This document shows, one piece after another, positions 1 to 64,000 of a DNA stretch of 64,000 nt; positions within the stretch are counted from its first letter, which is position 1; every line of letters starts with the position of its first letter. The notes under the pieces are model-generated. The model saw only the letters and a list, made by a program, of their open reading frames with translations, was not told the origin of the DNA and searched no databases. The DNA is from Maylandia zebra (lineage: Eukaryota; Chordata; Actinopteri; Cichliformes; Cichlidae): NCBI RefSeq assembly GCF_041146795.1, contig NC_135187.1, forward strand, positions 1,521,501-1,585,500, written 5' to 3'. The position numbers and the translations under genes were made by a program.

Positions 1-34
1 CCCTCTAGTGGCGAGGCAGAAAACTGCATCACAG
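1..34 (-). repeat. Inner end of the 3' LTR of the BEL/Pao element
   Basis: This stretch is identical over 34 of 34 bases to 6489-6522. In element orientation the LTR opens with TGTGATGCAG. The purine-rich stretch GAAGGCAGGA just before it is a plausible polypurine tract. The rest of this LTR lies left of the window. Confidence 0.8.
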
Positions 35-91
35 TCCTGCCTTCAGAACAGCCGCCCCCAAACTTGCCCTCGCAAGTTTGCAGAATGTCAT

Positions 92-2923
92 TTACTGTCC
101 ATTTTGTTCTGGTACTGCAGGTAGTCGAATAAGGCGGCTCACTGGGCGTACGTAGGTACGGTCCTTTACGTCCACTTCTGCAGATCGGATCAAACCATCA
201 GCTCCGGGGAATACCCTGTTGATCTTCCCAACAGGCCATGATGCTCTGGGAAGATGGGGATCCACTATCATCACCACAGTGCCCAGCTGGATCGGAGCAG
301 TGTCTTTCTGCCACTTTGACCGTGTCTGCAGTGTAGGCAGGTAGTGGCGTATGAACTGTGTCCAGAAGCGATCGGATAACACCTGACAGGTCCTCCATGA
401 TCGTCGTCCAATGAGCTCTGAGTCGTGGTATATCACTTGGGGTAGGGAAGGGTCTAGCCGCCCCATCAGCAACAAATTTGGGGTAATGGGGTCTGGGTCA
501 GCCACGTCTGATGACACGTACCCCAAAGGTTTCGAGTTGAGTATTCCCTCGATCTCGATCAACACTGTTTGGAGTATTTCCTCTTTTACAACCTGTGAGC
601 CCAATGTGGAGGCCAGAGCTGCCTTTATGGACCTGATCTCTCGCTCCCAGGATCCTCCAAAGTGGGGAGAACTGGGAGGGTTAAATCGAAACTTGATCTG
701 CTGCTCTGCTAACTTGCCTTGTAAAGAGGGATGCAGGGCTTTGAAAGTTTCCTGGAGCTCCCGATCCCCACCTCAGAAATTTGTTCCCTGGTCACACAGT
801 ATCTCAGCTGGTTTCCCACGACGAGAGACAAATCTTCTTAATGCCATTAGAAATGAGTCGGTGTTGATACTAGACAACACCTCAATATGAATGGCACGAG
901 TCGTCAAGCATTTGAAGAGCAGGCCCCAGCGTTTTTCATTTCTCCGACCAACTTTCACCTGCATTGGCCCAAAGCAGTCGATGCCTGTTGAGAAGAAGGC
1001 TGGCTGATGTAATCGTAGGCGTGCAAGGGGAAGGTCAGCCATCTTTGGGTTGGCAGGTTGGGCTCTCCATTTTTGGCACTCAGGGCAGGAGCGCTGTTCG
1101 CTTCTTACGGCTTCACGGCCGCGAAGAATCCAGTATTTCCTTCTCAACTCTGCAAACAATCTCTCTGCTCCTGGGTGTTTCAAATCACTGTCAGCCTGTC
1201 GGATGAGTAGTCTGGTGACTGGATGTTTAGGGTCCAATACTACTGGATGTATCGCAGCAGCTTCCAAATCATGGCATCGTCTGAGACGACCACCTACTCT
1301 TATGAGTTGAAGCGACTTATCAAATTCCGGGTCTAGGCAAAACAGACGGCTGGATGAGAGAACTGGTTTCCCAGTGGTCAGGCACTGGATCTCATCAGGG
1401 AAACTGTCTTTCTGAGCAGCTCTCAGCAGAATAAGCTCAGCCTCCTTGTAGTTCTCTGATGTGAGATTGTCACCAGCCGCCCCGTGAAGGCACCTGGCTG
1501 TTTCTTCCAAAAGCTTGCTAAAACTGGTAAACTGCTGTGCATCAGGCAGGGAGATAGAGTCAGTAGACACAGCTAAGCAAGTTATTGGTTTACGCTGCTC
1601 CTCAGCAAAGTCTGTACATGGTGTGGCTGGGTGCTCTGGCCACTGGTCTCGATGTAGCTGCAGAAACGGGGGCCCACATGCCCACCGGGACTGGACTGTG
1701 AGGTCTTGTAGCCTTTTACCCCTAGTTAGATCATCTGCCGGATTGTCATATGTTGTCACATAACGCCAAGACTGGCTGTCTGTCAGTTCCTGGATTTCAG
1801 CTATCCGAGTTCCCACGAACACCTTGAAATGACAGGACTCTGACTGGATCCATGTTAGGACAGTGGTGGAGTCTGTCCATAACACCACTCTGAATAGTGG
1901 TAGGGTGAGCTCTTTGGTCAGCAGGCTAGCAAGTTGAGCTCCAGTCAAGGCTGCACATAGTTCTAGACGTGGCATGGACATCTGCCGTTTAGGGGCCACT
2001 CTAGAGCGGGCAGTCAGGAAAGCAACTTCCACCTTTCCAGCAGCATCTTCCGTCCGTAGGTAGGCAACGCTTCCATATGCCTGTTGAGATGCATCGCAGA
2101 AGATGTGCAACTCACGCCTACTGTCAGATTTGTCCAGCTCTGGGCTTACATAACAACGTTGTAGACTAATGTCGTCCAGATGTTGCAGCTCACCCTCCCA
2201 TTCGTTCCATGCCGAGAGCAGGTCACTTGGTAACAGGGGGTCATCCCACTCACGCTTTTTGTCCCACAGCTGCTGGACTAGTACCTTCGCCCTCGTTGTG
2301 AAGGGGACGAGAAACCCTAGTGGGTCATACTGACTCGCCAGAACCCGGTAGATGTTTCTCATGGTAGGAAGATTCCTCTCCAACTGCATGGACTTGTAGT
2401 GCAGAGTGTCAGAGCAGCACATCCAGCGCAAACCTAGAGCAGGTTCTTGAGGGTCCATATCAGTTTGATTCAGCCACTGTACGCTGCTCTCCGATCTTAT
2501 TTCCTTTGGTAGATGGCTGATGAGATCTGGGGTGCTGCTGGCCCACTGTCTGAGCTCAAATCCTACCTCCGATAATAGTGACCGTAGTTTGTCCACAACC
2601 TCTGTGGCCACATCTGGAGAAGAGAAGCTCTGTAACCAGCTGTCAACATAAAAATTCTTCTCAATGGAGTCACGCACGTCATCTCCCTGGTCACTGTGGT
2701 CATGGACGTGTCGCTGGAGTGCATAAATTGCACAGCACGGTGAGCATGTTGTCCCAAAGGGGAGCACCTGCCATTCATACACCTTGGGATGGGTGTCTCG
2801 TTGCAGATCGCGCCAGAGGAAACGTAGTAGTGGCCGGTCCTCAGGCAGTAGTCTCACCTGGTGGAACATCCCCTTGATATCACTGCTAACTGCGATGGAG
2901 CGTTCTCTGAAGCGTAGCAGCAC
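92..2923 (-). pseudogene. BEL/Pao pol: end of RT, RNase H and integrase, with an in-frame stop
   Basis: The downstream half of the element's polyprotein. In order it shows the end of reverse transcriptase (catalytic strand FYVDSWLQS near residue 90 of this stretch, so the usual YVDD reads YVDS), RNase H-like motifs (FCDASQQAYGS, DSTTVLTW), an integrase HHCC zinc region (CPECQKW) and the integrase catalytic core (GIDCFGP, CDQGTNF). A TGA at 773-775 stops the frame right after CDQGTNF, but the same frame continues to 92 with further integrase sequence (PHFGGSWERE, then a C-terminal domain). The upstream edge overlaps the gag-protease-RT piece in another frame (2854-2923), showing a frameshift. 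This is an inactive old copy; it is described only as it stands. Confidence 0.85.
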
Positions 2924-5751
2924 ACCAAGAAGAGAGGCCCCCAGGTTCGGGGGAGCTCGTTGAGGTTCTGATCCCTATAGGTGAATGAGCAATTAAACAC
3001 CACACGGTTCTTTCCGTTGTGTGTCACCATGTGGTGGGGGATGAACCATGATTCTGTGGAGGCCCTCATTTCCTCCTCACTGATTTCTCTGACATAGCCT
3101 GCTGCTATCAACTTTGCCATCTCCGCTTGATAAGCTTTAGCCTTCTCTGGGTCTCGACTGAGGCGCTTCTCCGTGCCACGTAGATTGGGGAGTACTGCTT
3201 CAGGTGGCACCCGGAGTGTAGGCATATCACTGACACGCAGAAGGGGAGTTGAACATCTGTTTACTCCCTCGACATTCAGTCTTGTCGTCTTTGCCTCCAA
3301 AAGCCTCATAGCTTGCTCTTCCCTCCGAGACCGTGTCACTAGTTTCTCACTTCGATATGGGAGAGTGTCAAGTTGCCAAAGCCTCTCTACTTGACTATGA
3401 AGCTCTGATTGAGGAGAGGCAGTTGAGAGGAAGAGGCACTGTTGTGGTTGAGCAGAGTGCTTAAGGGAGGGGATTGGTCCCTGTAGTACCCAACCAAGTC
3501 TAGTCTTGACTGCAGCTGGTCCTCCAGGTAAGCCTAGGCGCACAGGTTTGATGGGCGTTACTAGGTGAGGACAGTCAGAGCCGATCAGAAGGAGTGGCTG
3601 GGCATTTGTGAAGGGCTGCAAGGGAAGCCTTCTCAAGTGTCTATATTTCTGTTGAAGTGCCTTCACAGGGTAGGAATGTTCAGCCAAGCCTAGGTCATCT
3701 GCTGTGAAGGCTCTCTCAATGGTGAATGTTCTGGATGGTTGGCTGGCAGGGGAGACTTTGACTGTCACTGATGCGCCATGCAAGGTTCTCAATCCTTGTC
3801 TCACCGTACGTAGAGTAAGACTCTCTGCCGTGCCCTGTAACTGCAGTCTTTGAGTGGCCTCAGGGAGAAGGATCGTCCTCTCAGATCCATCATCCAATAT
3901 GGCGAATGTCTCCAGGGTGTGCTCACCGTTCTGCAGCAGCACTTTGGTTATCTTCAGAAGTACTTGGCTACAGCCAGCACGCCGGTCTAGATAAAGTACC
4001 TCAGTAGATGGTTTACTCCCCAGCTCAGCGACGTGTTCCATTGGTGGATTGGGTGCAGCAGGTCTGAGATTCACTTCATGCAGGGCCTCTAGGTGTTTTC
4101 CCCTGCATGTCTTACACTGCACTTTAAGTCGACACTGAGCGGCCTGGTGGTGCCGCCCACAACGCCAGCAGCGATTGTTGGACTTAATCCAAGTTGATTT
4201 CTGCTCCTTAGTCAGCATCTTGAAGTTGACACATTGATCTAGGAAGTGCAGAGTGTTATTACAATATGGACAATAAGCTGTGTGCTTGTCTTGGACCTCA
4301 GAAGTGGAAGGGGTTGTGGCTGAGGACCTTTGGGGGGCAGTGTTGTGTGTTGCACCATGCAGCACGGTGGTAGTCCTTTTGGTGGCTCGTTTATCTCTTT
4401 TCATGCTGCTCCTGTCTCTCGAGCTCTCCTCTACCTTCTCTGTGTGATCTCCGCCCTCTTGAATGACCAGCTCATACTCCAGCCACTCTGCAAAGTCTCT
4501 CAATGATGGTATTCCATCTTTCTGTGGGTAAAGGTAGCGGCGGAAAGCAGCACGTAGGTCTTGGGGTAGCTTTCGTGTCAGTCTAGCAACATGAGACCCG
4601 CATTGCAGCTCTATGTGTCCATCTTCCCCAAGTTGCTCTAACATGCCGACCAGAGCACGGACTCTCAGTGCAAACCTTCTGAATCCAGTTGTGTCACCTG
4701 GGCGGATGCTGGGCTCATCCATAAGCTCTGCTATCCTCTGCAGTGACAGCTGGTGCGGCTGACCGTAATGTTTAATGAGCGAGGCCATCGTGTCAGAGTA
4801 GGGGTGAGGTGAGTTACTGTAGGAGTCAGCAATTAAAAGAGCTTCCTCAAATTTAAGGTGGTCACATAAGACCTGATATTTGAACCTCTCCGTTGCATCA
4901 AAGGGGAGAATATTGTCTAGGGCAAGCCTTAATCTAGCAAACTGCCTGGGATCACCCTGCGTGAACTCTGGGATGGAGGGCGATGGTCCTCTGTAGGTCT
5001 TCTCCTTTACACCTATGGCTGTAGTGGGAGCCAGCACTTGTTCTGGGGGGAGCATGTTCGCGTCGAAACTAGGTCCAGCTAGTGATTGAGATAAGGGGGT
5101 GGACTGTGGCGCACGAGGCTGAAACTCAGGAGCTTCAGTGGCTGAGGGTTGCTGTAACTGTAGCTCTTGTAAGCGTTGGCTAAGCTCTTGTGCAATGGCT
5201 GGTAGCGGTGGAGGTGGAACAGACTGTACCTCTGGTAGATCAGGATGATCTCTTGGGAGAAAAACTGGAGGTGGTGGTACTGGCCATTCTTCAGCTGCAT
5301 CCTGTGTGTAGGATATATTGTGCTGCTCTGGTCTCAGGGGAAAAGGCTGTGTAGTTAGAGGTGTGGAGACCCAAGTGTTATCAGCCGAAATGTAGCCCCC
5401 TGGTTGCTGGGCAGAACGTAAGCGGGTGGATTCCAACGTGCTGACATTACGATCCATCTGCCTCCTCATGTCTCCTACCATCATCTGAAGTTGCCTGTTG
5501 TCCTCCTGCAGTTGCTGCACAATGTTCATGAACTCCTGAGGGATGCTGGATGACACTGGAGTCTGTCCTGCAGCTCCAATAGAACCAGGAGTCTGGGTGA
5601 GGGGCGTCATCTTGGCGTATCCCTCTCTAGTCTGCTGTTGCTCCAATGTAGCAGTGGGTGGCAGTGTGTAGCCTTCATACTGAGTCATCCATCCTGGTGG
5701 TCGCACAGCCCTCCGTGGACGTGCACCTGCTCTCTGGGGGTCATAATCCAT
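2854..5751 (-). pseudogene. BEL/Pao gag, protease and start of RT
   Basis: The likely start is the ATG at 5751-5749 (MDYDPQRAG), 19 bases downstream of the primer-binding site; an upstream in-frame ATG at 5865 lies inside the LTR and is unlikely to be used. The product has a Pro/Gln-rich N-terminal region with a predicted coiled-coil-like stretch (IVQQLQEDNRQLQMMVGDM), a gag body, a C-x2-C knuckle-like pair (CPYC) and a clear zinc knuckle C-x2-C-x3-H-x4-C (CWRCGRHHQAAQC). A retroviral-type aspartic protease core follows (FAILDDGSERTI), then the first RT motifs (WFIPHHMV, NRVVFNCS). The frame is lost near 2940-2960 within RT, where the homologous sequence continues in another frame. Confidence 0.85.
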
Positions 5752-5770
5752 CTTCACTCTGTAATCACCT

Positions 5771-5788
5771 ATCCGGCTCGAAGGACCA
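5771..5788 (-). other. Primer-binding site, tRNA-Tyr type
   Basis: In element orientation this reads TGGTCCTTCGAGCCGGAT, complementary to the 3' end of tRNA-Tyr as I know it (acceptor stem starting CCTTCGA and ending TCGAAGGACCA). It lies four bases after the inferred LTR end and 19 bases before the gag ATG. This position fixes the inner boundary of the 5' LTR. Confidence 0.75.
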
Positions 5789-5792
5789 ATTT

Positions 5793-6521
5793 TGTTATGA
5801 TGATTTCTGATATGAGGTTCAGTTCTACGGTGGTGATCGCAGGGTGTGCACAGGTCAAGTGCCACTATGACCCTCCAGAAATTAACGAGGACAGGGGATG
5901 ATCGTTCAGCTCTTTAATGGCAGATTTAGCGTGGGTGTGGGTATGTGTGTGTGTGTGGTTCTACAAACAGAATGGAAAATAGAACACAAATTACAATCAA
6001 ATTATAGACAACAATAATCACCATATAACATATTACAGCCACATACTTGTCTTATAGGCCCTAATACTAAGCTGGCGGCTTTTACTTATAGTCTGAACCA
6101 TATTTGACAACAAAGAAAATAAACATCTTCCCATCACTTAACTCTTGTGCCCCACTCACTTATGATGCCAACTAAAGAAGGCAAATACACATAACAAATC
6201 CCCAACTCAAACTGAACTCAGTTTGGCCTAGGCGAACTTAGCTTAGCTTAGCCCGCTTAGCTTAGCGATAACTTAGCTTATAGAAAATGTACAAACAGAG
6301 GACGTCCAGAGCAAGAAACATACAGGCTATCCTTCTTACACAAGAAATATCCTGTAACTCACCAGTCTTATGGACGCACACTCTCATTGAACCCACATAA
6401 ACTGCTCCCGAGCATAACTTGTGATTCACACTGCCTTCATGAACACCATTTTCCATCCCAGTCAAACATTACTCACAAAACGGCCGCGCCCTCTAGTGGC
6501 GAGGCAGAAAACTGCATCACA
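5793..6521 (-). repeat. 5' LTR of the BEL/Pao element (729 bp)
   Basis: On the plus strand it runs from TGTTATGATG to CTGCATCACA, so it has TG...CA ends with short imperfect inverted repeats. The outer end is proven by the exact repeat at 1-34; the inner end is inferred from the primer-binding site. ATTAAA on the minus strand near 5912-5917 is a possible polyadenylation signal. The LTR carries AGCTTAG runs near 6237-6275. It contains no gene. Confidence 0.75.
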
Positions 6522-6532
6522 GCTTTAAAAAC

Positions 6533-6840
6533 ACCCATCCATCCACTTCAGGGTCGCTGGAGCCTCAGCTGCCATAGAGCGAAAGGCGGGGTAAACCCTG
6601 GACAGGTCACCAGCCTGTGGCAAGGCTGACACACAGAGACACACAACCATTCACACTCACGGGCAATGTAGGTTAATCAATTAAGCTATCCTTACAAACT
6701 ACATGTCCTTGGACGAACCCACACAAACACAGGGAGAACATGCAAACTTCATACAGAAACACTGCCTGAATTGAACTCAGGACCATTTTGTTGTGAGGCA
6801 ACAGTGCCAAACACAATGCCACCGTGCCGCCAGCTTCAAA
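6533..6840 (-). repeat. Dispersed fish repeat, degenerate
   Basis: This stretch (CCATCCACTTCAGGGTCGCTGG ... ACACAGGGAGAACATGCAAACT ... GTGCCACCGTGCCGCC) matches from memory a very common ray-finned fish interspersed repeat. A related piece lies in the opposite orientation at 59790-59990. I cannot name its class. Confidence 0.5.
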
Positions 6841-6887
6841 AACACACAAAACACAACAAAAGCAGAAAAATGCAGAAAAATCGCATT

Positions 6888-7535
6888 GAGGCTGTTGTTG
6901 TGATTTGGTGCCATATGTCATGATACGTTGTGTGGCAGGCAGGAGAAGGACCCAAGATGCAGATTCACAGACACGGGGATAAACTCAAAAAACACAGCTT
7001 TATTGCTGGCCACGGGAAGCAATACAAAATAAACTAAAACTGGGAAAACTAAAGCATGAACTGTACAAGGAACCGAACCACGGGGAGAATTACACACAAC
7101 ATGAGGGAGAACGCGACGCCGAACAGAGGGAGACTCAGACAGAAATACACAGAGGGTAAACGAGGAAAGTGGGCACACACGGGGAACACAGGTGACACTG
7201 ATAATCATAACGAGACAGGGCGGGGTGAACTGAACATGACATGTACAGGCACAGAGGTTCAGACAGGAGGAGAGAGAGCACGGGGAAAACACAGACATAA
7301 CGGGCTGGGGAAACATGGAATAAAACATAAGGAGAGACGAGGGCTCACAGATACACAGAGGGGCACACAGGGGGTAAAAGCCATGAAGGGAAAACACTTA
7401 GGGAACAACACAACAGGGCAACTCAGAAAACATGGCCTAAATAAGGAACGAAATACAAAAATAACAAGGAACTAAGAATACTGGGCCCACATGGCCCAGG
7501 ACCATGACACCATATAAATAAAAATGAATTGAGTT
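6888..7535 (+). repeat. L2-like LINE 3' tail split by a solo LTR
   Basis: Left part TTGTTGTGATTTGGTGCCAT (ends 6915) and right part ATAAATAAAAATGAATTGAG (from 7514) join into the familiar tail seen unbroken at 48625-48680. The 594-bp insert between them is the solo LTR. Confidence 0.65.
6916..7509 (-). mobile_element. Solo LTR with 5-bp target-site duplication
   Basis: The ends are TGTCATG and CATGACA, flanked by the direct repeat CCATA at 6911-6915 and 7510-7514. In minus orientation it has an AATAAA signal (plus-strand TTTATT at 6999-7004) about 80 bases before its end, as expected for U3-R-U5 structure. There is no internal region, so it is the product of LTR-LTR recombination. The superfamily (Gypsy or ERV-like) cannot be told from an LTR alone. 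Open frames across it are by chance. Confidence 0.8.
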
Positions 7536-7540
7536 GTATG

Positions 7541-8835
7541 ACCTGCTCTGCCCCCCAACAGCAAACATGTGTTACAGGAATCATGTGATTAAAACACACA
7601 TTATTATTACATTATTTTCACAGATTAACCCTTAAAGCTTTCTTTAAGCGTGTTTCAGTTCAACTCTTCACATCTTTTGGTTTCTGTCACTTCCTCAGCC
7701 GGTCCGTCACATTATTGCGTCCCCAGAAACACTGTGGTTGTGCTTGGTCTGCTTCTGCAGTGTTTTCTGTTTGCTTTTTTTGTTGTTGTTGTTGTTGAAG
7801 TTGGACCTCTCAGGGCCACCGTAGATTTGGCTGCAAGGGGCATTAACAATTCTTTAAACCCATCCATTGAATTAAATGGAATCCCATTTAATGCTGATCC
7901 ACCTGTAAAGTGCAACAAATGTTTGTGTTGTTTCGGTAAATCTGGTCCCACCGAGTCTCGATGTGCTTCTGTGGAAGCTCTGATCTCCATCTGCAGGGAT
8001 GAACGCAGCAGCGTTATTTTACATGCTCAGTTACTCATAACTAGCAAACCCCATTGATACAAACTTTAGCTCAATTTGAGCAGTGATGCGTCTCAGAGTC
8101 GGTTTGAGGTAAACAAAAAAAGGAAGTTTGAGTTAAAAGAAACAGCTGGAGGAACAGTTTGAAACTCATCAGGTTAACTGGTCAGTCTGGCGGCGTTCTC
8201 CTCCTCCTTTACAGGAGAGGTGAAGAAGAGCAGGGTGGAGTGGGTGGAGAAGAGTGTCACAGTGATGGCAGCACGAAGTTTAAAGACGGTGGTGAGACCT
8301 GCCACACCTCCAGGGGCATCAGTGCCTCTGGGTGTGGCAGCTGGCACATCTGGAAAAGCTCCATCAGTGCTGACAGGTAGGTAGCATTTGGAGCATCCAC
8401 CCAGACGATGTTTTCATGTTTCAGCAGGACGATGCTAAACTGCAGACTGCATCTACTCTTAGGAGAAAGTCCACCTGCAGTCCAGACCTCTGACCAGCTG
8501 TGAACATCTGGAACATCATGCAAGCAACAACAGCAGGAAGCAGAGTCAGGACAGCTGCTGTCCTCAGCTCAGAGGAGGCGACAGAGACGGTGATGGTGCT
8601 ATTACTCACTCTGAGCCTCATTCACCAACATGTGCACATGAAACATAAATACACTGTGCAGAAAACAAGCACACACAAAACTCCGTGAAACATGCACACC
8701 GCCTCATTGTGTGCTTCATCTTATGAGCCTTCACTGTGACTCGTGCACGCTCGGAGGCAGTTACACATCTGAGGGCAGAGAATCGACACGTGTAGGTAAT
8801 AAAACATCTGAGAACGATGAGAGAGAAACTCACTG
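7541..8835. other. 3' flank of locus 1, no gene recognised
   Basis: No coding region, RNA gene or clear repeat boundary is visible in these 1.3 kb. It holds a short GTT run near 7781-7797. The stretch 8230-8525 has a weak minus-strand open frame (VWVDAPNATYL...) with no family I recognise. It probably contains the 3' UTR of locus 1. Confidence 0.4.
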
Positions 8836-11800
8836 TTACTCCTGACGAACATCGTTCAACTCCTGCGACTCTGGTGTATCTGTGCTGCTCCTGCCTGCGA
8901 GCACAGACAGACAGCAAGCATTAAAACTCATCTGCTGTGTTTCTGCATGCATGCAGAGAAACACACACACACACACAGAGTGGGTAAGTCAGATGCTTTT
9001 GTTTGATGGTCTGATTCTTGGTGCCATCGCCACACGTAAAATCACCCGGTGCTGACACACGGGCTGTTCGTTCTTACCATTATTGCGTCTTTTACGTAGG
9101 ACCAGCAGAATCACGCCTACACCGATGAGCACGAGCAGGAGTGCTGCCACCAGACCAGTGACAGCAGATCCATCGTCATCAGGAACAGGTAACAGGCTGA
9201 GCTCTAAACACACAAAACAAGAACATTACTTCACCTTTGGTTCATTTTCAGTTGTGCTGCTGTGAAAATCAGCTGTGCAGGTGAGGAACATGTGACCCTT
9301 AAAGCTGAACACAGCAGCTTCTAAACAGACTAACAGCACTGCTCTCTCTGCTGATGACTACACTGAGGGAAACAGCGCCCCTGTGGATGTCAGGTAGCAC
9401 ACGGTATTACACTGCTGTGGTACTGATGCATAAACTGACCAATCAGATGACTGGACAGGAAGAAACCTACACAGTGAACAGCAGAGTCTGTTTGTGTCTC
9501 CAGTTAAAAGAACATTTTGACAACCATGACAGTTTCTTACCCCAGCTCTTAGAAATTCTCACACCGGTCGCTTCGTGAAAAACCTCGCAGCTGTATGTAG
9601 CCGGGTCAGACTTTAAAACCTCCACGTACTCTCTCCTCTGGAACGTGTCGTCGTTATTGGGGAGAAGTCCTGAGCTCTTCAGGCCGTCGTCTGCGGTCAG
9701 AACACGTTCGTTCCTCCTGATCGTCACTGTGACGTCTTTGGGGTAGAAGCCCGTGGCGAGGCAGGTGAGGACGATGTTTGTCTGCACTCTGGAGTTCTTT
9801 GCAAACACGTGCAGATCAGGTGGAGCTGGATGGAGGAAATGGAAAGTGATAAGTGCGTTGGTTTGATGTTTATGTGGCGTCTGGCACACTGTGTGAGACG
9901 AGGCAGACGTGGTGAGGCTCTAGTTTGATGGTTTTTGTGTGTTTTGGTTCAATTTGTCTCAAAGGTGCGTGAAAGAGACTCGGTGACAGTGGAATAATCC
10001 ATCAGTGAAGGCGCTTCTATGAAACTGACCAAGAACACAATAATTATGTGAGGTCATATTACCACAACTAATTCTAAAAAGTCTATTAACAATGTTTAAA
10101 AATAAATAAATGATAATATTATTTTTATTTATGACAAACATACATTTCTTTTTGAGCTGCTGTTGTCCATAATTCACAAACTTGCTCAGCCAATCGATGC
10201 ACTCGTTCTCCAGGTATCCCTTGGTGTACTCTTTCAGCACCTGGACGCTGTCCCACTTCCTCTTGGTGGCTTCTGCCTCGGGAGTCGGAGCGACCCAGAC
10301 TCCGTTTTTATCATCGAAGGACAGGAAGTCGTCTCCATCGTAGCTGTACATGTCCACGCCTCGGACAAACCTGAGCGTGCCGTCAGGATTCGTTTCAGCC
10401 TCACAGCCGTGCATCCACTGAAGAACGTGAGGGTCTGAAGGACCAACAGTGACAGAAATGAACAAGATATCAGAAGAACAGAGATTCAGAGAGGACACCA
10501 TGATGTGTGCGTCAGGATTAAAACGGAGCGACAACTTACTGGTTGAGTCATTCTGCCTCATTCGCTCCATCAGGATGCCGATGTTGACCTTGAACCACTG
10601 CTGCTTGCTCTTGCGGGACTGTGTGCCTTTATCCCAGTAATCAGCAGGTAAACGCTCTCTCATCCACTTCTGTTTGGGAACCTTTGCCTGAGTATCGCTG
10701 TCAAAGTAGTCGATCATCCTGTTGTCCAGCAAACCCATGGCTGTGAACTCGTGGATGCCCGGGAGGCCGACAGGTTTGGAGAACGCCGTGTAGATGTAGG
10801 TGAGGGAGTGAGTCTCTGAAAGTCACAGAAGGAAATTTTATTAAACACAGGTGAGATGCATCAGCAGATCTCACTCATGTTTTTGAAATAGGCCTCTCTC
10901 TGGGTGCGTTTTATGAAACGTAAAAGACTTATCTGTTCACCTCAGCAGTAGGAACAGAAGCCTTACTGTGTTAAAAACAACCTTTCCCACATGCTACACT
11001 CCATCATTAACCTCAGTGTGTGAAGAGGACTCTCCATTTACATGCACAAACTGGAGTCTATTAGATAGATATGATACAAACCACTGCAGCGCAGTACCTG
11101 TAATACCTACAGCATGTTCTAATCGCTCTAATAGGATATTATGGTCGACAGTCTCGAACGCTGCACTGAGGTCTAGCAGGACAAGCACAGAGATGAGTCC
11201 ACTGTCAGAGGCCATAAGAAGATCATTTGTAACCTTCACTAAAGCTGTTTCTGTGATGAGCTCTGAAACCTGACTGAAACTCTTCAAATAAACCATTCCT
11301 CTGCAGATGATCTGTTAGCTGTTTGACAACTACTCTTTCAAGGATGTTTGATATAAAGGAAGGTTGGAGATTGGCCTATAATTAGCTAAGACTGCTGGGT
11401 CTAGAGATGCTTTTTGAGTAAAGGTTTAACTATCAGGTGATATGCAGGGTCAATGGTAAGTGGCCTGTATTTGTATCGCGCTTTACTAGTCCTAAGGACT
11501 ACATCCAGTCATCCACACATTCACACACTGGTGATGGCAGCTACGTTGTAGCCACAGCCACCCTGGGGCGCACTGACAGAGGCGAGGCTGCCGGACACTG
11601 GCGCCACCGGGCCCTCCGACCACCACCAGTAGGCAACGGGTGAAGTGTCTTGCCCAAGGACACAACGACCGAGACTGTCCAAGCCGGGGATCGAACCGGC
11701 AACCTTCCAATTACAAGGCAAACTCCCAACTCTTGAGCAGAACTATGTATTTTATTTCTCTGTCACAGGCTGTAGCTTTGAAAGTTTACTCAATGTGGTT

Positions 11801-14800
11801 GAATTCGTTTTTTGTGTATATGCATGTCATCTGTTTGTGGTTAGACTGGCTCAGAGATGTGCATGGAGCTGCTGCTGGTTCAGCATGATTAGCACACTTG
11901 GAAGCAGAAAGAGATTTATTGATAGCAAATGCTTGTTTATGTATTTAAGAGACAGAAAGCTTGTCGTTAATTCATTTTATTAAATGTAACATAAATTGTT
12001 TAAAAGCTATTGATTTATGTCAATGTCACGATTTGACTTCATCAAAATAATTTTCTACATAGTAAAATGTGAACATTTCTGCACTTTCTGCTTAAATGTT
12101 AGAATGGCATTTGTTTGTGCGTCTTTATAGTTTTCACGGTGCCATATTGTCACAAACTGGTTTAAAGAGGGGAGAATAAAGTCGCATCAGTCGAAGCTCT
12201 CTGCGTTATGAGTGTGGCCACTACCAGCTCCACCACCATCATCAAGTTTGCTGACGACACCGTCGTGGTGGGCCTGATCTCTGATAACAACGAGACGGCC
12301 TACCTGAAGGAGATTAGGAATCTGGAGAACTGGTGCCAGAGGAACAACCTCCTTCTAAATGTCAGTAAGACAAAGGAGCTGATAGTGGACTTCAGCACTA
12401 AGCAGGAGAGGAACTACCAGACCCCCGTCATCAACGAGTGCCCAGTGGAGAGAGTGGACAGCTTCAAATACCTCGGAGTTCACATCACGCAGGACCTGTC
12501 ATGGTCCTGTCACATCAACACCGTGGTGAAAAAGGCCCGACAGCGTCTCTACCACCTCAGACGCTTGAGAGACTTCCAACTGCCCTCCAAGGTGCTCAGG
12601 AACTTTTACTCCTGCACCATAGAGAGCATCCTGACGGGAAACTAGGGCTGTTTGATATAACGATATATATCGGATGACGATATGAAAACGTCTATCGTTT
12701 CATTTTACGCTATCGTTTGTTTCATGGTGTAGCAAAATAAACTGTTTACGGCAATATTTTCTCATCGCTTTGATGGTCACTGTAGTGGCTGTATTAAATT
12801 CAAATTCAAATTTTATTTGTCACGTACACAGTCATACACAGTACGATATGTAGTGTACTTTCTTAAAGTTCTCTCTTCCTCTTATTTATTTATTTATTCT
12901 TTGAAAGAAAAACAGCAGAGAAGAGTGACGGGGCTAAAGGGCAAAAAAACAAAAACAACAAAATAAGCAGACAAAAAATCCATCTATCAATCACCTGGAT
13001 CACCTGTTGAGAACATAATAAACAACATCACAATGATATATGTGAATATAACAGTAAATACTAAATGTTAAACATTATTGTGCAGCACATAAGATCAACA
13101 GAACACAGTGTGCTTTGAGGTAGGAGCCAAAAAGGGTGTAGTTTGTGGGTGTGACCACCCGTGTGTACACCTGTGAGCATGGACGCGCTTGTTTTTAAAA
13201 GGTTCCGCCAAGGAGTGAGCCGGTGTGTACCTGGACGCCCATCCCCGGACACAAAGAACCACCAACGCACCGATGTCTGAGGGAGTCCGCCACTGGCAGG
13301 GGAAGTGGTGGTAGGGGGAGATAGGCCTCCAAACCTTGGAGGGCCTGAGGTGTCCCCAGAGAGGTGGCGCCTGACACCCAACCTGACATATAGACACAGA
13401 CATACAGGCACACACAGACACAAACATCCATTCCCACCCTCATGCTCTCATATGCACTTACTCCACACTCAACCAACGTGGAGACAGACATAAAGAGACG
13501 TTGTACACACGATCACACTCCCCAAGCGTACTCTACAAACCGGGTCTAGGTACCCTTGCCCCTGGAGGGGGGAAATGCACCCAGACCCAGGTGGTGTTAC
13601 CCTTTTCCCTGCGGTGGGGGGAGGCAGACCGCCCTGACTCCGCAGCAGCAGGAAGGCTCCACACTCCAGACCGCAGTCGGACGGCCAACTCCTCCTCCTA
13701 GCCCCCCCGCTCCAGCAGGTCGCAGAGAATGGGGGTGAGAGAAGACTCCAAACCTCCCTCCACCCGCTCATTGTAGTGTTGATGCATGTGTGTTCTAAGG
13801 TGCAATTAAAACCCAGGAGGGCATGGAGCTACCTGCCAGAGAGCAGCAGGTAAGCGCATAGTCCCTCCTGCTAGCCCTCAATGTCTACGTGTATTTAAAA
13901 TTGGCACCCTGGTGACACACGGTCTTTCTCTTATATTTAATATAACCACACTACGGACGGACAAGCGCCTGTTTTTATGTGTTATCAAAATAAACGGAAT
14001 CACATGAAAGAGTATGCAGAGTTTACGGATGAGAAGTAAAAAAGACGCCAGGTGCTAAAAAATAAACCTTAGACTCAAACGTTAGAACACGCTTTTCCCC
14101 GCAGCACGCCGTGTAATAAATACTCACAAAGGAAACGGCGCCGTTACAACTTATGTCTAAAAATGTATCGTTTCATGCATCGGTTAAAACACTCCAGGTA
14201 CACGACGCCCAGCTGGAAACATTTCAGCAACACGAGTTTCACAGAATTTACAGAAAATGTTACATTTTTGTGATTTATATCGTTATCGGACGATAGATGT
14301 TTTATATCGGGAGATGAGATTTTGGTCATATTGCACAGCCCTACGGGAAACATCTTAACCTGGTTCGGGAACAGCACCATGCAGGACAGACGAGCTCTAC
14401 AGTGGGTTGTGCGGTCAGCTGAGCGCACCATCCGCTCCGAGCTCCCTGACCTGCACTCAATCTACAGCAGGCGGTGCTGGACCAAGGCCAGGAAGATGGT
14501 GAAGGACCTCAGCCATCCCAACAACGGACTGTTCTCTCTGTTGAGGTCAGGAAAACGATTCCGCTCCCTGAAGACCAACACAGAGAGACTGAGGAGGAGC
14601 TTCTTCCCGCAGGCGATACGGTCTCTCAATCACACCACCACACAGTACTGACCCACACATGTGGTTCTTACACACACTGGACTTTCTGGACTTTGTTTAC
14701 ACCAGTAGCTGCTGCACAACTACACTGCGTGGTCATCTAATCGGATCACTTTATCACAAGTCGCTTAAATAAATCACTTTAAGCATATTTGCACTGCACA

Positions 14801-15697
14801 AGACACTTACACATGTGGATTACACAACCCTGCACATTATATTTATTCATACCATTTATTACTCGTACAGCTGCTCTTATTGTTTCTTATATTTCTTCAT
14901 ATATTCTTATATATTTCTATATTGTGTATTTTGTTGTACAGTTATTTTATTTTTAACTTTAATTTTTATATTTTATTTTATTCCTTCCTAGTTAAATTGA
15001 CCCTTTATTTTAATTTTCATATTTATTTCCTCTCCTATCGTAGTCTTTTATTTTAGGTCACGAGCAGTTGTGTAAGCATTTCACTGCATATCGTACTGTG
15101 TATGACTGTGTATGTGACAAATAAAGTTTGAATTAGAATTTGAAATCTTCCTGCTCACTTCAATCCAAACTCTCATCGTCAAGCATTAGTTACCATGGTG
15201 ACGGAGCAGGTCAAACGAGGCGCTTTAGTGAAAACTGTGACTGAGCTCAGCGTCAGTGGTTGATTATTAACCTTTATAGAGCAGCGCTCACACCACATCC
15301 TCACACTGATCACAGATCAGTTATAAAAGTAGAGACAAACTAACAGCAGAGCATCGTCTCGGTGCTTTTAAAGCTTTAAACGTCTGTTTCTGTGAACCAG
15401 GATGTGTGAACCAGACCTTCAGACAGCTGCTTCAGGTGGAGCAGTGAGGTGGTGCCACCACACAGAGTGGTGTCTGAGGCAAAGCGGGTGTCATGTTACT
15501 GCTACACAAACTGACACCTCTCTGACCTGTGCACGATCCTGAGTCTGCTCTCTCTCTTTGTTTAAGCCTCTTTAGAAACCGACACTTCTCATTAAACCGT
15601 TGGTGATTTCCTTTTTCACGTTTCCTGCCAGCGAGGCGACAAAACTGCAGCTGTGAAGGTACCGATACTGATCAGCCTTCATCTGTATTTTACTCAG

Positions 15698-15743
<46 letters not shown>

Positions 15744-17462
15744 CCTCTTGTAGAGAACAGATGTTGAATCCAGCAGTGACAGCTGTTCTTCAGAGTGTAG
15801 AAAGCTGACTGCGTGGGCTCGTTTTCTGTGCACATGATATTTTTCAGACTTCCTTATTTATTTTTATTTTGAGCTGCTAGTTTTCATGTTTTCTTGGGTA
15901 AAGTTGAATCAGTATCAAGTATCAATATCAAGTCACTCTGAGTTTGTATTTCAAAATAATTGCACTTTGAAATTGTACAGAATTTCAAGTGGCTCTTATT
16001 TTGAAATCCAAACTCAGGCTGAGCTGATATGGAGCCAAAAACTGTTTCTGTGTTTTCTGTGTAATGTTTTCACTTATGTTGGTAAAAAGACTCCATTTTA
16101 AAGGATATATGAAAGTCACTTTGCCAAAAGCTGACTGCAGCTTCGACTTTGTGACAGGAATGTTGTTTGTGGCTCACAGTGACCGGATATCATGATGAGG
16201 GAAACAGCTGACATGTTTACAGCAGTTTAAATAGGAGCGGTCAGAACAGCGGTAGCACTGAGTCACTGTCGGTCTGTTTCATCTGTTTCTGCTTAACGTG
16301 GACTTTATGTGTTGCTCAGTATTTTGTAGTTTGCCACCTTTACCGTGACACACAGTATAAACACGCAGGCTGTGCGCTGTGAAATATTCACGGGTTATTT
16401 CACTTGTTTCTACCTCACCGCTCAGAGGAACCGCGTGGGAGTGGGACCCCGCTTTGTTCACGACGCTCAGTCGGGAAATAACGTGAAAATTCAAGATGAA
16501 CTGACGTCACGAGCGCGGCCGCCGTTACCGTGACGTCATTTGTAGATGTTGGCGTTAAAGTTTGAAGTTACTTCCTCGTCTCTGTATCGATGAGGATGAA
16601 AATTCATCTGATCCGGACTTTATCGATGAACAGATCGATAAAAGTAAATAAAATAAAGGCGCGAAACCAAACGGACGTGTCTGTGCGCGTGCAGCTGATG
16701 CTGAATGAGTTTCCGTTAACCACGTGTTACCACGCGCACAAAGACTAACCGCTGCTTCTCCACGGTAACCGTCACACGTGCGTAGACTGTCCGCCGCCCT
16801 CCGGCTCGGTGCCAGTATTTGTCAAAAACTGCTCGTATTTAAACTGCTATAAGTAAGTTGTTGGGCTATAATATGTGAAACATGTCAAATGCTTCCCTCA
16901 TGGATGACACAAAGTCATCTTGAGCCACAAACAACATTCGTGTAGCAAGCTAGATCAGTTTTTGGCAGCGACTTTAACATAACCTTTATTTATGCAGTTA
17001 AACAAATCTCATTAACATCAAACATGTCTTTTGTCAGAGTAAGCTGGCCAACAGCAGCAGAACTGGGAGCAAATATTACGATAGTTCTGGAAAAATATTG
17101 TAAGTGGGGATAAAGGACTGGTTGGTGTCAGTACAATAACACAGAGTTGTGAAGATACTTGAAAAACAGATATTTTTTAAATTCTATATTTAACCTCTTT
17201 ATGTTCAGCGAAGTCTGTTCACCAACATGCGTAAAGATATTACACATAAAAATACACAGAAACATTGGACATCCGGGCTCTCGTTGGCTGAGCACGTAAC
17301 TCAGGCTCGTGCCCGGCTCAGGTTCACTCTCTTTGTTTCTCAATAAAAGAGCGACCCACAGACACGCGGGACTAACGGCACAGCCTGTGTTAGAAACGGG
17401 GACTCACCGGCGCTCTCCGTTAGTCCTGGAGCCCACAGCAGCAGAAAAGCCACGATGAACAT
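8836..17462 (-). CDS. MHC class I heavy chain, Z-lineage-like (locus 1), complete
   Basis: Six coding exons on the minus strand: leader 17408-17462 ([17 protein letters not shown]), alpha1 10540-10815, alpha2 10144-10434, alpha3 9541-9825, connecting peptide plus membrane span 9078-9203, tail 8836-8894. Every junction has GT/AG and phase 1; the exons total 1092 nt, 363 aa plus stop. The tail is [19 protein letters not shown]. The groove keeps Y7, Y59, T143, K146, W147 and Y159 equivalents, R at 84, the alpha2 cysteines (MHGCE, ENEC) and the alpha1-end sequon NDS. The alpha3 domain has both immunoglobulin cysteines ([19 protein letters not shown]). A type I membrane protein expected to pair with beta2-microglobulin and display peptides, by family. 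Intron 1 is 6.6 kb because of nested LINE and hAT insertions. The short tail exon is the least certain part. Confidence 0.85.
10985..11445 (-). mobile_element. L2-like LINE fragment (reverse transcriptase)
   Basis: Minus-strand reading gives reverse-transcriptase motifs: [19 protein letters not shown] and, further upstream in the element, a stretch like [21 protein letters not shown]. It is truncated at both ends and lies in intron 1 of locus 1. Confidence 0.75.
11452..11745 (-). repeat. tRNA-derived SINE
   Basis: Read on the minus strand it begins GAGTTGGGAGTTTGCC and has a perfect Pol III B box GGTTCGATCCC (plus strand 11687-11697), then a body ending in TACTAGTAAAGCGCGATACA. A truncated copy of the tail is at 37545-37658. 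This is a common fish SINE type; the family name is not certain. Confidence 0.65.
12643..14343. mobile_element. hAT-type non-autonomous element (1701 bp) with perfect 8-bp TSD
   Basis: The ends are TAGGGCTGTTTGATATAACG and, inverted, TAGGGCTGTGCAATATGACC. The 8-bp direct repeat CGGGAAAC flanks it at 12635-12642 and 14344-14351, interrupting a LINE reading frame. No transposase frame is visible; the interior holds LINE 3' sequence and unclassified DNA. Confidence 0.85.
12793..13860 (-). repeat. LINE 3' end in minus orientation plus unclassified sequence, inside the hAT element
   Basis: AAATTTTATTTGTCACGTAC followed by CAGTCATACACAGTACGATA is the reverse complement of the LINE tail at 15085-15140, so a related LINE 3' end is inserted here. 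From about 13060 on, the sequence has overlapping open frames with no recognisable domain, probably UTR-like LINE sequence. Confidence 0.45.
15147..16500. other. Intron 1 of locus 1, mostly unassigned
   Basis: No gene or clear mobile element is recognised here apart from a (GT)n run at 15701-15742. Confidence 0.4.
15701..15742. repeat. (GT)21 microsatellite
   Basis: Uninterrupted GT dinucleotides in intron 1 of locus 1. Confidence 0.95.
16502..16538. promoter_or_regulatory. Pair of perfect CRE palindromes
   Basis: TGACGTCA occurs at 16502-16509 and 16531-16538, start to start 29 bp, in a locally CpG-rich stretch (GAGCGCGGCCGCCG between them). CRE/X2-like boxes belong to class I promoter modules, but these lie inside intron 1 of locus 1, about 0.9 kb downstream of its leader exon. 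I see no clear X1 or Y box next to them, so function is unproven. Confidence 0.4.
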
Positions 17463-18900
17463 TTTAAATCCCTTTAAAGCCTCGGCTCCCCGATCACACC
17501 GAGTTCATCCGAGTTCACGCTGCGTGTCCGACAGAGAGATGCTCTGAATGAGGCAGCGCTCAGAGTCACACAGCCCACGGGGGAAAGTACCCTCTACACC
17601 ACGTGAATATAACTGAAAGATGAGTTATGTGTGGAAGTTGCTGAGTAAAAGTAACCTTTGATGTGAAACCCTGTGTATTTATAGCACATTTAAAACAACA
17701 GAAGATTATTTTTTACGTAATTTAAATTAAATAACTGTGGTTCAAAGAAACTGTTTGTGAAATATCTTTTTATTATTGTTTATGACATTTTAAAATCTTC
17801 TGTCCAGGTCTGATCTCAGGTTGCTTCTATTTCTGTGGATTTCTGGTAGAGGTTTATTATATTTGATGCAAAGCCATCTGATGACTAAAGTATCATTTTA
17901 ACCACACTCAGTAAGCCCGGGTCAGGATGGAGTGAGTGAGCGAGGCAGACCGGGTTGAACCCGTGGAGGTGGAGTCACACTTCCTGCTGTCAGGAGAGGA
18001 GGTGGAGGAGGGCCACGTGGCGAGAGCTGGGAGGACAACATCCGGGTTTGAGGAGCCTGAGAAGGAGCAAAGTCCCCCGTGGATGAACAGTGTCGTGCAC
18101 GCCTGGACTCTGAAGTCGTGGCTTTGGTTTCCCAGCTGTGAAACACGACCTGTGAGGATCGTCCTCCCGTGACGGCCGTGGTGCAGAGGGCTTTATTACT
18201 TTGGCCTCCATCAGAGACATCCAGATCATTCCTTCCTCTGATGCCTGATCTTGGAGAATCTGACTCGACTTATTTCTGACAGTGATCGCCCACTGTGCCA
18301 TGCTGTAGCTTAGCATGTGAGCATCTCTCTGACCCCGGACGCGTGGATCATATAAGACTGTATGTAATTCTTAACTGTGTGTATTTTGTGCAACACCAAG
18401 AAAGAACAAATAAGAAAAACACTGACACAACATCTACAGTGTGCACGTGCTGAAGCTCGGCGCTCCAACAGCGACGCTTCAGAAAGAGCTCAGTGTTTGT
18501 AAATCTGCTGAGCTACACGTGTTTAAACAGGGTTTTAACAGGAAGCTGCGACGTTTGGTGCATAAGAACAAATCTTTATTTATAAAGTACTTTAAAACAA
18601 CCACAGCTGATACATTGGAACTAATTAAAAAAAAGTTACATACGATATAAATAAAAGCCAAATCATAAAAAGAATAAAATAATTAATTAAATAATTAATT
18701 TAATCAATTATTTTCGTAAATGCAACGATAGAAAAGGCCCCGCCCCCTCTGAGCTTCCTCCTGATCTTCCAGGAGCTGCTGGTCAGCTGACCTGAGCGGC
18801 CAGCAGGGTGTGTGAGGATGAAGACGCTCAGAGAGGTGGGCGAGACTGAAGGCGTTTAAAAACAAACATGAGAATTTTAAAATGAGCTCTGAAGGACACA
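17463..18900. other. 5' flank of locus 1, no gene recognised
   Basis: A TATA-like TATAAATA lies on the minus strand at 17676-17683, about 215 bp before the locus 1 ATG. It could be a promoter element but is rather far away. From 17910 to 18330 the DNA is GC-richer with open frames on both strands and no recognisable family. AT-rich sequence follows at 18590-18720. Confidence 0.3.
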
Positions 18901-18931
18901 GGCAGCCGGTGAGGCCAGCACATGTGCTCTC

Positions 18932-19243
18932 TTACCAGATCCTGTTCGCGCTCAGCTGCAGGCGCCAGAGCAGCGACTGACTGACCCAAACACCGGGAGA
19001 GTTACAGTCGTCCACACGGAAGAAATAAAAGCATGGATCGCTGTTTCCAAGTGCTGCCAAAGAGAAGATTTCACTGCTGCCAGTCGCCTTACATTCTAAA
19101 AACTGGACCACTGCTCTGATTTTAGTCCAATTTAAAACCAAAGTCAGTAACAAAGGTCTAAAATAAACTTCCAGGAGTCCCAAATCTACAGAGGAGGACT
19201 CACAGGGACCACTGGGTCCAAACACCAGCACCTCTGTCTTCAC
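18932..19243 (-). mobile_element. L2-like LINE remnant (end of RT), frameshifted
   Basis: The minus strand shows degraded pieces such as FFRVDDCNS and VSQSLLWRLQL, which resemble the region after the RT core in L2-like LINEs (compare ITSRLDDCNSLLSGSP at 41280-41475). It is broken in several places. Confidence 0.5.
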
Positions 19244-20880
19244 TTAAATTTAAAAAGTTGAAAGCGAAACGAGCTTTAACGTCAGAGAGAGGTTTTATGG
19301 AGACGCCATCCTTCTGCTCTTCTAAGGAGGAACCCAGAGGCCGTAAATACAGTAAAACAGCAGTGGACACAGATCCTAACGGCTCCTGTGTTCTCGGGGA
19401 TCATGGAAGTAACACATAAACCCAACAGGACTGTACACAACACATGCAAGCAGCTTTTACATAAAAGACTGTAACACATTTTAAACACAGCTGTCCTGTG
19501 TCACAGCCAGGATCATTTTCAACACTTTGAACAATGAAGGAAGAGATTTCAGGATGACCGATGTCTTACAGCAGATATTTCACTGATTGATCAAAAGATT
19601 GAATCAGTTTCATCACGAGGAGAGAAACACATTAAATATAAAGAAGATAATCTTATTACATAACAAATAAATTGTGTTAAGAATCAAATTATGATACAAA
19701 AAAGACTAAATTAAGGTGCATAAAGAAAGTTGATGAGCATTGCTGGTCCATGAACGCGTGTTCAGCCTTGTGACGACTCGTCTGCTGCTCTTCAGCTGTT
19801 TGTCAGCTTCAGTCTGAACATTAGAAAAAACAATTTAACACAATTAAATGTGTTTAATTGGCAGCCTGTTACTGTGGCACACGGACGGACTGAATACACT
19901 TCATGACGAGCCTGTTGTGACCCTGCTGCTAGCATTAGCCGCTAACAGTTCTGCTGAGTTTCCAGGTGGGATTTAAATCTGGTTCTTGTGAGCGTCGTAG
20001 ATTAAAAGTGCTCGTTACTGTCTGAAAACAGAACTTTTTCAAATGTTTAATCATCATGTTTCTGCCCCAAACACCCAAACCAGCACTGACAGATATACTG
20101 ACAGAGTACCACGCCTCCTTTTCACGATTCTTTATTTCTGATGGCAAATCCATTGTAATGAGGAAACAGTCCGGAGGCTACTGTGGCACATAAAATCTAT
20201 TCTTAAATAATGAATTTAAAATAATAAATATTTTTAAAATACTTCCTCCCACCTGGTTTGACACTGAAACTTGATGAGTGATCAGGCTCTGAGCTATGAA
20301 CAGTTCCTCTGACCCATCTTCTTTAAAAGCATTTTGTCACATTTATATGACGATCGAGCAGATTTAGCATCTATTTTATTCCCGCTGCTGCACAAACCTG
20401 CTGTAAGAGTTTGCTTTGAGTCAACATGTATTTACAAAGCACCTTTAAAAATGATCCCACTTTCTTACCGTCTTAGAGCAGGCTCATTTAAATGTCCCTG
20501 TGATGGAGGTTCGGCTTAAAGGGGCAGGAACACTTTTTAAAAGCCATGTGTTGGATTCAGTGGAGTCACATGACTCTGGCTGTTAGCTCCAACAGCTGTG
20601 AGGATGAAAGAAAAATTAGTTTATATGCTCAGGTACTCAGAACACATCAGTGTCTGCCTGCTCTGGCATCTTCACGCAGTCTCTTTGATGAATCCTTTTA
20701 CATCCAAGTTTAAAGTGTGAATACAATCAGAATGCAATGATTACAATGCAACACACTCCTGCTATAAACCAGGAGTCGATTTATACAAACACAACTTACT
20801 AACATGAGCTTTAGACCTGCTAATCATTTTCAAACCAAACTTTGGTGTCTAACAGAGATTTGAGTTGACAGCAGATAAAC
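19244..20880. other. Intergenic, nothing firm seen
   Basis: No coding region, RNA gene or well-bounded mobile element is recognised in this AT-rich 1.6 kb between loci 1 and 2. Confidence 0.35.
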
Positions 20881-20884
20881 GTTG

Positions 20885-21235
20885 TCTTCAGACTGACAGA
20901 TGAGGAAACTCTAAGGTTGCTCATCAGGCCCCTCTTCTGTGGAACCAGCTTCCAGTTTGGATTCAGGAGACAGACACTATCTCTACTTTCAAGATCAGGC
21001 TTCAAACTTTCCTTTTTGCTAAAGCATATAGTTAGGGCTGGACCAGGTGACCCTGAATCCTCCCTTAGTTATGCTGCAATAGACGTAGGCTGCCAGGGAT
21101 TCCCATGATGCATTGAGTTTTTCATTCCAACTTTCGCCAAAGTGACGCTCCATAAATTATTGTAGAGTCTTTATTACAACATAAAGCACCTTGAGGCGAC
21201 TGCTGTGATTTGCCAGTATATAAAAACTAACCTGA
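20885..21235 (+). mobile_element. L2-like LINE 3' fragment
   Basis: TTCTGTGGAACCAGCTTCCA through CTTGAGGCGACTGCTGTG and the tail TATATAAAAACTAA match the reverse complement of 40515-41100 and part of 41995-42075. It is the 3' UTR of an L2-like LINE with internal deletion, downstream of locus 2. Confidence 0.7.
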
Positions 21236-21317
21236 ACTAAACTGTATTAAACACAGGCGTGTGAGTATGAACAGTTAGCAACGAGGTACAGTTGTTACCC
21301 AGTACACCAGGCCTTAC

Positions 21318-22036
21318 CATTTGTCGTGTTTTTTATACAGAACCAGGAGAACCACAGCGACACCGACGACCACGAGCGGGACGACCACAGCAGCGACGGG
21401 GATGTGAACTGAGCTTCCTTCTGAGTCTGGGAGCAGACGATCGTCTGAAACACACAACACTGTGTTTGTTACTGTGACACAAATCATGAAATCAGCTGTG
21501 CAGGTGAGGAACATGTGACCCTTAAACTGAACAGAGCAGCTTCTAAACAGACTAACAGCACTGCTCTCTCTGCTGATGACTACACTGAGGGAAACAGCGC
21601 CCCCTGTGGATGTCAGGTGGTACACGGTACTACACTGCTGTGGTACTGAGGCAGGCCAGGCTGCATAAACTGACCAATCAGATGACAGGATGGTAGTGCC
21701 CAGCCTGTGACACCTGCGCGTGTTTTGTGTGTTAGTAAAGGAAACCATGGCTATAACTGGCTGTGTTATATCCACGTACAGCAGAAGGTTTCTTACCCCA
21801 GTCCTTCACAGCATGCTCATTGGTTAAAACCTCCACGTACTCTCTCCTCTGGAAGGTTTCATGGTGATTTGGAAGAAGTCCTGAGCTCTTCAGGCCGTCA
21901 TCTGCAGTCAGGACACGCCCACTCCTTCTGATCGTCACTGTGAGCTCTGCTGGGTGGAAGCCTGTGGCGAGGCAGGTCAGCACCACGTTTGTATCCACTG
22001 TGGAGGCCTTTGCAAACGTATAAACCTCAGGCACAG
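21318..22036 (-). pseudogene. MHC class I remnant (locus 2): damaged alpha3 exon and membrane exon
   Basis: Two class I exons on the minus strand: alpha3 21797-22036 and connecting peptide plus membrane span 21318-21444 (DDRLLPDSEGSS, then a Val/Ala-rich span ending LVLYKKHDK). The alpha3 exon is 240 nt instead of 285: after REYVEVL it jumps to NEHAVKDWG, so exactly 15 codons with the second immunoglobulin cysteine are gone. The membrane exon is 127 nt against 126 in locus 1, which shifts the tail frame. No leader, alpha1 or alpha2 exon is seen upstream. Intron sequence (for example 21520-21690) closely matches locus 1 at 9300-9450, so it is a segmental copy of locus 1 that decayed. Confidence 0.8.
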
Positions 22037-22047
22037 CTGGAGGAGAA

Positions 22048-22348
22048 GGATGTTATGTGTTTGTAGACTTTCTGCCCAGTTTGACCCATTTAGCAGACGT
22101 CAGCCTGTTTAAGGCTCTGATATCTATTCTGTGTGACTTACAGCAGTTATGACATGGTCTGATTTTCTCACCCAATAAAGGAATATTTCATATATCAGTC
22201 GACTCTTCATTCTATCAGACACAGTTATCACAGCTCGTACATTTGCTTTTTACACATGTATGTAAGCATTGAGCCAAATTTAGTAATGCCAACATATTAA
22301 ACGAACAATATTTGTCTCTTATATATGATACATCTGTATACACACTGT
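22048..22348 (-). repeat. Inverted copy of the interior of the element at 30607-33026
   Basis: The reverse complement of this stretch matches 30712-30998 almost throughout (TATCATATATAAAAGACAAA, GAGCTGTGATAACTGTGTCT, CTGACGTCTGCTAAATGGGT). It abuts the alpha3 exon of locus 2. Confidence 0.75.
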
Positions 22349-23479
22349 CAAAGGTACTCGTCTTTGAGTGAAGATTTAAGGTGATAGGACATATAAATAA
22401 ATACAACTTGAATCTTTACTGAAGCTCAGTGTTTGACACAGAGTTCACTCACATGAATTTCACTCAAATGTGCTGCACCAGTGTACCTGCACATGTGATG
22501 TGACAATAAAAGTGATTTGATTTGCCTGCCCCCCTGGCAACACTTTGCTAGACCCGCCCCTGCACAGTTACCAGCTGTCAGCTGCTTAGAAAAGGATCCT
22601 GGTGTTATTTGTCTCTCAGAAACAGTTCATAACTTCAACTCATCCATGTCACCTAAAAGGTAAACCTGTTTCTCCATCACCTGTTCAGCTCTGATGATTC
22701 AGTAAGGACATCTCCTGGTTTCATCTTCATGTTTCCCTCTCACCACATATCCAAACCGACATCATGACCAGCAGCTTTACAGCTGTGGCTCCAGCAAACA
22801 TCAGCTGATACTAGAAATTAATATTAAATAAATTCTAACAACAGCTGATCAAGCTTAAACATGCTGCTGTTGTTTAGCGCGACATCCGCTGGTTTCCTCT
22901 TTCTGGCACAAAGTGGGCGATAAACAAACAAGAGAGCCGATCAGCTGATCATTGATCAGTTTCATGATTGAAGTAGAAACGGGAGAGAGAGGGGGGAGGA
23001 TGAGAGAAGAAGAGGCAGCTGTGCAGCATAAAGACAGAATAAATCCAGCTTTGTGCCTTTTTCATTGTAGCTGAATTACGGGACAAACTGTTCCTTTTCA
23101 CCTCAACACGAAAATTTCTCTGAATACGAGACGATTCTGTCTTTTTACAGGATGGTTGGAAACTCTAATAATTAACCGTATGAACAAAATAAAGTTCAAC
23201 ATCAGTAACATAGCACCACCCAGCTGTATAGAAACTCCATCATGCTAGCTAGCACGCAGTATGAAAAAGTCAGCACAGCTAAAATAAACTCCACCTAAAC
23301 CTGGTTCATATCTGACCCAGATGGACTGCAGGTCATAACTTCTTACCTGAAGTTCAGTTCACCTGACACTCTCGGACCGGCGGCCGCCTCGGGTCTCTCC
23401 TCCTGCCTCACCTTTTGAATCTGAATCTGTGGAAGCTCCGCGATGCCTCCACACGAAGTTCCAAGTCTATCTAAATCCC
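22349..23479. other. Intergenic, no gene recognised
   Basis: A short piece at 22530-22560 (reverse complement of CAGGGGCGGATCTAGCAAAG) matches the repeat at 58610-58640. I searched for alpha1 and alpha2 exons of locus 2 here by eye on the minus strand and found none. Confidence 0.4.
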
Positions 23480-23595
23480 AGTAACGAGTAACGCGTTCCT
23501 GGTTTTGGCATAATGACTAGTTACCGTGCTCGTTACCACAATAATAATGTAGTTACTGTAACGCGTTACTTAATAACGCGTTAGTCCCAACACTG
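23480..23595 (-). repeat. Terminal piece of a hAT-like element
   Basis: Read on the minus strand it starts CAGTGTTGGGACTAACGCGT and continues with repeated AACGCGTTA motifs, a terminal sequence seen in fish hAT-like elements. The partner end is not found. Confidence 0.45.
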
Positions 23596-24077
23596 TTAGG
23601 GACATTCCCAAATATACCACAGGAAACCAGACTTGAAACTTTCCTGTAAGACACTAAACACGGCTCCATAAAAAGCCTCACTTCCTGTGCTTTTAAAACA
23701 CAAGAAGCGGATCTCATTTGGACTCTGATCCTAACATCTGGATGCTTCAGTACGGGGAAATTAACAGTCTGAACTGACATGGACTCCCCTTTTTGAATTT
23801 ACTAACATGCCTGACCTTCAGGGACTGATCAGTACTACTGTCTTCTGGTTTGTCTACAGATTTTACTAACTTATTTTTATTCTACTTTACTTTGTTTCAC
23901 CTCCTAAATGTTTGTGTTAAATGGAACTGTTGAAGTGAATTTAACCGTGTACATCGTGGGGGCAGCGCTGGTTATGGTAGCTTTGTTTATCCTTTATTTA
24001 CTGATTTTATCGTAAAATAGAACGAACAGCTGTGAAGCTTTACCAGATGTTAATGATCATATGTTCTTACTTTAAAA

Positions 24078-24125
24078 CAGCGGTTCCCAAACTTTTTTTG
24101 CTACCCCCCCTTTGTTTTACAAGAA
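24078..24125 (+). repeat. Charlie-like hAT terminus
   Basis: CAGCGGTTCCCAAACTTTTT is the familiar end of hAT-Charlie elements. An inverted end of the same type (AAAAAAAGTTTGGGAGCCAC) is at 55957-55976, but they are 32 kb apart and not a pair. Confidence 0.45.
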
Positions 24126-24242
24126 AAATGTTTGCCCGCGTGAACACGCGCACACGCGCACACGCACTCACAAACACATCCTCCAACACACCCGTATTTT
24201 GCTCCATTGCGGTTTATTTCACACCTCAAACATTTAAGCAAT

Positions 24243-24530
24243 TAAGTTTATTTTAATTATTTAATGTTAATTTTAATTTTAAAATTAAATTAAATTTTAA
24301 AATTACATTAATTAAAGTTAGTTTAACTAATTAATTTAATTTAATTTAATTTTAAAATTAAATTAAATTTTAAAATTACATTAATTAAAGTTAGTTTAAC
24401 TAATTAATTTAATTTAATTTAATTTTAAAATTAAATTAAATTTTAAAATTACACTAATTAAAGTTAGTTTAACTAATTAATTTAATTTTAAAATTTAATT
24501 TAATGTGAATTTTAATTAAATTAACATTTA
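24243..24530. repeat. AT-rich 73-bp tandem repeat, about 3.5 copies
   Basis: The marker AATTACA recurs at 24301, 24374 and 24447, a strict 73-bp period. Each unit is built of TTTAATTTAA/AAATTAAATT blocks that are themselves self-complementary, so the array could fold into hairpins. Confidence 0.85.
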
Positions 24531-25072
24531 AACAATTAAGCAAATACAAGTAATCTGCAAAACATTACAGGTAAGGAAATAAACTACTAACTCTTTTAGG
24601 CTATACGTCCACACCTACACTAGTACTTTTGAAAACGCAGCTGTTTCGTCCAAACGTAAACGACGTTTCGAATCATCAAAAACGGTCGAAAACCTTCATC
24701 AACACCTGGCTTTAAACATCTGTAGAGCTCTAACAGTGTTTTCAGTGGTTATCATGAAGTAAACTTTATTAAAAAGTCCTTATTTGTTTATTCATTGCAG
24801 ATTTTAGTAATTAGAGTGTTTGTGGGTGACAAACATACAGAAGTGAAGGTCAGCAGCAGGATTCATATTACAGGATAAAAATAAAACTTTGGCAGCAGCT
24901 GCAAATTTCTCCACGCTGTGACGTCACCCCACTCTTCGGCGGCTCTAACCTTGTATCGTGTAATCTGCCCAGCAACCGCAGACTAGTTATCTGATTGGCT
25001 GCTGTCGGTCTGAAGAAGGCGGGTGTAAATGGAGGCAGCCAGTCGTCTGTAGCGCCCCCTACAGGCGGCAGC

Positions 25073-25091
25073 AATAATAATAATAATAATC

Positions 25092-25132
<41 letters not shown>

Positions 25133-25160
25133 CACAATCATAATAATAATAATAATAATC

Positions 25161-25204
<44 letters not shown>

Positions 25205-25276
25205 CACAATAATAATAATAATAATAATAATCATAATAATAATAATAATAATAGTAATAATAATAATAATAATAAT
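25073..25276. repeat. (AAT)n trinucleotide array with ATC interruptions, about 204 bp
   Basis: Nearly pure AAT units with scattered CAT/CAC variants. It ends 75 bp before an orphan class I-type leader ATG. Long poly-Asn, poly-Ile and poly-Tyr frames across it are artefacts. Confidence 0.95.
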
Positions 25277-25350
25277 AGCAACCCGCGGGGACCGTGGGCT
25301 TGTTCTGAGCAGGTTTCTGTTTTTCTGAAGATTTTTGTCGCATCAAAATC

Positions 25351-25423
25351 ATGAATTTCACAAAGACCTGGATCTTTTTGTTTCTGCCCTTCCTGTGGGT
25401 GAACGTGGGCCCGGCTGGAGGCG
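25351..25423 (+). CDS. Orphan MHC class I-type leader exon
   Basis: From ATG it reads MNFTKTWIFLFLPFLWVNVG then PAGG, a classic signal peptide with hydrophobic core, and ends in a strong GTAAGT donor at phase 1, exactly as in the other class I leader exons. No alpha1 exon follows before the locus 3 leader at 27141. It could be an alternative first exon for locus 3, since phase 1 would join the alpha1 exon at 33186 in frame, or a relic of a deleted gene. No transcript evidence is available here. Confidence 0.5.
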
Positions 25424-25742
25424 GTAAGTGGGCGGCATTGACAGACAGGAAGTGTGTGTTCGTTTAATCTCGCCCCCACCGACCTTAAATAAGAGCTTGA
25501 TTCTGGGCTTTTCTGCACATCTGTGGCTGAAAGCTCGTCAGTGGACTGACTCACACTCAAAGTCTGGCTCTTATTCCTTCTGTTAATCGATCATCTGACT
25601 GTTTGAGCTTTTAGTCCATCTCATAATCCAGACTCCTGTTAGGACATGTTGACCTTTAACCTTCATAAATAGATGGATCAGCCAGTTTATTCATCAGGTT
25701 TTAATCTCTTCACATAAACGGAAACCCGTTTAGAGGCCTGTC

Positions 25743-25744
<2 letters not shown>

Positions 25745-25828
<84 letters not shown>
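25745..25828. repeat. (GT)n microsatellite, about 84 bp
   Basis: Pure GT dinucleotides between the orphan leader and locus 3. Confidence 0.95.
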
Positions 25829-25829
<1 letters not shown>

Positions 25830-27140
25830 TTGGTTGACATATAATAACTCATCAGCCGATTCTTCTTCATCTTTTGGTTTAATATTTGTTGTTAGTGTTA
25901 CAGAATGATCCCATAGACACACACACACACATATGGAAACACTTGTTATGAACATCTGGGGTCCATACAGATGTTTCTGTTTTCCAACATATTTAAGGAA
26001 ACAAAAAAAAGTTAAGTTATCTCAAAGTCTTTCAGTTCTTCCTCCTGTGAACATGAGTCCAGCTGTTGTGGGTGAACATCATTTAATTGGCTCATTCTTG
26101 TGTTACATTAGTACACACTGTCTGTCCTATGATTTTAATATTAAAAAAAATAAAATGCCCATTTGTTTCAGAATTATGAGTCACTAAAAGTAATTATTAT
26201 TAAATGTTATTAGATTATAGCTACTGATTTATTTTTTTATGTAGTCACAAACCCCGCCCATCAGAAGCGTCCGTTTCCTTGGATGAGTTTGTTTGTGTTA
26301 CTTCAGCATTTCTTACAGTTTAACAAGTCCCCACGAACCCCCGTGAGTCCGACACGTGTTTAATGTGCGCAGATGAAATGTTTTCGAGAGAACAGCTCGA
26401 TCAGCTGACGCAAACTGCTGCAACGAGGAAATAAAACACGGAGCAGGAACCAGGAAGCCCTGCGACACATTCACTGATCTAAGCTTAAACGTGTAAATAC
26501 TTTCATCAGGCACGGCTGGTTAAGTCTTTAATCCGCACAGGGTCAAATCTGAAAAGTGATCATTTTAGTTTAAAAGGTTTAAACTATTCTAAAGAACCAC
26601 AAACACGTGAAACACGCACAGATTATTATTTTTTTAATTAATCTTTTTCCAGGGTAGACTTTGAGTAAAAAGTGAATCCTGTTTCTCTGAGCTGAGTTTT
26701 TCAGACTGATCAGTGAGCGCTGAGGTGAAGGTGTCCGTGTTATCGGTCCTTCAGGTCCTGGTGGTCTGGGCTGCGTTAAAAAACTCAGCTTGGCTTCTTA
26801 AGTTTGTGAAATCCTTCCAGTCGGGGACATTTGGGGTCTTTTCAACCACTCAAACCGGAAGCTTCTGTCTCTGTGATTAAATAAATAAATGCAGTTTGTG
26901 GGACAGTTTGAGCTCCGTTGGTTCTACCTGCTCTCTCACCTTTGTCAGTTACGTAAACACAAAGCAGGCCAGCAGGTGGGCGTGACTTGAAGGCGTCTGT
27001 GGTTTACGAGCGGCAGTGAATGCAGCAGTGAGCAGACACAGTCAGGAAATAGAGACGATCACTTCAGGAAGGACGCGTCCGACCGAAAAGCGGATAAATC
27101 TGAGACTTTTACCGAGCAGAGGCTCTGATTCGGAGTCACG
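25830..27140. other. 5' flank of locus 3
   Basis: No gene is recognised. The last 140 bp before the locus 3 ATG are GC-richer and likely hold its promoter and 5' UTR, but I find no convincing X/Y boxes, ISRE or TATA box. Confidence 0.35.
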
Positions 27141-27661
27141 ATGATCTTGTTCGCGGTGGTGGTCCTTCTGGGGACGGCGCTGACCGTAAACTGCGGTGAG
27201 TTTGCGCTTTTTTACCGACGCTAGCGGAGCGGGTCCAAACCGAAAGTAAAAACGGACTGTGACGTCGCAGAAAAACAAAAGTTCAGACGACGATTTTAGT
27301 TTAATTTATCGGTATTAAACGGAGATTTCTGAGTGTTTCGGTGCCGTGGCGTGACTCTGTGCACCAGGTGTGTGAAAGTGGGAAATAAGAAAGCGCTTTA
27401 ATCCTCCCAGGAGTTTCTCAAGTTCAGCTGCTGCCGCGGGTCTGCTGAGGCCCGAAGAGAAACACTTACAGACACAAATACTGAACATTTTATGGATTTA
27501 AGTTTTTCATTTAAATTCTTGGCTGTGTTTTAAGATCAGACAGTTTCGTATAAACTGCTGAGTTCAAAACCTGAAAACTTCAAAGCTGACTGAAGATCAC
27601 GGCTGTAAACTGTGTGTGTGTGTGTGTGAGTGTGTGAGTGTGAGTGTGTGTGTGAGTGTGA

Positions 27662-27730
<69 letters not shown>

Positions 27731-27747
27731 TGTGTGTGTGTGTGAGT

Positions 27748-27793
<46 letters not shown>

Positions 27794-30700
27794 ACCAGTG
27801 CGATAATACAGGTTAGAGTCCTCTGGTTTATAGCAGTGGACTTCGTGTTAGCGGTTGTGAATCATGTCCTGACACTCGTCAGTTCTCAGTAAACAGGTAA
27901 GAACAGGTGTGTCGCTGTGAGCTGATGCTGCTGAGCCGGACTGATCGCATCGTTATCATATCTGTGACGTGACGACCAGTCAGAAGCATCTCAGAGTTTA
28001 CTGTGAACAACTTGTTTTTCTGCTTACCTGAGACAGGTGCGAGATCTGAAAATCTTTGATTGAATTAGTAACATTTCCCCACATTCAGTGAACGCACCTG
28101 AGACACTGCAGGGTTTTTTCCCACGCTGACAGAAACACGTCACTCGTGTCTCTTTACACTTCTCTGTCGGTTTGAGGTCAGAGCTGCTGATCAAAGCTGA
28201 AATCAAAGGTATAACTTTTAAATGAAACGGATTACTGCTGTGCTGATGTTGTTTCAGGTCTGTGAGGTGACGTTTTTGACGTTTACACAGGAATGTTACA
28301 ATGATCTCTTTACCAGGAGAACAGCTCATGCTGAGGAAAACTGTTTATTATTGTAACAAGTGATGATTCATTTTATTACATTTATTTATTTTTTACATTT
28401 AGTAATAAAATGTGACAATAATACTGATAGTTTCTCTCAGTCAAGTCTGCCTCACTAGTTTCCTTTGTTCATTATTTTGATAAGTTTTAAATTCAGTTTA
28501 GTTTTTAAAGTTTAAACATATTTTCTTAGAGTTTTTATTACTTTTGATGTTATTGTGGGTGTTATTAATAATCAAAGGAGCTTGCAAAGAAAAGCGTCTG
28601 GACTTCTTTAAGTTACTTGAAGACGTTTCACCTCTCATCCGAGAAGCTTCTTCAGTTCTAAGGTCAAATGGTGGAGAGTCCCAGATATAAACCTAGTGGG
28701 AGTTTCCCCCCACAGAGGGACAAAAGGACCCCTGATGATCCTCTAATCGCCTGAGCCAAGGTGTGAAACTGGGTGTGGGTCCCAATCAGCCAGGGTTTCA
28801 GGTGAGCTCAATGCAGCAGCTTCGGCAATGGAGACGCTGAACATGGTCCATTCGGACTCAATGTCCCCAGCCTCCCTCGGAATGCTGTTGAAGCTCTGCC
28901 AGAGGTGTGCGTTGAAGATCTCGCGGACTGGGGCCTCTGCTAGATGTTCCCAGCACACCCTCACTACGCGTTTAGGTGCACCAGGTCTGTCCAGCGTCCT
29001 CCCCCGCCATCTGATTCAACTCAGGTTGGTGGATTGTGTGATGTAAGAAGATATAAACAGATTGCAGTACCTGCAGCTGACTGATGGTGGCGCACACATT
29101 CTGCTGTGAGTGGACCGAAGCTGGCTCTGCAGTAACCAAACAGAGAGACTAAGAATGATATCTTTAATTTTTTAAATATTTTCAATAGTTTTGTAAGATT
29201 TTCTGTCAGTTTTCTTCAGGTTTAGTTCATTACTGTAACCTGACATAATGTTCTGTGACTGTCACCGGTTAACTTAAACATCCAGACTGGACTCTAGTTC
29301 TTGTTCTGTGTGGAATCATCGTTGTTGTTAGAGCTGTCTCTATTTTCTTTAACAACTGAATGAACAGCGTTTTCATATAGAAAATTTCCGTTCAGCAGAG
29401 AATAATCTAACTTTATTAGATTAGATAAAACTTTATTAATCCTTCCGGTGGGTTCCTCTGAGTAATTCAGTTTCCAGTAGCACCGACAGAAGTTGCACGT
29501 TACAGAGTTGGAATACCAAAACAAGGGGAGTGAGAGAGTATGGAAATAAGCATAAATATAGCATATATACATGTATACACATATGTAAATACAGAACATA
29601 TAATGGGGATAAAGGGGAATACTAGTGAAATATAGTCAATTCAAAATTTATTTCTATAACGTGTATATACGTTTAAAAAAACAACAGTCGACCAAAGTGC
29701 TTCACAATCGGTTAAAAACAAGAGAAAACAATAGAGAAACAAATAGAGATCAATAAGAAGACAGTGAATTAACAATAAAAACATAAAACAGGCCTGAAGG
29801 TGCTCATGCTGAACTCGAATTAAAAGCCAAAGTAAAAAAGTGAGTTTTAAGATGCGATTGAAAAGATTAAATCGACTCTGAAGTACGAATCTCCTGTGGC
29901 AGATTATCCCAGAGTCTGGGTGCTGCTGCGAAGGCCCGATCTCCTCTGTGCTTCCATCGAGACCTTGGTCGTGCTGAGAGCATCTCGATTATCTCAGCGC
30001 TCTTTTGGGGTCATACATGTTGAGGAGTTCGTTTAAATAACTCGGCACCATTTTATTTAAAACTCTGGGCTGAGTGTAGATGTCACACATCTCATTGATG
30101 AGATCTAGACCGCCACAGTCCATTGCACATTTCAACTATTGTGAGTCTATTGCACAGTGATTGTTGCACAGTTGAATATAAAAAACACTGCAGCGTCGTT
30201 GCTCCCGCCCTCCTTCGTCCTCCTGTTTCCCCTCCAGCGAGGAGTTTGTTGGTCCAAGACTTTGAGAGGAGCAACCTGTCACTGAACAGACTCCTCTGGT
30301 TGTTTATGACCACATGCAGAGGATGTCCAGCATTGTCCATAATGTCCAGCAGCTTCTTTCTCCTCTTCTCTGCCACTGTCACCAGAGTGTCCAGCTTCAT
30401 GCCCACCACAGTTAAAAACCAAACCACGTTTGTACCGAAACTCGTAAAACCGCATAAGTGTTTGTAAACGTGAGCTAACTGAAGGCCGAGCGAGAGGAGG
30501 AAGTGTTTTGCTCTGCCTTTAAACATCAGTCAGGTTTGTAGATCAGGTGCAGCGCACTGACGTCTACACATGGCCGAGAACAGAAACTGAAAACAGCTTC
30601 AGCTTTAGGCTGTGTCCCAATCCAGCGACCGCACGCTTCGGCGCACTACGTACGTTGCGTACTACAAGTACGAGAAGTGCGGAAGTAAGAGGCCTGTGAA

Positions 30701-33700
30701 ATGGGACGGTGACAGTGTGTATACAGATGTATCATATATAAAAGACAAATATTGTTCGTTTACTATGTTGGCATTATTACGTTTGGCTAATTTGGCCATT
30801 TAAAATGTACGAGCTGTGATAACTGTGTCTGATAGAATGAAGAGTCGACTGATATATGAAATATTCCTTTATTGGGTGAGAAAATCAGACCATGTCATAA
30901 CTGCTGTAAGTCACACAGAATAGATATCAGAGCCTTAAACAGGCTGACGTCTGCTAAATGGGTCAAACTGGGCAGGAAGTCTACAAACACATAACATCCT
31001 TATAGAATATGATGTAACACTATAGATCAACTTAGCTCAGAATATATAAAGCATATAAACAATTACAGCAATATGATGCAACAAACACAGCAGCTACTGA
31101 TCCAAAATCCTCAAAGCTTCATAGAACTGAAACCAACATTTATTTTAGCTCCATTCTGCTGCTGATACAGACTTTAGGTTTCTGAACATTAAACTTGTTG
31201 CTGCCTTTCATAGTGCGTAACTTGAAGGCCCTGAGTACTCTGAGTACTTTCTCCCACACTGAAAACACTGGGATGATAACATTCTGTGAACATTACCTAA
31301 TAAGACTGATTCAGCACAGACAGTTATGTTAAACTTTCCTAGCAGTCCTTCACAAACAGGGAACAGTCTGTCTATTCTCTCCATCTGTCAGCTGCTGCTG
31401 GCTCTTCCTCCTCCTCTTCCTCACACACTGCTGAGTTTGTCCTGGTGGATCATCAGGGCTGCAAAGCCTCACAGATGATGTGCAGCAGTGGCTCCCTCAG
31501 TCTGTCCTCACTCTGGACACTTGCAGTCGTCACACATGGAAATCAAATGTGTGATAAGCTGCAGGATTCAAACACAAGTGTAACTTATAAACACATGTTC
31601 ATACTTTTATTCCACAATCAGAGAGAAAGAAACAGAGAGAGAGTGCAGGACAGACAGACAGGTGACAGTCTCAGGTGTACACACTGCTACACAACAGCAC
31701 AGAGAAGCAGGATTTAGTGTTTGTGTTATTACGAGTGTAAACAAGAAGAGTTCCAGATGGTGCAGTGGACACATGTGTGACTGCTGTGATTAAAGCATCT
31801 TTCTTTCAGCTTAACGAGTGAACCGTCAGCTCGTTCAAACACACGTTAAAGTGCGTTTGGCTCGACACCACCGAACAGAGGCAGCAATATAACATAGCTC
31901 ACATTAACAGTGCAGTGGATCCTGCTTGTGCCGTGATGTTCAGGAAACCGAGCAGCATCACTGACTTTCAGCTTGTTGTGTTTGTGGATATATGACTGAC
32001 TTTAATTATCCATAAAATCATCAGATTCTCTGTCAGATTAAGGTCGACTCTATATATATATATATGTAGAGCAGGGGTGCTCAATACGTCGATCGCGATC
32101 GACCAGTCGATCGCAAAGGTAGTATTGGTAGATCGCATGGCATTAAAAAAATAGATGCCAGCCTATCATCCATCCCGTCACTTGATTGATACAGGGAAGC
32201 CAGTCAGATGACATCAGATTTTTTCTGACGCTTAGGTCGCTGCGCATGCGCAAACAGCGGCGCGAAGTGTAGTAAAACTGACAAGCTAGTCAGCGAGTTA
32301 ACTCCAATTTTTAGCTCTCGGTTTTTTCTCTTAAACCTGGCCGTCAGCAGCTACTGTCCGGACTATGCATCCCTGGCTGATTCAATTCAGTGCAAGTCAT
32401 CAGAGTAAACTCAGGTAATGACAAAAAATTTACATAGTTAATTGTGTTGTGAAATATTGGATATTGCGGTTATGCATGTATATACATTGTAGATATAAAG
32501 AATCCTCAATATATTTATAAATAAGTATATGTTTTGGATTTTTGTAGTGGGTAGATCATTTTGACTTGGTCATTTTATAAGTAGCTCACATGCGGAAAAA
32601 GTGTGAGCACCCCTGATGTAGAGGCTTTAAAACCAAGTTAGTACAAACGTCACTAACGTCACATGACTTTGCCGACATGTGACCAACAGTAATGTTTTAA
32701 TGTTCTTCATTATCAAACATTTGCACATAAATAAGTGACACAATATTCAGTACTTACTTTTGACAGTTCACTCTTCGGCCGCTCCCTTCTGCCGTATTTT
32801 GCGGCAAAATTATCCACACCCACCGCCGCGCTATGAATTGTGGGATATATGGGACCATAAAGCGTGCACCGGACCACGATTGATATTTGGGGAAATGAAC
32901 TGCGCATTTGGAGTATGCATTTAGTGTACACGTCGGATTGGGACAGCCGTCGCCGCGTCGCCGTGACGTAATAGGTCTCAAAACGTGTACTCCGGAGCGT
33001 GCGGTCGCTGGATTGGGACACAGCCTCTGGCTGAACGTTACAGATGGTCAGTAAGCAGCTGTTGTTACTTTAATTTTAATTATCAGGAAAACAACTTCAA
33101 TGCACGTGTCTGGTCTGCTGCTGCTTCTCAGCTGTCACACATAAATAAATTAATATTGTGTGTTTTCCTACCTGTGGGATTTCAGAAAAACACTCCCTCC
33201 ATTACATCTACACGGCGCTCTCCAAGCCTGTTGGCCTCCCGGGCATCCACGAGTTCACAGCCATGGGTTTGCTGGACGACAGGATGATCGACTACTTTGA
33301 CAGCGAGCATCAGGCAAAGGTTCCCAAACAGGAGTGGATGAGAGAGCGTTTACCTGCTGATTACTGGGATAAAGGCACACAGTCCCGCAAGAGCAAGCAG
33401 CAGTGGTTCAAGGTCAACATCGGCATCCTGATGGAGCGAATGAGACAGAATGACTCAGCCAGTAAGTCTTTGCTTTATTTCAGTGACAAAGCGAGGCCTG
33501 ATTAATCCTGACCCACACATCATGGTGTCCTCTTTCTCTTTCCTTCAGCCCCTCACGTTCTTCAGTGGATGCACGGCTGTGAGGGTCAGACGCAGCCTGA
33601 CGGCACGCTCAGGTTTGTCCGAGGCATGGACATGTACAACTACGATGGAAACGACTTCCTGTCCTTCGATGATAAAAACGGAGTCTGGGTCGCTCCGACT

Positions 33701-36700
33701 CCGGAGGCAGAAGCCACCAAGAGGAAGTGGGACGGCGTCCAGGTGCTGAAAGAGTACACCAAGGGATACCTGGAGAACGAGTGCATCGATTGGCTGAGCA
33801 AGTTTGTGAATTATGGACAGAAGCAGCTCGAACAGAAATGTATGTTTGTCATAAATATTAGTATTATTAGTCCACATGTGCCAAGCCTTACAGAGAGTGT
33901 TGAATATTGTTACGGTTTAAAAAATTAAATCCAAATGACTAAAGTGTCAAACACTTACGTCCTCACGTGCACATCCATTCAGCACCGTCTGGAAAAGATT
34001 AAACTTTTAAAGTCTTAAATGGAACTCCAGACTCTGCCGTTCCAGCCGAATCATAACTGAGTGTAGTTAAAGTATAAATGATAAAGTATAGTTCTGAGAC
34101 AATAGACCCTGATTAGCCAAACGGCAGCCATTTGGACATGAAGCAGTCACAAACCCAGGTGTTGACTAAATAGAGCACAGCCTTCATTATTATTAACACC
34201 ACATGTTTAACGACTGCTGTTACAAAGGCAGTGAGCCCCACCGTCTGTTTGTATGCACGATATTCACTGCATGGTGGAAAGTCTTACTGTAACAAAGTAC
34301 TGAAGGTACCAGCTGATTCCATGAGTTAATCAGTGTTCCAGTTACCACATGTGGTGACACAGTTTTCCATTTCCTGCTTCCAGCTCCACCTGAGGTGTTT
34401 GTGTTTGCAAAGAAGGCCAAAGTGGAGACAAACCTCATCCTGACCTGCCTCGCCACAGGCTTCTACCCCAAAGACATCATCGTGAGGATCAGAAGGAACG
34501 GACGTGTTCTGACTGCAGTCGACGGCCTGACGAGCTCAGACGTTCTTCCAAATGACGATGAGACCTTCCAGAGACGAGACCATGTGGAGATTTTGAAGTC
34601 TGACCTGTCAAAGTTCAGCTGTGAAGTCATTCATGAGGCGACTGGTGTGGATGTTACAAAGACTTGGGGTAAGAAACTTTATTTATTGCCTCTGTTGTTG
34701 ATCATAACTCTGTTTCTTCAGTCAGAGCCTGGAGCTCCTCTGTGTCCAGCAGATCTGCATCATTCTGTCCTGATCACAGTCCTGAGGTCAGATCCATGTC
34801 AGTCCATCTAGAACTAAGCTAGCATGTCACATGTAGCCCAGCTCTGCAGCCCTGAAGAAGCAGAGCAGCGATCTCCTCCAGAGCATCACTGAATAGTTCC
34901 AGATATGAACAGTTTCAGTGCCGTCCCCTCTCACTGACCTCCTGTTGCTGCTCCACATCACTGCTGTCAGATCACTGACTCCATCATGACTGTGGCTTCA
35001 AATCTACATCTCAGTAACAAACAGCAGCAAATAACTGACAGTGACCTCAACCTGAAGCTTGTGTCTGTGTTTCAGAGAACGGTGACCCTCCGGAGGAACC
35101 TGGATGTGGAGCTCTGATCGCTGGTGCAGTGGGAGGAGTCTTGGCTCTGGTTGCTCTTGTTGCTGTAGCTGTGGGTCTGATCTTGTATCTTAGTAAGTCC
35201 AGTGTGCTGTTGTGTGTAATTATTGCTGAGTGGAGCTAAAATGTTTGTCTTTGTATCCTGTAAAAATGAAACTGTCCTGGTCTCAGACAGTGATGACATG
35301 GAGCTGTTACTGATCATCACATTTGAAACACATGAAGAAAATCATTGAAATGAATGTAAGAAATGTTGAATATCAGCTGCTCCAGTCTGTCAGCCTTCAA
35401 ACACTTCACTTAGTATTCTATTAGGACTCCATGAGGGGGTCAAAGGTCACAGTCATGTGACATGATGTCAGACTTTCCTGTCTGCAGCTTCTGATCCAAT
35501 AACTTTGAGCCCTCTGGGACATAAATGTAGTTTTTCTGTGCAGAACAGAAATGATTGATGTTTGCTGATAGTGTGCAGCTCGTTTCCTCCACCGTCTCCA
35601 CTCAGACACATCTGCATGTAGAGCTGAAACTTTTCAACAACAGTTAGTCTGGATCACAGTAAACTGTAGGATTACACTTCAGCATGTGAGTCATTCACAC
35701 TGCATGTTAATGAACACGCTGCTGACTGAGGCCTGATGATGATATCAGAGTTGAGCTGCTTCACACATGTAGAACAAACCACTGAGTTCATCCATCATCA
35801 CTGACAGTCTGTGTTACGTCTGTTTACAGGACGCAGACGTGGAGCCAACGACAACAAAGGTAACATCTTTATTTTGCTGTCTTATAAAGTTTGATGCTCA
35901 GAGACTCGAGTCAGTCTGAGCCCATCCTTTAACACCTTTAACAGATTAGTATTGGTTCAGTGTAGCACAGAGGAGGTGAACAGGCAAACAGTGGAGGAGA
36001 CAGAAACTTGAAGCATGAGGAGAAAGGTTAGAGCAGCCAGGCTCATGGTTACCTGTGTTCAGTATAAAGCTCCTAATATCTGGATGAGCCTGACAGGTGA
36101 AACATGGCTGCTGTCAGGTGTGTGCAGAGGTTCCTCTCTGTGACAGCTGCTCAGTTTCACTGACACTTTACATCTTTATGAAACAAACAGAAGAAAAAGT
36201 CAGACGTACTTTTGACTTTCAGTTTCTCTGTGGAGTCACTGCTCTTTAACATTTGTGACTTTTTATAAGAACACAGATAAAAAGAATCAAACATGAAGCA
36301 CTGACTGAATTAAAATGTGTCGTTTTGTCTTTCTATCATTTGTATTTATCAGCTGGAATAAAGACTATTTATGCTCCTGTGTCAGGTAAGCTCTTTATTT
36401 CTCTGCTCTGGATGTTGTTAAATGTCAATGTTTCTGATATTTAAAGTGTTTATGTGGTAATAATATTTATACAGCAGCAGCTGAAAACCTTAAAGCTGAT
36501 TTTAACCTGTGTGTGTGTGTGTGCGTGTGCGTGTGTGTGTGTAGTTGGTAATGGCGTTGCAAGCACACCTCTGATAAATGGTAGGTGCCCCTCCCACCCT
36601 ACAAAGATTTATACAAAATAGTTTATTGAAGTTAATATTAATATTTTGTGTGTGTGTGTGTGTGTAGTTGCTCCTGTGCCTGCAGCTTCCAGCAGTGGTA

Positions 36701-37940
36701 CGTGTTTCCTTCTCCTTCCTCAGACACACATAACAGTTTATTTTAAGGCCCAGTAGATTGTAGGAGATGTTCTTCATATTCTGTGTGTTTTATGTGGAAC
36801 GGTGCCTCTTTTATATCAGTCGTTCTCCATCTGTGGGGCACAGAGTGGGATGTAGAGGACCAGTGAAACAAATTTCTATGAGAGTCATTGTTGCATTAAA
36901 ATGAAACTTTGATAACTTTTTATTGATAATGGTGAATAAAAATTGTGTGACGTGGATGTTTTTACTTTCTGAATTGGAACAAAAAGGTTTTTAGGAACGT
37001 CGACTCCTTTCCTGCAGGCTTTCCTCCACGTTCCTTTGATGTGAGGTGTTCAAGAACACTGGGGAATTCCCACGTTTATCTTTAAATTAAGACTACAAAT
37101 ATAACCCGGTTAGAGAAACTGCAGTAATCAATGAAAAGAACGACCCTCACATCAGAACGATCACCAGCATCACATCAGTGTGTTGCTAAAGTTTGCTGTT
37201 TCCTTCATGTAGCTCACAATGTATGTTGTCTTTACAGGAAGTGTAGCAGTTACTGTAGATAAGAAGGCTGATGCTAAAGATGGGAAGGATGGGGAAACCG
37301 AACGTCTCACAGACAGTGAGAGTAAGTCTCCCTCAGCTAACATGCTGCTCTGTGTTGTATAATATGAGTCACATTATTCTGTACTGTGGTATTGACTGAT
37401 ACATTTTAAGCTCATGTTGCAGCTGATTACTTTTTTCCTCCTTCAGAGTCCCTTGACAAAGTGTCTAACTCCAGCAACGCTGACTCTGGTGTCTCTTGTA
37501 AGTGTCTCTGATGCACTTCAGATTTACACTTTAACACAGGATAAACGGTAACTGGTCTGTATTTGTACAGCGCTTTACTAGTCCCTAAGGACCCCAAAGC
37601 GCTTTACACACACATTCACACACTGGTGATGGCAGCTACATTGTAGCCACAGCCAGTTTTTATTGTATCACAACCTTTGTTCACACTCAGCTGATGTCAG
37701 TATGAAGCTCAGGTGACGACGATGCTTCCCCTTTCAGTTTCTCTGTTCCCTTTCAAACTTTAGAGACTTTATTTGAAAGAAGACACTAGTGTGAGTGTAA
37801 ATAAGAGCAGTGAGCTGTAAGAGTTTAAGTTGGTGCATCTCTCACTGAGAACCTGCTGTTACTCTACATGTAAAATAATACTGTTGCTCCTCTCTGCAGC
37901 TGATTCTGACAAACAAGGTCAGGCCCAGGAGTCATCCTGA
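27141..37940 (+). CDS. MHC class I heavy chain, Z-lineage-like (locus 3), complete, long tail with TIYAPV
   Basis: Twelve coding exons: leader 27141-27195 ([18 protein letters not shown]), alpha1 33186-33461, alpha2 33549-33839, alpha3 34384-34668, membrane 35076-35192, then seven tail exons 35830-35859, 36353-36385, 36545-36580, 36668-36697, 37238-37321, 37447-37497, 37900-37940. All junctions are GT/AG and phase 1; the total is 1329 nt, 442 aa plus TGA, which supports the model. The groove keeps Y7, Y59, R84, T143, K146, W147, Y159 with F at 171, and the sequon NDS. The membrane span is about residues 315-341, followed by RRRR. The tail has T356-I-Y-A-P-V361, matching the switch motif TxYxxV/I, and DSGVSS (425-430) formed across the last splice. 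AATAAA near 38022 may end the transcript. A type I surface receptor expected to bind peptide with beta2-microglobulin. Confidence 0.88.
27613..27790. repeat. (GT)n microsatellite with GAGT interruptions, about 178 bp
   Basis: In intron 1 of locus 3, about 420 bp after the leader exon. Confidence 0.95.
28571..28740. repeat. Dispersed fish repeat fragment
   Basis: The block AAGCGTCTGGACTTCTTTAA, GAAGACGTTTCACCTCTCAT, GAAGCTTCTTCAGTTCT is a common fish repeat often seen at the edges of retroelements (possibly Penelope-like). A short related piece (CAAAGGAGCTTGCAAAGAAA) is at 53245-53264. Confidence 0.5.
28743..28964 (-). mobile_element. LINE ORF2 linker fragment
   Basis: The minus strand reads [20 protein letters not shown] and [15 protein letters not shown], which resembles the stretch between endonuclease and reverse transcriptase in fish LINEs. 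It is short and truncated. Confidence 0.5.
29400..30530 (-). repeat. Cluster of LINE 3'-end fragments
   Basis: At least two tail types are visible: AGATAAAACTTTATTAATCC at 29420-29439, and AATTTATTTCTATAACGTGT with CAAAGTGCTTCACAATCGGT at 29646-29712. The stretch 30200-30450 (AGTTTGTTGGTCCAAGACTT, AATGTCCAGCAGCTTCTTTC) resembles the antisense end of a LINE ORF2. The pieces lie in intron 1 of locus 3. Confidence 0.5.
30607..33026. mobile_element. DNA-transposon-like element with long TIRs
   Basis: Both ends carry AGGCTGTGTCCCAATCCAGC followed by GACCGCACGC (34 of 35 bases identical, inverted). No transposase frame is seen. A 544-bp hAT element is nested at 32072-32615. A partial relative lies at 49402-49535, and part of the interior lies inverted at 22048-22348. 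No clear target-site duplication is visible, so the superfamily is open. The right end stops 160 bp before the alpha1 exon of locus 3. Confidence 0.7.
32072..32615. mobile_element. hAT-type MITE (544 bp) with perfect 8-bp TSD
   Basis: The ends CAGGGGTGCTCA and TGAGCACCCCTG are inverted repeats, flanked by ATGTAGAG at 32064-32071 and 32616-32623. The sequence next to the left end (GTCGATCGCGATCGACC) is palindromic. It is nested in the larger TIR element. Confidence 0.85.
37545..37658 (-). repeat. Truncated SINE tail
   Basis: GTATTTGTACAGCGCTTTAC through ACTGGTGATGGCAGCTAC and ATTGTAGCCACAGCC matches 11465-11560. It lies in the last intron of locus 3. Confidence 0.65.
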
Positions 37941-38750
37941 ATCTTCGGCTACATCAAGTTTCAAGGCTCGCGTGAACTAGATTATTGGCATACAGACGAC
38001 AATAATTAAAAATAATAATAATAATAAATATATATACTTTACAGATTAAACATTTGAGGTATAATGTGGTTCTTTAGCTTTCCATGAAATGAGTTTTAAA
38101 AGTGTTCATGCTTCCTCAATCTGAACCTTCACGACAGCAAAATTTATGAGTCAGTTTTGATCCAGCTTAAGAAACTACAGGAAACCAAATGAAGTTTAAA
38201 ACTTTTAGAGTAAATCATAAATCTGAAAACATGTTTGTATCGATATTTGAAACATTGTCACTGGTTTATGCACCTGTGAGAATGAAATAAGAGACACAAA
38301 CTTCAGCCTGTTGTAGTTTCATACAGATTGGACACAAAGCAGACGCTAAAGTCTGCATCTGATAAAGTGGGCGGAGCCTCTGCAGGAAACGTCTCCAGAC
38401 AGGTGGAAGAAAATGTTGTAGAGTGTGACGTCTGTTAGTGCATATAATGTTTTTATGTAGGAGAAATATAATTAAAATATCATCATATTTAGAAGTGAAT
38501 AAAATGGTTGGATACAAAAACAAAGCATAAATGTAATGTGAAGGTTGGTGCTTTAACCCTTTCACTGTAAGTTGGCTTAACGAATCAGACCTTTACAAAC
38601 AGCGAGACCTCAGGCGCTCATGAGAATTAAATGATTTTAGATACTCTGGTGTGATCAGTGTAATGGGGGCGTGGACAAATCTACTGATTAATCTTCTTTT
38701 TTTATTATGGCTTTTATGAGTTTTTGGCCAAATTGAGTGAACTTCTAGAT

Positions 38751-39060
38751 CATAGGTGTCAAACTCTGGCCCGCGGGCCAAATTTGGCCCGCAGCCTAAT
38801 TACATTTGGCCCGCGAAGCCATACCAAATGACTATCAGAGCTGGCCTGCTGGTATTAAACAGCTAATATATATATAGTTTAGTATTAAGCTTTGCTTGTT
38901 CCATATTCAGTTTTTCAGAAAAACGTGTTTGAGTCCATAAGAAAAGATTCATTTTTATATCTGGAGGAATAAATATATTTCAATAAATATTAGCGTTAGC
39001 CCGCGACTTTGTTCCAGTTTTGAATTTTGGCCCACTGTGTGTTTGAGTTTGACACCCCTG
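38751..39060. mobile_element. hAT-Charlie-like MITE (310 bp)
   Basis: The ends CATAGGTGTCAAACTC and GAGTTTGACACCCCTG are inverted repeats. The flanks TTCTAGAT (38743-38750) and CTCTAGAT (39061-39068) match at 7 of 8 bases. The GGCCCGCGGGCCAAATTTGG core near the left end is palindromic. Confidence 0.8.
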
Positions 39061-39611
39061 CTCTAGATGATTACAAAAGCTAAAGTCTGTCTGTGTAAAT
39101 ACATTTAATGTTTTATTGTGCCTTAAATATTCATTTGCAGTGAAACTTTGTTTGAAAATAGAGAAACTTTTTCTGTGGGAACTTTAGGGCAGAAATCTGG
39201 AAAATGTTGTTTCAGTATTTTCTTGCATTTACATGTAAGCTCTTAATTTGAAAAGCTCTGCTTCCAAGGTAATTTCTACTTTTATTCAGCACGAGCTAGG
39301 ATTACTTTACTGGATAAGATGCTTTAATTATATTCTAGATTTTAAGTGTGAACGTTACAGTAAAAGGTTCAGTCCACATAATGAAACTGTCTGTGGATGA
39401 ATGAGTGAAATATTTGCTGTAAGACTCAAATTCATCTTGTAATCCTGAAATGTCTTCCATTGTGTGGGCGTTTCCTGCTAATAATAATGGGATTGTAAAG
39501 CATCGTATATGTGAAGATTGTGTAGAAAAGTTCTTTCAGAGTTTGTGTTCTTTCTTTTAAAAAAGTTATTCTGTTTACTCTTTTTTCCCCATTTAAAAAT
39601 AAAAATTTCAC

Positions 39612-40510
39612 TTGTTTGTTTCTATTTTTTCTGTAATAAAAAATATAAGAATAAGAAAGTGTAAGCCTTTAAATTCATTTGAAAGCCTGATGCTTAACAT
39701 TGTCCACCCCAGCTGTGAAACTCAGAAACCAGTCTTACTTGTTATCATCTATCGTCCACCTGGGCCTTACACAGAGTTTCTGTCTGATTTCTCAGACTTT
39801 ATATCTAACTCAGTTCTGAGCTCAGATAAAATAATTATTGTGGGTGATTTTAACATCCATGTAGATGCTAAAAATGACAGCCTCAACATGGCATTTAATC
39901 TGTTATTAGACTCCATTGGCTTCTCTCAAAATGTAAAAGAACCCACCCACCACTTTAATCACACTCTAGATCTTGTTTTAACATATGGCATAGAAACTGA
40001 ACATTTAACAGTGTTTCCTGAAAACCCTCTCCTGTCTGATCATTTCCTGATAACATTCACATTTACAATAATTGATTACACAGCGGTGGAGAGTAGACTT
40101 TATCACAGTAGATGTCTTTCTGAAAGTGCTGTAACTAAGTTTAAGAATATAACTCACCTCTCCACCTCTCTGGGAACATCTCAGGCCGTCCAAAGTTTGG
40201 AGGCCTATCTCTCCTCACCAGCTAAATTATTGTGATGGTGTTTATTATGTTGCTCTCTTTTTCTCTCAACAGGTGATCCGGGAATTTTTTTTTTCTTTTT
40301 AAGTGCCCTTTCTCACGGTCCTCCTTCCTGTCTGTTTTTCTTTTCCTTCATCTTTCTTCCTTTCCTACCACCAGCCATGTCTGTCCCGCCTGTGACAGCT
40401 AACAGATCATCTGCAGAGGTTTATTTGAAGAGTTTCAGTCAGGTTTCAGAGCTCAGCTCAGCACAGAAACAGCTTTAGTGAAGGTTACAAATGATCTTCT
40501 TATGGCCTCT
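39612..40510 (+). mobile_element. L2-like LINE fragment: endonuclease joined to part of RT
   Basis: The plus strand encodes an apurinic-type endonuclease: LLVIIYRPPGPY, IIIVGDFNIHVDAKNDS, THHFNHTLDLVLTYG and LSDHFLITF. At about 40195 the frame is lost, and after a deletion sequence from within RT appears (TTATTTGAAGAGTTTCAGTC, TACAAATGATCTTCTTATGG), matching the minus-strand RT piece at 11210-11300. The element is not functional. Confidence 0.75.
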
Positions 40511-40514
40511 GACA

Positions 40515-41475
40515 GTTCAATTTAATTGTATTTATATAGCACCAAATCACAACAACAGTCGCCTCAAGGTGCTTTATATTGTACAGTAGATACAGAGAAA
40601 AACCCAACAATCATATGACCCCCTATGAGCAGCACTTTGGCGACAGTGGGAAGGAAAAACTCCCTTTTAACAGGAAGAAACCTCCGGCAGAACCAGGCTC
40701 AGGGAGGGGCGGGGCCATCTGCTGTGATTGGTTGGAGAGAGAGAATGAATGAGAGTGAGAAAGAGAGAAGGAAGACAGGATAAAGACATGCTGTGGAAGA
40801 GAGACAGAGGTTAATAACAGATATGATTCAATGCAGAGAGGTCTGTTAACACATAGTGAGTGAGAAAGGTGACTGGAAAGGAAAACCTCAATGCATCATG
40901 GGAATCCCCGGCAGCCTACGTCTATTGCAGCATAACTAAGGGAGGATTCAGGGTCACCTGGTCCAGCCCTAACTATATGCTTTAGCAAAAAGGAAAGTTT
41001 GAAGCCTAATCTTGAAAGTAGAGATAGTGTCTGTCTCCTGAATCCAAACTGGAAGCTGGTTCCACAGAAGAGGGGCCTGAAAACTGAAGGCTCTGCCTCC
41101 CATTCTACTTTTAAATACTCTAGGAACAACAAGTAGGCCTGCAGAGCGAGAGCGAAGTGCTCTAATAGGGTGATATGGTACTACAAGGACATTAAGATAA
41201 GATGGGGCCTGATTATTTAAGACCTTGTATGTGAGGAGCAGGATTTTGAATTCTGGATTTAACAGGAAGCCAAAACAGGAGAAATCTGCTCTCTCTTTCT
41301 AGTCCCTGTCAGGACTCTTGCTGCAGCATTTTGGATCAGCTGAAGGCTTTTCAGTGAGTTTTTTGGACTTCCTGATAATAATGAATTACAGTCGTCCAGC
41401 CTGGAAGTAATAAATGCATGTGCAACTGCTATGGCTGGTGGATCTAAATCTTCACAAAGTCTGTTCACATACAAG
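40515..41475 (-). mobile_element. L2-like LINE 3' part
   Basis: The minus strand starts in the region after RT (AHAFITSRLDDCNSLLSGSP, LIQNAAARVLTGTRK, 41259-41474) and runs through a long 3' UTR to the tail CTTGAGGCGACTGTTGTTGT and ATATAAATACAATTAAATT. It lies head to head with the preceding fragment. Confidence 0.75.
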
Positions 41476-41994
41476 AGGAAGGGGAGTGAGTGGGTCAGCG
41501 CTCAGGGCACAGAGATTAAGTTGGCCTTAAACACACCATTTATTTCCATGGAAACAAACACAGCCAGAATTACAAATACAGTTTAAAATCCCCCTATACA
41601 ATAAAAGAGTGTTCTCAATACGCTAAAAAAAACCCTGCTGGCAGAGATAACTATATACTATCAAAACAAAGGCTAAACAAATGTTTCCCATATGCTAAAA
41701 TTCCCCCGTTTCTTCTCCTCCTGCTCACCTTTCCCGTCTCTGCGCTCACTATCCCCCTTAACAGGTCAGTTTGGCAGCTGATAGACCGCCTCGGGGAACG
41801 CCCCCACCTCACAGGTGCCTACAACTGTCCGCTTAGTCCACAGTGGATTAAAAGAATATTGTGCAACTACACTAAAATACACAATATAAATATCACAATA
41901 AAATCATGCAAACACACAGCCTGATCCAAAACAAAATATAAGAACACAATTTTCCACTGTGTGATACATGAACTAGTTTTTCAGCATCACCCTG
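41476..41994. other. Intergenic, unassigned
   Basis: No gene is recognised. This stretch is inserted between two L2-like LINE pieces and may be another mobile element, but I can see no ends. Confidence 0.3.
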
Positions 41995-42190
41995 AGACAG
42001 GTGACCCTGAATCCTCCCTTAGTTATGCTGCAATAGACGTAGGCTGCCGGGGGATTCCCATGATGCATTGAGTTTTTCCTTTCCAGTCACCTTTCTCACT
42101 CACTATGTATTAACAGACCTCTCTGCATTGAATCATATCTGTTATTAACCTCTGTCTCTCTTCCACAGCATGTCTTTATCCTGTCTTGTT
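41995..42190 (+). mobile_element. L2-like LINE 3' UTR fragment
   Basis: CAGGTGACCCTGAATCCTCC through GACGTAGGCTGCCGGGGGAT and TTTATCCTGTCTTG matches the reverse complement of 40790-40960. Confidence 0.7.
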
Positions 42191-42639
42191 TCTCTCACCC
42201 CGACCAATCACAGCAGATGTCCTTTGTCTGCAGCTTGTAAGGAACTGATCTTTGGAGTTCCACCAGGGGCTAAAAACGCCTGGGCTTAGAAAAAAAGACC
42301 CCCAGAAACAAACTACAGGGTCAAAGTTCACATATTTGTTGTTGTTTAGTGTTTCATAGTTCAAAGTTCAAAGTTCAAATCGCTAATTCTAAATCTTTGA
42401 TTCACGTACAATCTGAGTGCTTCCATTCAGTAAAAATCTGCAAAATGTCAATTTCATTTTGTGTGTTCCCGTTATTACTCCCTTATTACACACTTATAAC
42501 ATTCAGTAAAACAAAACAACTACCAGATGTTGAAAGAAGTCGTATCCCTGAGAAAAGGGACAAAAGCACATCCTCACAGACTTTATGACACTTTTACAAA
42601 CAACGACGTCATTCCAGGCGGCCTGTTTAACTTTATGGG

Positions 42640-42830
42640 GTTTAAAGGGCTACGGTTGCTAAGTGGAAACCTTTCAAACGTCCGACCGCAGCGTAAATTT
42701 ACAGTCATGTCTATCAATCCGTGCTACCTTACGTGGTTTATGCCTCCATCGTACATGGCCGTTTTGAGTTGTGCGCACGCGCAGTAACACAAGTAGGGTG
42801 TTTTGTTAGAACACCGGTTTACCGACGTTC
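42640..42830. repeat. Repeat shared with intron 1 of locus 5
   Basis: CAGTCATGTCTATCAATCCG, GGTTTATGCCTCCATCGTAC and GCGCAGTAACACAAGTAGGG recur with small changes at 54860-54955 and 55325-55380. Family not recognised. It lies 400-590 bp upstream of the locus 4 leader. Confidence 0.6.
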
Positions 42831-43230
42831 ACTTCCTGTTGACCCTTTCACAATAAAACAGGTTAGATTACACCACATCAGATACTCAAAATAAAACTGG
42901 AGCTAAAAAAGTTAAATGACGCTGAAATATTTACACTGATAAAAATAAATAAAGATATTTTAAATGTTCTGATTAAGTCACTCTGTTCTCTCCTTTATGT
43001 GTTTGTATTATTATTTTTAGTGTTGGTGTTCCAGGGTTTGCTCTTCCGTGTGTGATCTTCCAGAATAAAGCTGGGAATAAAAAAAAATAGAAACCGTTAT
43101 CCAGCTGATGTCTTCCAGCTGTTGCTCACTAACATCAGCAGGAAGGCGAGCAGCTGTAGGTCTCAGGCAGACACGGAGACCCCGCTCCAGCAGGAGGATA
43201 AAACTGGTTCTAAACGAGAACAGGGTCAGA

Positions 43231-46200
43231 ATGATCCTCGTGGTGGTTCTGGTCCTCGCGGGGACAGGACTGCGCGTGGACGGCGGTGAGTGACCGTCCT
43301 GCAGAAGGCTTAAAAGTGAAAGTAAAGAGTGACGCACATTTCAGATGATCGATTCTAGAGCTTTAACCCTGCTGCACAGGCCTGACATCTCAAAACACAG
43401 GAGGAAATAGTTTTCACGAGATGTTCCGTGTCTGTAACTGTCCCCACGGACCGAGAGAAAACTCCGTGTTAGTCCATCCTGAGATGACCGAGTGCTGCTT
43501 CTAATTTCCACAAGTCTTTACTAACACTGATGTTAGTGCGTTATTTGTCACACTTACCGTGGAACATATATATACTGGAATACTGGGTATAAAAGTCTGG
43601 GCTAAGTCTTCTGTTAGAAGGACTGCAGCAGTCCAGGAGGTTAACTTTCTTTCATTAAGATTGTTTCCATCAAAGTGTTTGCCAGGCTTAATCCAAATTC
43701 AGTGCAGCCATACTTGAACTTATTGTTGTATAGTGCACAGTATGTGTGACTCTGAGCATGGTTTTCTGGAAACAGAAACAGGTAATTCTACAATGAGTAG
43801 AGTCATAGATAACTAGGAAAACAATCACAACATATCATCTATTAACACAAGCAATATCTCATAATGTCCACAAGGGGTCACTGTAGAAGATAAATTGGCC
43901 AAACCGCATGTCTTACAAGTTGTTACTAGTAAGGCACAAATATGGCAAACTAGCAACAGTTCAACTAAACAATAGAAAAGTCCTTCATTCCTAATACAGC
44001 TGGATGGTCACTGCTACTAACTTAGTACTGAATAATCCAACAACTGAGGCATAATTTTAACATGCACTGGTTAAGTATAACCAGTATCATGCCAATTAAC
44101 CGACCAAAAGAAATAACACTTCGAGGTTCGTTAACGCACAACTTGATCACACAAAACTGTGTTACCACTGCAGAGCTCAGCAGCAGCTCCTTTAGTCATC
44201 CCCACTCTGGTACTGAGCACACGGCCTCTGATGCACTTGTTTCCTTTGGTTCACTTGCTGAAATTCCACTTGTGTGTAAATGATCAGTTTCAGTTTGTTC
44301 TTCTCTCCTGGTCTCGTGTTAGCATTAGCACTTATCAACAGGTCAGCACCACTGGATTAAAATGCTCTTTACTCACCTGTTGCCATCTTCAACCTGGTGT
44401 CAGAGCTCTGCTGATGCTGTTTTAGTATCCAGGCACATTCTTTAGGTGGGATTTTAGATTAGCTGTAGTCTGTCCACAGACTTTTGTCTTTGTGTCTACA
44501 TTTTTAAGTATGTCACTAAAATCTTTACACAACAGAAACATGACATTTTTGGTCAGCATACAAACAGAGATCTTTACTCATGTATGAATCCCAACCTTAT
44601 CATTGGGGAGGGGTTTGTACCTCAAGGACTCATGTTTTCCACAGCAGTGGACCATGATGCCTCCGTCAGGACAGAGTTGGGAGGCTCAGGCCTTGGGGAG
44701 GGGCTCATCAATGAGGGTCTTTGGCCTTGATTGTCATGGGCCAGCCCTCCTGCCATCCATGCAGGGGACTGTAGGAGGAGGACTTGACAGTCACAAATTT
44801 GTGCTTGTGTCATGGTCATCCTCTCTGTGGTGGGGAAGAGCTGGAGCTAAAGCATGAAGCTGAGACACAGATACAGGCTCACCTCAGAGTGCAGCTTGTG
44901 TTCTGGAAACGAGAAAAGAAGCAAGAACAGAAGAACGATGGGTCGGGTCTCAGAACGGTCACATTCAACAATCCTAGTTTTTCCAAGAAAAGAACAAGTT
45001 CATCAACTGATTGTTTATCAGGGACTGACTAAAAATACCAAAGAGCAAAGCTTCCTGATTCATAGTGGATGTAAATATTCAGATGGTTTTTCTCAGCTGG
45101 CTGGAATAAAAACATTTCCTCCTGTGTGACTTTCAGACACTCACTCCCTCCATTACATCTACACGGCGCTCTCCAAACCTGTCGGCCTCCCGGGCATCCA
45201 CCAGTTCACAGCCATGGGTTTGCTGGACGGCAGGATGATCGACTACTTTGACAGCGAGAATCAGGTGAAAGTTCCCAGACAGGAGTGGATGAGAGAGCGT
45301 TTACCTGCTGATTACTGGGATAGAGGCACACAGTCCCGCAAGAGCAAGCAGCAGTGGTTCAAGGTCAACATCAACATCCTGATGGAGCGAATGAGGCAGA
45401 ATGACTCAGGTCAGACCCTCGAAAGCTGAAGGACCTGCATGACATCAACAAAATAACATTTTAATTGAAAAATGCTTCCATTTGAGATCAGGTTCCTCAG
45501 GTCAGGAGCAAGTTGTTCCTGCTTCCTCATCTCGTCTCCTCTGAATCTTCATTTCCTTGTCCTTTGTTTGTTCTTCCTTTATTTCACCCTCCTGCTTCCA
45601 GACCTCCACGTTCTTCAGTGGATGCACGGCTGTGAGGGTGAGACGCAGCCTGACGGCACGCTCAGGTTTGTCCGAGGCGTGGACATGTACGCCTACGATG
45701 GAGACGACTTCCTGTCCTTCGATGATAAAAGCGGAGTCTGGGTCGCTCCGATTCCGGAGGCACAACCCACCAAGAGGAAGTGGGACGAAGTCAAGGTGCT
45801 GAATGACTACACCAAGGGATACCTGGAGAACGAGTGCATCGATTGGCTGAGCAAGTTCTTGAATTATGAACAACAGCAGCCACGAAACACCTGTATGTAT
45901 GACATCTAGTTTCTGTATTTTGATATTTATTCTTATTAGACTTCATAGAGGAGGCTTTGTGTGTGATTATGGTTCAATAACATTCAGAAATCCAAGAACC
46001 TTCAGTTAAACTTCCAACATTTCTAAGTTCAGGTCAAATAAATGTAAAAAGCTTAAAGTTTCCTGTGAGTTAAATGTTTCCTCCTTTATTTGGACACAAC
46101 AGTCTCATGATGGCAGCAGTAATGCAGATTTACAGCTCAATATAAATGAAAGAACACACGACTACCTATCAGCAAAATCAGTAAGCAGTCATAAACTGCC

Positions 46201-47357
46201 TCTTCACTTTTGATCTTCAAACTGTTGTTGTACTACCTCGCTGCGCCCTCCCCCCACACGGCAGGTGTTCACCTACAGAAACACCTGGTGGATAAAAAAG
46301 TCACAGAGACGAGATAAACGTGCTCAGTGACGTTCAGCTCCAGATGTGAGACTACAGATGTGAAAGCATTTTGTGTGGAAGCCACAAACTAAACGTCAGC
46401 GTGCGACACGTCTGCCACAGCTGTGCTCAGTCGTTAGGGGTGATCAAAGAAACCTGAATGGTTCCTGTTTGCAGTGATAGCTGAGGAGATACACACCTCT
46501 TTACATTTCCTCCTCCAGCTCCACCCGAGGTGTCCCTGTATGCAAAGACCTCCAGAGTGGATGCAGACGTGGTGCTGACCTGCCTCGCCACAGGCTTCTA
46601 CCCAGCAGACGTCGTCCTGAGGATGAAAAAGAATGAGAGCGTCCTGACTGCAGACGACGGCCTGATCAGCTCAGGAGTTCTTCCCAATGAAGACCACACC
46701 TTCCAGAGGAGAGACCGTGTGGAGGTTTTAAGGTCTGACCTGTCTGCGTTCAGCTGTGAAGTCGTTCATGAGGCATCTGCTGTGAGCGTCACCAGAGTTT
46801 GGGGTGAGAAACTTTATTTTATTTTTGTTTTTTTGGTTTGTCACAGTTTTCTTCTTTGTTTAAAGTTGTGTTGGAGAGCAGCAGATCCCTGCAGCGTTAG
46901 TTTTCTGACCACAGTCACTTTTCTGTTCCGGCCAATGTTTGAACTCAGAGTCAGTTACTGAACTGAATTTGAGTGGATGAATCCAGAGTTAGGTCCACAG
47001 TGTGGAGAGTTTCCTGTGTGCACGTCTACTGTGGATCATCTGTCAGTCTGCTACAGGGTCTCTGCCGGCTCCTTTAGATTTTCTCTGGAAAAGTCAAACC
47101 TGAACTCTAAACAGGAAATACTTTTCCTGAACATTGGCTTAAAAATTTACTGGTTGTGCAGCAATTTTTTTTTTAAAGTTTTTCAAGTTTGTGTGTTTTC
47201 AACTGTGCAGTGATGCGTAAATATGAAAGCCATGTTAATTATTTTTATCATGATATTGTTAATTTTACATATTGAACTCACAAGTTTTCCTGAATTAATT
47301 TCTTTCCTTCAGACTCTCAAAGCTCCTCTGACTCCGCCTCTGACTCAGGTGTCTCCT
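43231..47357 (+). CDS. MHC class I heavy chain, Z-lineage-like (locus 4), no transmembrane exon
   Basis: Coding exons: leader 43231-43285 ([18 protein letters not shown]), alpha1 45137-45409, alpha2 45602-45892, alpha3 46519-46803, and a tail exon 47313-47357 ([15 protein letters not shown]), all phase 1 with GT/AG junctions. Groove anchors Y7, Y59, R84, T143, K146, W147, Y159, the disulfide cysteines and the sequon NDS are intact; alpha3 adds a sequon NES. The 509-bp intron between alpha3 and the tail exon contains no membrane exon, and no terminal tail exon like that of locus 3 follows. As spliced the product would be soluble, with its stop in unspliced sequence after 47357. Reading on past the alpha3 donor instead gives a hydrophobic stretch ([14 protein letters not shown]). 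It may be a secreted form, an alternatively anchored form, or a decaying gene. Confidence 0.7.
43600..45100. other. Intron 1 of locus 4, unassigned
   Basis: Contains several short open frames (44590-45130) with no recognised domain and no clear mobile-element ends. Its last 40 bp are nearly identical to the matching intron end of locus 5. Confidence 0.4.
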
Positions 47358-47449
47358 GTAAGTATCGTTTATTAATAGTTGCACAGGATCAAACTTTGGG
47401 TGTTAAAAGTCATCCTGGAGAAACTCATAAACAGTTTTAATGAAAAATA

Positions 47450-47454
47450 TGATT

Positions 47455-47485
<31 letters not shown>

Positions 47486-48770
47486 GGGATGGGTACCGGT
47501 ATCCGGTGCCATGATGGCACCGGTTCTGACATAAACGGTAGTAACCAGACCGAAAAGCAGCGTACATTTCGGTGCTTTAGTTCGGTGCTTTTTTTTCCTG
47601 AGCTGTGATACACTTTAGATTCTAGCCAATCATTTTACGTTTCTGAGGATAGTAGGCGGGGCCAGGTACGTGCGTTCTTTTAGAGCAGAGCTACAGATTA
47701 AAAATGTCCAAGGCGAAGCGGTCAAAAGTCTGGCTGTACTTCACAGCAAAAGATGCAAACTCAGCAGCCTGCAACAAGTGCTTTAAGCTGATACTGTGAT
47801 ACTGTCAAAGGAGGTAACACCTCAAATCTGATGAAACACCTGGCGACGCATAGCGTTTTTTTAAAAGCCGAGAAATGCGCCGTATTTGATAGCTTGCAGC
47901 GAGACCTCACACCGAGCACATCTACTGCGGGTGTGGTGCCTGTTATCTGACCCGGAGTTAGCAACATCCCCCAAAAACACGAAGAGGAGAATCAGTGTAG
48001 CAGCAGCCGTTCTTCTCTGCGTGAGTAGCTTCATGTTGTTCGTGTGTAATTTACATTGAGTAGGCTAACCACGTTATTACATTAATGCATGTAAGGTGAA
48101 CTAGCAAACATCATCATAGTTACATGCTGCTGTCTTCTTGTTTGATGGCAGATACTCCCTTCACCCTGGCCAAAAAGGCTAAAATGACCAAAGAAAAAGT
48201 GGAAAACAGCTGAACATGAGAGGTTTTTGGACAAAGTTTGTGTTTTTTCCATTGTTTAAGCTTCCAGCCAAGAGTGATACCATATATGCCCCATAGCTGC
48301 AGAAAAGGCTAACATTGTTATCTTTTTACAAAAAAACAGCTGAACATGAGAGGTTTTTGGACCAATTTTGTGTTCTCCATTCTTTAAGCACCGGTTTGAG
48401 CACCGTTTAAGCACCGGCACCGTTTCAAAAGTACCGGTTTGGCACCGGTATCGGATAAAACCTAAACGATACCCATCCCTAATTATTATTATTTTTATTA
48501 TTATTATCATAATCATTATAATGATCATTATTATTATTATTATCATTATTATTATTGTTATTTTTATTATTATTATTTTTATCATTATCATTATAATCAT
48601 TATTATTATTATTACTATGAAGCGCCTTGAGGCGACTTTTGTTGTGATTTGGCACTATATAAATAAAATTGAATTGAATATTATCATTATCATTATCATT
48701 ATAATGATAATTATAATTTTTATCATTATTGTTATTATCATTATTGATACGATGCTCTTGCGCTAAGGTC
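47450..48770. repeat. ATT/ATC microsatellite block interrupted by a hAT element and a LINE tail
   Basis: ATT and ATC units flank the hAT element on both sides (47452-47483, 48482-48618, 48680-48745). An L2-like tail (CGCCTTGAGGCGACTTTTGT ... ATATAAATAAAATTGAATT) lies at 48621-48680. Confidence 0.85.
47484..48481. mobile_element. hAT deletion derivative with BED-finger remnant (998 bp)
   Basis: The ends TAGGGATGGGTACCGGTAT and, inverted, TAGGGATGGGTATCGTTTAG lie in an ATT microsatellite, so the TSD is not readable. Inside, from ATG 47704, the plus strand reads a BED zinc finger start (SKVWLYFTAKDANSAACNKC) and, after stops, GGNTSNLMKHLATH. The catalytic part of the transposase is missing. Confidence 0.75.
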
Positions 48771-48774
48771 AGCA

Positions 48775-49400
48775 CTTCATAGTTGAAGCTCTCAGGTTGG
48801 TTCAGTCATGTGACCACGGTGTGACTGTCACACCTGTGAAGAGTTTCACAGGAAATCTGTTTTAGATTCGTGCGATCATCAGAATGATCAGCTGACCTGC
48901 AGGAACCGTGATCATAGCTCAGGTACGCTGCTGTTTGTGCTGGAGCAGCAGGATAAGGACATTTTTCTCAGCATCAGTCGGACCAAACTGTCACTCTGTC
49001 CCACCTCAGCACAGGTGTGAACACTGGCCTGTTAGCGGCTGTCAGCTGATGATCGGAGGCTGTTGTGTTTGCAGGTTAATGTCAGTGTTGCTGTGTGTGA
49101 AGCTACAGAGTCCTCACAGGTGTGCTGCTGTTTCCTGTCAGCTCTGACAGGAAATCAGAGTGTGTGGAGGAAATGTAATCACTAACCTTCATCTGGTAAT
49201 CTGATTACTGTGAGGTGTTGCTGTCTGTCCCTCACACTTATATCTCCTGCTTCATTCGTCTTTCATAGAGTCAATATTTCAGTTATTTATAAAGAACAGA
49301 AATCATGAGTAAGCAGTTTGCACTTTGAGCATATCGCATACAGCTGTTTGTCATGTGACTGCCTCCTCCTGAGCACGTGCACCTCTGTGATACTCTGAGG
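48775..49400. other. Intergenic, nothing firm seen
   Basis: No coding exon of locus 4 (membrane or terminal tail) and no mobile element is recognised here. Confidence 0.35.
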
Positions 49401-49401
49401 C

Positions 49402-49535
49402 TGTGTCCCAATTCAGGGTCTGCACGCTTGAAGTACGCGCACTACGCGCACTACGCGCACTACGCGTACTACGTACGGTGCGTACTATAAGTACGAGTAG
49501 TGCGGAAGTGAGAGGCTTGTGAAATGGGACGGTTT
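49402..49535. repeat. Fragment of the TIR element family seen at 30607
   Basis: Starts AGGCTGTGTCCCAATTCAGG and contains four ACTACGCGC-type units, then AGTGCGGAAGTGAGAGGC, matching 30607-30705. Confidence 0.65.
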
Positions 49536-49839
49536 AGCCTGTCACGCTGTTCAGGTTGCCTAGCAACCATGATACTAACCGCGAGACACGTTACATACAG
49601 CTTTGTTTGACAGAAATGAAGGAGAAAAATGTTTTGTTGTTCATTCATTTTTGTCATAACATCACTTTGATTAGTTAAGTATCTGAGGCTGAGACCACGG
49701 GACTGTAAACATGATTGTTGGGCTTCATTTCTGTGCTGAACAGTCATTTAAGATTAGTTAGTAAATAACAATTAGCTGAAGTTGTTCATGAGACTAAAAT
49801 CATCTCACTGTGGTAATGTAAATATAATATGGCCAATAT

Positions 49840-52800
49840 TCAGAATCAGAATCAGAAAGGGTTTTATTGCCAAATGTTGAGCAGGTTTACAACATTAGGA
49901 AATTGCTGCGGTGCTTCAGTGCAAACATACTGTCATAAATTGCGCTTAAATAGACAAGAAAAAATAAAAGTAAGAATAAGAATTAAAAGTGCTACGTAGA
50001 AAGATATATACATGATATATACATGATATATACATGAGTGCAGGTGGTGATCAGTGCAAACATGGAATGATGCAGTGAACACAGCATAGGGTCATGTGTT
50101 AGTGGTGGGAACAGTCATATGGTTATTGTTCATGTGTCCAACAGCAGAGGGGAAGAAACTGTTCTTATGGCGAGAGGTTTTGGTGCGAATGGACCGGAGC
50201 CTCCTGCCTGAGGGGAGCAGGTCAAACAGACTGTGTCCAGGGTGGGAAGGGTCAGCTGAGATCCGAGCTGCACGCCCCAGTGTCCTGGAGGTGTACAGGT
50301 CCTGCAGAGATGGGAGTCTGCAGCCAATCACCTTCTCAGCAGAGCGCACAACACGCTGCAGTCTCTGTTTGTCCCTGATAGTGGCTCCAGCGTACCACAC
50401 GGTGATGGAGGAGGTGAGGATGGACTCGATGATTGCGGTGTAGAACTGCATCATCGTCCGTGTTGGCAGGTTGAATTTCTTCAGCTGCCTCAGGAAGTAC
50501 ATCCTCTGCTGGGCTTTCTTGATGACGGAGGTGATGGTGGGCTCCCACTTCAGGTCCTGGGTGATGGTGGTACCCAGGAAGCGGAATGAGTCCACAGAGG
50601 TGATGGGGGTGTCAGTCAGGATGATGGGGGGGAGTGGAGCTGTGTGCTTCCTGAAGTCCACAATAATCTCCACTGTCTTCTGGGCATTCAGCACCAGGTT
50701 GTTGTGGCTGCACCAGGACACCAGACGTTCAGCCTCCCTCCTGTAGGCAGACTCATCCCCGTCCGAGATGAGCCCAATAACGGTGGTGTCATCTGCAAAC
50801 TTGATTAGCTTGACAGACTGGTGGGTGGAGGTGCAGCAGTTGGTGTACAGGGAGAAGAGCAGAGGAGAAAGAACACAGCCCTGAGGGGAGCCGGTGCTGA
50901 TGGTCCGGGAGTCCGAGACATTCTTTCCCAGCCTCACGTGCTGCTTCCTGTCCGTCAGGAAGTCAGTGATCCACCGGCAGATGGGATCAGGCACATTCAT
51001 CTGGGAAAGCTTGCCTCGGAGATGGTCTGGAAGGATGGTGTTGAAGGCAGAGCTGAAGTCCACAAACAGGATCCTGGCGTAGGTTCCTGGGGAGTCCAGA
51101 TGCTGCATGATGAAGTGTAGGGCCATGTTGATGGCGTCGTCTACAGACCTGTTGGCTCTATATGCAAACTGCAGGGGGTCCAGGAGGGGGGCCGTGAGGG
51201 TCTTGAGATAGGAGAGAACCAGGCGCTCGAATGACTTCATGACCACAGATGTCAGAGCCACGGGTCTGTAGTCATTTAGTCCAGTGATCCTAGGTTTCTT
51301 GGGGACAGGGATTATGGTGGAGGACTTGAAGCAGGCAGGCACATGACATGCCTGCAGTGAGGAGTTGAAGATGCCAGAAAACACTGGGGCCAGCTCGTTT
51401 GCACAGTGTCTGAGGGTGGCAGGAGACACGCCGTCTGGGCCGGGAGCTTTCCGAGCATTCAGACTCCTAAACTGCTTCCTCACATCTGCTTCATGAATAT
51501 GAAGAGTTGTGGTGGGAGGAGGTGGTGTGAAATCCTCTTTTGTGTGGGGTGAGGAGGGGGGTGTTGCAGGTGAACAGTTTGAAGGTGGTGATGGCTCTAT
51601 GGAGGGGGGAGAGGTGGGGGAATGAGTGTCCAAAGTGTCTCTATTGTTGGGGTCGTTGGAGGTGTGAAGGCTGCCTGATGGCTCGTCAAAACGACAGTAG
51701 AAGTCGTTAAGGGTGTTGGCTAAGAGCAAGTCGTCAGTGGAGTGGGGGGTTTTAGGCTTGTAGTTGGTGATATTCCTAAAACCTTTCCACACAGAGGCCG
51801 AGTCATTCTCTGAGATCTGCTGCTGCATCTTCTCAGAGTGCTGATGTTTAGCAATGTCCACTTCTTTAGTGAACCTGTACTTGGCCTCTCTGTAGCAGTC
51901 CCTGTCTCCGCTTCTGAACGCCTTTCTCTTTTCCAGCCACAGCTTTTTGAGTTTAGGAGTAAACCAGGGTTTGTCATTGTTATAACTCACCCTGGTGCGT
52001 GATGGCACAATGCTGTCCTCACAGAAGTGGATATAGGAGGTGACAGTGTCCGTAAACTCGTCCAAGCTGTTAGAAGCAGCCTTCATTGTGTCCCAGTCTG
52101 TAGACTCCAAACACGTGCGAAGCTCCTCCACAGCCTCGTTGCTCCACAGTTTTTTGGTCCTCACGACAGGTTTGGAGAGCTTCAGCCTCTGTCTGTACGC
52201 GGGGATTAGGTGGATCATGACGTGGTCAGAAAGTCCGAGTGAAGCGCGGGGCACCGCGCGATAGGCCCCGCTGATCGTGCTGTAACAGTGGTCTAATGTC
52301 CTCTCCTCTCTGGTCGGGCATTTAATATACTGCTTGTATTTGGGAAGCTCATGGCTCAGATTGGCTTTGTTAAAGTCCCCAAGAGCAATGATGAGAGAGT
52401 CCGGGAATGTCTGCTCCATGTGCAGTATCTGCTCTGCGAGTGCGCACTGAGCTGCCTGCGCATCCGCGTCTGGCAGGATGTAAACAGCGGCCAGGATGAA
52501 TGAAGCAAACTCCCGCGGAGAATAAAATGGTTTGCAGTGAATAAAAAGGTATTCCAGAGAGGGAGAGCAGTGCTGAGCAATCACTGTCACATCTGTGCAC
52601 CAGCCACTATTAATGTAGAAGCAGAGACCTCCACCTTTGGTCTTACCAGAGAGAGCGGCCTGCCGGTCCGCGCGCAGCAGATGGAAGCCCTCCAGCTTGA
52701 GCGCGCAGTCTGGGATGTTCTCACTGAGCCACGACTCCGTGAAACATAAGACACAGGAGGAGGCAAAGTCTCTGTTCATGCTTCTCATCAGGGCCAGTTC

Positions 52801-53058
52801 GTCTATCTTATTCCCGAGTGAGCGTACATTCGAAAGGAAGATCCCAAGAAGAGCAGTCCGCGTCTCCTCAGACGCACGAGTGCGCCGGCTCGCTTCCCTC
52901 TCTTTCGGCGTCTCACTTTCCTGATCAGAGTCTGCAGTAAATCTGCCGCAGATGCGACAAATATTGGAAATAAATCCACAGGTGTTGTAGTCCTGTAGTT
53001 AAGAAGCTCTTCTCTGGTGTAAGAATATCCAGAGGAGTGCCCGGACACAAAAGAAATG

Positions 53059-53063
<5 letters not shown>
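49840..53063 (-). mobile_element. CR1/Rex1-like LINE, nearly complete
   Basis: On the minus strand one long ORF2 (endonuclease plus reverse transcriptase) is followed by a short 3' UTR that ends in a hexanucleotide tail (ATTCTG units; plus strand CAGAATCAGAATCAGAAAGG at 49842-49861), with an AATAAAA just before it. The 5' end runs into an AT and poly-A tract near 53062-53110. It lies between loci 4 and 5. The coding region is damaged only near its start, suggesting a fairly young insertion. The clade name is tentative. Confidence 0.8.
50092..53063 (-). pseudogene. LINE ORF2: endonuclease and reverse transcriptase, one 5' frameshift
   Basis: The main frame is open from about 52998 to the stop at 50092, with 898 codons after its first ATG at 52788. 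It shows endonuclease motifs ([46 protein letters not shown]), then RT motifs in order: RKAPGPDGVSP, NDYRPVALTSV, ILFVDFSSAFNT, STGSPQGCVLSPLLFSLY, the catalytic KFADDTTVIGL and FLGTTITQDLKW. Homology continues upstream in another frame (52865-53063: SYTREELLNYR, RRRKRGKRAGALVRLRRRG), so a frameshift lies near 52850-52890. The two catalytic Asp of FADD are intact. It copies its RNA into genomic DNA at a nicked target. Confidence 0.85.
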
Positions 53064-53093
<30 letters not shown>

Positions 53094-53110
53094 CAAAAAA
53101 AAAAAAAAAA
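53062..53110. repeat. (AT)n followed by poly-A
   Basis: About 15 AT units, then TTAC and 16 A. It sits at the 5' edge of the LINE. Confidence 0.95.
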
Positions 53111-53634
53111 CACCCAGCACGCCCCTGTGGGCGGTTTATCCTTCAAGCTCGGGTCCTCTACCAGAGGCCAATCTGGCCAATCCACCACCTTTCATTGTTT
53201 ATACTGTTACATAAAGAAAAAAATGTCGTCAGCTAACCGGGGTCAAAGGAGCTTGCAAAGAAAGCAAAGAAATGCCCGGTGGGCAGATGGTCAGTCCAGC
53301 TATGTTAACCTGCAACCAAATCTGCAGCTCCATACAGCGATGTTACGACTTGGATTATATGTTATAATTCATAACTCTTATGCTAGCTCCCTCCAGTAGC
53401 ATACTGTCTGAAATGTTCGACGGCTGCAATAATTCTTTAAGTGTTATTTTTTCCTTGGTATTCTAATTTCACCTTAGTTCACTAAACTCAACAGACTTAA
53501 TATTATCTACCAGGACATTTATTCTCTCCTCATTTTCTTTCACTGAAAAATTGTTTTCTGCGGTGCCGTCTTGATTGAAGCCGATGCTGCATTCACTTAC
53601 ACTCGGATATCTTAGCTTCACTGTGAAAACATAT

Positions 53635-53699
53635 AACAATAAAATTCAATCAAATATCAAATGTACGATACATTTGATATTTGATTGAATTTTATTGTT
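53635..53699. repeat. Perfect 31-bp palindrome with 3-bp loop
   Basis: Left arm 53635-53665 starts AACAATAAAATTC, the loop CGA is at 53666-53668, and the right arm 53669-53699 is its exact reverse complement. It is AT-rich, so it can form a hairpin or cruciform. A G15 run follows at 53726-53740. It lies 260 bp upstream of the locus 5 ATG. Confidence 0.95.
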
Positions 53700-53957
53700 T
53701 TAGCTTCGGGGTGGCCAGTCTGGTTGGGGGGGGGGGGGGGCCCGCTGGACACGCCACTGGTTGTAGTTTTGTTGTTTTAGTTGTGTAAATGAAAAAAACG
53801 GTGACTTGCGGACCTGCATTAAATATCTCTCGTTTATGTGCGGTCCCTGAATGCGCCATCAGCAGATCGAAGCAGGAAGCAGAAAGAGGCGGGCAGACTG
53901 GGAGAGGAAAACTCGGTCTAACAGATCAATAATGTTGAGTTTATTACCAAGATTGAA

Positions 53958-56900
53958 ATGCTGATTATCGCAGTTCTTATCCTTTTGGGGACAGGGCTGA
54001 GGGGGAAATGCGGTGAGTTTGCGGGGGGTTTTTTTGTTAGTTTTTACAAACGTTCACGAGGTTGTTTAAAATCGAAAGTAACTGTGACTGACGGTGAAAC
54101 ATTTCAAACGACGGTTTTAGTTTAATTAACTGATCTAAGTTTTATTCATTTATTTTTAGTAGCGTAGCATGATTCCATATGTCTGGTGTCGGAGAATATA
54201 TTTTATTTCCTCACTCATACAGTTCACATTTTGCCGGTGTTCTGGGAATTTAGCTAGTCTACCCCGTAAATCGTCCTACCGGTTGTTAATGAGTATGTGC
54301 GCGCATGCGCACAACACAAAAAGGAAAGCTAAGCGCATCAGGTGTTCTGACAAAACGTCCTACCGTAAGTAGTTTATGCACATTTCTGCTGTCACAGAGT
54401 AATTCCAGCACCAATTTAAGTAGGTATGACGGTTTGCCACTTAACTGTGCCCATCAGAGTATGTTTGTAGCTCACATTCATAAAGCCAGGACGGTTTGCC
54501 ACTTCATTTTACCCGTTAAAGTCTGTTTGTAGGTCACATTCACAAAGGTAGCATGGTTTGGCACGTAATTTTACCCGTCAGAGTTTGTTTCTAGGTCTCA
54601 TTAACAAAGGTAAGATGATTTGCCACTGAATTGTAGCTGTAAAATTAAGCTTCTATCTCATATTCACAAAGGTAGGATAATTCACCACTTAATTTTAGCT
54701 GTTGAAGTATGCTTGTAGCTTAAATTCACAAAGGTAGGACGGTTCGCCACTTAATTTCATGTTGTGCGCATGCGTAGAAACAACGGGTAGGATGGTTTGT
54801 CAGGTAGGATGGATGGATTCTGACAAAACGTCCTACTTTGTCAAAACATCCTACCGTAGCGTAAATTAATAGTCATGTCTATCAGTCCGTGCTACCTTAT
54901 CAGAATATACTATCTTACATGGTTTATGCCTCCATCATCGTACATACCTATAGGTAGGACATTCTGATGGCCAAATCACACTGTAAAAACGTGCTTCCTG
55001 CTTGTGTTTATTTAGGCAGGAGGACTAACATTAAATTATAAGGTTTACGCTGTATGCCAGTTTACAGATTTTAGAAGTACTAAATCAAGATTTGAAATAT
55101 GACTTCAATTGAGACTGCAAATTGGAGTATTTTTGCACAAAAAACAAAACGCATGTTAGCTTGAAAAGTTACTAAATTGAAAACAGTTTAAGGAAAACAA
55201 GTATAAACTGTAATAAAGAAGTAAAACATATAATACTAACCCTTTTTTGCACGCACAAGATCAGGGTAGGATCAAGTAATAGGCGTGTACTATTAACACC
55301 GAAAACTTGGCTGTTTTAAATTGTGTGCATGTGCAGTAACAACAAGTAGGACAGCTTGTTAGGTAGAGTGTTTTTTCAGAACACTTCCCAACAGAAACTC
55401 TGCGTTGGGAGCACATGCTGGGCTGTCTCCAAAAAGTTGATTCTGTTCATCTGGACATAGCGTTTTGTGGCTTCTTCAGTCTCAGCTGACTGCAGGTTTC
55501 CCCAATCTTATAAACAGTACATTTGCATAATGATTGAAACCAGCTCACTGAAGGAACAATGCACTGGGAGGTCAGTTCCTTAATCTTAACTATGCAAATT
55601 CTCATGACCATTGATCAATAACCACTGACCAAAACCCACTGATCAAAGACCACTGTTCAATGGCCATGAGTACCATGGGCTGTCCAAACTGCGGACAAAC
55701 AGTATCCCACAATGATTGATGTTTTTAAAGCCATTTTGCATAGAGAGGCGTTTTTTGAAAAAATTATTAATAGCAATTTTAAATATTCTTACACAGTAAA
55801 AAAAAAAAACAAAAAAACTACTACGTAAAATAATTACACCATAAAGATGGTTTGTTTTTCTGTTATTTAGAAGAGGTTGTAGTTTATTTTATTACAAATC
55901 ATATGCAATTTTTTTTTTTTTGGGGGGGGGGGGGGTATAACAAATAGGAGCCTAGCAAAAAAAGTTTGGGAGCCACTGCATTAGCCGATGTTAGCTAACA
56001 GGTAGGGGTGCAACAATACACAAAATTCACAGTTCGGTTCGATACTTTGGTGTCACGGTTCAATATTTTTTTTTGATACAAAAAATGTTCATGCCTTTTT
56101 AATTTGTCATTTATTAAAATTATAAATATACAGTGGGGCAAAAAAGTATTTAGTCAGCCACCGATTGTGCAAGTTCCCCCACCTAAAATGATGACAGAGG
56201 TCAGTAATTTGCACCAGAGGTACACTTCAACTGTGAGAGACAGAATGTGAAAAAAAAATCCATGAATCCACATGGTAGGATTTGTAAAGAATTTATTCGT
56301 AAATCAGGGTGGAAAATAAGTATTTGGTCAATAACAAAAATACAACTCAATACTTTGTAACATAACCTTTGTTGGCAATAACAGAGGTCAAACGTTTACT
56401 ATAGGTCTTTACCAGGTTTGCACACACAGTAGCTGGTATTTTGGCCCATTCCTCCATGCAGATCTTCTCGAGAGCAGTGATGTTTTGGGGCTGTCGCCGA
56501 GCAACACGGACTTTCAACTCCCGCCACAGATTTTCTATGGGGTTGAGGTCTGGAGACTGGCTAGGCCACTCCAGGACTTTCAAATGCTTCTTACGGAGCC
56601 ACTCCTTTGTTGCCCGGGCGGTGTGTTTTGGATCATTGTCATGTTGGAAGACCCAGCCTCGTTTCATCTTCAAAGTTCTCACTGATGGAAGGAGGTTTTG
56701 GCTCAAAATCTCACGATACATGGCCCCATTCATTCTGTCCTTAACACGGATCAGTCGTCCTGTCCCCTTGGCAGAAAAACAGCCCCATAGCATGATGTTT
56801 CCACCCCCATGCTTCACAGTAGGTATGGTGTTCTTGGGATGCAACTCAGTATTCTTCTTCCTCCAAACACGACGAGTTGAGTTTATACCAAAAAGTTCTA

Positions 56901-59900
56901 CTTTGGTTTCATCTGACCACATGACATTCTCCCAATCCTCTGCTGTATCATCCATGTGCTCTCTGGCAAACTTCAGACGGGCCTGGACATGCACTGGCTT
57001 CAGCAGCGGAACACGTCTGGCACTGCGGGATTTGATTCCCTGCCGTTGTAGTGTGTTACTGATGGTGACCTTTGTTACTTTGGTCCCAGCTCTCTGCAGG
57101 TCATTCACCAGGTCCCCCCGTGTGGTTCTGGGATCTTTGCTCACCGTTCTCATGATCATTTTGACCCCACGGGATGAGATCTTGCGTGGAGCCCCAGATC
57201 GAGGGAGATTATCAGTGGTCTTGTATGTCTTCCATTTTCTGATGATTGCTCCCACAGTTGATTTTTTTCACACCAAGCTGCTTACCTATTGTAGATTCAC
57301 TCTTCCCAGTCTGGTGCAGGTCTACAATACTTTTCCTGGTGTCCTTCGAAAGCTCTTTGGTCTTGGCCATGGCGGAGTTTGGAGTCTGACTGTTTGAGGC
57401 TGTGGACAGGTGTCTTTTATACAGATGATGAGTTCAAACAGGTGCCATTCATACAGGTAACGAGTGGGGGACAGAAAAGCTTCTTACAGAAGACGTTACA
57501 GGTCTGTGAGAGCCAGAGATTTTCCTTGTTTGAGGTGACCAAATACTTATTTTCCACCCTAATTTACGAATAAATTCTTTACAAATCCTACCATGTGGAT
57601 TCATGGATTTTTTTTTTTCACATTCTGTCTCTCACAGTTGAAGTGTACCTCTGGTGCAAATTACTGACCTCTGTCATCATTTTAAGTGGGGGAACTTGCA
57701 CAATCGGTGGCTGACTAAATACTTTTTTGCCCCACTGTATATTTTAACTCAAAAGTACAATTTTTAAATGTAATGTTGCTGAAACAACAAAGTAATAAAA
57801 CTAAATCTATCTGATGGAGAAATCACTCATCTTTGGAAAAGAGAGTTTATTACAGAGAAATGGCTCTTTCCAAAATAAAAGCAATACTATCCGCTTCTTC
57901 TGGGCTATATTCTCAGCAGCATATTAAACATATCAGGTCCCCATAAGGAGAATCCTGTGCTAACGGCTGTCTAAATGACTCGGGTAAAGTTTGTAGTAGA
58001 GATGGACCGATCCGATATTACGTATCGGTATCGGTCCGATACTGACCTAAATTACTGGATCGGATATCGGAGAAAAATAAAAAATGTAATCCGATCCATT
58101 AAATATCACGAAAGCACCTCACAAAACTTGCAACACGCCGTAACTCGCCTCAGAACGTCAGCATGTCGGAGCAGTATGCATCACGTGATAGAGCGGCTGT
58201 GGCATGCGGGACCTGTCGGTGGTCTGGATAGCATGTGGAGCTTCGCTAGCAACCTGGCATTTCATCTCCGACAACGTTATCCCAGAGAGAAGTAAAGCAA
58301 GTGTGTAAGTCCATCTCTGAATGTTTGTAAAGCATTCCTGCGTTAAGCTTAACGAGCGATATATGGAGCGACTGCCTCTTCTTGCTGCTACTTCAATCGT
58401 GAAACTGCTTAAATGATCAGCTGATCGGCTTTTCTGTCGCGAGTCTGTCTCTCTTGTTTGTTTTTGGTCCACTTTGCACCAGAAAGAGGAAACCAGCGGC
58501 TGAACAACAGCAGCACGTTTAAGCTTGATCAGCTGCTGTTAGAATTTATTTAATATTACTTTCTACTCGAGGATCTTTTTCTACGTAGCTGACGCTGGTA
58601 ACTGTGCAGGGGCGGATCTAGCAAAGTTTAGCCAGGGGGGCCGATAGGGCATGAACAGGGAAAAGGGGGCACAAAGACATACTTTTCTTTCTTATTCTCA
58701 TTTAAAATGTCGAGCTTTTAATAAATAATTATCTGACACCCAAAGTTTTAATTTGATGCAAAATGAATAGAAGTCAATTACTGTATATAGTAACTGTTAA
58801 GTCTAATATATATACCCTAGTCAGCTATAGTACTTTTTACTTTGGGAAGGTACCATCTGTGCAGTCTGCAATTTTGTTGAAGAAAGATGTTGAATCTATT
58901 TAATATTTCTTGAAAAATAATTGATTTCTGTCCATTTTTTTTCACACTGCATCAAATTAAGGTTGATTACGTCGATTAAGCATCATGAGGTGGAGCGTGA
59001 GGGGTGGTTCCCTATTTTTTATTTATTTATTTTTGTTGTTGCTGGGAGTTGGAACCCTATTAGTTAGGTTGCTTAATATTTACACTAAGTACTCTTTAAA
59101 ATACCAGAATAGGGAGTACCTTAACAAGCTAACTGCGCTAACGCACTAGTTCCCACCAATGTAATTTAGCATTGCGTGGCAAATCCAACATACTGTTTTA
59201 CTTTAGTCCATGACGCGCTTACCTTCAGGGTCATACGTCACATGAAAATCAAAATGGTTCCAAACGCCAGATCTGAATGAGGGTGGGGAGGTCCATGTTG
59301 CAAGGAGAGCTTAGCTTCTGTCTCGCTAGCTTGCGCTGCGCTTAGTGGATCTGCACTCGACAGTGCAGCCTAGGCGGAGTAGTCGAATGCAGATCCACTG
59401 AGCTCTCAACACAGACAGCATCGTCAGAAGAAAAGTTGATAAAATAAATAAAAAAATTGTATTGTTCGATACATATGCGTACCGAACCGAAAGCACTGTA
59501 TCAACGGTTCAATATCGATACGAGTATTGTTGCAGCCCTACTAACAAGTGACAGGATTGATACCTCAGAGGAAAATAAGGACTGTAAAACTAAACATCAG
59601 TGTTAGGGGATCACTGTACAGCTGCAGCAGTGAGTTCATGTTCATGTTCTACTGTCCACTTTAGGAAGTGGCTGTTTGCTGTTTGGCTAAAATCCAGCTG
59701 TTAGCTGTGATGTTCTGTTTGTAAAGCACTTTATAAATGAGGACTTTGGAGGAGAGCTTGTGTGAGTCAGCAGACCTACAAACTGGAGTCTGGGTACTCT
59801 GGCTTCCTCCCACCGTCCAGTTAGTGGATAGTTAGTGAATGGTTGTGTGTCCCTGTGTGTTAGCCCTGTGACAGACTGGCGATCTGTCCAGGATGCACCC

Positions 59901-62900
59901 TGTCTCTCGCCCTATGACAGCTGGGATAGGCTCCAGTGCCCCCTGTGATCCTGAAAAGGATAAGTGGAAGCGAATGGATGGATGTTTACTACATCACAGG
60001 TTACTGCATTCATATCACACCACATACATTACAGTTTCTTACTGATGATGATTAAAAATCCTGACATCTATCAGCACGTCTGCAGGAAGGCAAATCTCCG
60101 CCTGACAGTGGGGCTTCACTTTGTCTCACTCCTAATATACAGTCATCCAGTCAGTGAGGTGATGTGTGGAAAAAACAAAAGGTCTCCAAAAAGTGTGCTT
60201 TGTCTTCCCCCAGAGCTGCCGCTTTTTTCTTTTTTTTTCCCTACCCTCCCTGCAGATGTGCTGAGAAACAGTTATGTTTGTGCTGGTATGTTGTAACCTG
60301 TAACCTGTTTTGATCAGCTGATTGTGGTACACTCGGCACCAGAGGAGGAAAAAATATGGTTTTATTATATTATATAACATAAAATATTTCTACTAAAATA
60401 CCTCTCAATTTTACAGCTATGTGAAAACATATAGACATTTATTATAGTTCTAGATTTTTTAACAATATTGTGTCATTTTTGTTTTTTTTGTTTTTTTTTT
60501 AATTTTCATTTAAGTTTACTTTGTTATTCTTTTGTTTTTATGTGGAGGTTGTTCATCAGTTTCAGTGTTACTTCTGGTTTAATGTGGCCGGTATGTGTCA
60601 GAAAGAAGATTTAGGAAGTTGATAGTGGATGGCACCCTGATCACAGCTCTGCAGAGAACAGCACCGTGCTCTGTCCTCACTAAATGACAAACACAGATCA
60701 CGTCTGTGCTGCTGAAGAGCTCTCACTGCTTTTTAAAGGAGCTCTCTGTGTTTCTCTGTTCCTGCCTCATGGTTCAGGAATATTCTACATTTCTCTGTTT
60801 TAATGAACAAAGTCAACTTACAGTGAAGAAACAGAAACAGGAAGGTGATCAAAATTAATCGTCTGTCCTCCTCCCAGCCTGAACTCCATTTACAAATACA
60901 GGGACACAAACTCACCTCAGCATGTAAAACTGGAACTAAAAAAGAAGAAATTTCAAAGAACTCTGTATCAACAAGAAAGGAATGCTACTTTCTATCCACG
61001 CTCTGAGTTTAAAGTAACTTTTAAGTTGAGTTTAAGTTTTGGTTGTGTAAAAATACTTTTTTAAATTGTTTTTAAAAGCTAAAGAAAATAGTTAATGTTT
61101 TTTCCTTCCAGAGAAAGTTCAGAGAGCTTCACATTAAAACTAAATAAAATGTAATCACAAGCCAAACAAGAACAGGAAGTTCTCCGTCTGATTTTAAACT
61201 TCTGTACAGTTTGTAGGTCTCAAACAGCTCAGTGACGTTTTCACACAAACCTCAACTTTAGTTTGAACAATTAGTTAATATCAGTTATTAATGTGAACTA
61301 ATCCCTGATTATCAGTGGGTAGATTTTTTTCTTTATAGGACTCTTGTTGGTTTCTTAGTCCAGTTTACATTTCTAAGTTTCTAGCTGAGACAATGCGTAA
61401 AAAAGTTAGAAATCAGTAAGGGGGCTTACTGATTTTCATGGCACTGTAAATGCTAAGTTATACTAAACATGAGTCACATGGAGCTTCGCAGCTGGCTGGA
61501 ATAAAAACATTTCCTCCTGTGTGACTTTCAGAGACTCACTCCCTCCATTACATCTACACGGCGCTCTCCAAACCTGTCAGCCTCCCGGGCATCCACGAGT
61601 TCACAGCCATGGGTTTGCTGGACGGCAGGATGATCGACTACTTTGACAGCGATACTCAGGCAAAGGTTCCCAAACAGGAGTGGATGAGAGAGCGTTTACC
61701 TGCTGATTACTGGGATAAAGGCACACAGTCCCGCAAGAGCAAGCAGCAGTGGTTCAAGGTCAACATCGGCATCCTGATGGAGCGAATGGGACAGAGTGAC
61801 TCAGCCAGTAAGTCTTTGCTGTTTTAATGATTTAATCACTCAGGTAAAATCCACAAAATCTGAAGAACCTACATAATATTAACAAAATAAGATTTTTATA
61901 TAAAAATTATTCAGCTTGAATTAGCTTGAAATCAAGTTCTTCAGGTCAGAAACAATTTATTTCTGTTTCTTGGTTTAAATTAAAAAGTTTTTTAACAGTT
62001 TCATTTACAGTATTCATCATCTTTTTTATATTTTTAAGAAATTCTTTGTTCATTTCTGTCACTGTTTTTCCTTCAGACCCTCACGTTCTTCAGTGGATTG
62101 TGGGCTGTGAGGCTGAAGCGAATCCTGACGGCACGCTCAGGTTTGTCCGAGGCGTGCACATGTACGCCTATGATGGAAACAACTTCCTGTCCTTTGATGA
62201 TAAAAATGGAGTCTGGGTCGCTCCGATTCCGGAGGCAGAAGCCACCAAGAGGAAGTGGGACAACGTCCAGGTGCTAAAAGAGTACACCAAGGGATACCTG
62301 GAGAACGAGTGCATCGATTGGCTGAGCAAGTTTGTGAATTATGATCAACAGCAGCTCAAAAAGAAATGTATGTATGACATGAAAAAGGTTGTTGTAAAAT
62401 TTATTATTAGTGGAGTCTATAGAAATAACTATAGATAAAAATAAGCAATAGATAAATTACATAACAGGTTTTTTAAACATGAGACAAACTTAGATATTTA
62501 CATAAAAAGTGAGGTACATTTTTTTAGGTCAACATTTCACATTAAAAGCATCAAAAAGTGTAATTAATATTTAATTATATAATTTGGTTTACTTATAATA
62601 TGTACAATTAATTAAGCAAAGGATTAACTAAGCTTTGAATTTACCAACCTTGAGCTAGCTGGGATTGTCATTATTTAGAAGAAAGAAAATAACTTTTAAT
62701 TTTATCATTAATCCCTTGGGGAGGTCCCCTCAGGGAAATCATGGTTCCAGCAGCACGCCAGATTATCTTAAATATAAAAAAGAAAAAATACCAAGCAGGT
62801 ACAAATAATTAAGAATAAAATATCAACAGCAATTGGGAAAGTGTCAGTGTGTTTAGTTTATTGCCCACCTCTCCCGTCATGTTACTTACCCTACCCCCCC

Positions 62901-63765
62901 CCCCCCCCCCACCCCACCCCACCCCAAGTGCTGAGTTGTATGTTAGATGGCTCGGAGTACAAAGGAGGTTTTAGTCCTGCTGGTTGTACTCCTGGAGAGG
63001 AGCATCAGGCTTCTCTGTGCATTGATAACAGAGCAGTGGGTGGCTGACATCGTCCATGATGTTCAGCAGTTTGTCCTCTTCTCTGCCCTTGTCACCAGGG
63101 AGTCGTCCCCCCCCCCCCCCCCCCCCCAAAAGTACATCACCACATAAAAGATCAGCTGGTGGCCACAGACTGGTAGAACAGCAACAGCAGTTTCCTTTAT
63201 ATGTTAAGGAGCACAGCCTTCTCAGAAAGTACAGCCTGCTCTGGCCCCTCTTATACATTCATGCAAGAGAACTCCAGTTTGTTGTCTTGCCACAGCCTGA
63301 GGTACTTGTAGTTTCCTATGATCTCAAACCTCAATTAAATAGGAAAATTGTATTATCAATTATAAAAATATAAAACTCTGTGTGGTGACTAGTTTTTTGT
63401 TATGAATACATATTCAGGGATGGTTCAGTTATGTGTGTTAAGTCATCATGCACACGTCACTTTCCATTTCCTGCTTCCAGCTCCACCTGAGGTGTTTGTG
63501 TTTGCAAAGAAGGCCAAAGTGGAGACAAACCTCATCCTGACCTGCCTCGCCACAGGCTTCTACCCCAAAGACATCGTCATGAGGATCAGAAGGAACACAC
63601 GTGTTCTGACTGCAGACGACGGCCTGAAGAGCTCAGGAGTTCTTCCAAATAACGATGAGAGCTTCCAGAGGAGAGAGTCTGTGGAGATTTTAAAGTCTGA
63701 CCTGTCACAGTTCAGCTGTGAACTCATTTATGAGGCAACGAATTTGCATGTTTTAGTGATTTGGG
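53958..63765 (+). CDS. MHC class I heavy chain, Z-lineage-like (locus 5), 5' part; runs off the window
   Basis: Coding exons visible: leader 53958-54012 ([18 protein letters not shown]), alpha1 61532-61807, alpha2 62077-62367, alpha3 63481-63765, all phase 1 with GT/AG junctions; membrane and tail exons should lie beyond 64000. Groove anchors Y7, Y59, R84, T143, K146, W147 and Y159 are kept, and both disulfides are possible ([24 protein letters not shown]). Unlike loci 1, 3 and 4, the end of alpha1 reads ERMGQSDS rather than ERMRQNDS, losing the N-glycosylation sequon. The alpha2 floor differs (LQWIVGCE for [19 protein letters not shown] for GVDMY-type). The alpha3 end ([13 protein letters not shown]) is also unusual. 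Intron 1 is 7.5 kb, full of nested transposons. It may be a diverged non-classical copy; whether it is functional depends on exons not seen. Confidence 0.8.
54419..54760. repeat. 62-bp minisatellite, about 5.5 diverged copies
   Basis: The core GGTTTGCCAC or its variants starts at 54431, 54493, 54555, 54617, 54679 and 54741, a strict 62-bp spacing. Between cores lie TTTGTAGGTCACATTCACAA-type segments. It is in intron 1 of locus 5, 400 bp after the leader exon. Confidence 0.9.
54770..55390. repeat. Unclassified repeat with GTAGGA/TCCTAC motifs
   Basis: Continues the GTAGGATGGTTTG theme of the minisatellite and shares pieces with 42640-42830 (TAGTCATGTCTATCAGTCCG, GGTTTATGCCTCCATC, GCAGTAACAACAAGTAGGAC). 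Family not recognised. Confidence 0.5.
55440..55640. repeat. Dispersed retroelement-associated repeat
   Basis: CTTCTTCAGTCTCAGCTGAC, GGTTTCCCCAATCTTATAAA and ACCAAAACCCACTGATCAAA are parts of a common fish repeat that I associate, tentatively, with Penelope-like elements. Confidence 0.45.
56131..57737 (-). mobile_element. Tc1/mariner-like transposon (1607 bp)
   Basis: Inverted repeats of about 200 bp begin CAGTGGGGCAAAAAAGTATT at both ends and differ at only a few bases. TA dinucleotides flank it (56129-56130 and 57738-57739), the standard Tc1 target duplication. It contains one transposase gene on the minus strand and is inserted in the hAT element. Confidence 0.93.
56347..57370 (-). pseudogene. 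Tc1-like transposase, one-base frameshift near the start
   Basis: The ATG is at 57370 ([18 protein letters not shown]), reading the start of the paired-type helix-turn-helix DNA-binding domain. A run of seven A (plus strand T at 57252-57258) shifts the frame; the rest is open from 57255 to 56347 as 302 codons. Catalytic DD34E residues are in place: [27 protein letters not shown] and PIENLWREL, with 34 residues between the second Asp and Glu. The [10 protein letters not shown] stretch lies in the DNA-binding/linker region. The enzyme would cut and paste the element at TA sites; this copy is inactive unless the run length is a sequencing error or is bypassed. Confidence 0.9.
59790..59990 (+). 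repeat. Dispersed fish repeat
   Basis: GTGACAGACTGGCGATCTGT, GACAGCTGGGATAGGCTCCA and AGCGAATGGATGGATG form a very common fish interspersed repeat. A related, inverted piece is at 6533-6840. Confidence 0.55.
59991..61490. other. Intron 1 of locus 5, unassigned part
   Basis: No gene or bounded mobile element is recognised. The last 45 bp before the alpha1 exon (CTGGAATAAAAACATTTCCT) are shared with locus 4. Confidence 0.4.
62705..63260 (-). mobile_element. LINE 3' fragment with C-rich tracts
   Basis: The minus strand reads [20 protein letters not shown] near 63190-63250, typical of the end of LINE ORF2 after RT, then frameshifted sequence and a tail (GAGGTCCCCTCAGGGAAATC on plus). It includes C17 at 62894-62910 and C21 at 63107-63127. 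It lies between the alpha2 and alpha3 exons of locus 5. Confidence 0.6.
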
Positions 63766-64000
63766 GTAAGAAAGTTTTGCTGTTATGATTTGGTGCCTGT
63801 ATCATTAGTCTTCTGATCACAGTCCATTTTCTTCTTTAACCCTTTAATGCCATTTGTATCATATTTGATATAGGAGTTTCTGAGAGGAAAAACTGTAAAA
63901 CACGTTCTATAATTTCAAAATGTTATGGACAAAACAATTTTTTGTCTAAAATTAACATTGTTGTTAACAAAAAGTTGCCAGAAATGCCCAATGTATCAAA
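63766..64000. other. Start of intron after alpha3 of locus 5
   Basis: No membrane exon is reached before the window ends. Confidence 0.6.

Follow-up and report, generated by a model that had tools for sequence, protein, structure and literature searches.

Can an MHC class I molecule carry in its cytoplasmic tail a motif that would let it signal into the cell that bears it? This question is raised by a short exon in a window of 64,000 nucleotides of Maylandia zebra DNA (the whole stretch that was analysed; C21:1521501-1585500). The third class I locus of the window, locus 3, is an intact gene on the plus strand (27141-37940) with 12 exons encoding 442 amino acids without an internal stop codon, and all internal junctions of the model are in phase 1. 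The leader exon (27141..27195) has an ATG, a hydrophobic run, and a phase-1 donor and is identical to the start of an annotated M. zebra protein, P0013; a leader candidate near 31.5 kb was dropped in its favour. The alpha-1 exon (33186..33461), the alpha-2 exon (33549..33839), the alpha-3 exon of the C1-set Ig type (34384..34668), and a 117-nt exon for the connecting peptide and the transmembrane segment (35076..35192; hydrophobic span ...VGLILYL) follow in this order. Pfam assigned residues 20-204 to MHC_I (E 3.1e-41) and residues 212-293 to C1-set (E 8.3e-12); with the membrane span, these make up the class I fold. Relative to an HLA-A2 groove, that of locus 3 keeps Y7, Y59, T143, K146, W147, and Y159, while Y84 is changed to R and both Y123 and Y171 to F. 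Y171F is a Z-lineage substitution within the typical peptide-anchoring residues (PMC4364491), and locus 3 has it together with other anchor residues. Judged by its sequence, locus 3 is a Z-lineage MHC class I heavy-chain gene of M. zebra.

The tail is encoded in many pieces. Six exons of 30, 33, 36, 30, 84, and 51 nt lie between the membrane exon and the last coding exon (37900..37940), which contains the stop codon. The first of them (35830..35859; 10 residues) is present in P0013, the second is the tyrosine exon (36353..36385), and the third (36545..36580; 12 residues) is skipped in P0013. For the fourth (36668..36697), P0013 fits an inner acceptor, where an inner AG was read (36686-36697). 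The fifth (37238..37321), the sixth (37447..37497; 17 residues), and the last coding exon were placed by the model and by comparison with P0013. Since all six lengths are multiples of three and all six exons start in phase 1, each could be skipped without loss of the frame.

The tyrosine exon reads CTGGAATAAAGACTATTTATGCTCCTGTGTCAG; ...ATTTATCAG lies directly upstream and GTAAGC directly downstream. Its donor (CAG/GTAAGC) agrees with the consensus at 8 of 9 positions and ranks at the top of the 11 donors in locus 3, and 12 of the 16 acceptor positions counted are pyrimidines. P0013, which is named 'F10 alpha chain isoform X2' and lies on the same contig, matches the exon over its 11 residues with 100% identity. 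Thus, the earlier note, made from the letters of the window alone, was right in seeing here a 33-nt phase-1 exon with good splice sites. Its placing of the tyrosine, Y358, 17 residues past the membrane span also holds if the span ends at L341; counted from the best hydropathy window, Y358 is the 19th residue. When the 962-Mb genome was scanned with a degenerate DNA pattern of the motif core, the single match was at this exon, and a backwards control had none. The tyrosine exon is genuine: it adds a module, in frame, to the tail of a class I heavy chain of the Z lineage. A strict scan of 124 kb for splice-flanked T.Y..[VIL] returned four spurious sites and missed this exon because its acceptor lacks a run of four pyrimidines; without gene models, such scans have little value at this cluster. 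A short-peptide search of solved structures gave no match.

Which known motif does the tyrosine belong to? TIYAPV, as the earlier note had proposed, is an exact fit to the published consensus of the immunoreceptor tyrosine-based switch motif (ITSM) in cytoplasmic tails, TxYxxV/I/L (PMC3958483). The same tyrosine forms YAPV, a Yxx-hydrophobic pattern with a bulky hydrophobic residue at +3, and so does YEHI of the nearby locus 5. The YXXA motif of class I exon 6 is absent from locus 3, where the +3 residue is Val, not Ala, and the tail motif of the teleost H lineage, GV(I/L)GS(I/L/V)(I/V)HYP, was not found on reading the locus 3 tail. Apart from Y340, at the edge of the membrane, the tail of the 442-residue model has no second tyrosine, that is, no paired ITSM for a tandem-SH2 protein; pairing is an aid to phosphatase recruitment and does not strictly define an ITSM. 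The earlier note had also likened TIYAPV to the SLAM motif TIYAQV. A search of open-licence papers for the string TIYAQV together with SLAM found none.

Is the exon shared by other fishes? A set of 171 homologous proteins was assembled from two whole-protein searches (best 120 of 971 matches and best 120 of 998 matches). A search with the tail only (residues 330-400) returned just five proteins, none of them new, because the tails diverge too fast. Alignment detected a span and a tail in 140 of the 171 proteins, and the 31 others, without a detectable span or tail, were left out. Among the matches listed, TxYxx[VI] occurs in 8 of the 140 tails and TxYxx[VIL] in 9. Such a survey of teleost Z tails had been suggested as a check of the ITSM reading, and its outcome is divided: the cichlid exons agree with that reading, but other copies vary. 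No tyrosine exists at tail positions 9-60 in 85 of the 140 tails. Many predicted fish Z proteins, P0001-P0012 among them, are about 600-770 residues long and seemingly have two class I units per chain; they are either fused models or true tandem molecules.

Six cichlid proteins have a T-x-Y-x-P-V exon. Besides P0013, these are P0014 of Pelmatolapia mariae (GGIQTIYSPVS), P0033 (GGIQTIYSPVT) and P0016 (GGMQTNYVPVP) of Oreochromis niloticus, P0043 of Archocentrus centrarchus (GGIQTIYSPVL), and P0042 (DGIQTIYSPVS), which was taken as a cichlid protein from its likeness to P0043. A second source lists P0016, oddly, under ferret. A. centrarchus is a New World cichlid, and M. zebra is an African one. 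The columns G, T, Y, P, and V are invariant across the six exons. Since the six proteins were first found by the motif itself, which is circular, 132 Z tails were ranked again by the eight exon columns that remain when T, Y, and V are left out. This gave five clear matches, with scores of 33-40 against 20 for the next tail; all five (P0013, P0014, P0033, P0042, and P0043) keep T, Y, and V as TIYxPV. P0016, with TNYVPV, scores 19, which is within the noise, and is a divergent form. The mean pairwise identity among the six proteins is 0.73 for the tyrosine exon, 0.57 for the preceding 30-nt exon, and 0.38 for the membrane span; since the downstream 36-nt and 84-nt exons reach 0.74 and 0.76, on fewer pairs, this contrast is not unique to the tyrosine exon. 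P0042 has 416 residues on a contig of 1,523 nt, which is too short for introns, as the M. zebra gene spans about 4.8 kb from alpha-1 to the stop codon. I therefore infer that P0042 represents a transcript.

Other cichlid proteins depart from this pattern. Four have a tyrosine at a like position without the motif: LPLAVYTTT in P0001 of Simochromis and P0055 of O. niloticus, and KPVYEHI in P0054 of Neolamprologus and P0073 of M. zebra. In P0023 (O. niloticus) and P0030 (O. aureus), the flanks align on both sides and the tyrosine exon is absent. P0019, P0021, and the Haplochromis protein P0034 read RRRR[G/R]ANDN[K/Q] and then continue with a different sequence. These five proteins without the exon may be splice forms, products of other genes, or incomplete models. 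P0019 was considered as a splice form of locus 3 and was rejected; its tail after GANDNK has no good match in the 124-kb region, which makes another gene or species likelier.

Outside the cichlids, the tail tyrosine usually has a different residue at -2 or +3. Like-placed tyrosines were found in two Chaetodon proteins (QKPIYIGAF in P0086 and PKPIYTGFP in P0088), in Plectropomus (IKPIYSGPP in P0091), and in Girardinichthys (IKTVYGAPL in P0101). K-[P/T]-[I/V]-Y recurs among Z tails, with variation at Thr(-2) and at the +3 residue. TxYxx[VIL] tails separate from the cichlid ones occur in Sebastes umbrosus (RTGYSAV in P0162) and in the wrasse Notolabrus celidotus (STQYQPL in P0097). P0168, a Z-like fish protein on a contig of 2,200 nt, has the tail sequence HTVYEKV, a second strong ITSM-like match beyond the named cichlids.

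Could such a number of matches arise by composition? A shuffle test was limited to tails of 30 to 160 residues, which excluded 34 of the 140; dereplication of the other 106 left 80. TxYxx[VIL] occurs in six of the 80 tails, three of them cichlid, that is, in four lineages, and shuffling within tails gave a mean of 0.55. At least four matching tails were seen in 0.12% of the shuffles and at least three in 1.5%, for a motif that had been chosen beforehand by sight and with phylogeny ignored. The excess is only suggestive. The same 80 tails contain 57 tyrosines, a count that takes in the cichlids and some gene models seemingly reading into introns; the +3 residue is V, I, L, M, or F in 20 cases (9.2 expected from composition), the -2 residue is T in 10 (3.9 expected), and the -1 residue is I or V in 17 (4.9 expected).

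Do the neighbouring copies carry a similar signal? Locus 1, on the minus strand, has no tail tyrosine on reading, in agreement with the earlier note. Locus 2, near 22 kb, is a fragment with alpha-3 and membrane parts, and no tail-tyrosine exon was seen in it. Locus 4 (45-47 kb) could be followed from alpha-3 to a 15-residue exon, with no membrane exon seen. At locus 5, a 39-nt exon with GPKPVYEHIPLIP lies just beyond the window (L009 2203-2241) and encodes the parallel PKPVYEHIP, found also in P0073. The alpha-2 identity to locus 1 is 89% for locus 3, 76% for locus 4, and 88% for locus 5. Thus, the tail signals differ between copies whose grooves are similar. The claim that these loci share a groove yet differ in signalling stands in so far as the grooves are similar and the tails differ; the signalling itself is a prediction.

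Some further observations were made on the cluster. In locus 4 (45130-47360), the first recognisable exon past alpha-3 is an acidic tail exon. The M. zebra protein P0065 starts with the locus 4 leader and agrees at 99% with the locus 4 alpha-3. The script used for the tails detected no membrane span in P0065, which ends in an additional Ig-like stretch; within the 124 kb examined, the best match to this stretch reaches 44%. Locus 4 and P0065 are possibly a secreted class I form. A sixth Z-like copy (C21:1620958-1621269; L012 5000-5790) has alpha-1 and alpha-2, with 56% alpha-2 identity; no alpha-3 was noticed by eye within the next 4 kb, and this copy is likely a remnant. The Z cluster is located at C21:1.53-1.62 Mb, and at least 44 more class I alpha-2 matches exist about 3.7 Mb away at 5.30-6.58 Mb, presumably the U cluster. 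The linkage of Z and U genes was left open for tilapia and platyfish (PMC4364491). Of six stretches around distant class I matches, another script found membrane-exon candidates in four and resolved no tail exon; this second script is unreliable, as it missed the membrane exon of locus 5, which is readable by eye in L009. Long open reading frames on the minus strand at 773-5913, 50092-52998, and 56347-57267 look, by eye, like a retroelement, a LINE, and a Tc1-type transposase.

An ITSM needs a reader. Two SH2D1A-like exons were found at C2:32814474-32814608 and C2:32816648-32816770, and a middle exon was read by eye in the interval. The joined protein has SAP as its best match among solved structures (1ka6, E 7.7e-42; the 1d1z/1d4t group, E 1.7e-41), and SH2D1B/EAT-2 follows at 1.4e-23. 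Thus, SH2D1A is present in the M. zebra genome with its SH2 reading frame open, and a reader of ITSMs would be available; its binding to Y358 is a prediction. Binding of SH2D1A to a teleost ITSM-bearing receptor is mentioned as an unpublished result in PMC4810170. SAP bound four single CD244 ITSMs at 0.02-1.9 uM; the binding of SHP-2 was weak for single motifs, at 24-29 uM, and reached 2.2 and 10 uM for two tandem pairs (PMC3958483). With its single tail tyrosine, locus 3 would be a poor partner for the tandem SH2 domains of SHP-2, which was set aside as the main partner.

What, then, may the tyrosine do? Given its position, the exon probably descends from the tail-tyrosine exon of class I genes (exon 6 of HLA, with YXXA). 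Y358 is best read as a Yxx-hydrophobic trafficking signal, possibly switched by phosphorylation, a reading held at a little under even confidence. Unphosphorylated Y358-A-P-V would serve to sort the molecule from the cell surface into endosomes, in the manner of the CD1 YXXZ tails. Once phosphorylated, Y358 would no longer do so and could instead become a docking site for SH2 domains, with a sequence suited to SAP-type adaptors; splicing could add or drop the tail signal in frame. The gene structure, the annotated P0013, the same exon in African and New World cichlids, and the parallel PKPVYEHIP of locus 5 all favour trafficking. This reading was placed first because the YAPV of locus 3 and the YEHI of its neighbour, locus 5, both agree with the scheme known from CD1 and HLA. 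Tyr320 of HLA-A and HLA-B, within YXXA, is phosphorylated in open conformers, and its change to Phe lowered the endocytosis of HLA-B27 (PMC13407152, PMC8470049); the CD1 tails YQGV, YQDI, and YQNI sort to endosomes via Yxx-bulky-hydrophobic signals (PMC5002277). The earlier note had named such a signal as its alternative, and it proved at least as well supported as the ITSM. However, a hydrophobic residue at +3 is not universal: it is Pro in P0091 of the coral trout, P0101 of the goodeid, and P0159 of Chelmon, and Thr in the cichlid proteins P0001 and P0055. In Atlantic cod U-lineage class I, moreover, point mutants of putative tail signals (YQPL and EGQKLA) did not change localisation; Y336A had a small effect at most, and the tail stretch 332-343 mattered in cod cells (PMC9905690).

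A pure sorting signal leaves unexplained why Thr(-2) is constant in the cichlid copies including TNYVPV, which an SH2 site would explain, and for this reason a genuine ITSM was kept as a possible, if somewhat unlikely, reading. A Src-family kinase would phosphorylate Y358 on engagement of the molecule, and Y358 would recruit SAP/EAT-2-type adaptors, CSK, or SHIP; as its equally tentative consequence, a peptide-binding class I molecule would signal into its own bearer cell. The exact consensus, the retention of Thr(-2), Tyr, and Val(+3) in all five cichlid exons chosen by other columns, the separate matching tails of Sebastes, Notolabrus, and P0168, and the SH2D1A gene speak for an ITSM, and this part of what the earlier note proposed stands. 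The rest is weakened by the residues around the like-placed tyrosine elsewhere: Thr(-2) is replaced by Pro in locus 5 and in the butterflyfish and coral trout Z genes, by Ala in the two AVYTTT proteins, and TVYGAP of the goodeid fails at +3. The tail tyrosine is single, a kind to which SHP-2 binds weakly in CD244, and is ancestral (YXXA), and the shuffle test followed the sighting of the motif. Could the resemblance be due to chance? An ancestral tail tyrosine may have drifted in cichlids to TIYxPV in a loosely constrained tail without a function of its own, which I consider unlikely. The fast divergence of Z tails, most of them without a tyrosine, the tilapia proteins P0023 and P0030 without the exon, AVYTTT and PVYEHI in other cichlid copies, and the small effect of the cod mutants are all in keeping with drift, but the five invariant columns and the higher identity of the tyrosine exon than of the preceding exon and the span are not, although the downstream exons are equally similar. 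The eight-column ranking and the four non-matching cichlid tails shift the conservation argument in opposite directions, so the standing of the readings was left unchanged. An exon that is rarely or never spliced in, with the model as a prediction artefact, is very improbable: its absence from P0023 and P0030 would agree with this, but it has the top donor of the gene, its coding sequence is conserved across cichlids, the intron-free contig of P0042 carries a homologous exon, and named models of M. zebra and Pelmatolapia mariae include it.

How does the locus 3 tail compare with known systems? It appears to be a version of the tail-tyrosine motif already known from class I. Classical YXXA of HLA-A/B and H-2 is likewise a single tyrosine in a tail exon past the membrane exon, phosphorylatable and linked to endocytosis (PMC13407152, PMC8470049); locus 3 differs in Val(+3), Thr(-2), an extra 30-nt exon upstream, and its Z rather than classical lineage. 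The YXXZ tails of CD1b, CD1c, and CD1d (YQGV in human CD1d) are also Yxx-bulky-hydrophobic signals of class I-like molecules with Val or Ile at +3, but CD1 is a separate family and most of the CD1 tails listed have about 10 residues (PMC5002277). The motif shares Ile(-1) with several CD244 peptides (PMC3958483); unlike the ITSMs of the SLAM family, this putative switch motif is a single copy in an MHC heavy chain and has Pro at +2. The nearest precedent for a signalling-type tail tyrosine in fish class I is the H lineage, likewise non-classical, with a conserved tail tyrosine and a proposed signalling role, although its sequence and lineage are different and its ectodomains are degraded, whereas the groove of locus 3 is intact (PMC6769792). 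In the titles and abstract openings listed by searches of open-licence papers and in passages of Z- and H-lineage papers, no ITSM in a class I tail is described, in line with the earlier note, which knew of none in a Z molecule.

The groove of the Z lineage is almost invariant across most teleosts studied, and its ligand is not established (PMC4364491). A wider proposal, which I hold to be distinctly unlikely, is that a Z heavy chain with this unusually conserved groove and a working ITSM would dock SAP-type adaptors and act as an immunoreceptor for its bearer cell, in cichlids and, perhaps through separate origins, in a rockfish, a wrasse, and one more fish, with splicing and duplication deciding which copies signal. 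A tail signal that some Z genes have and their neighbours lack would give a handle on the question of the Z ligand. Such a signal predicts that Z molecules sample endosomes, as CD1 does, or that they signal into the presenting cell.
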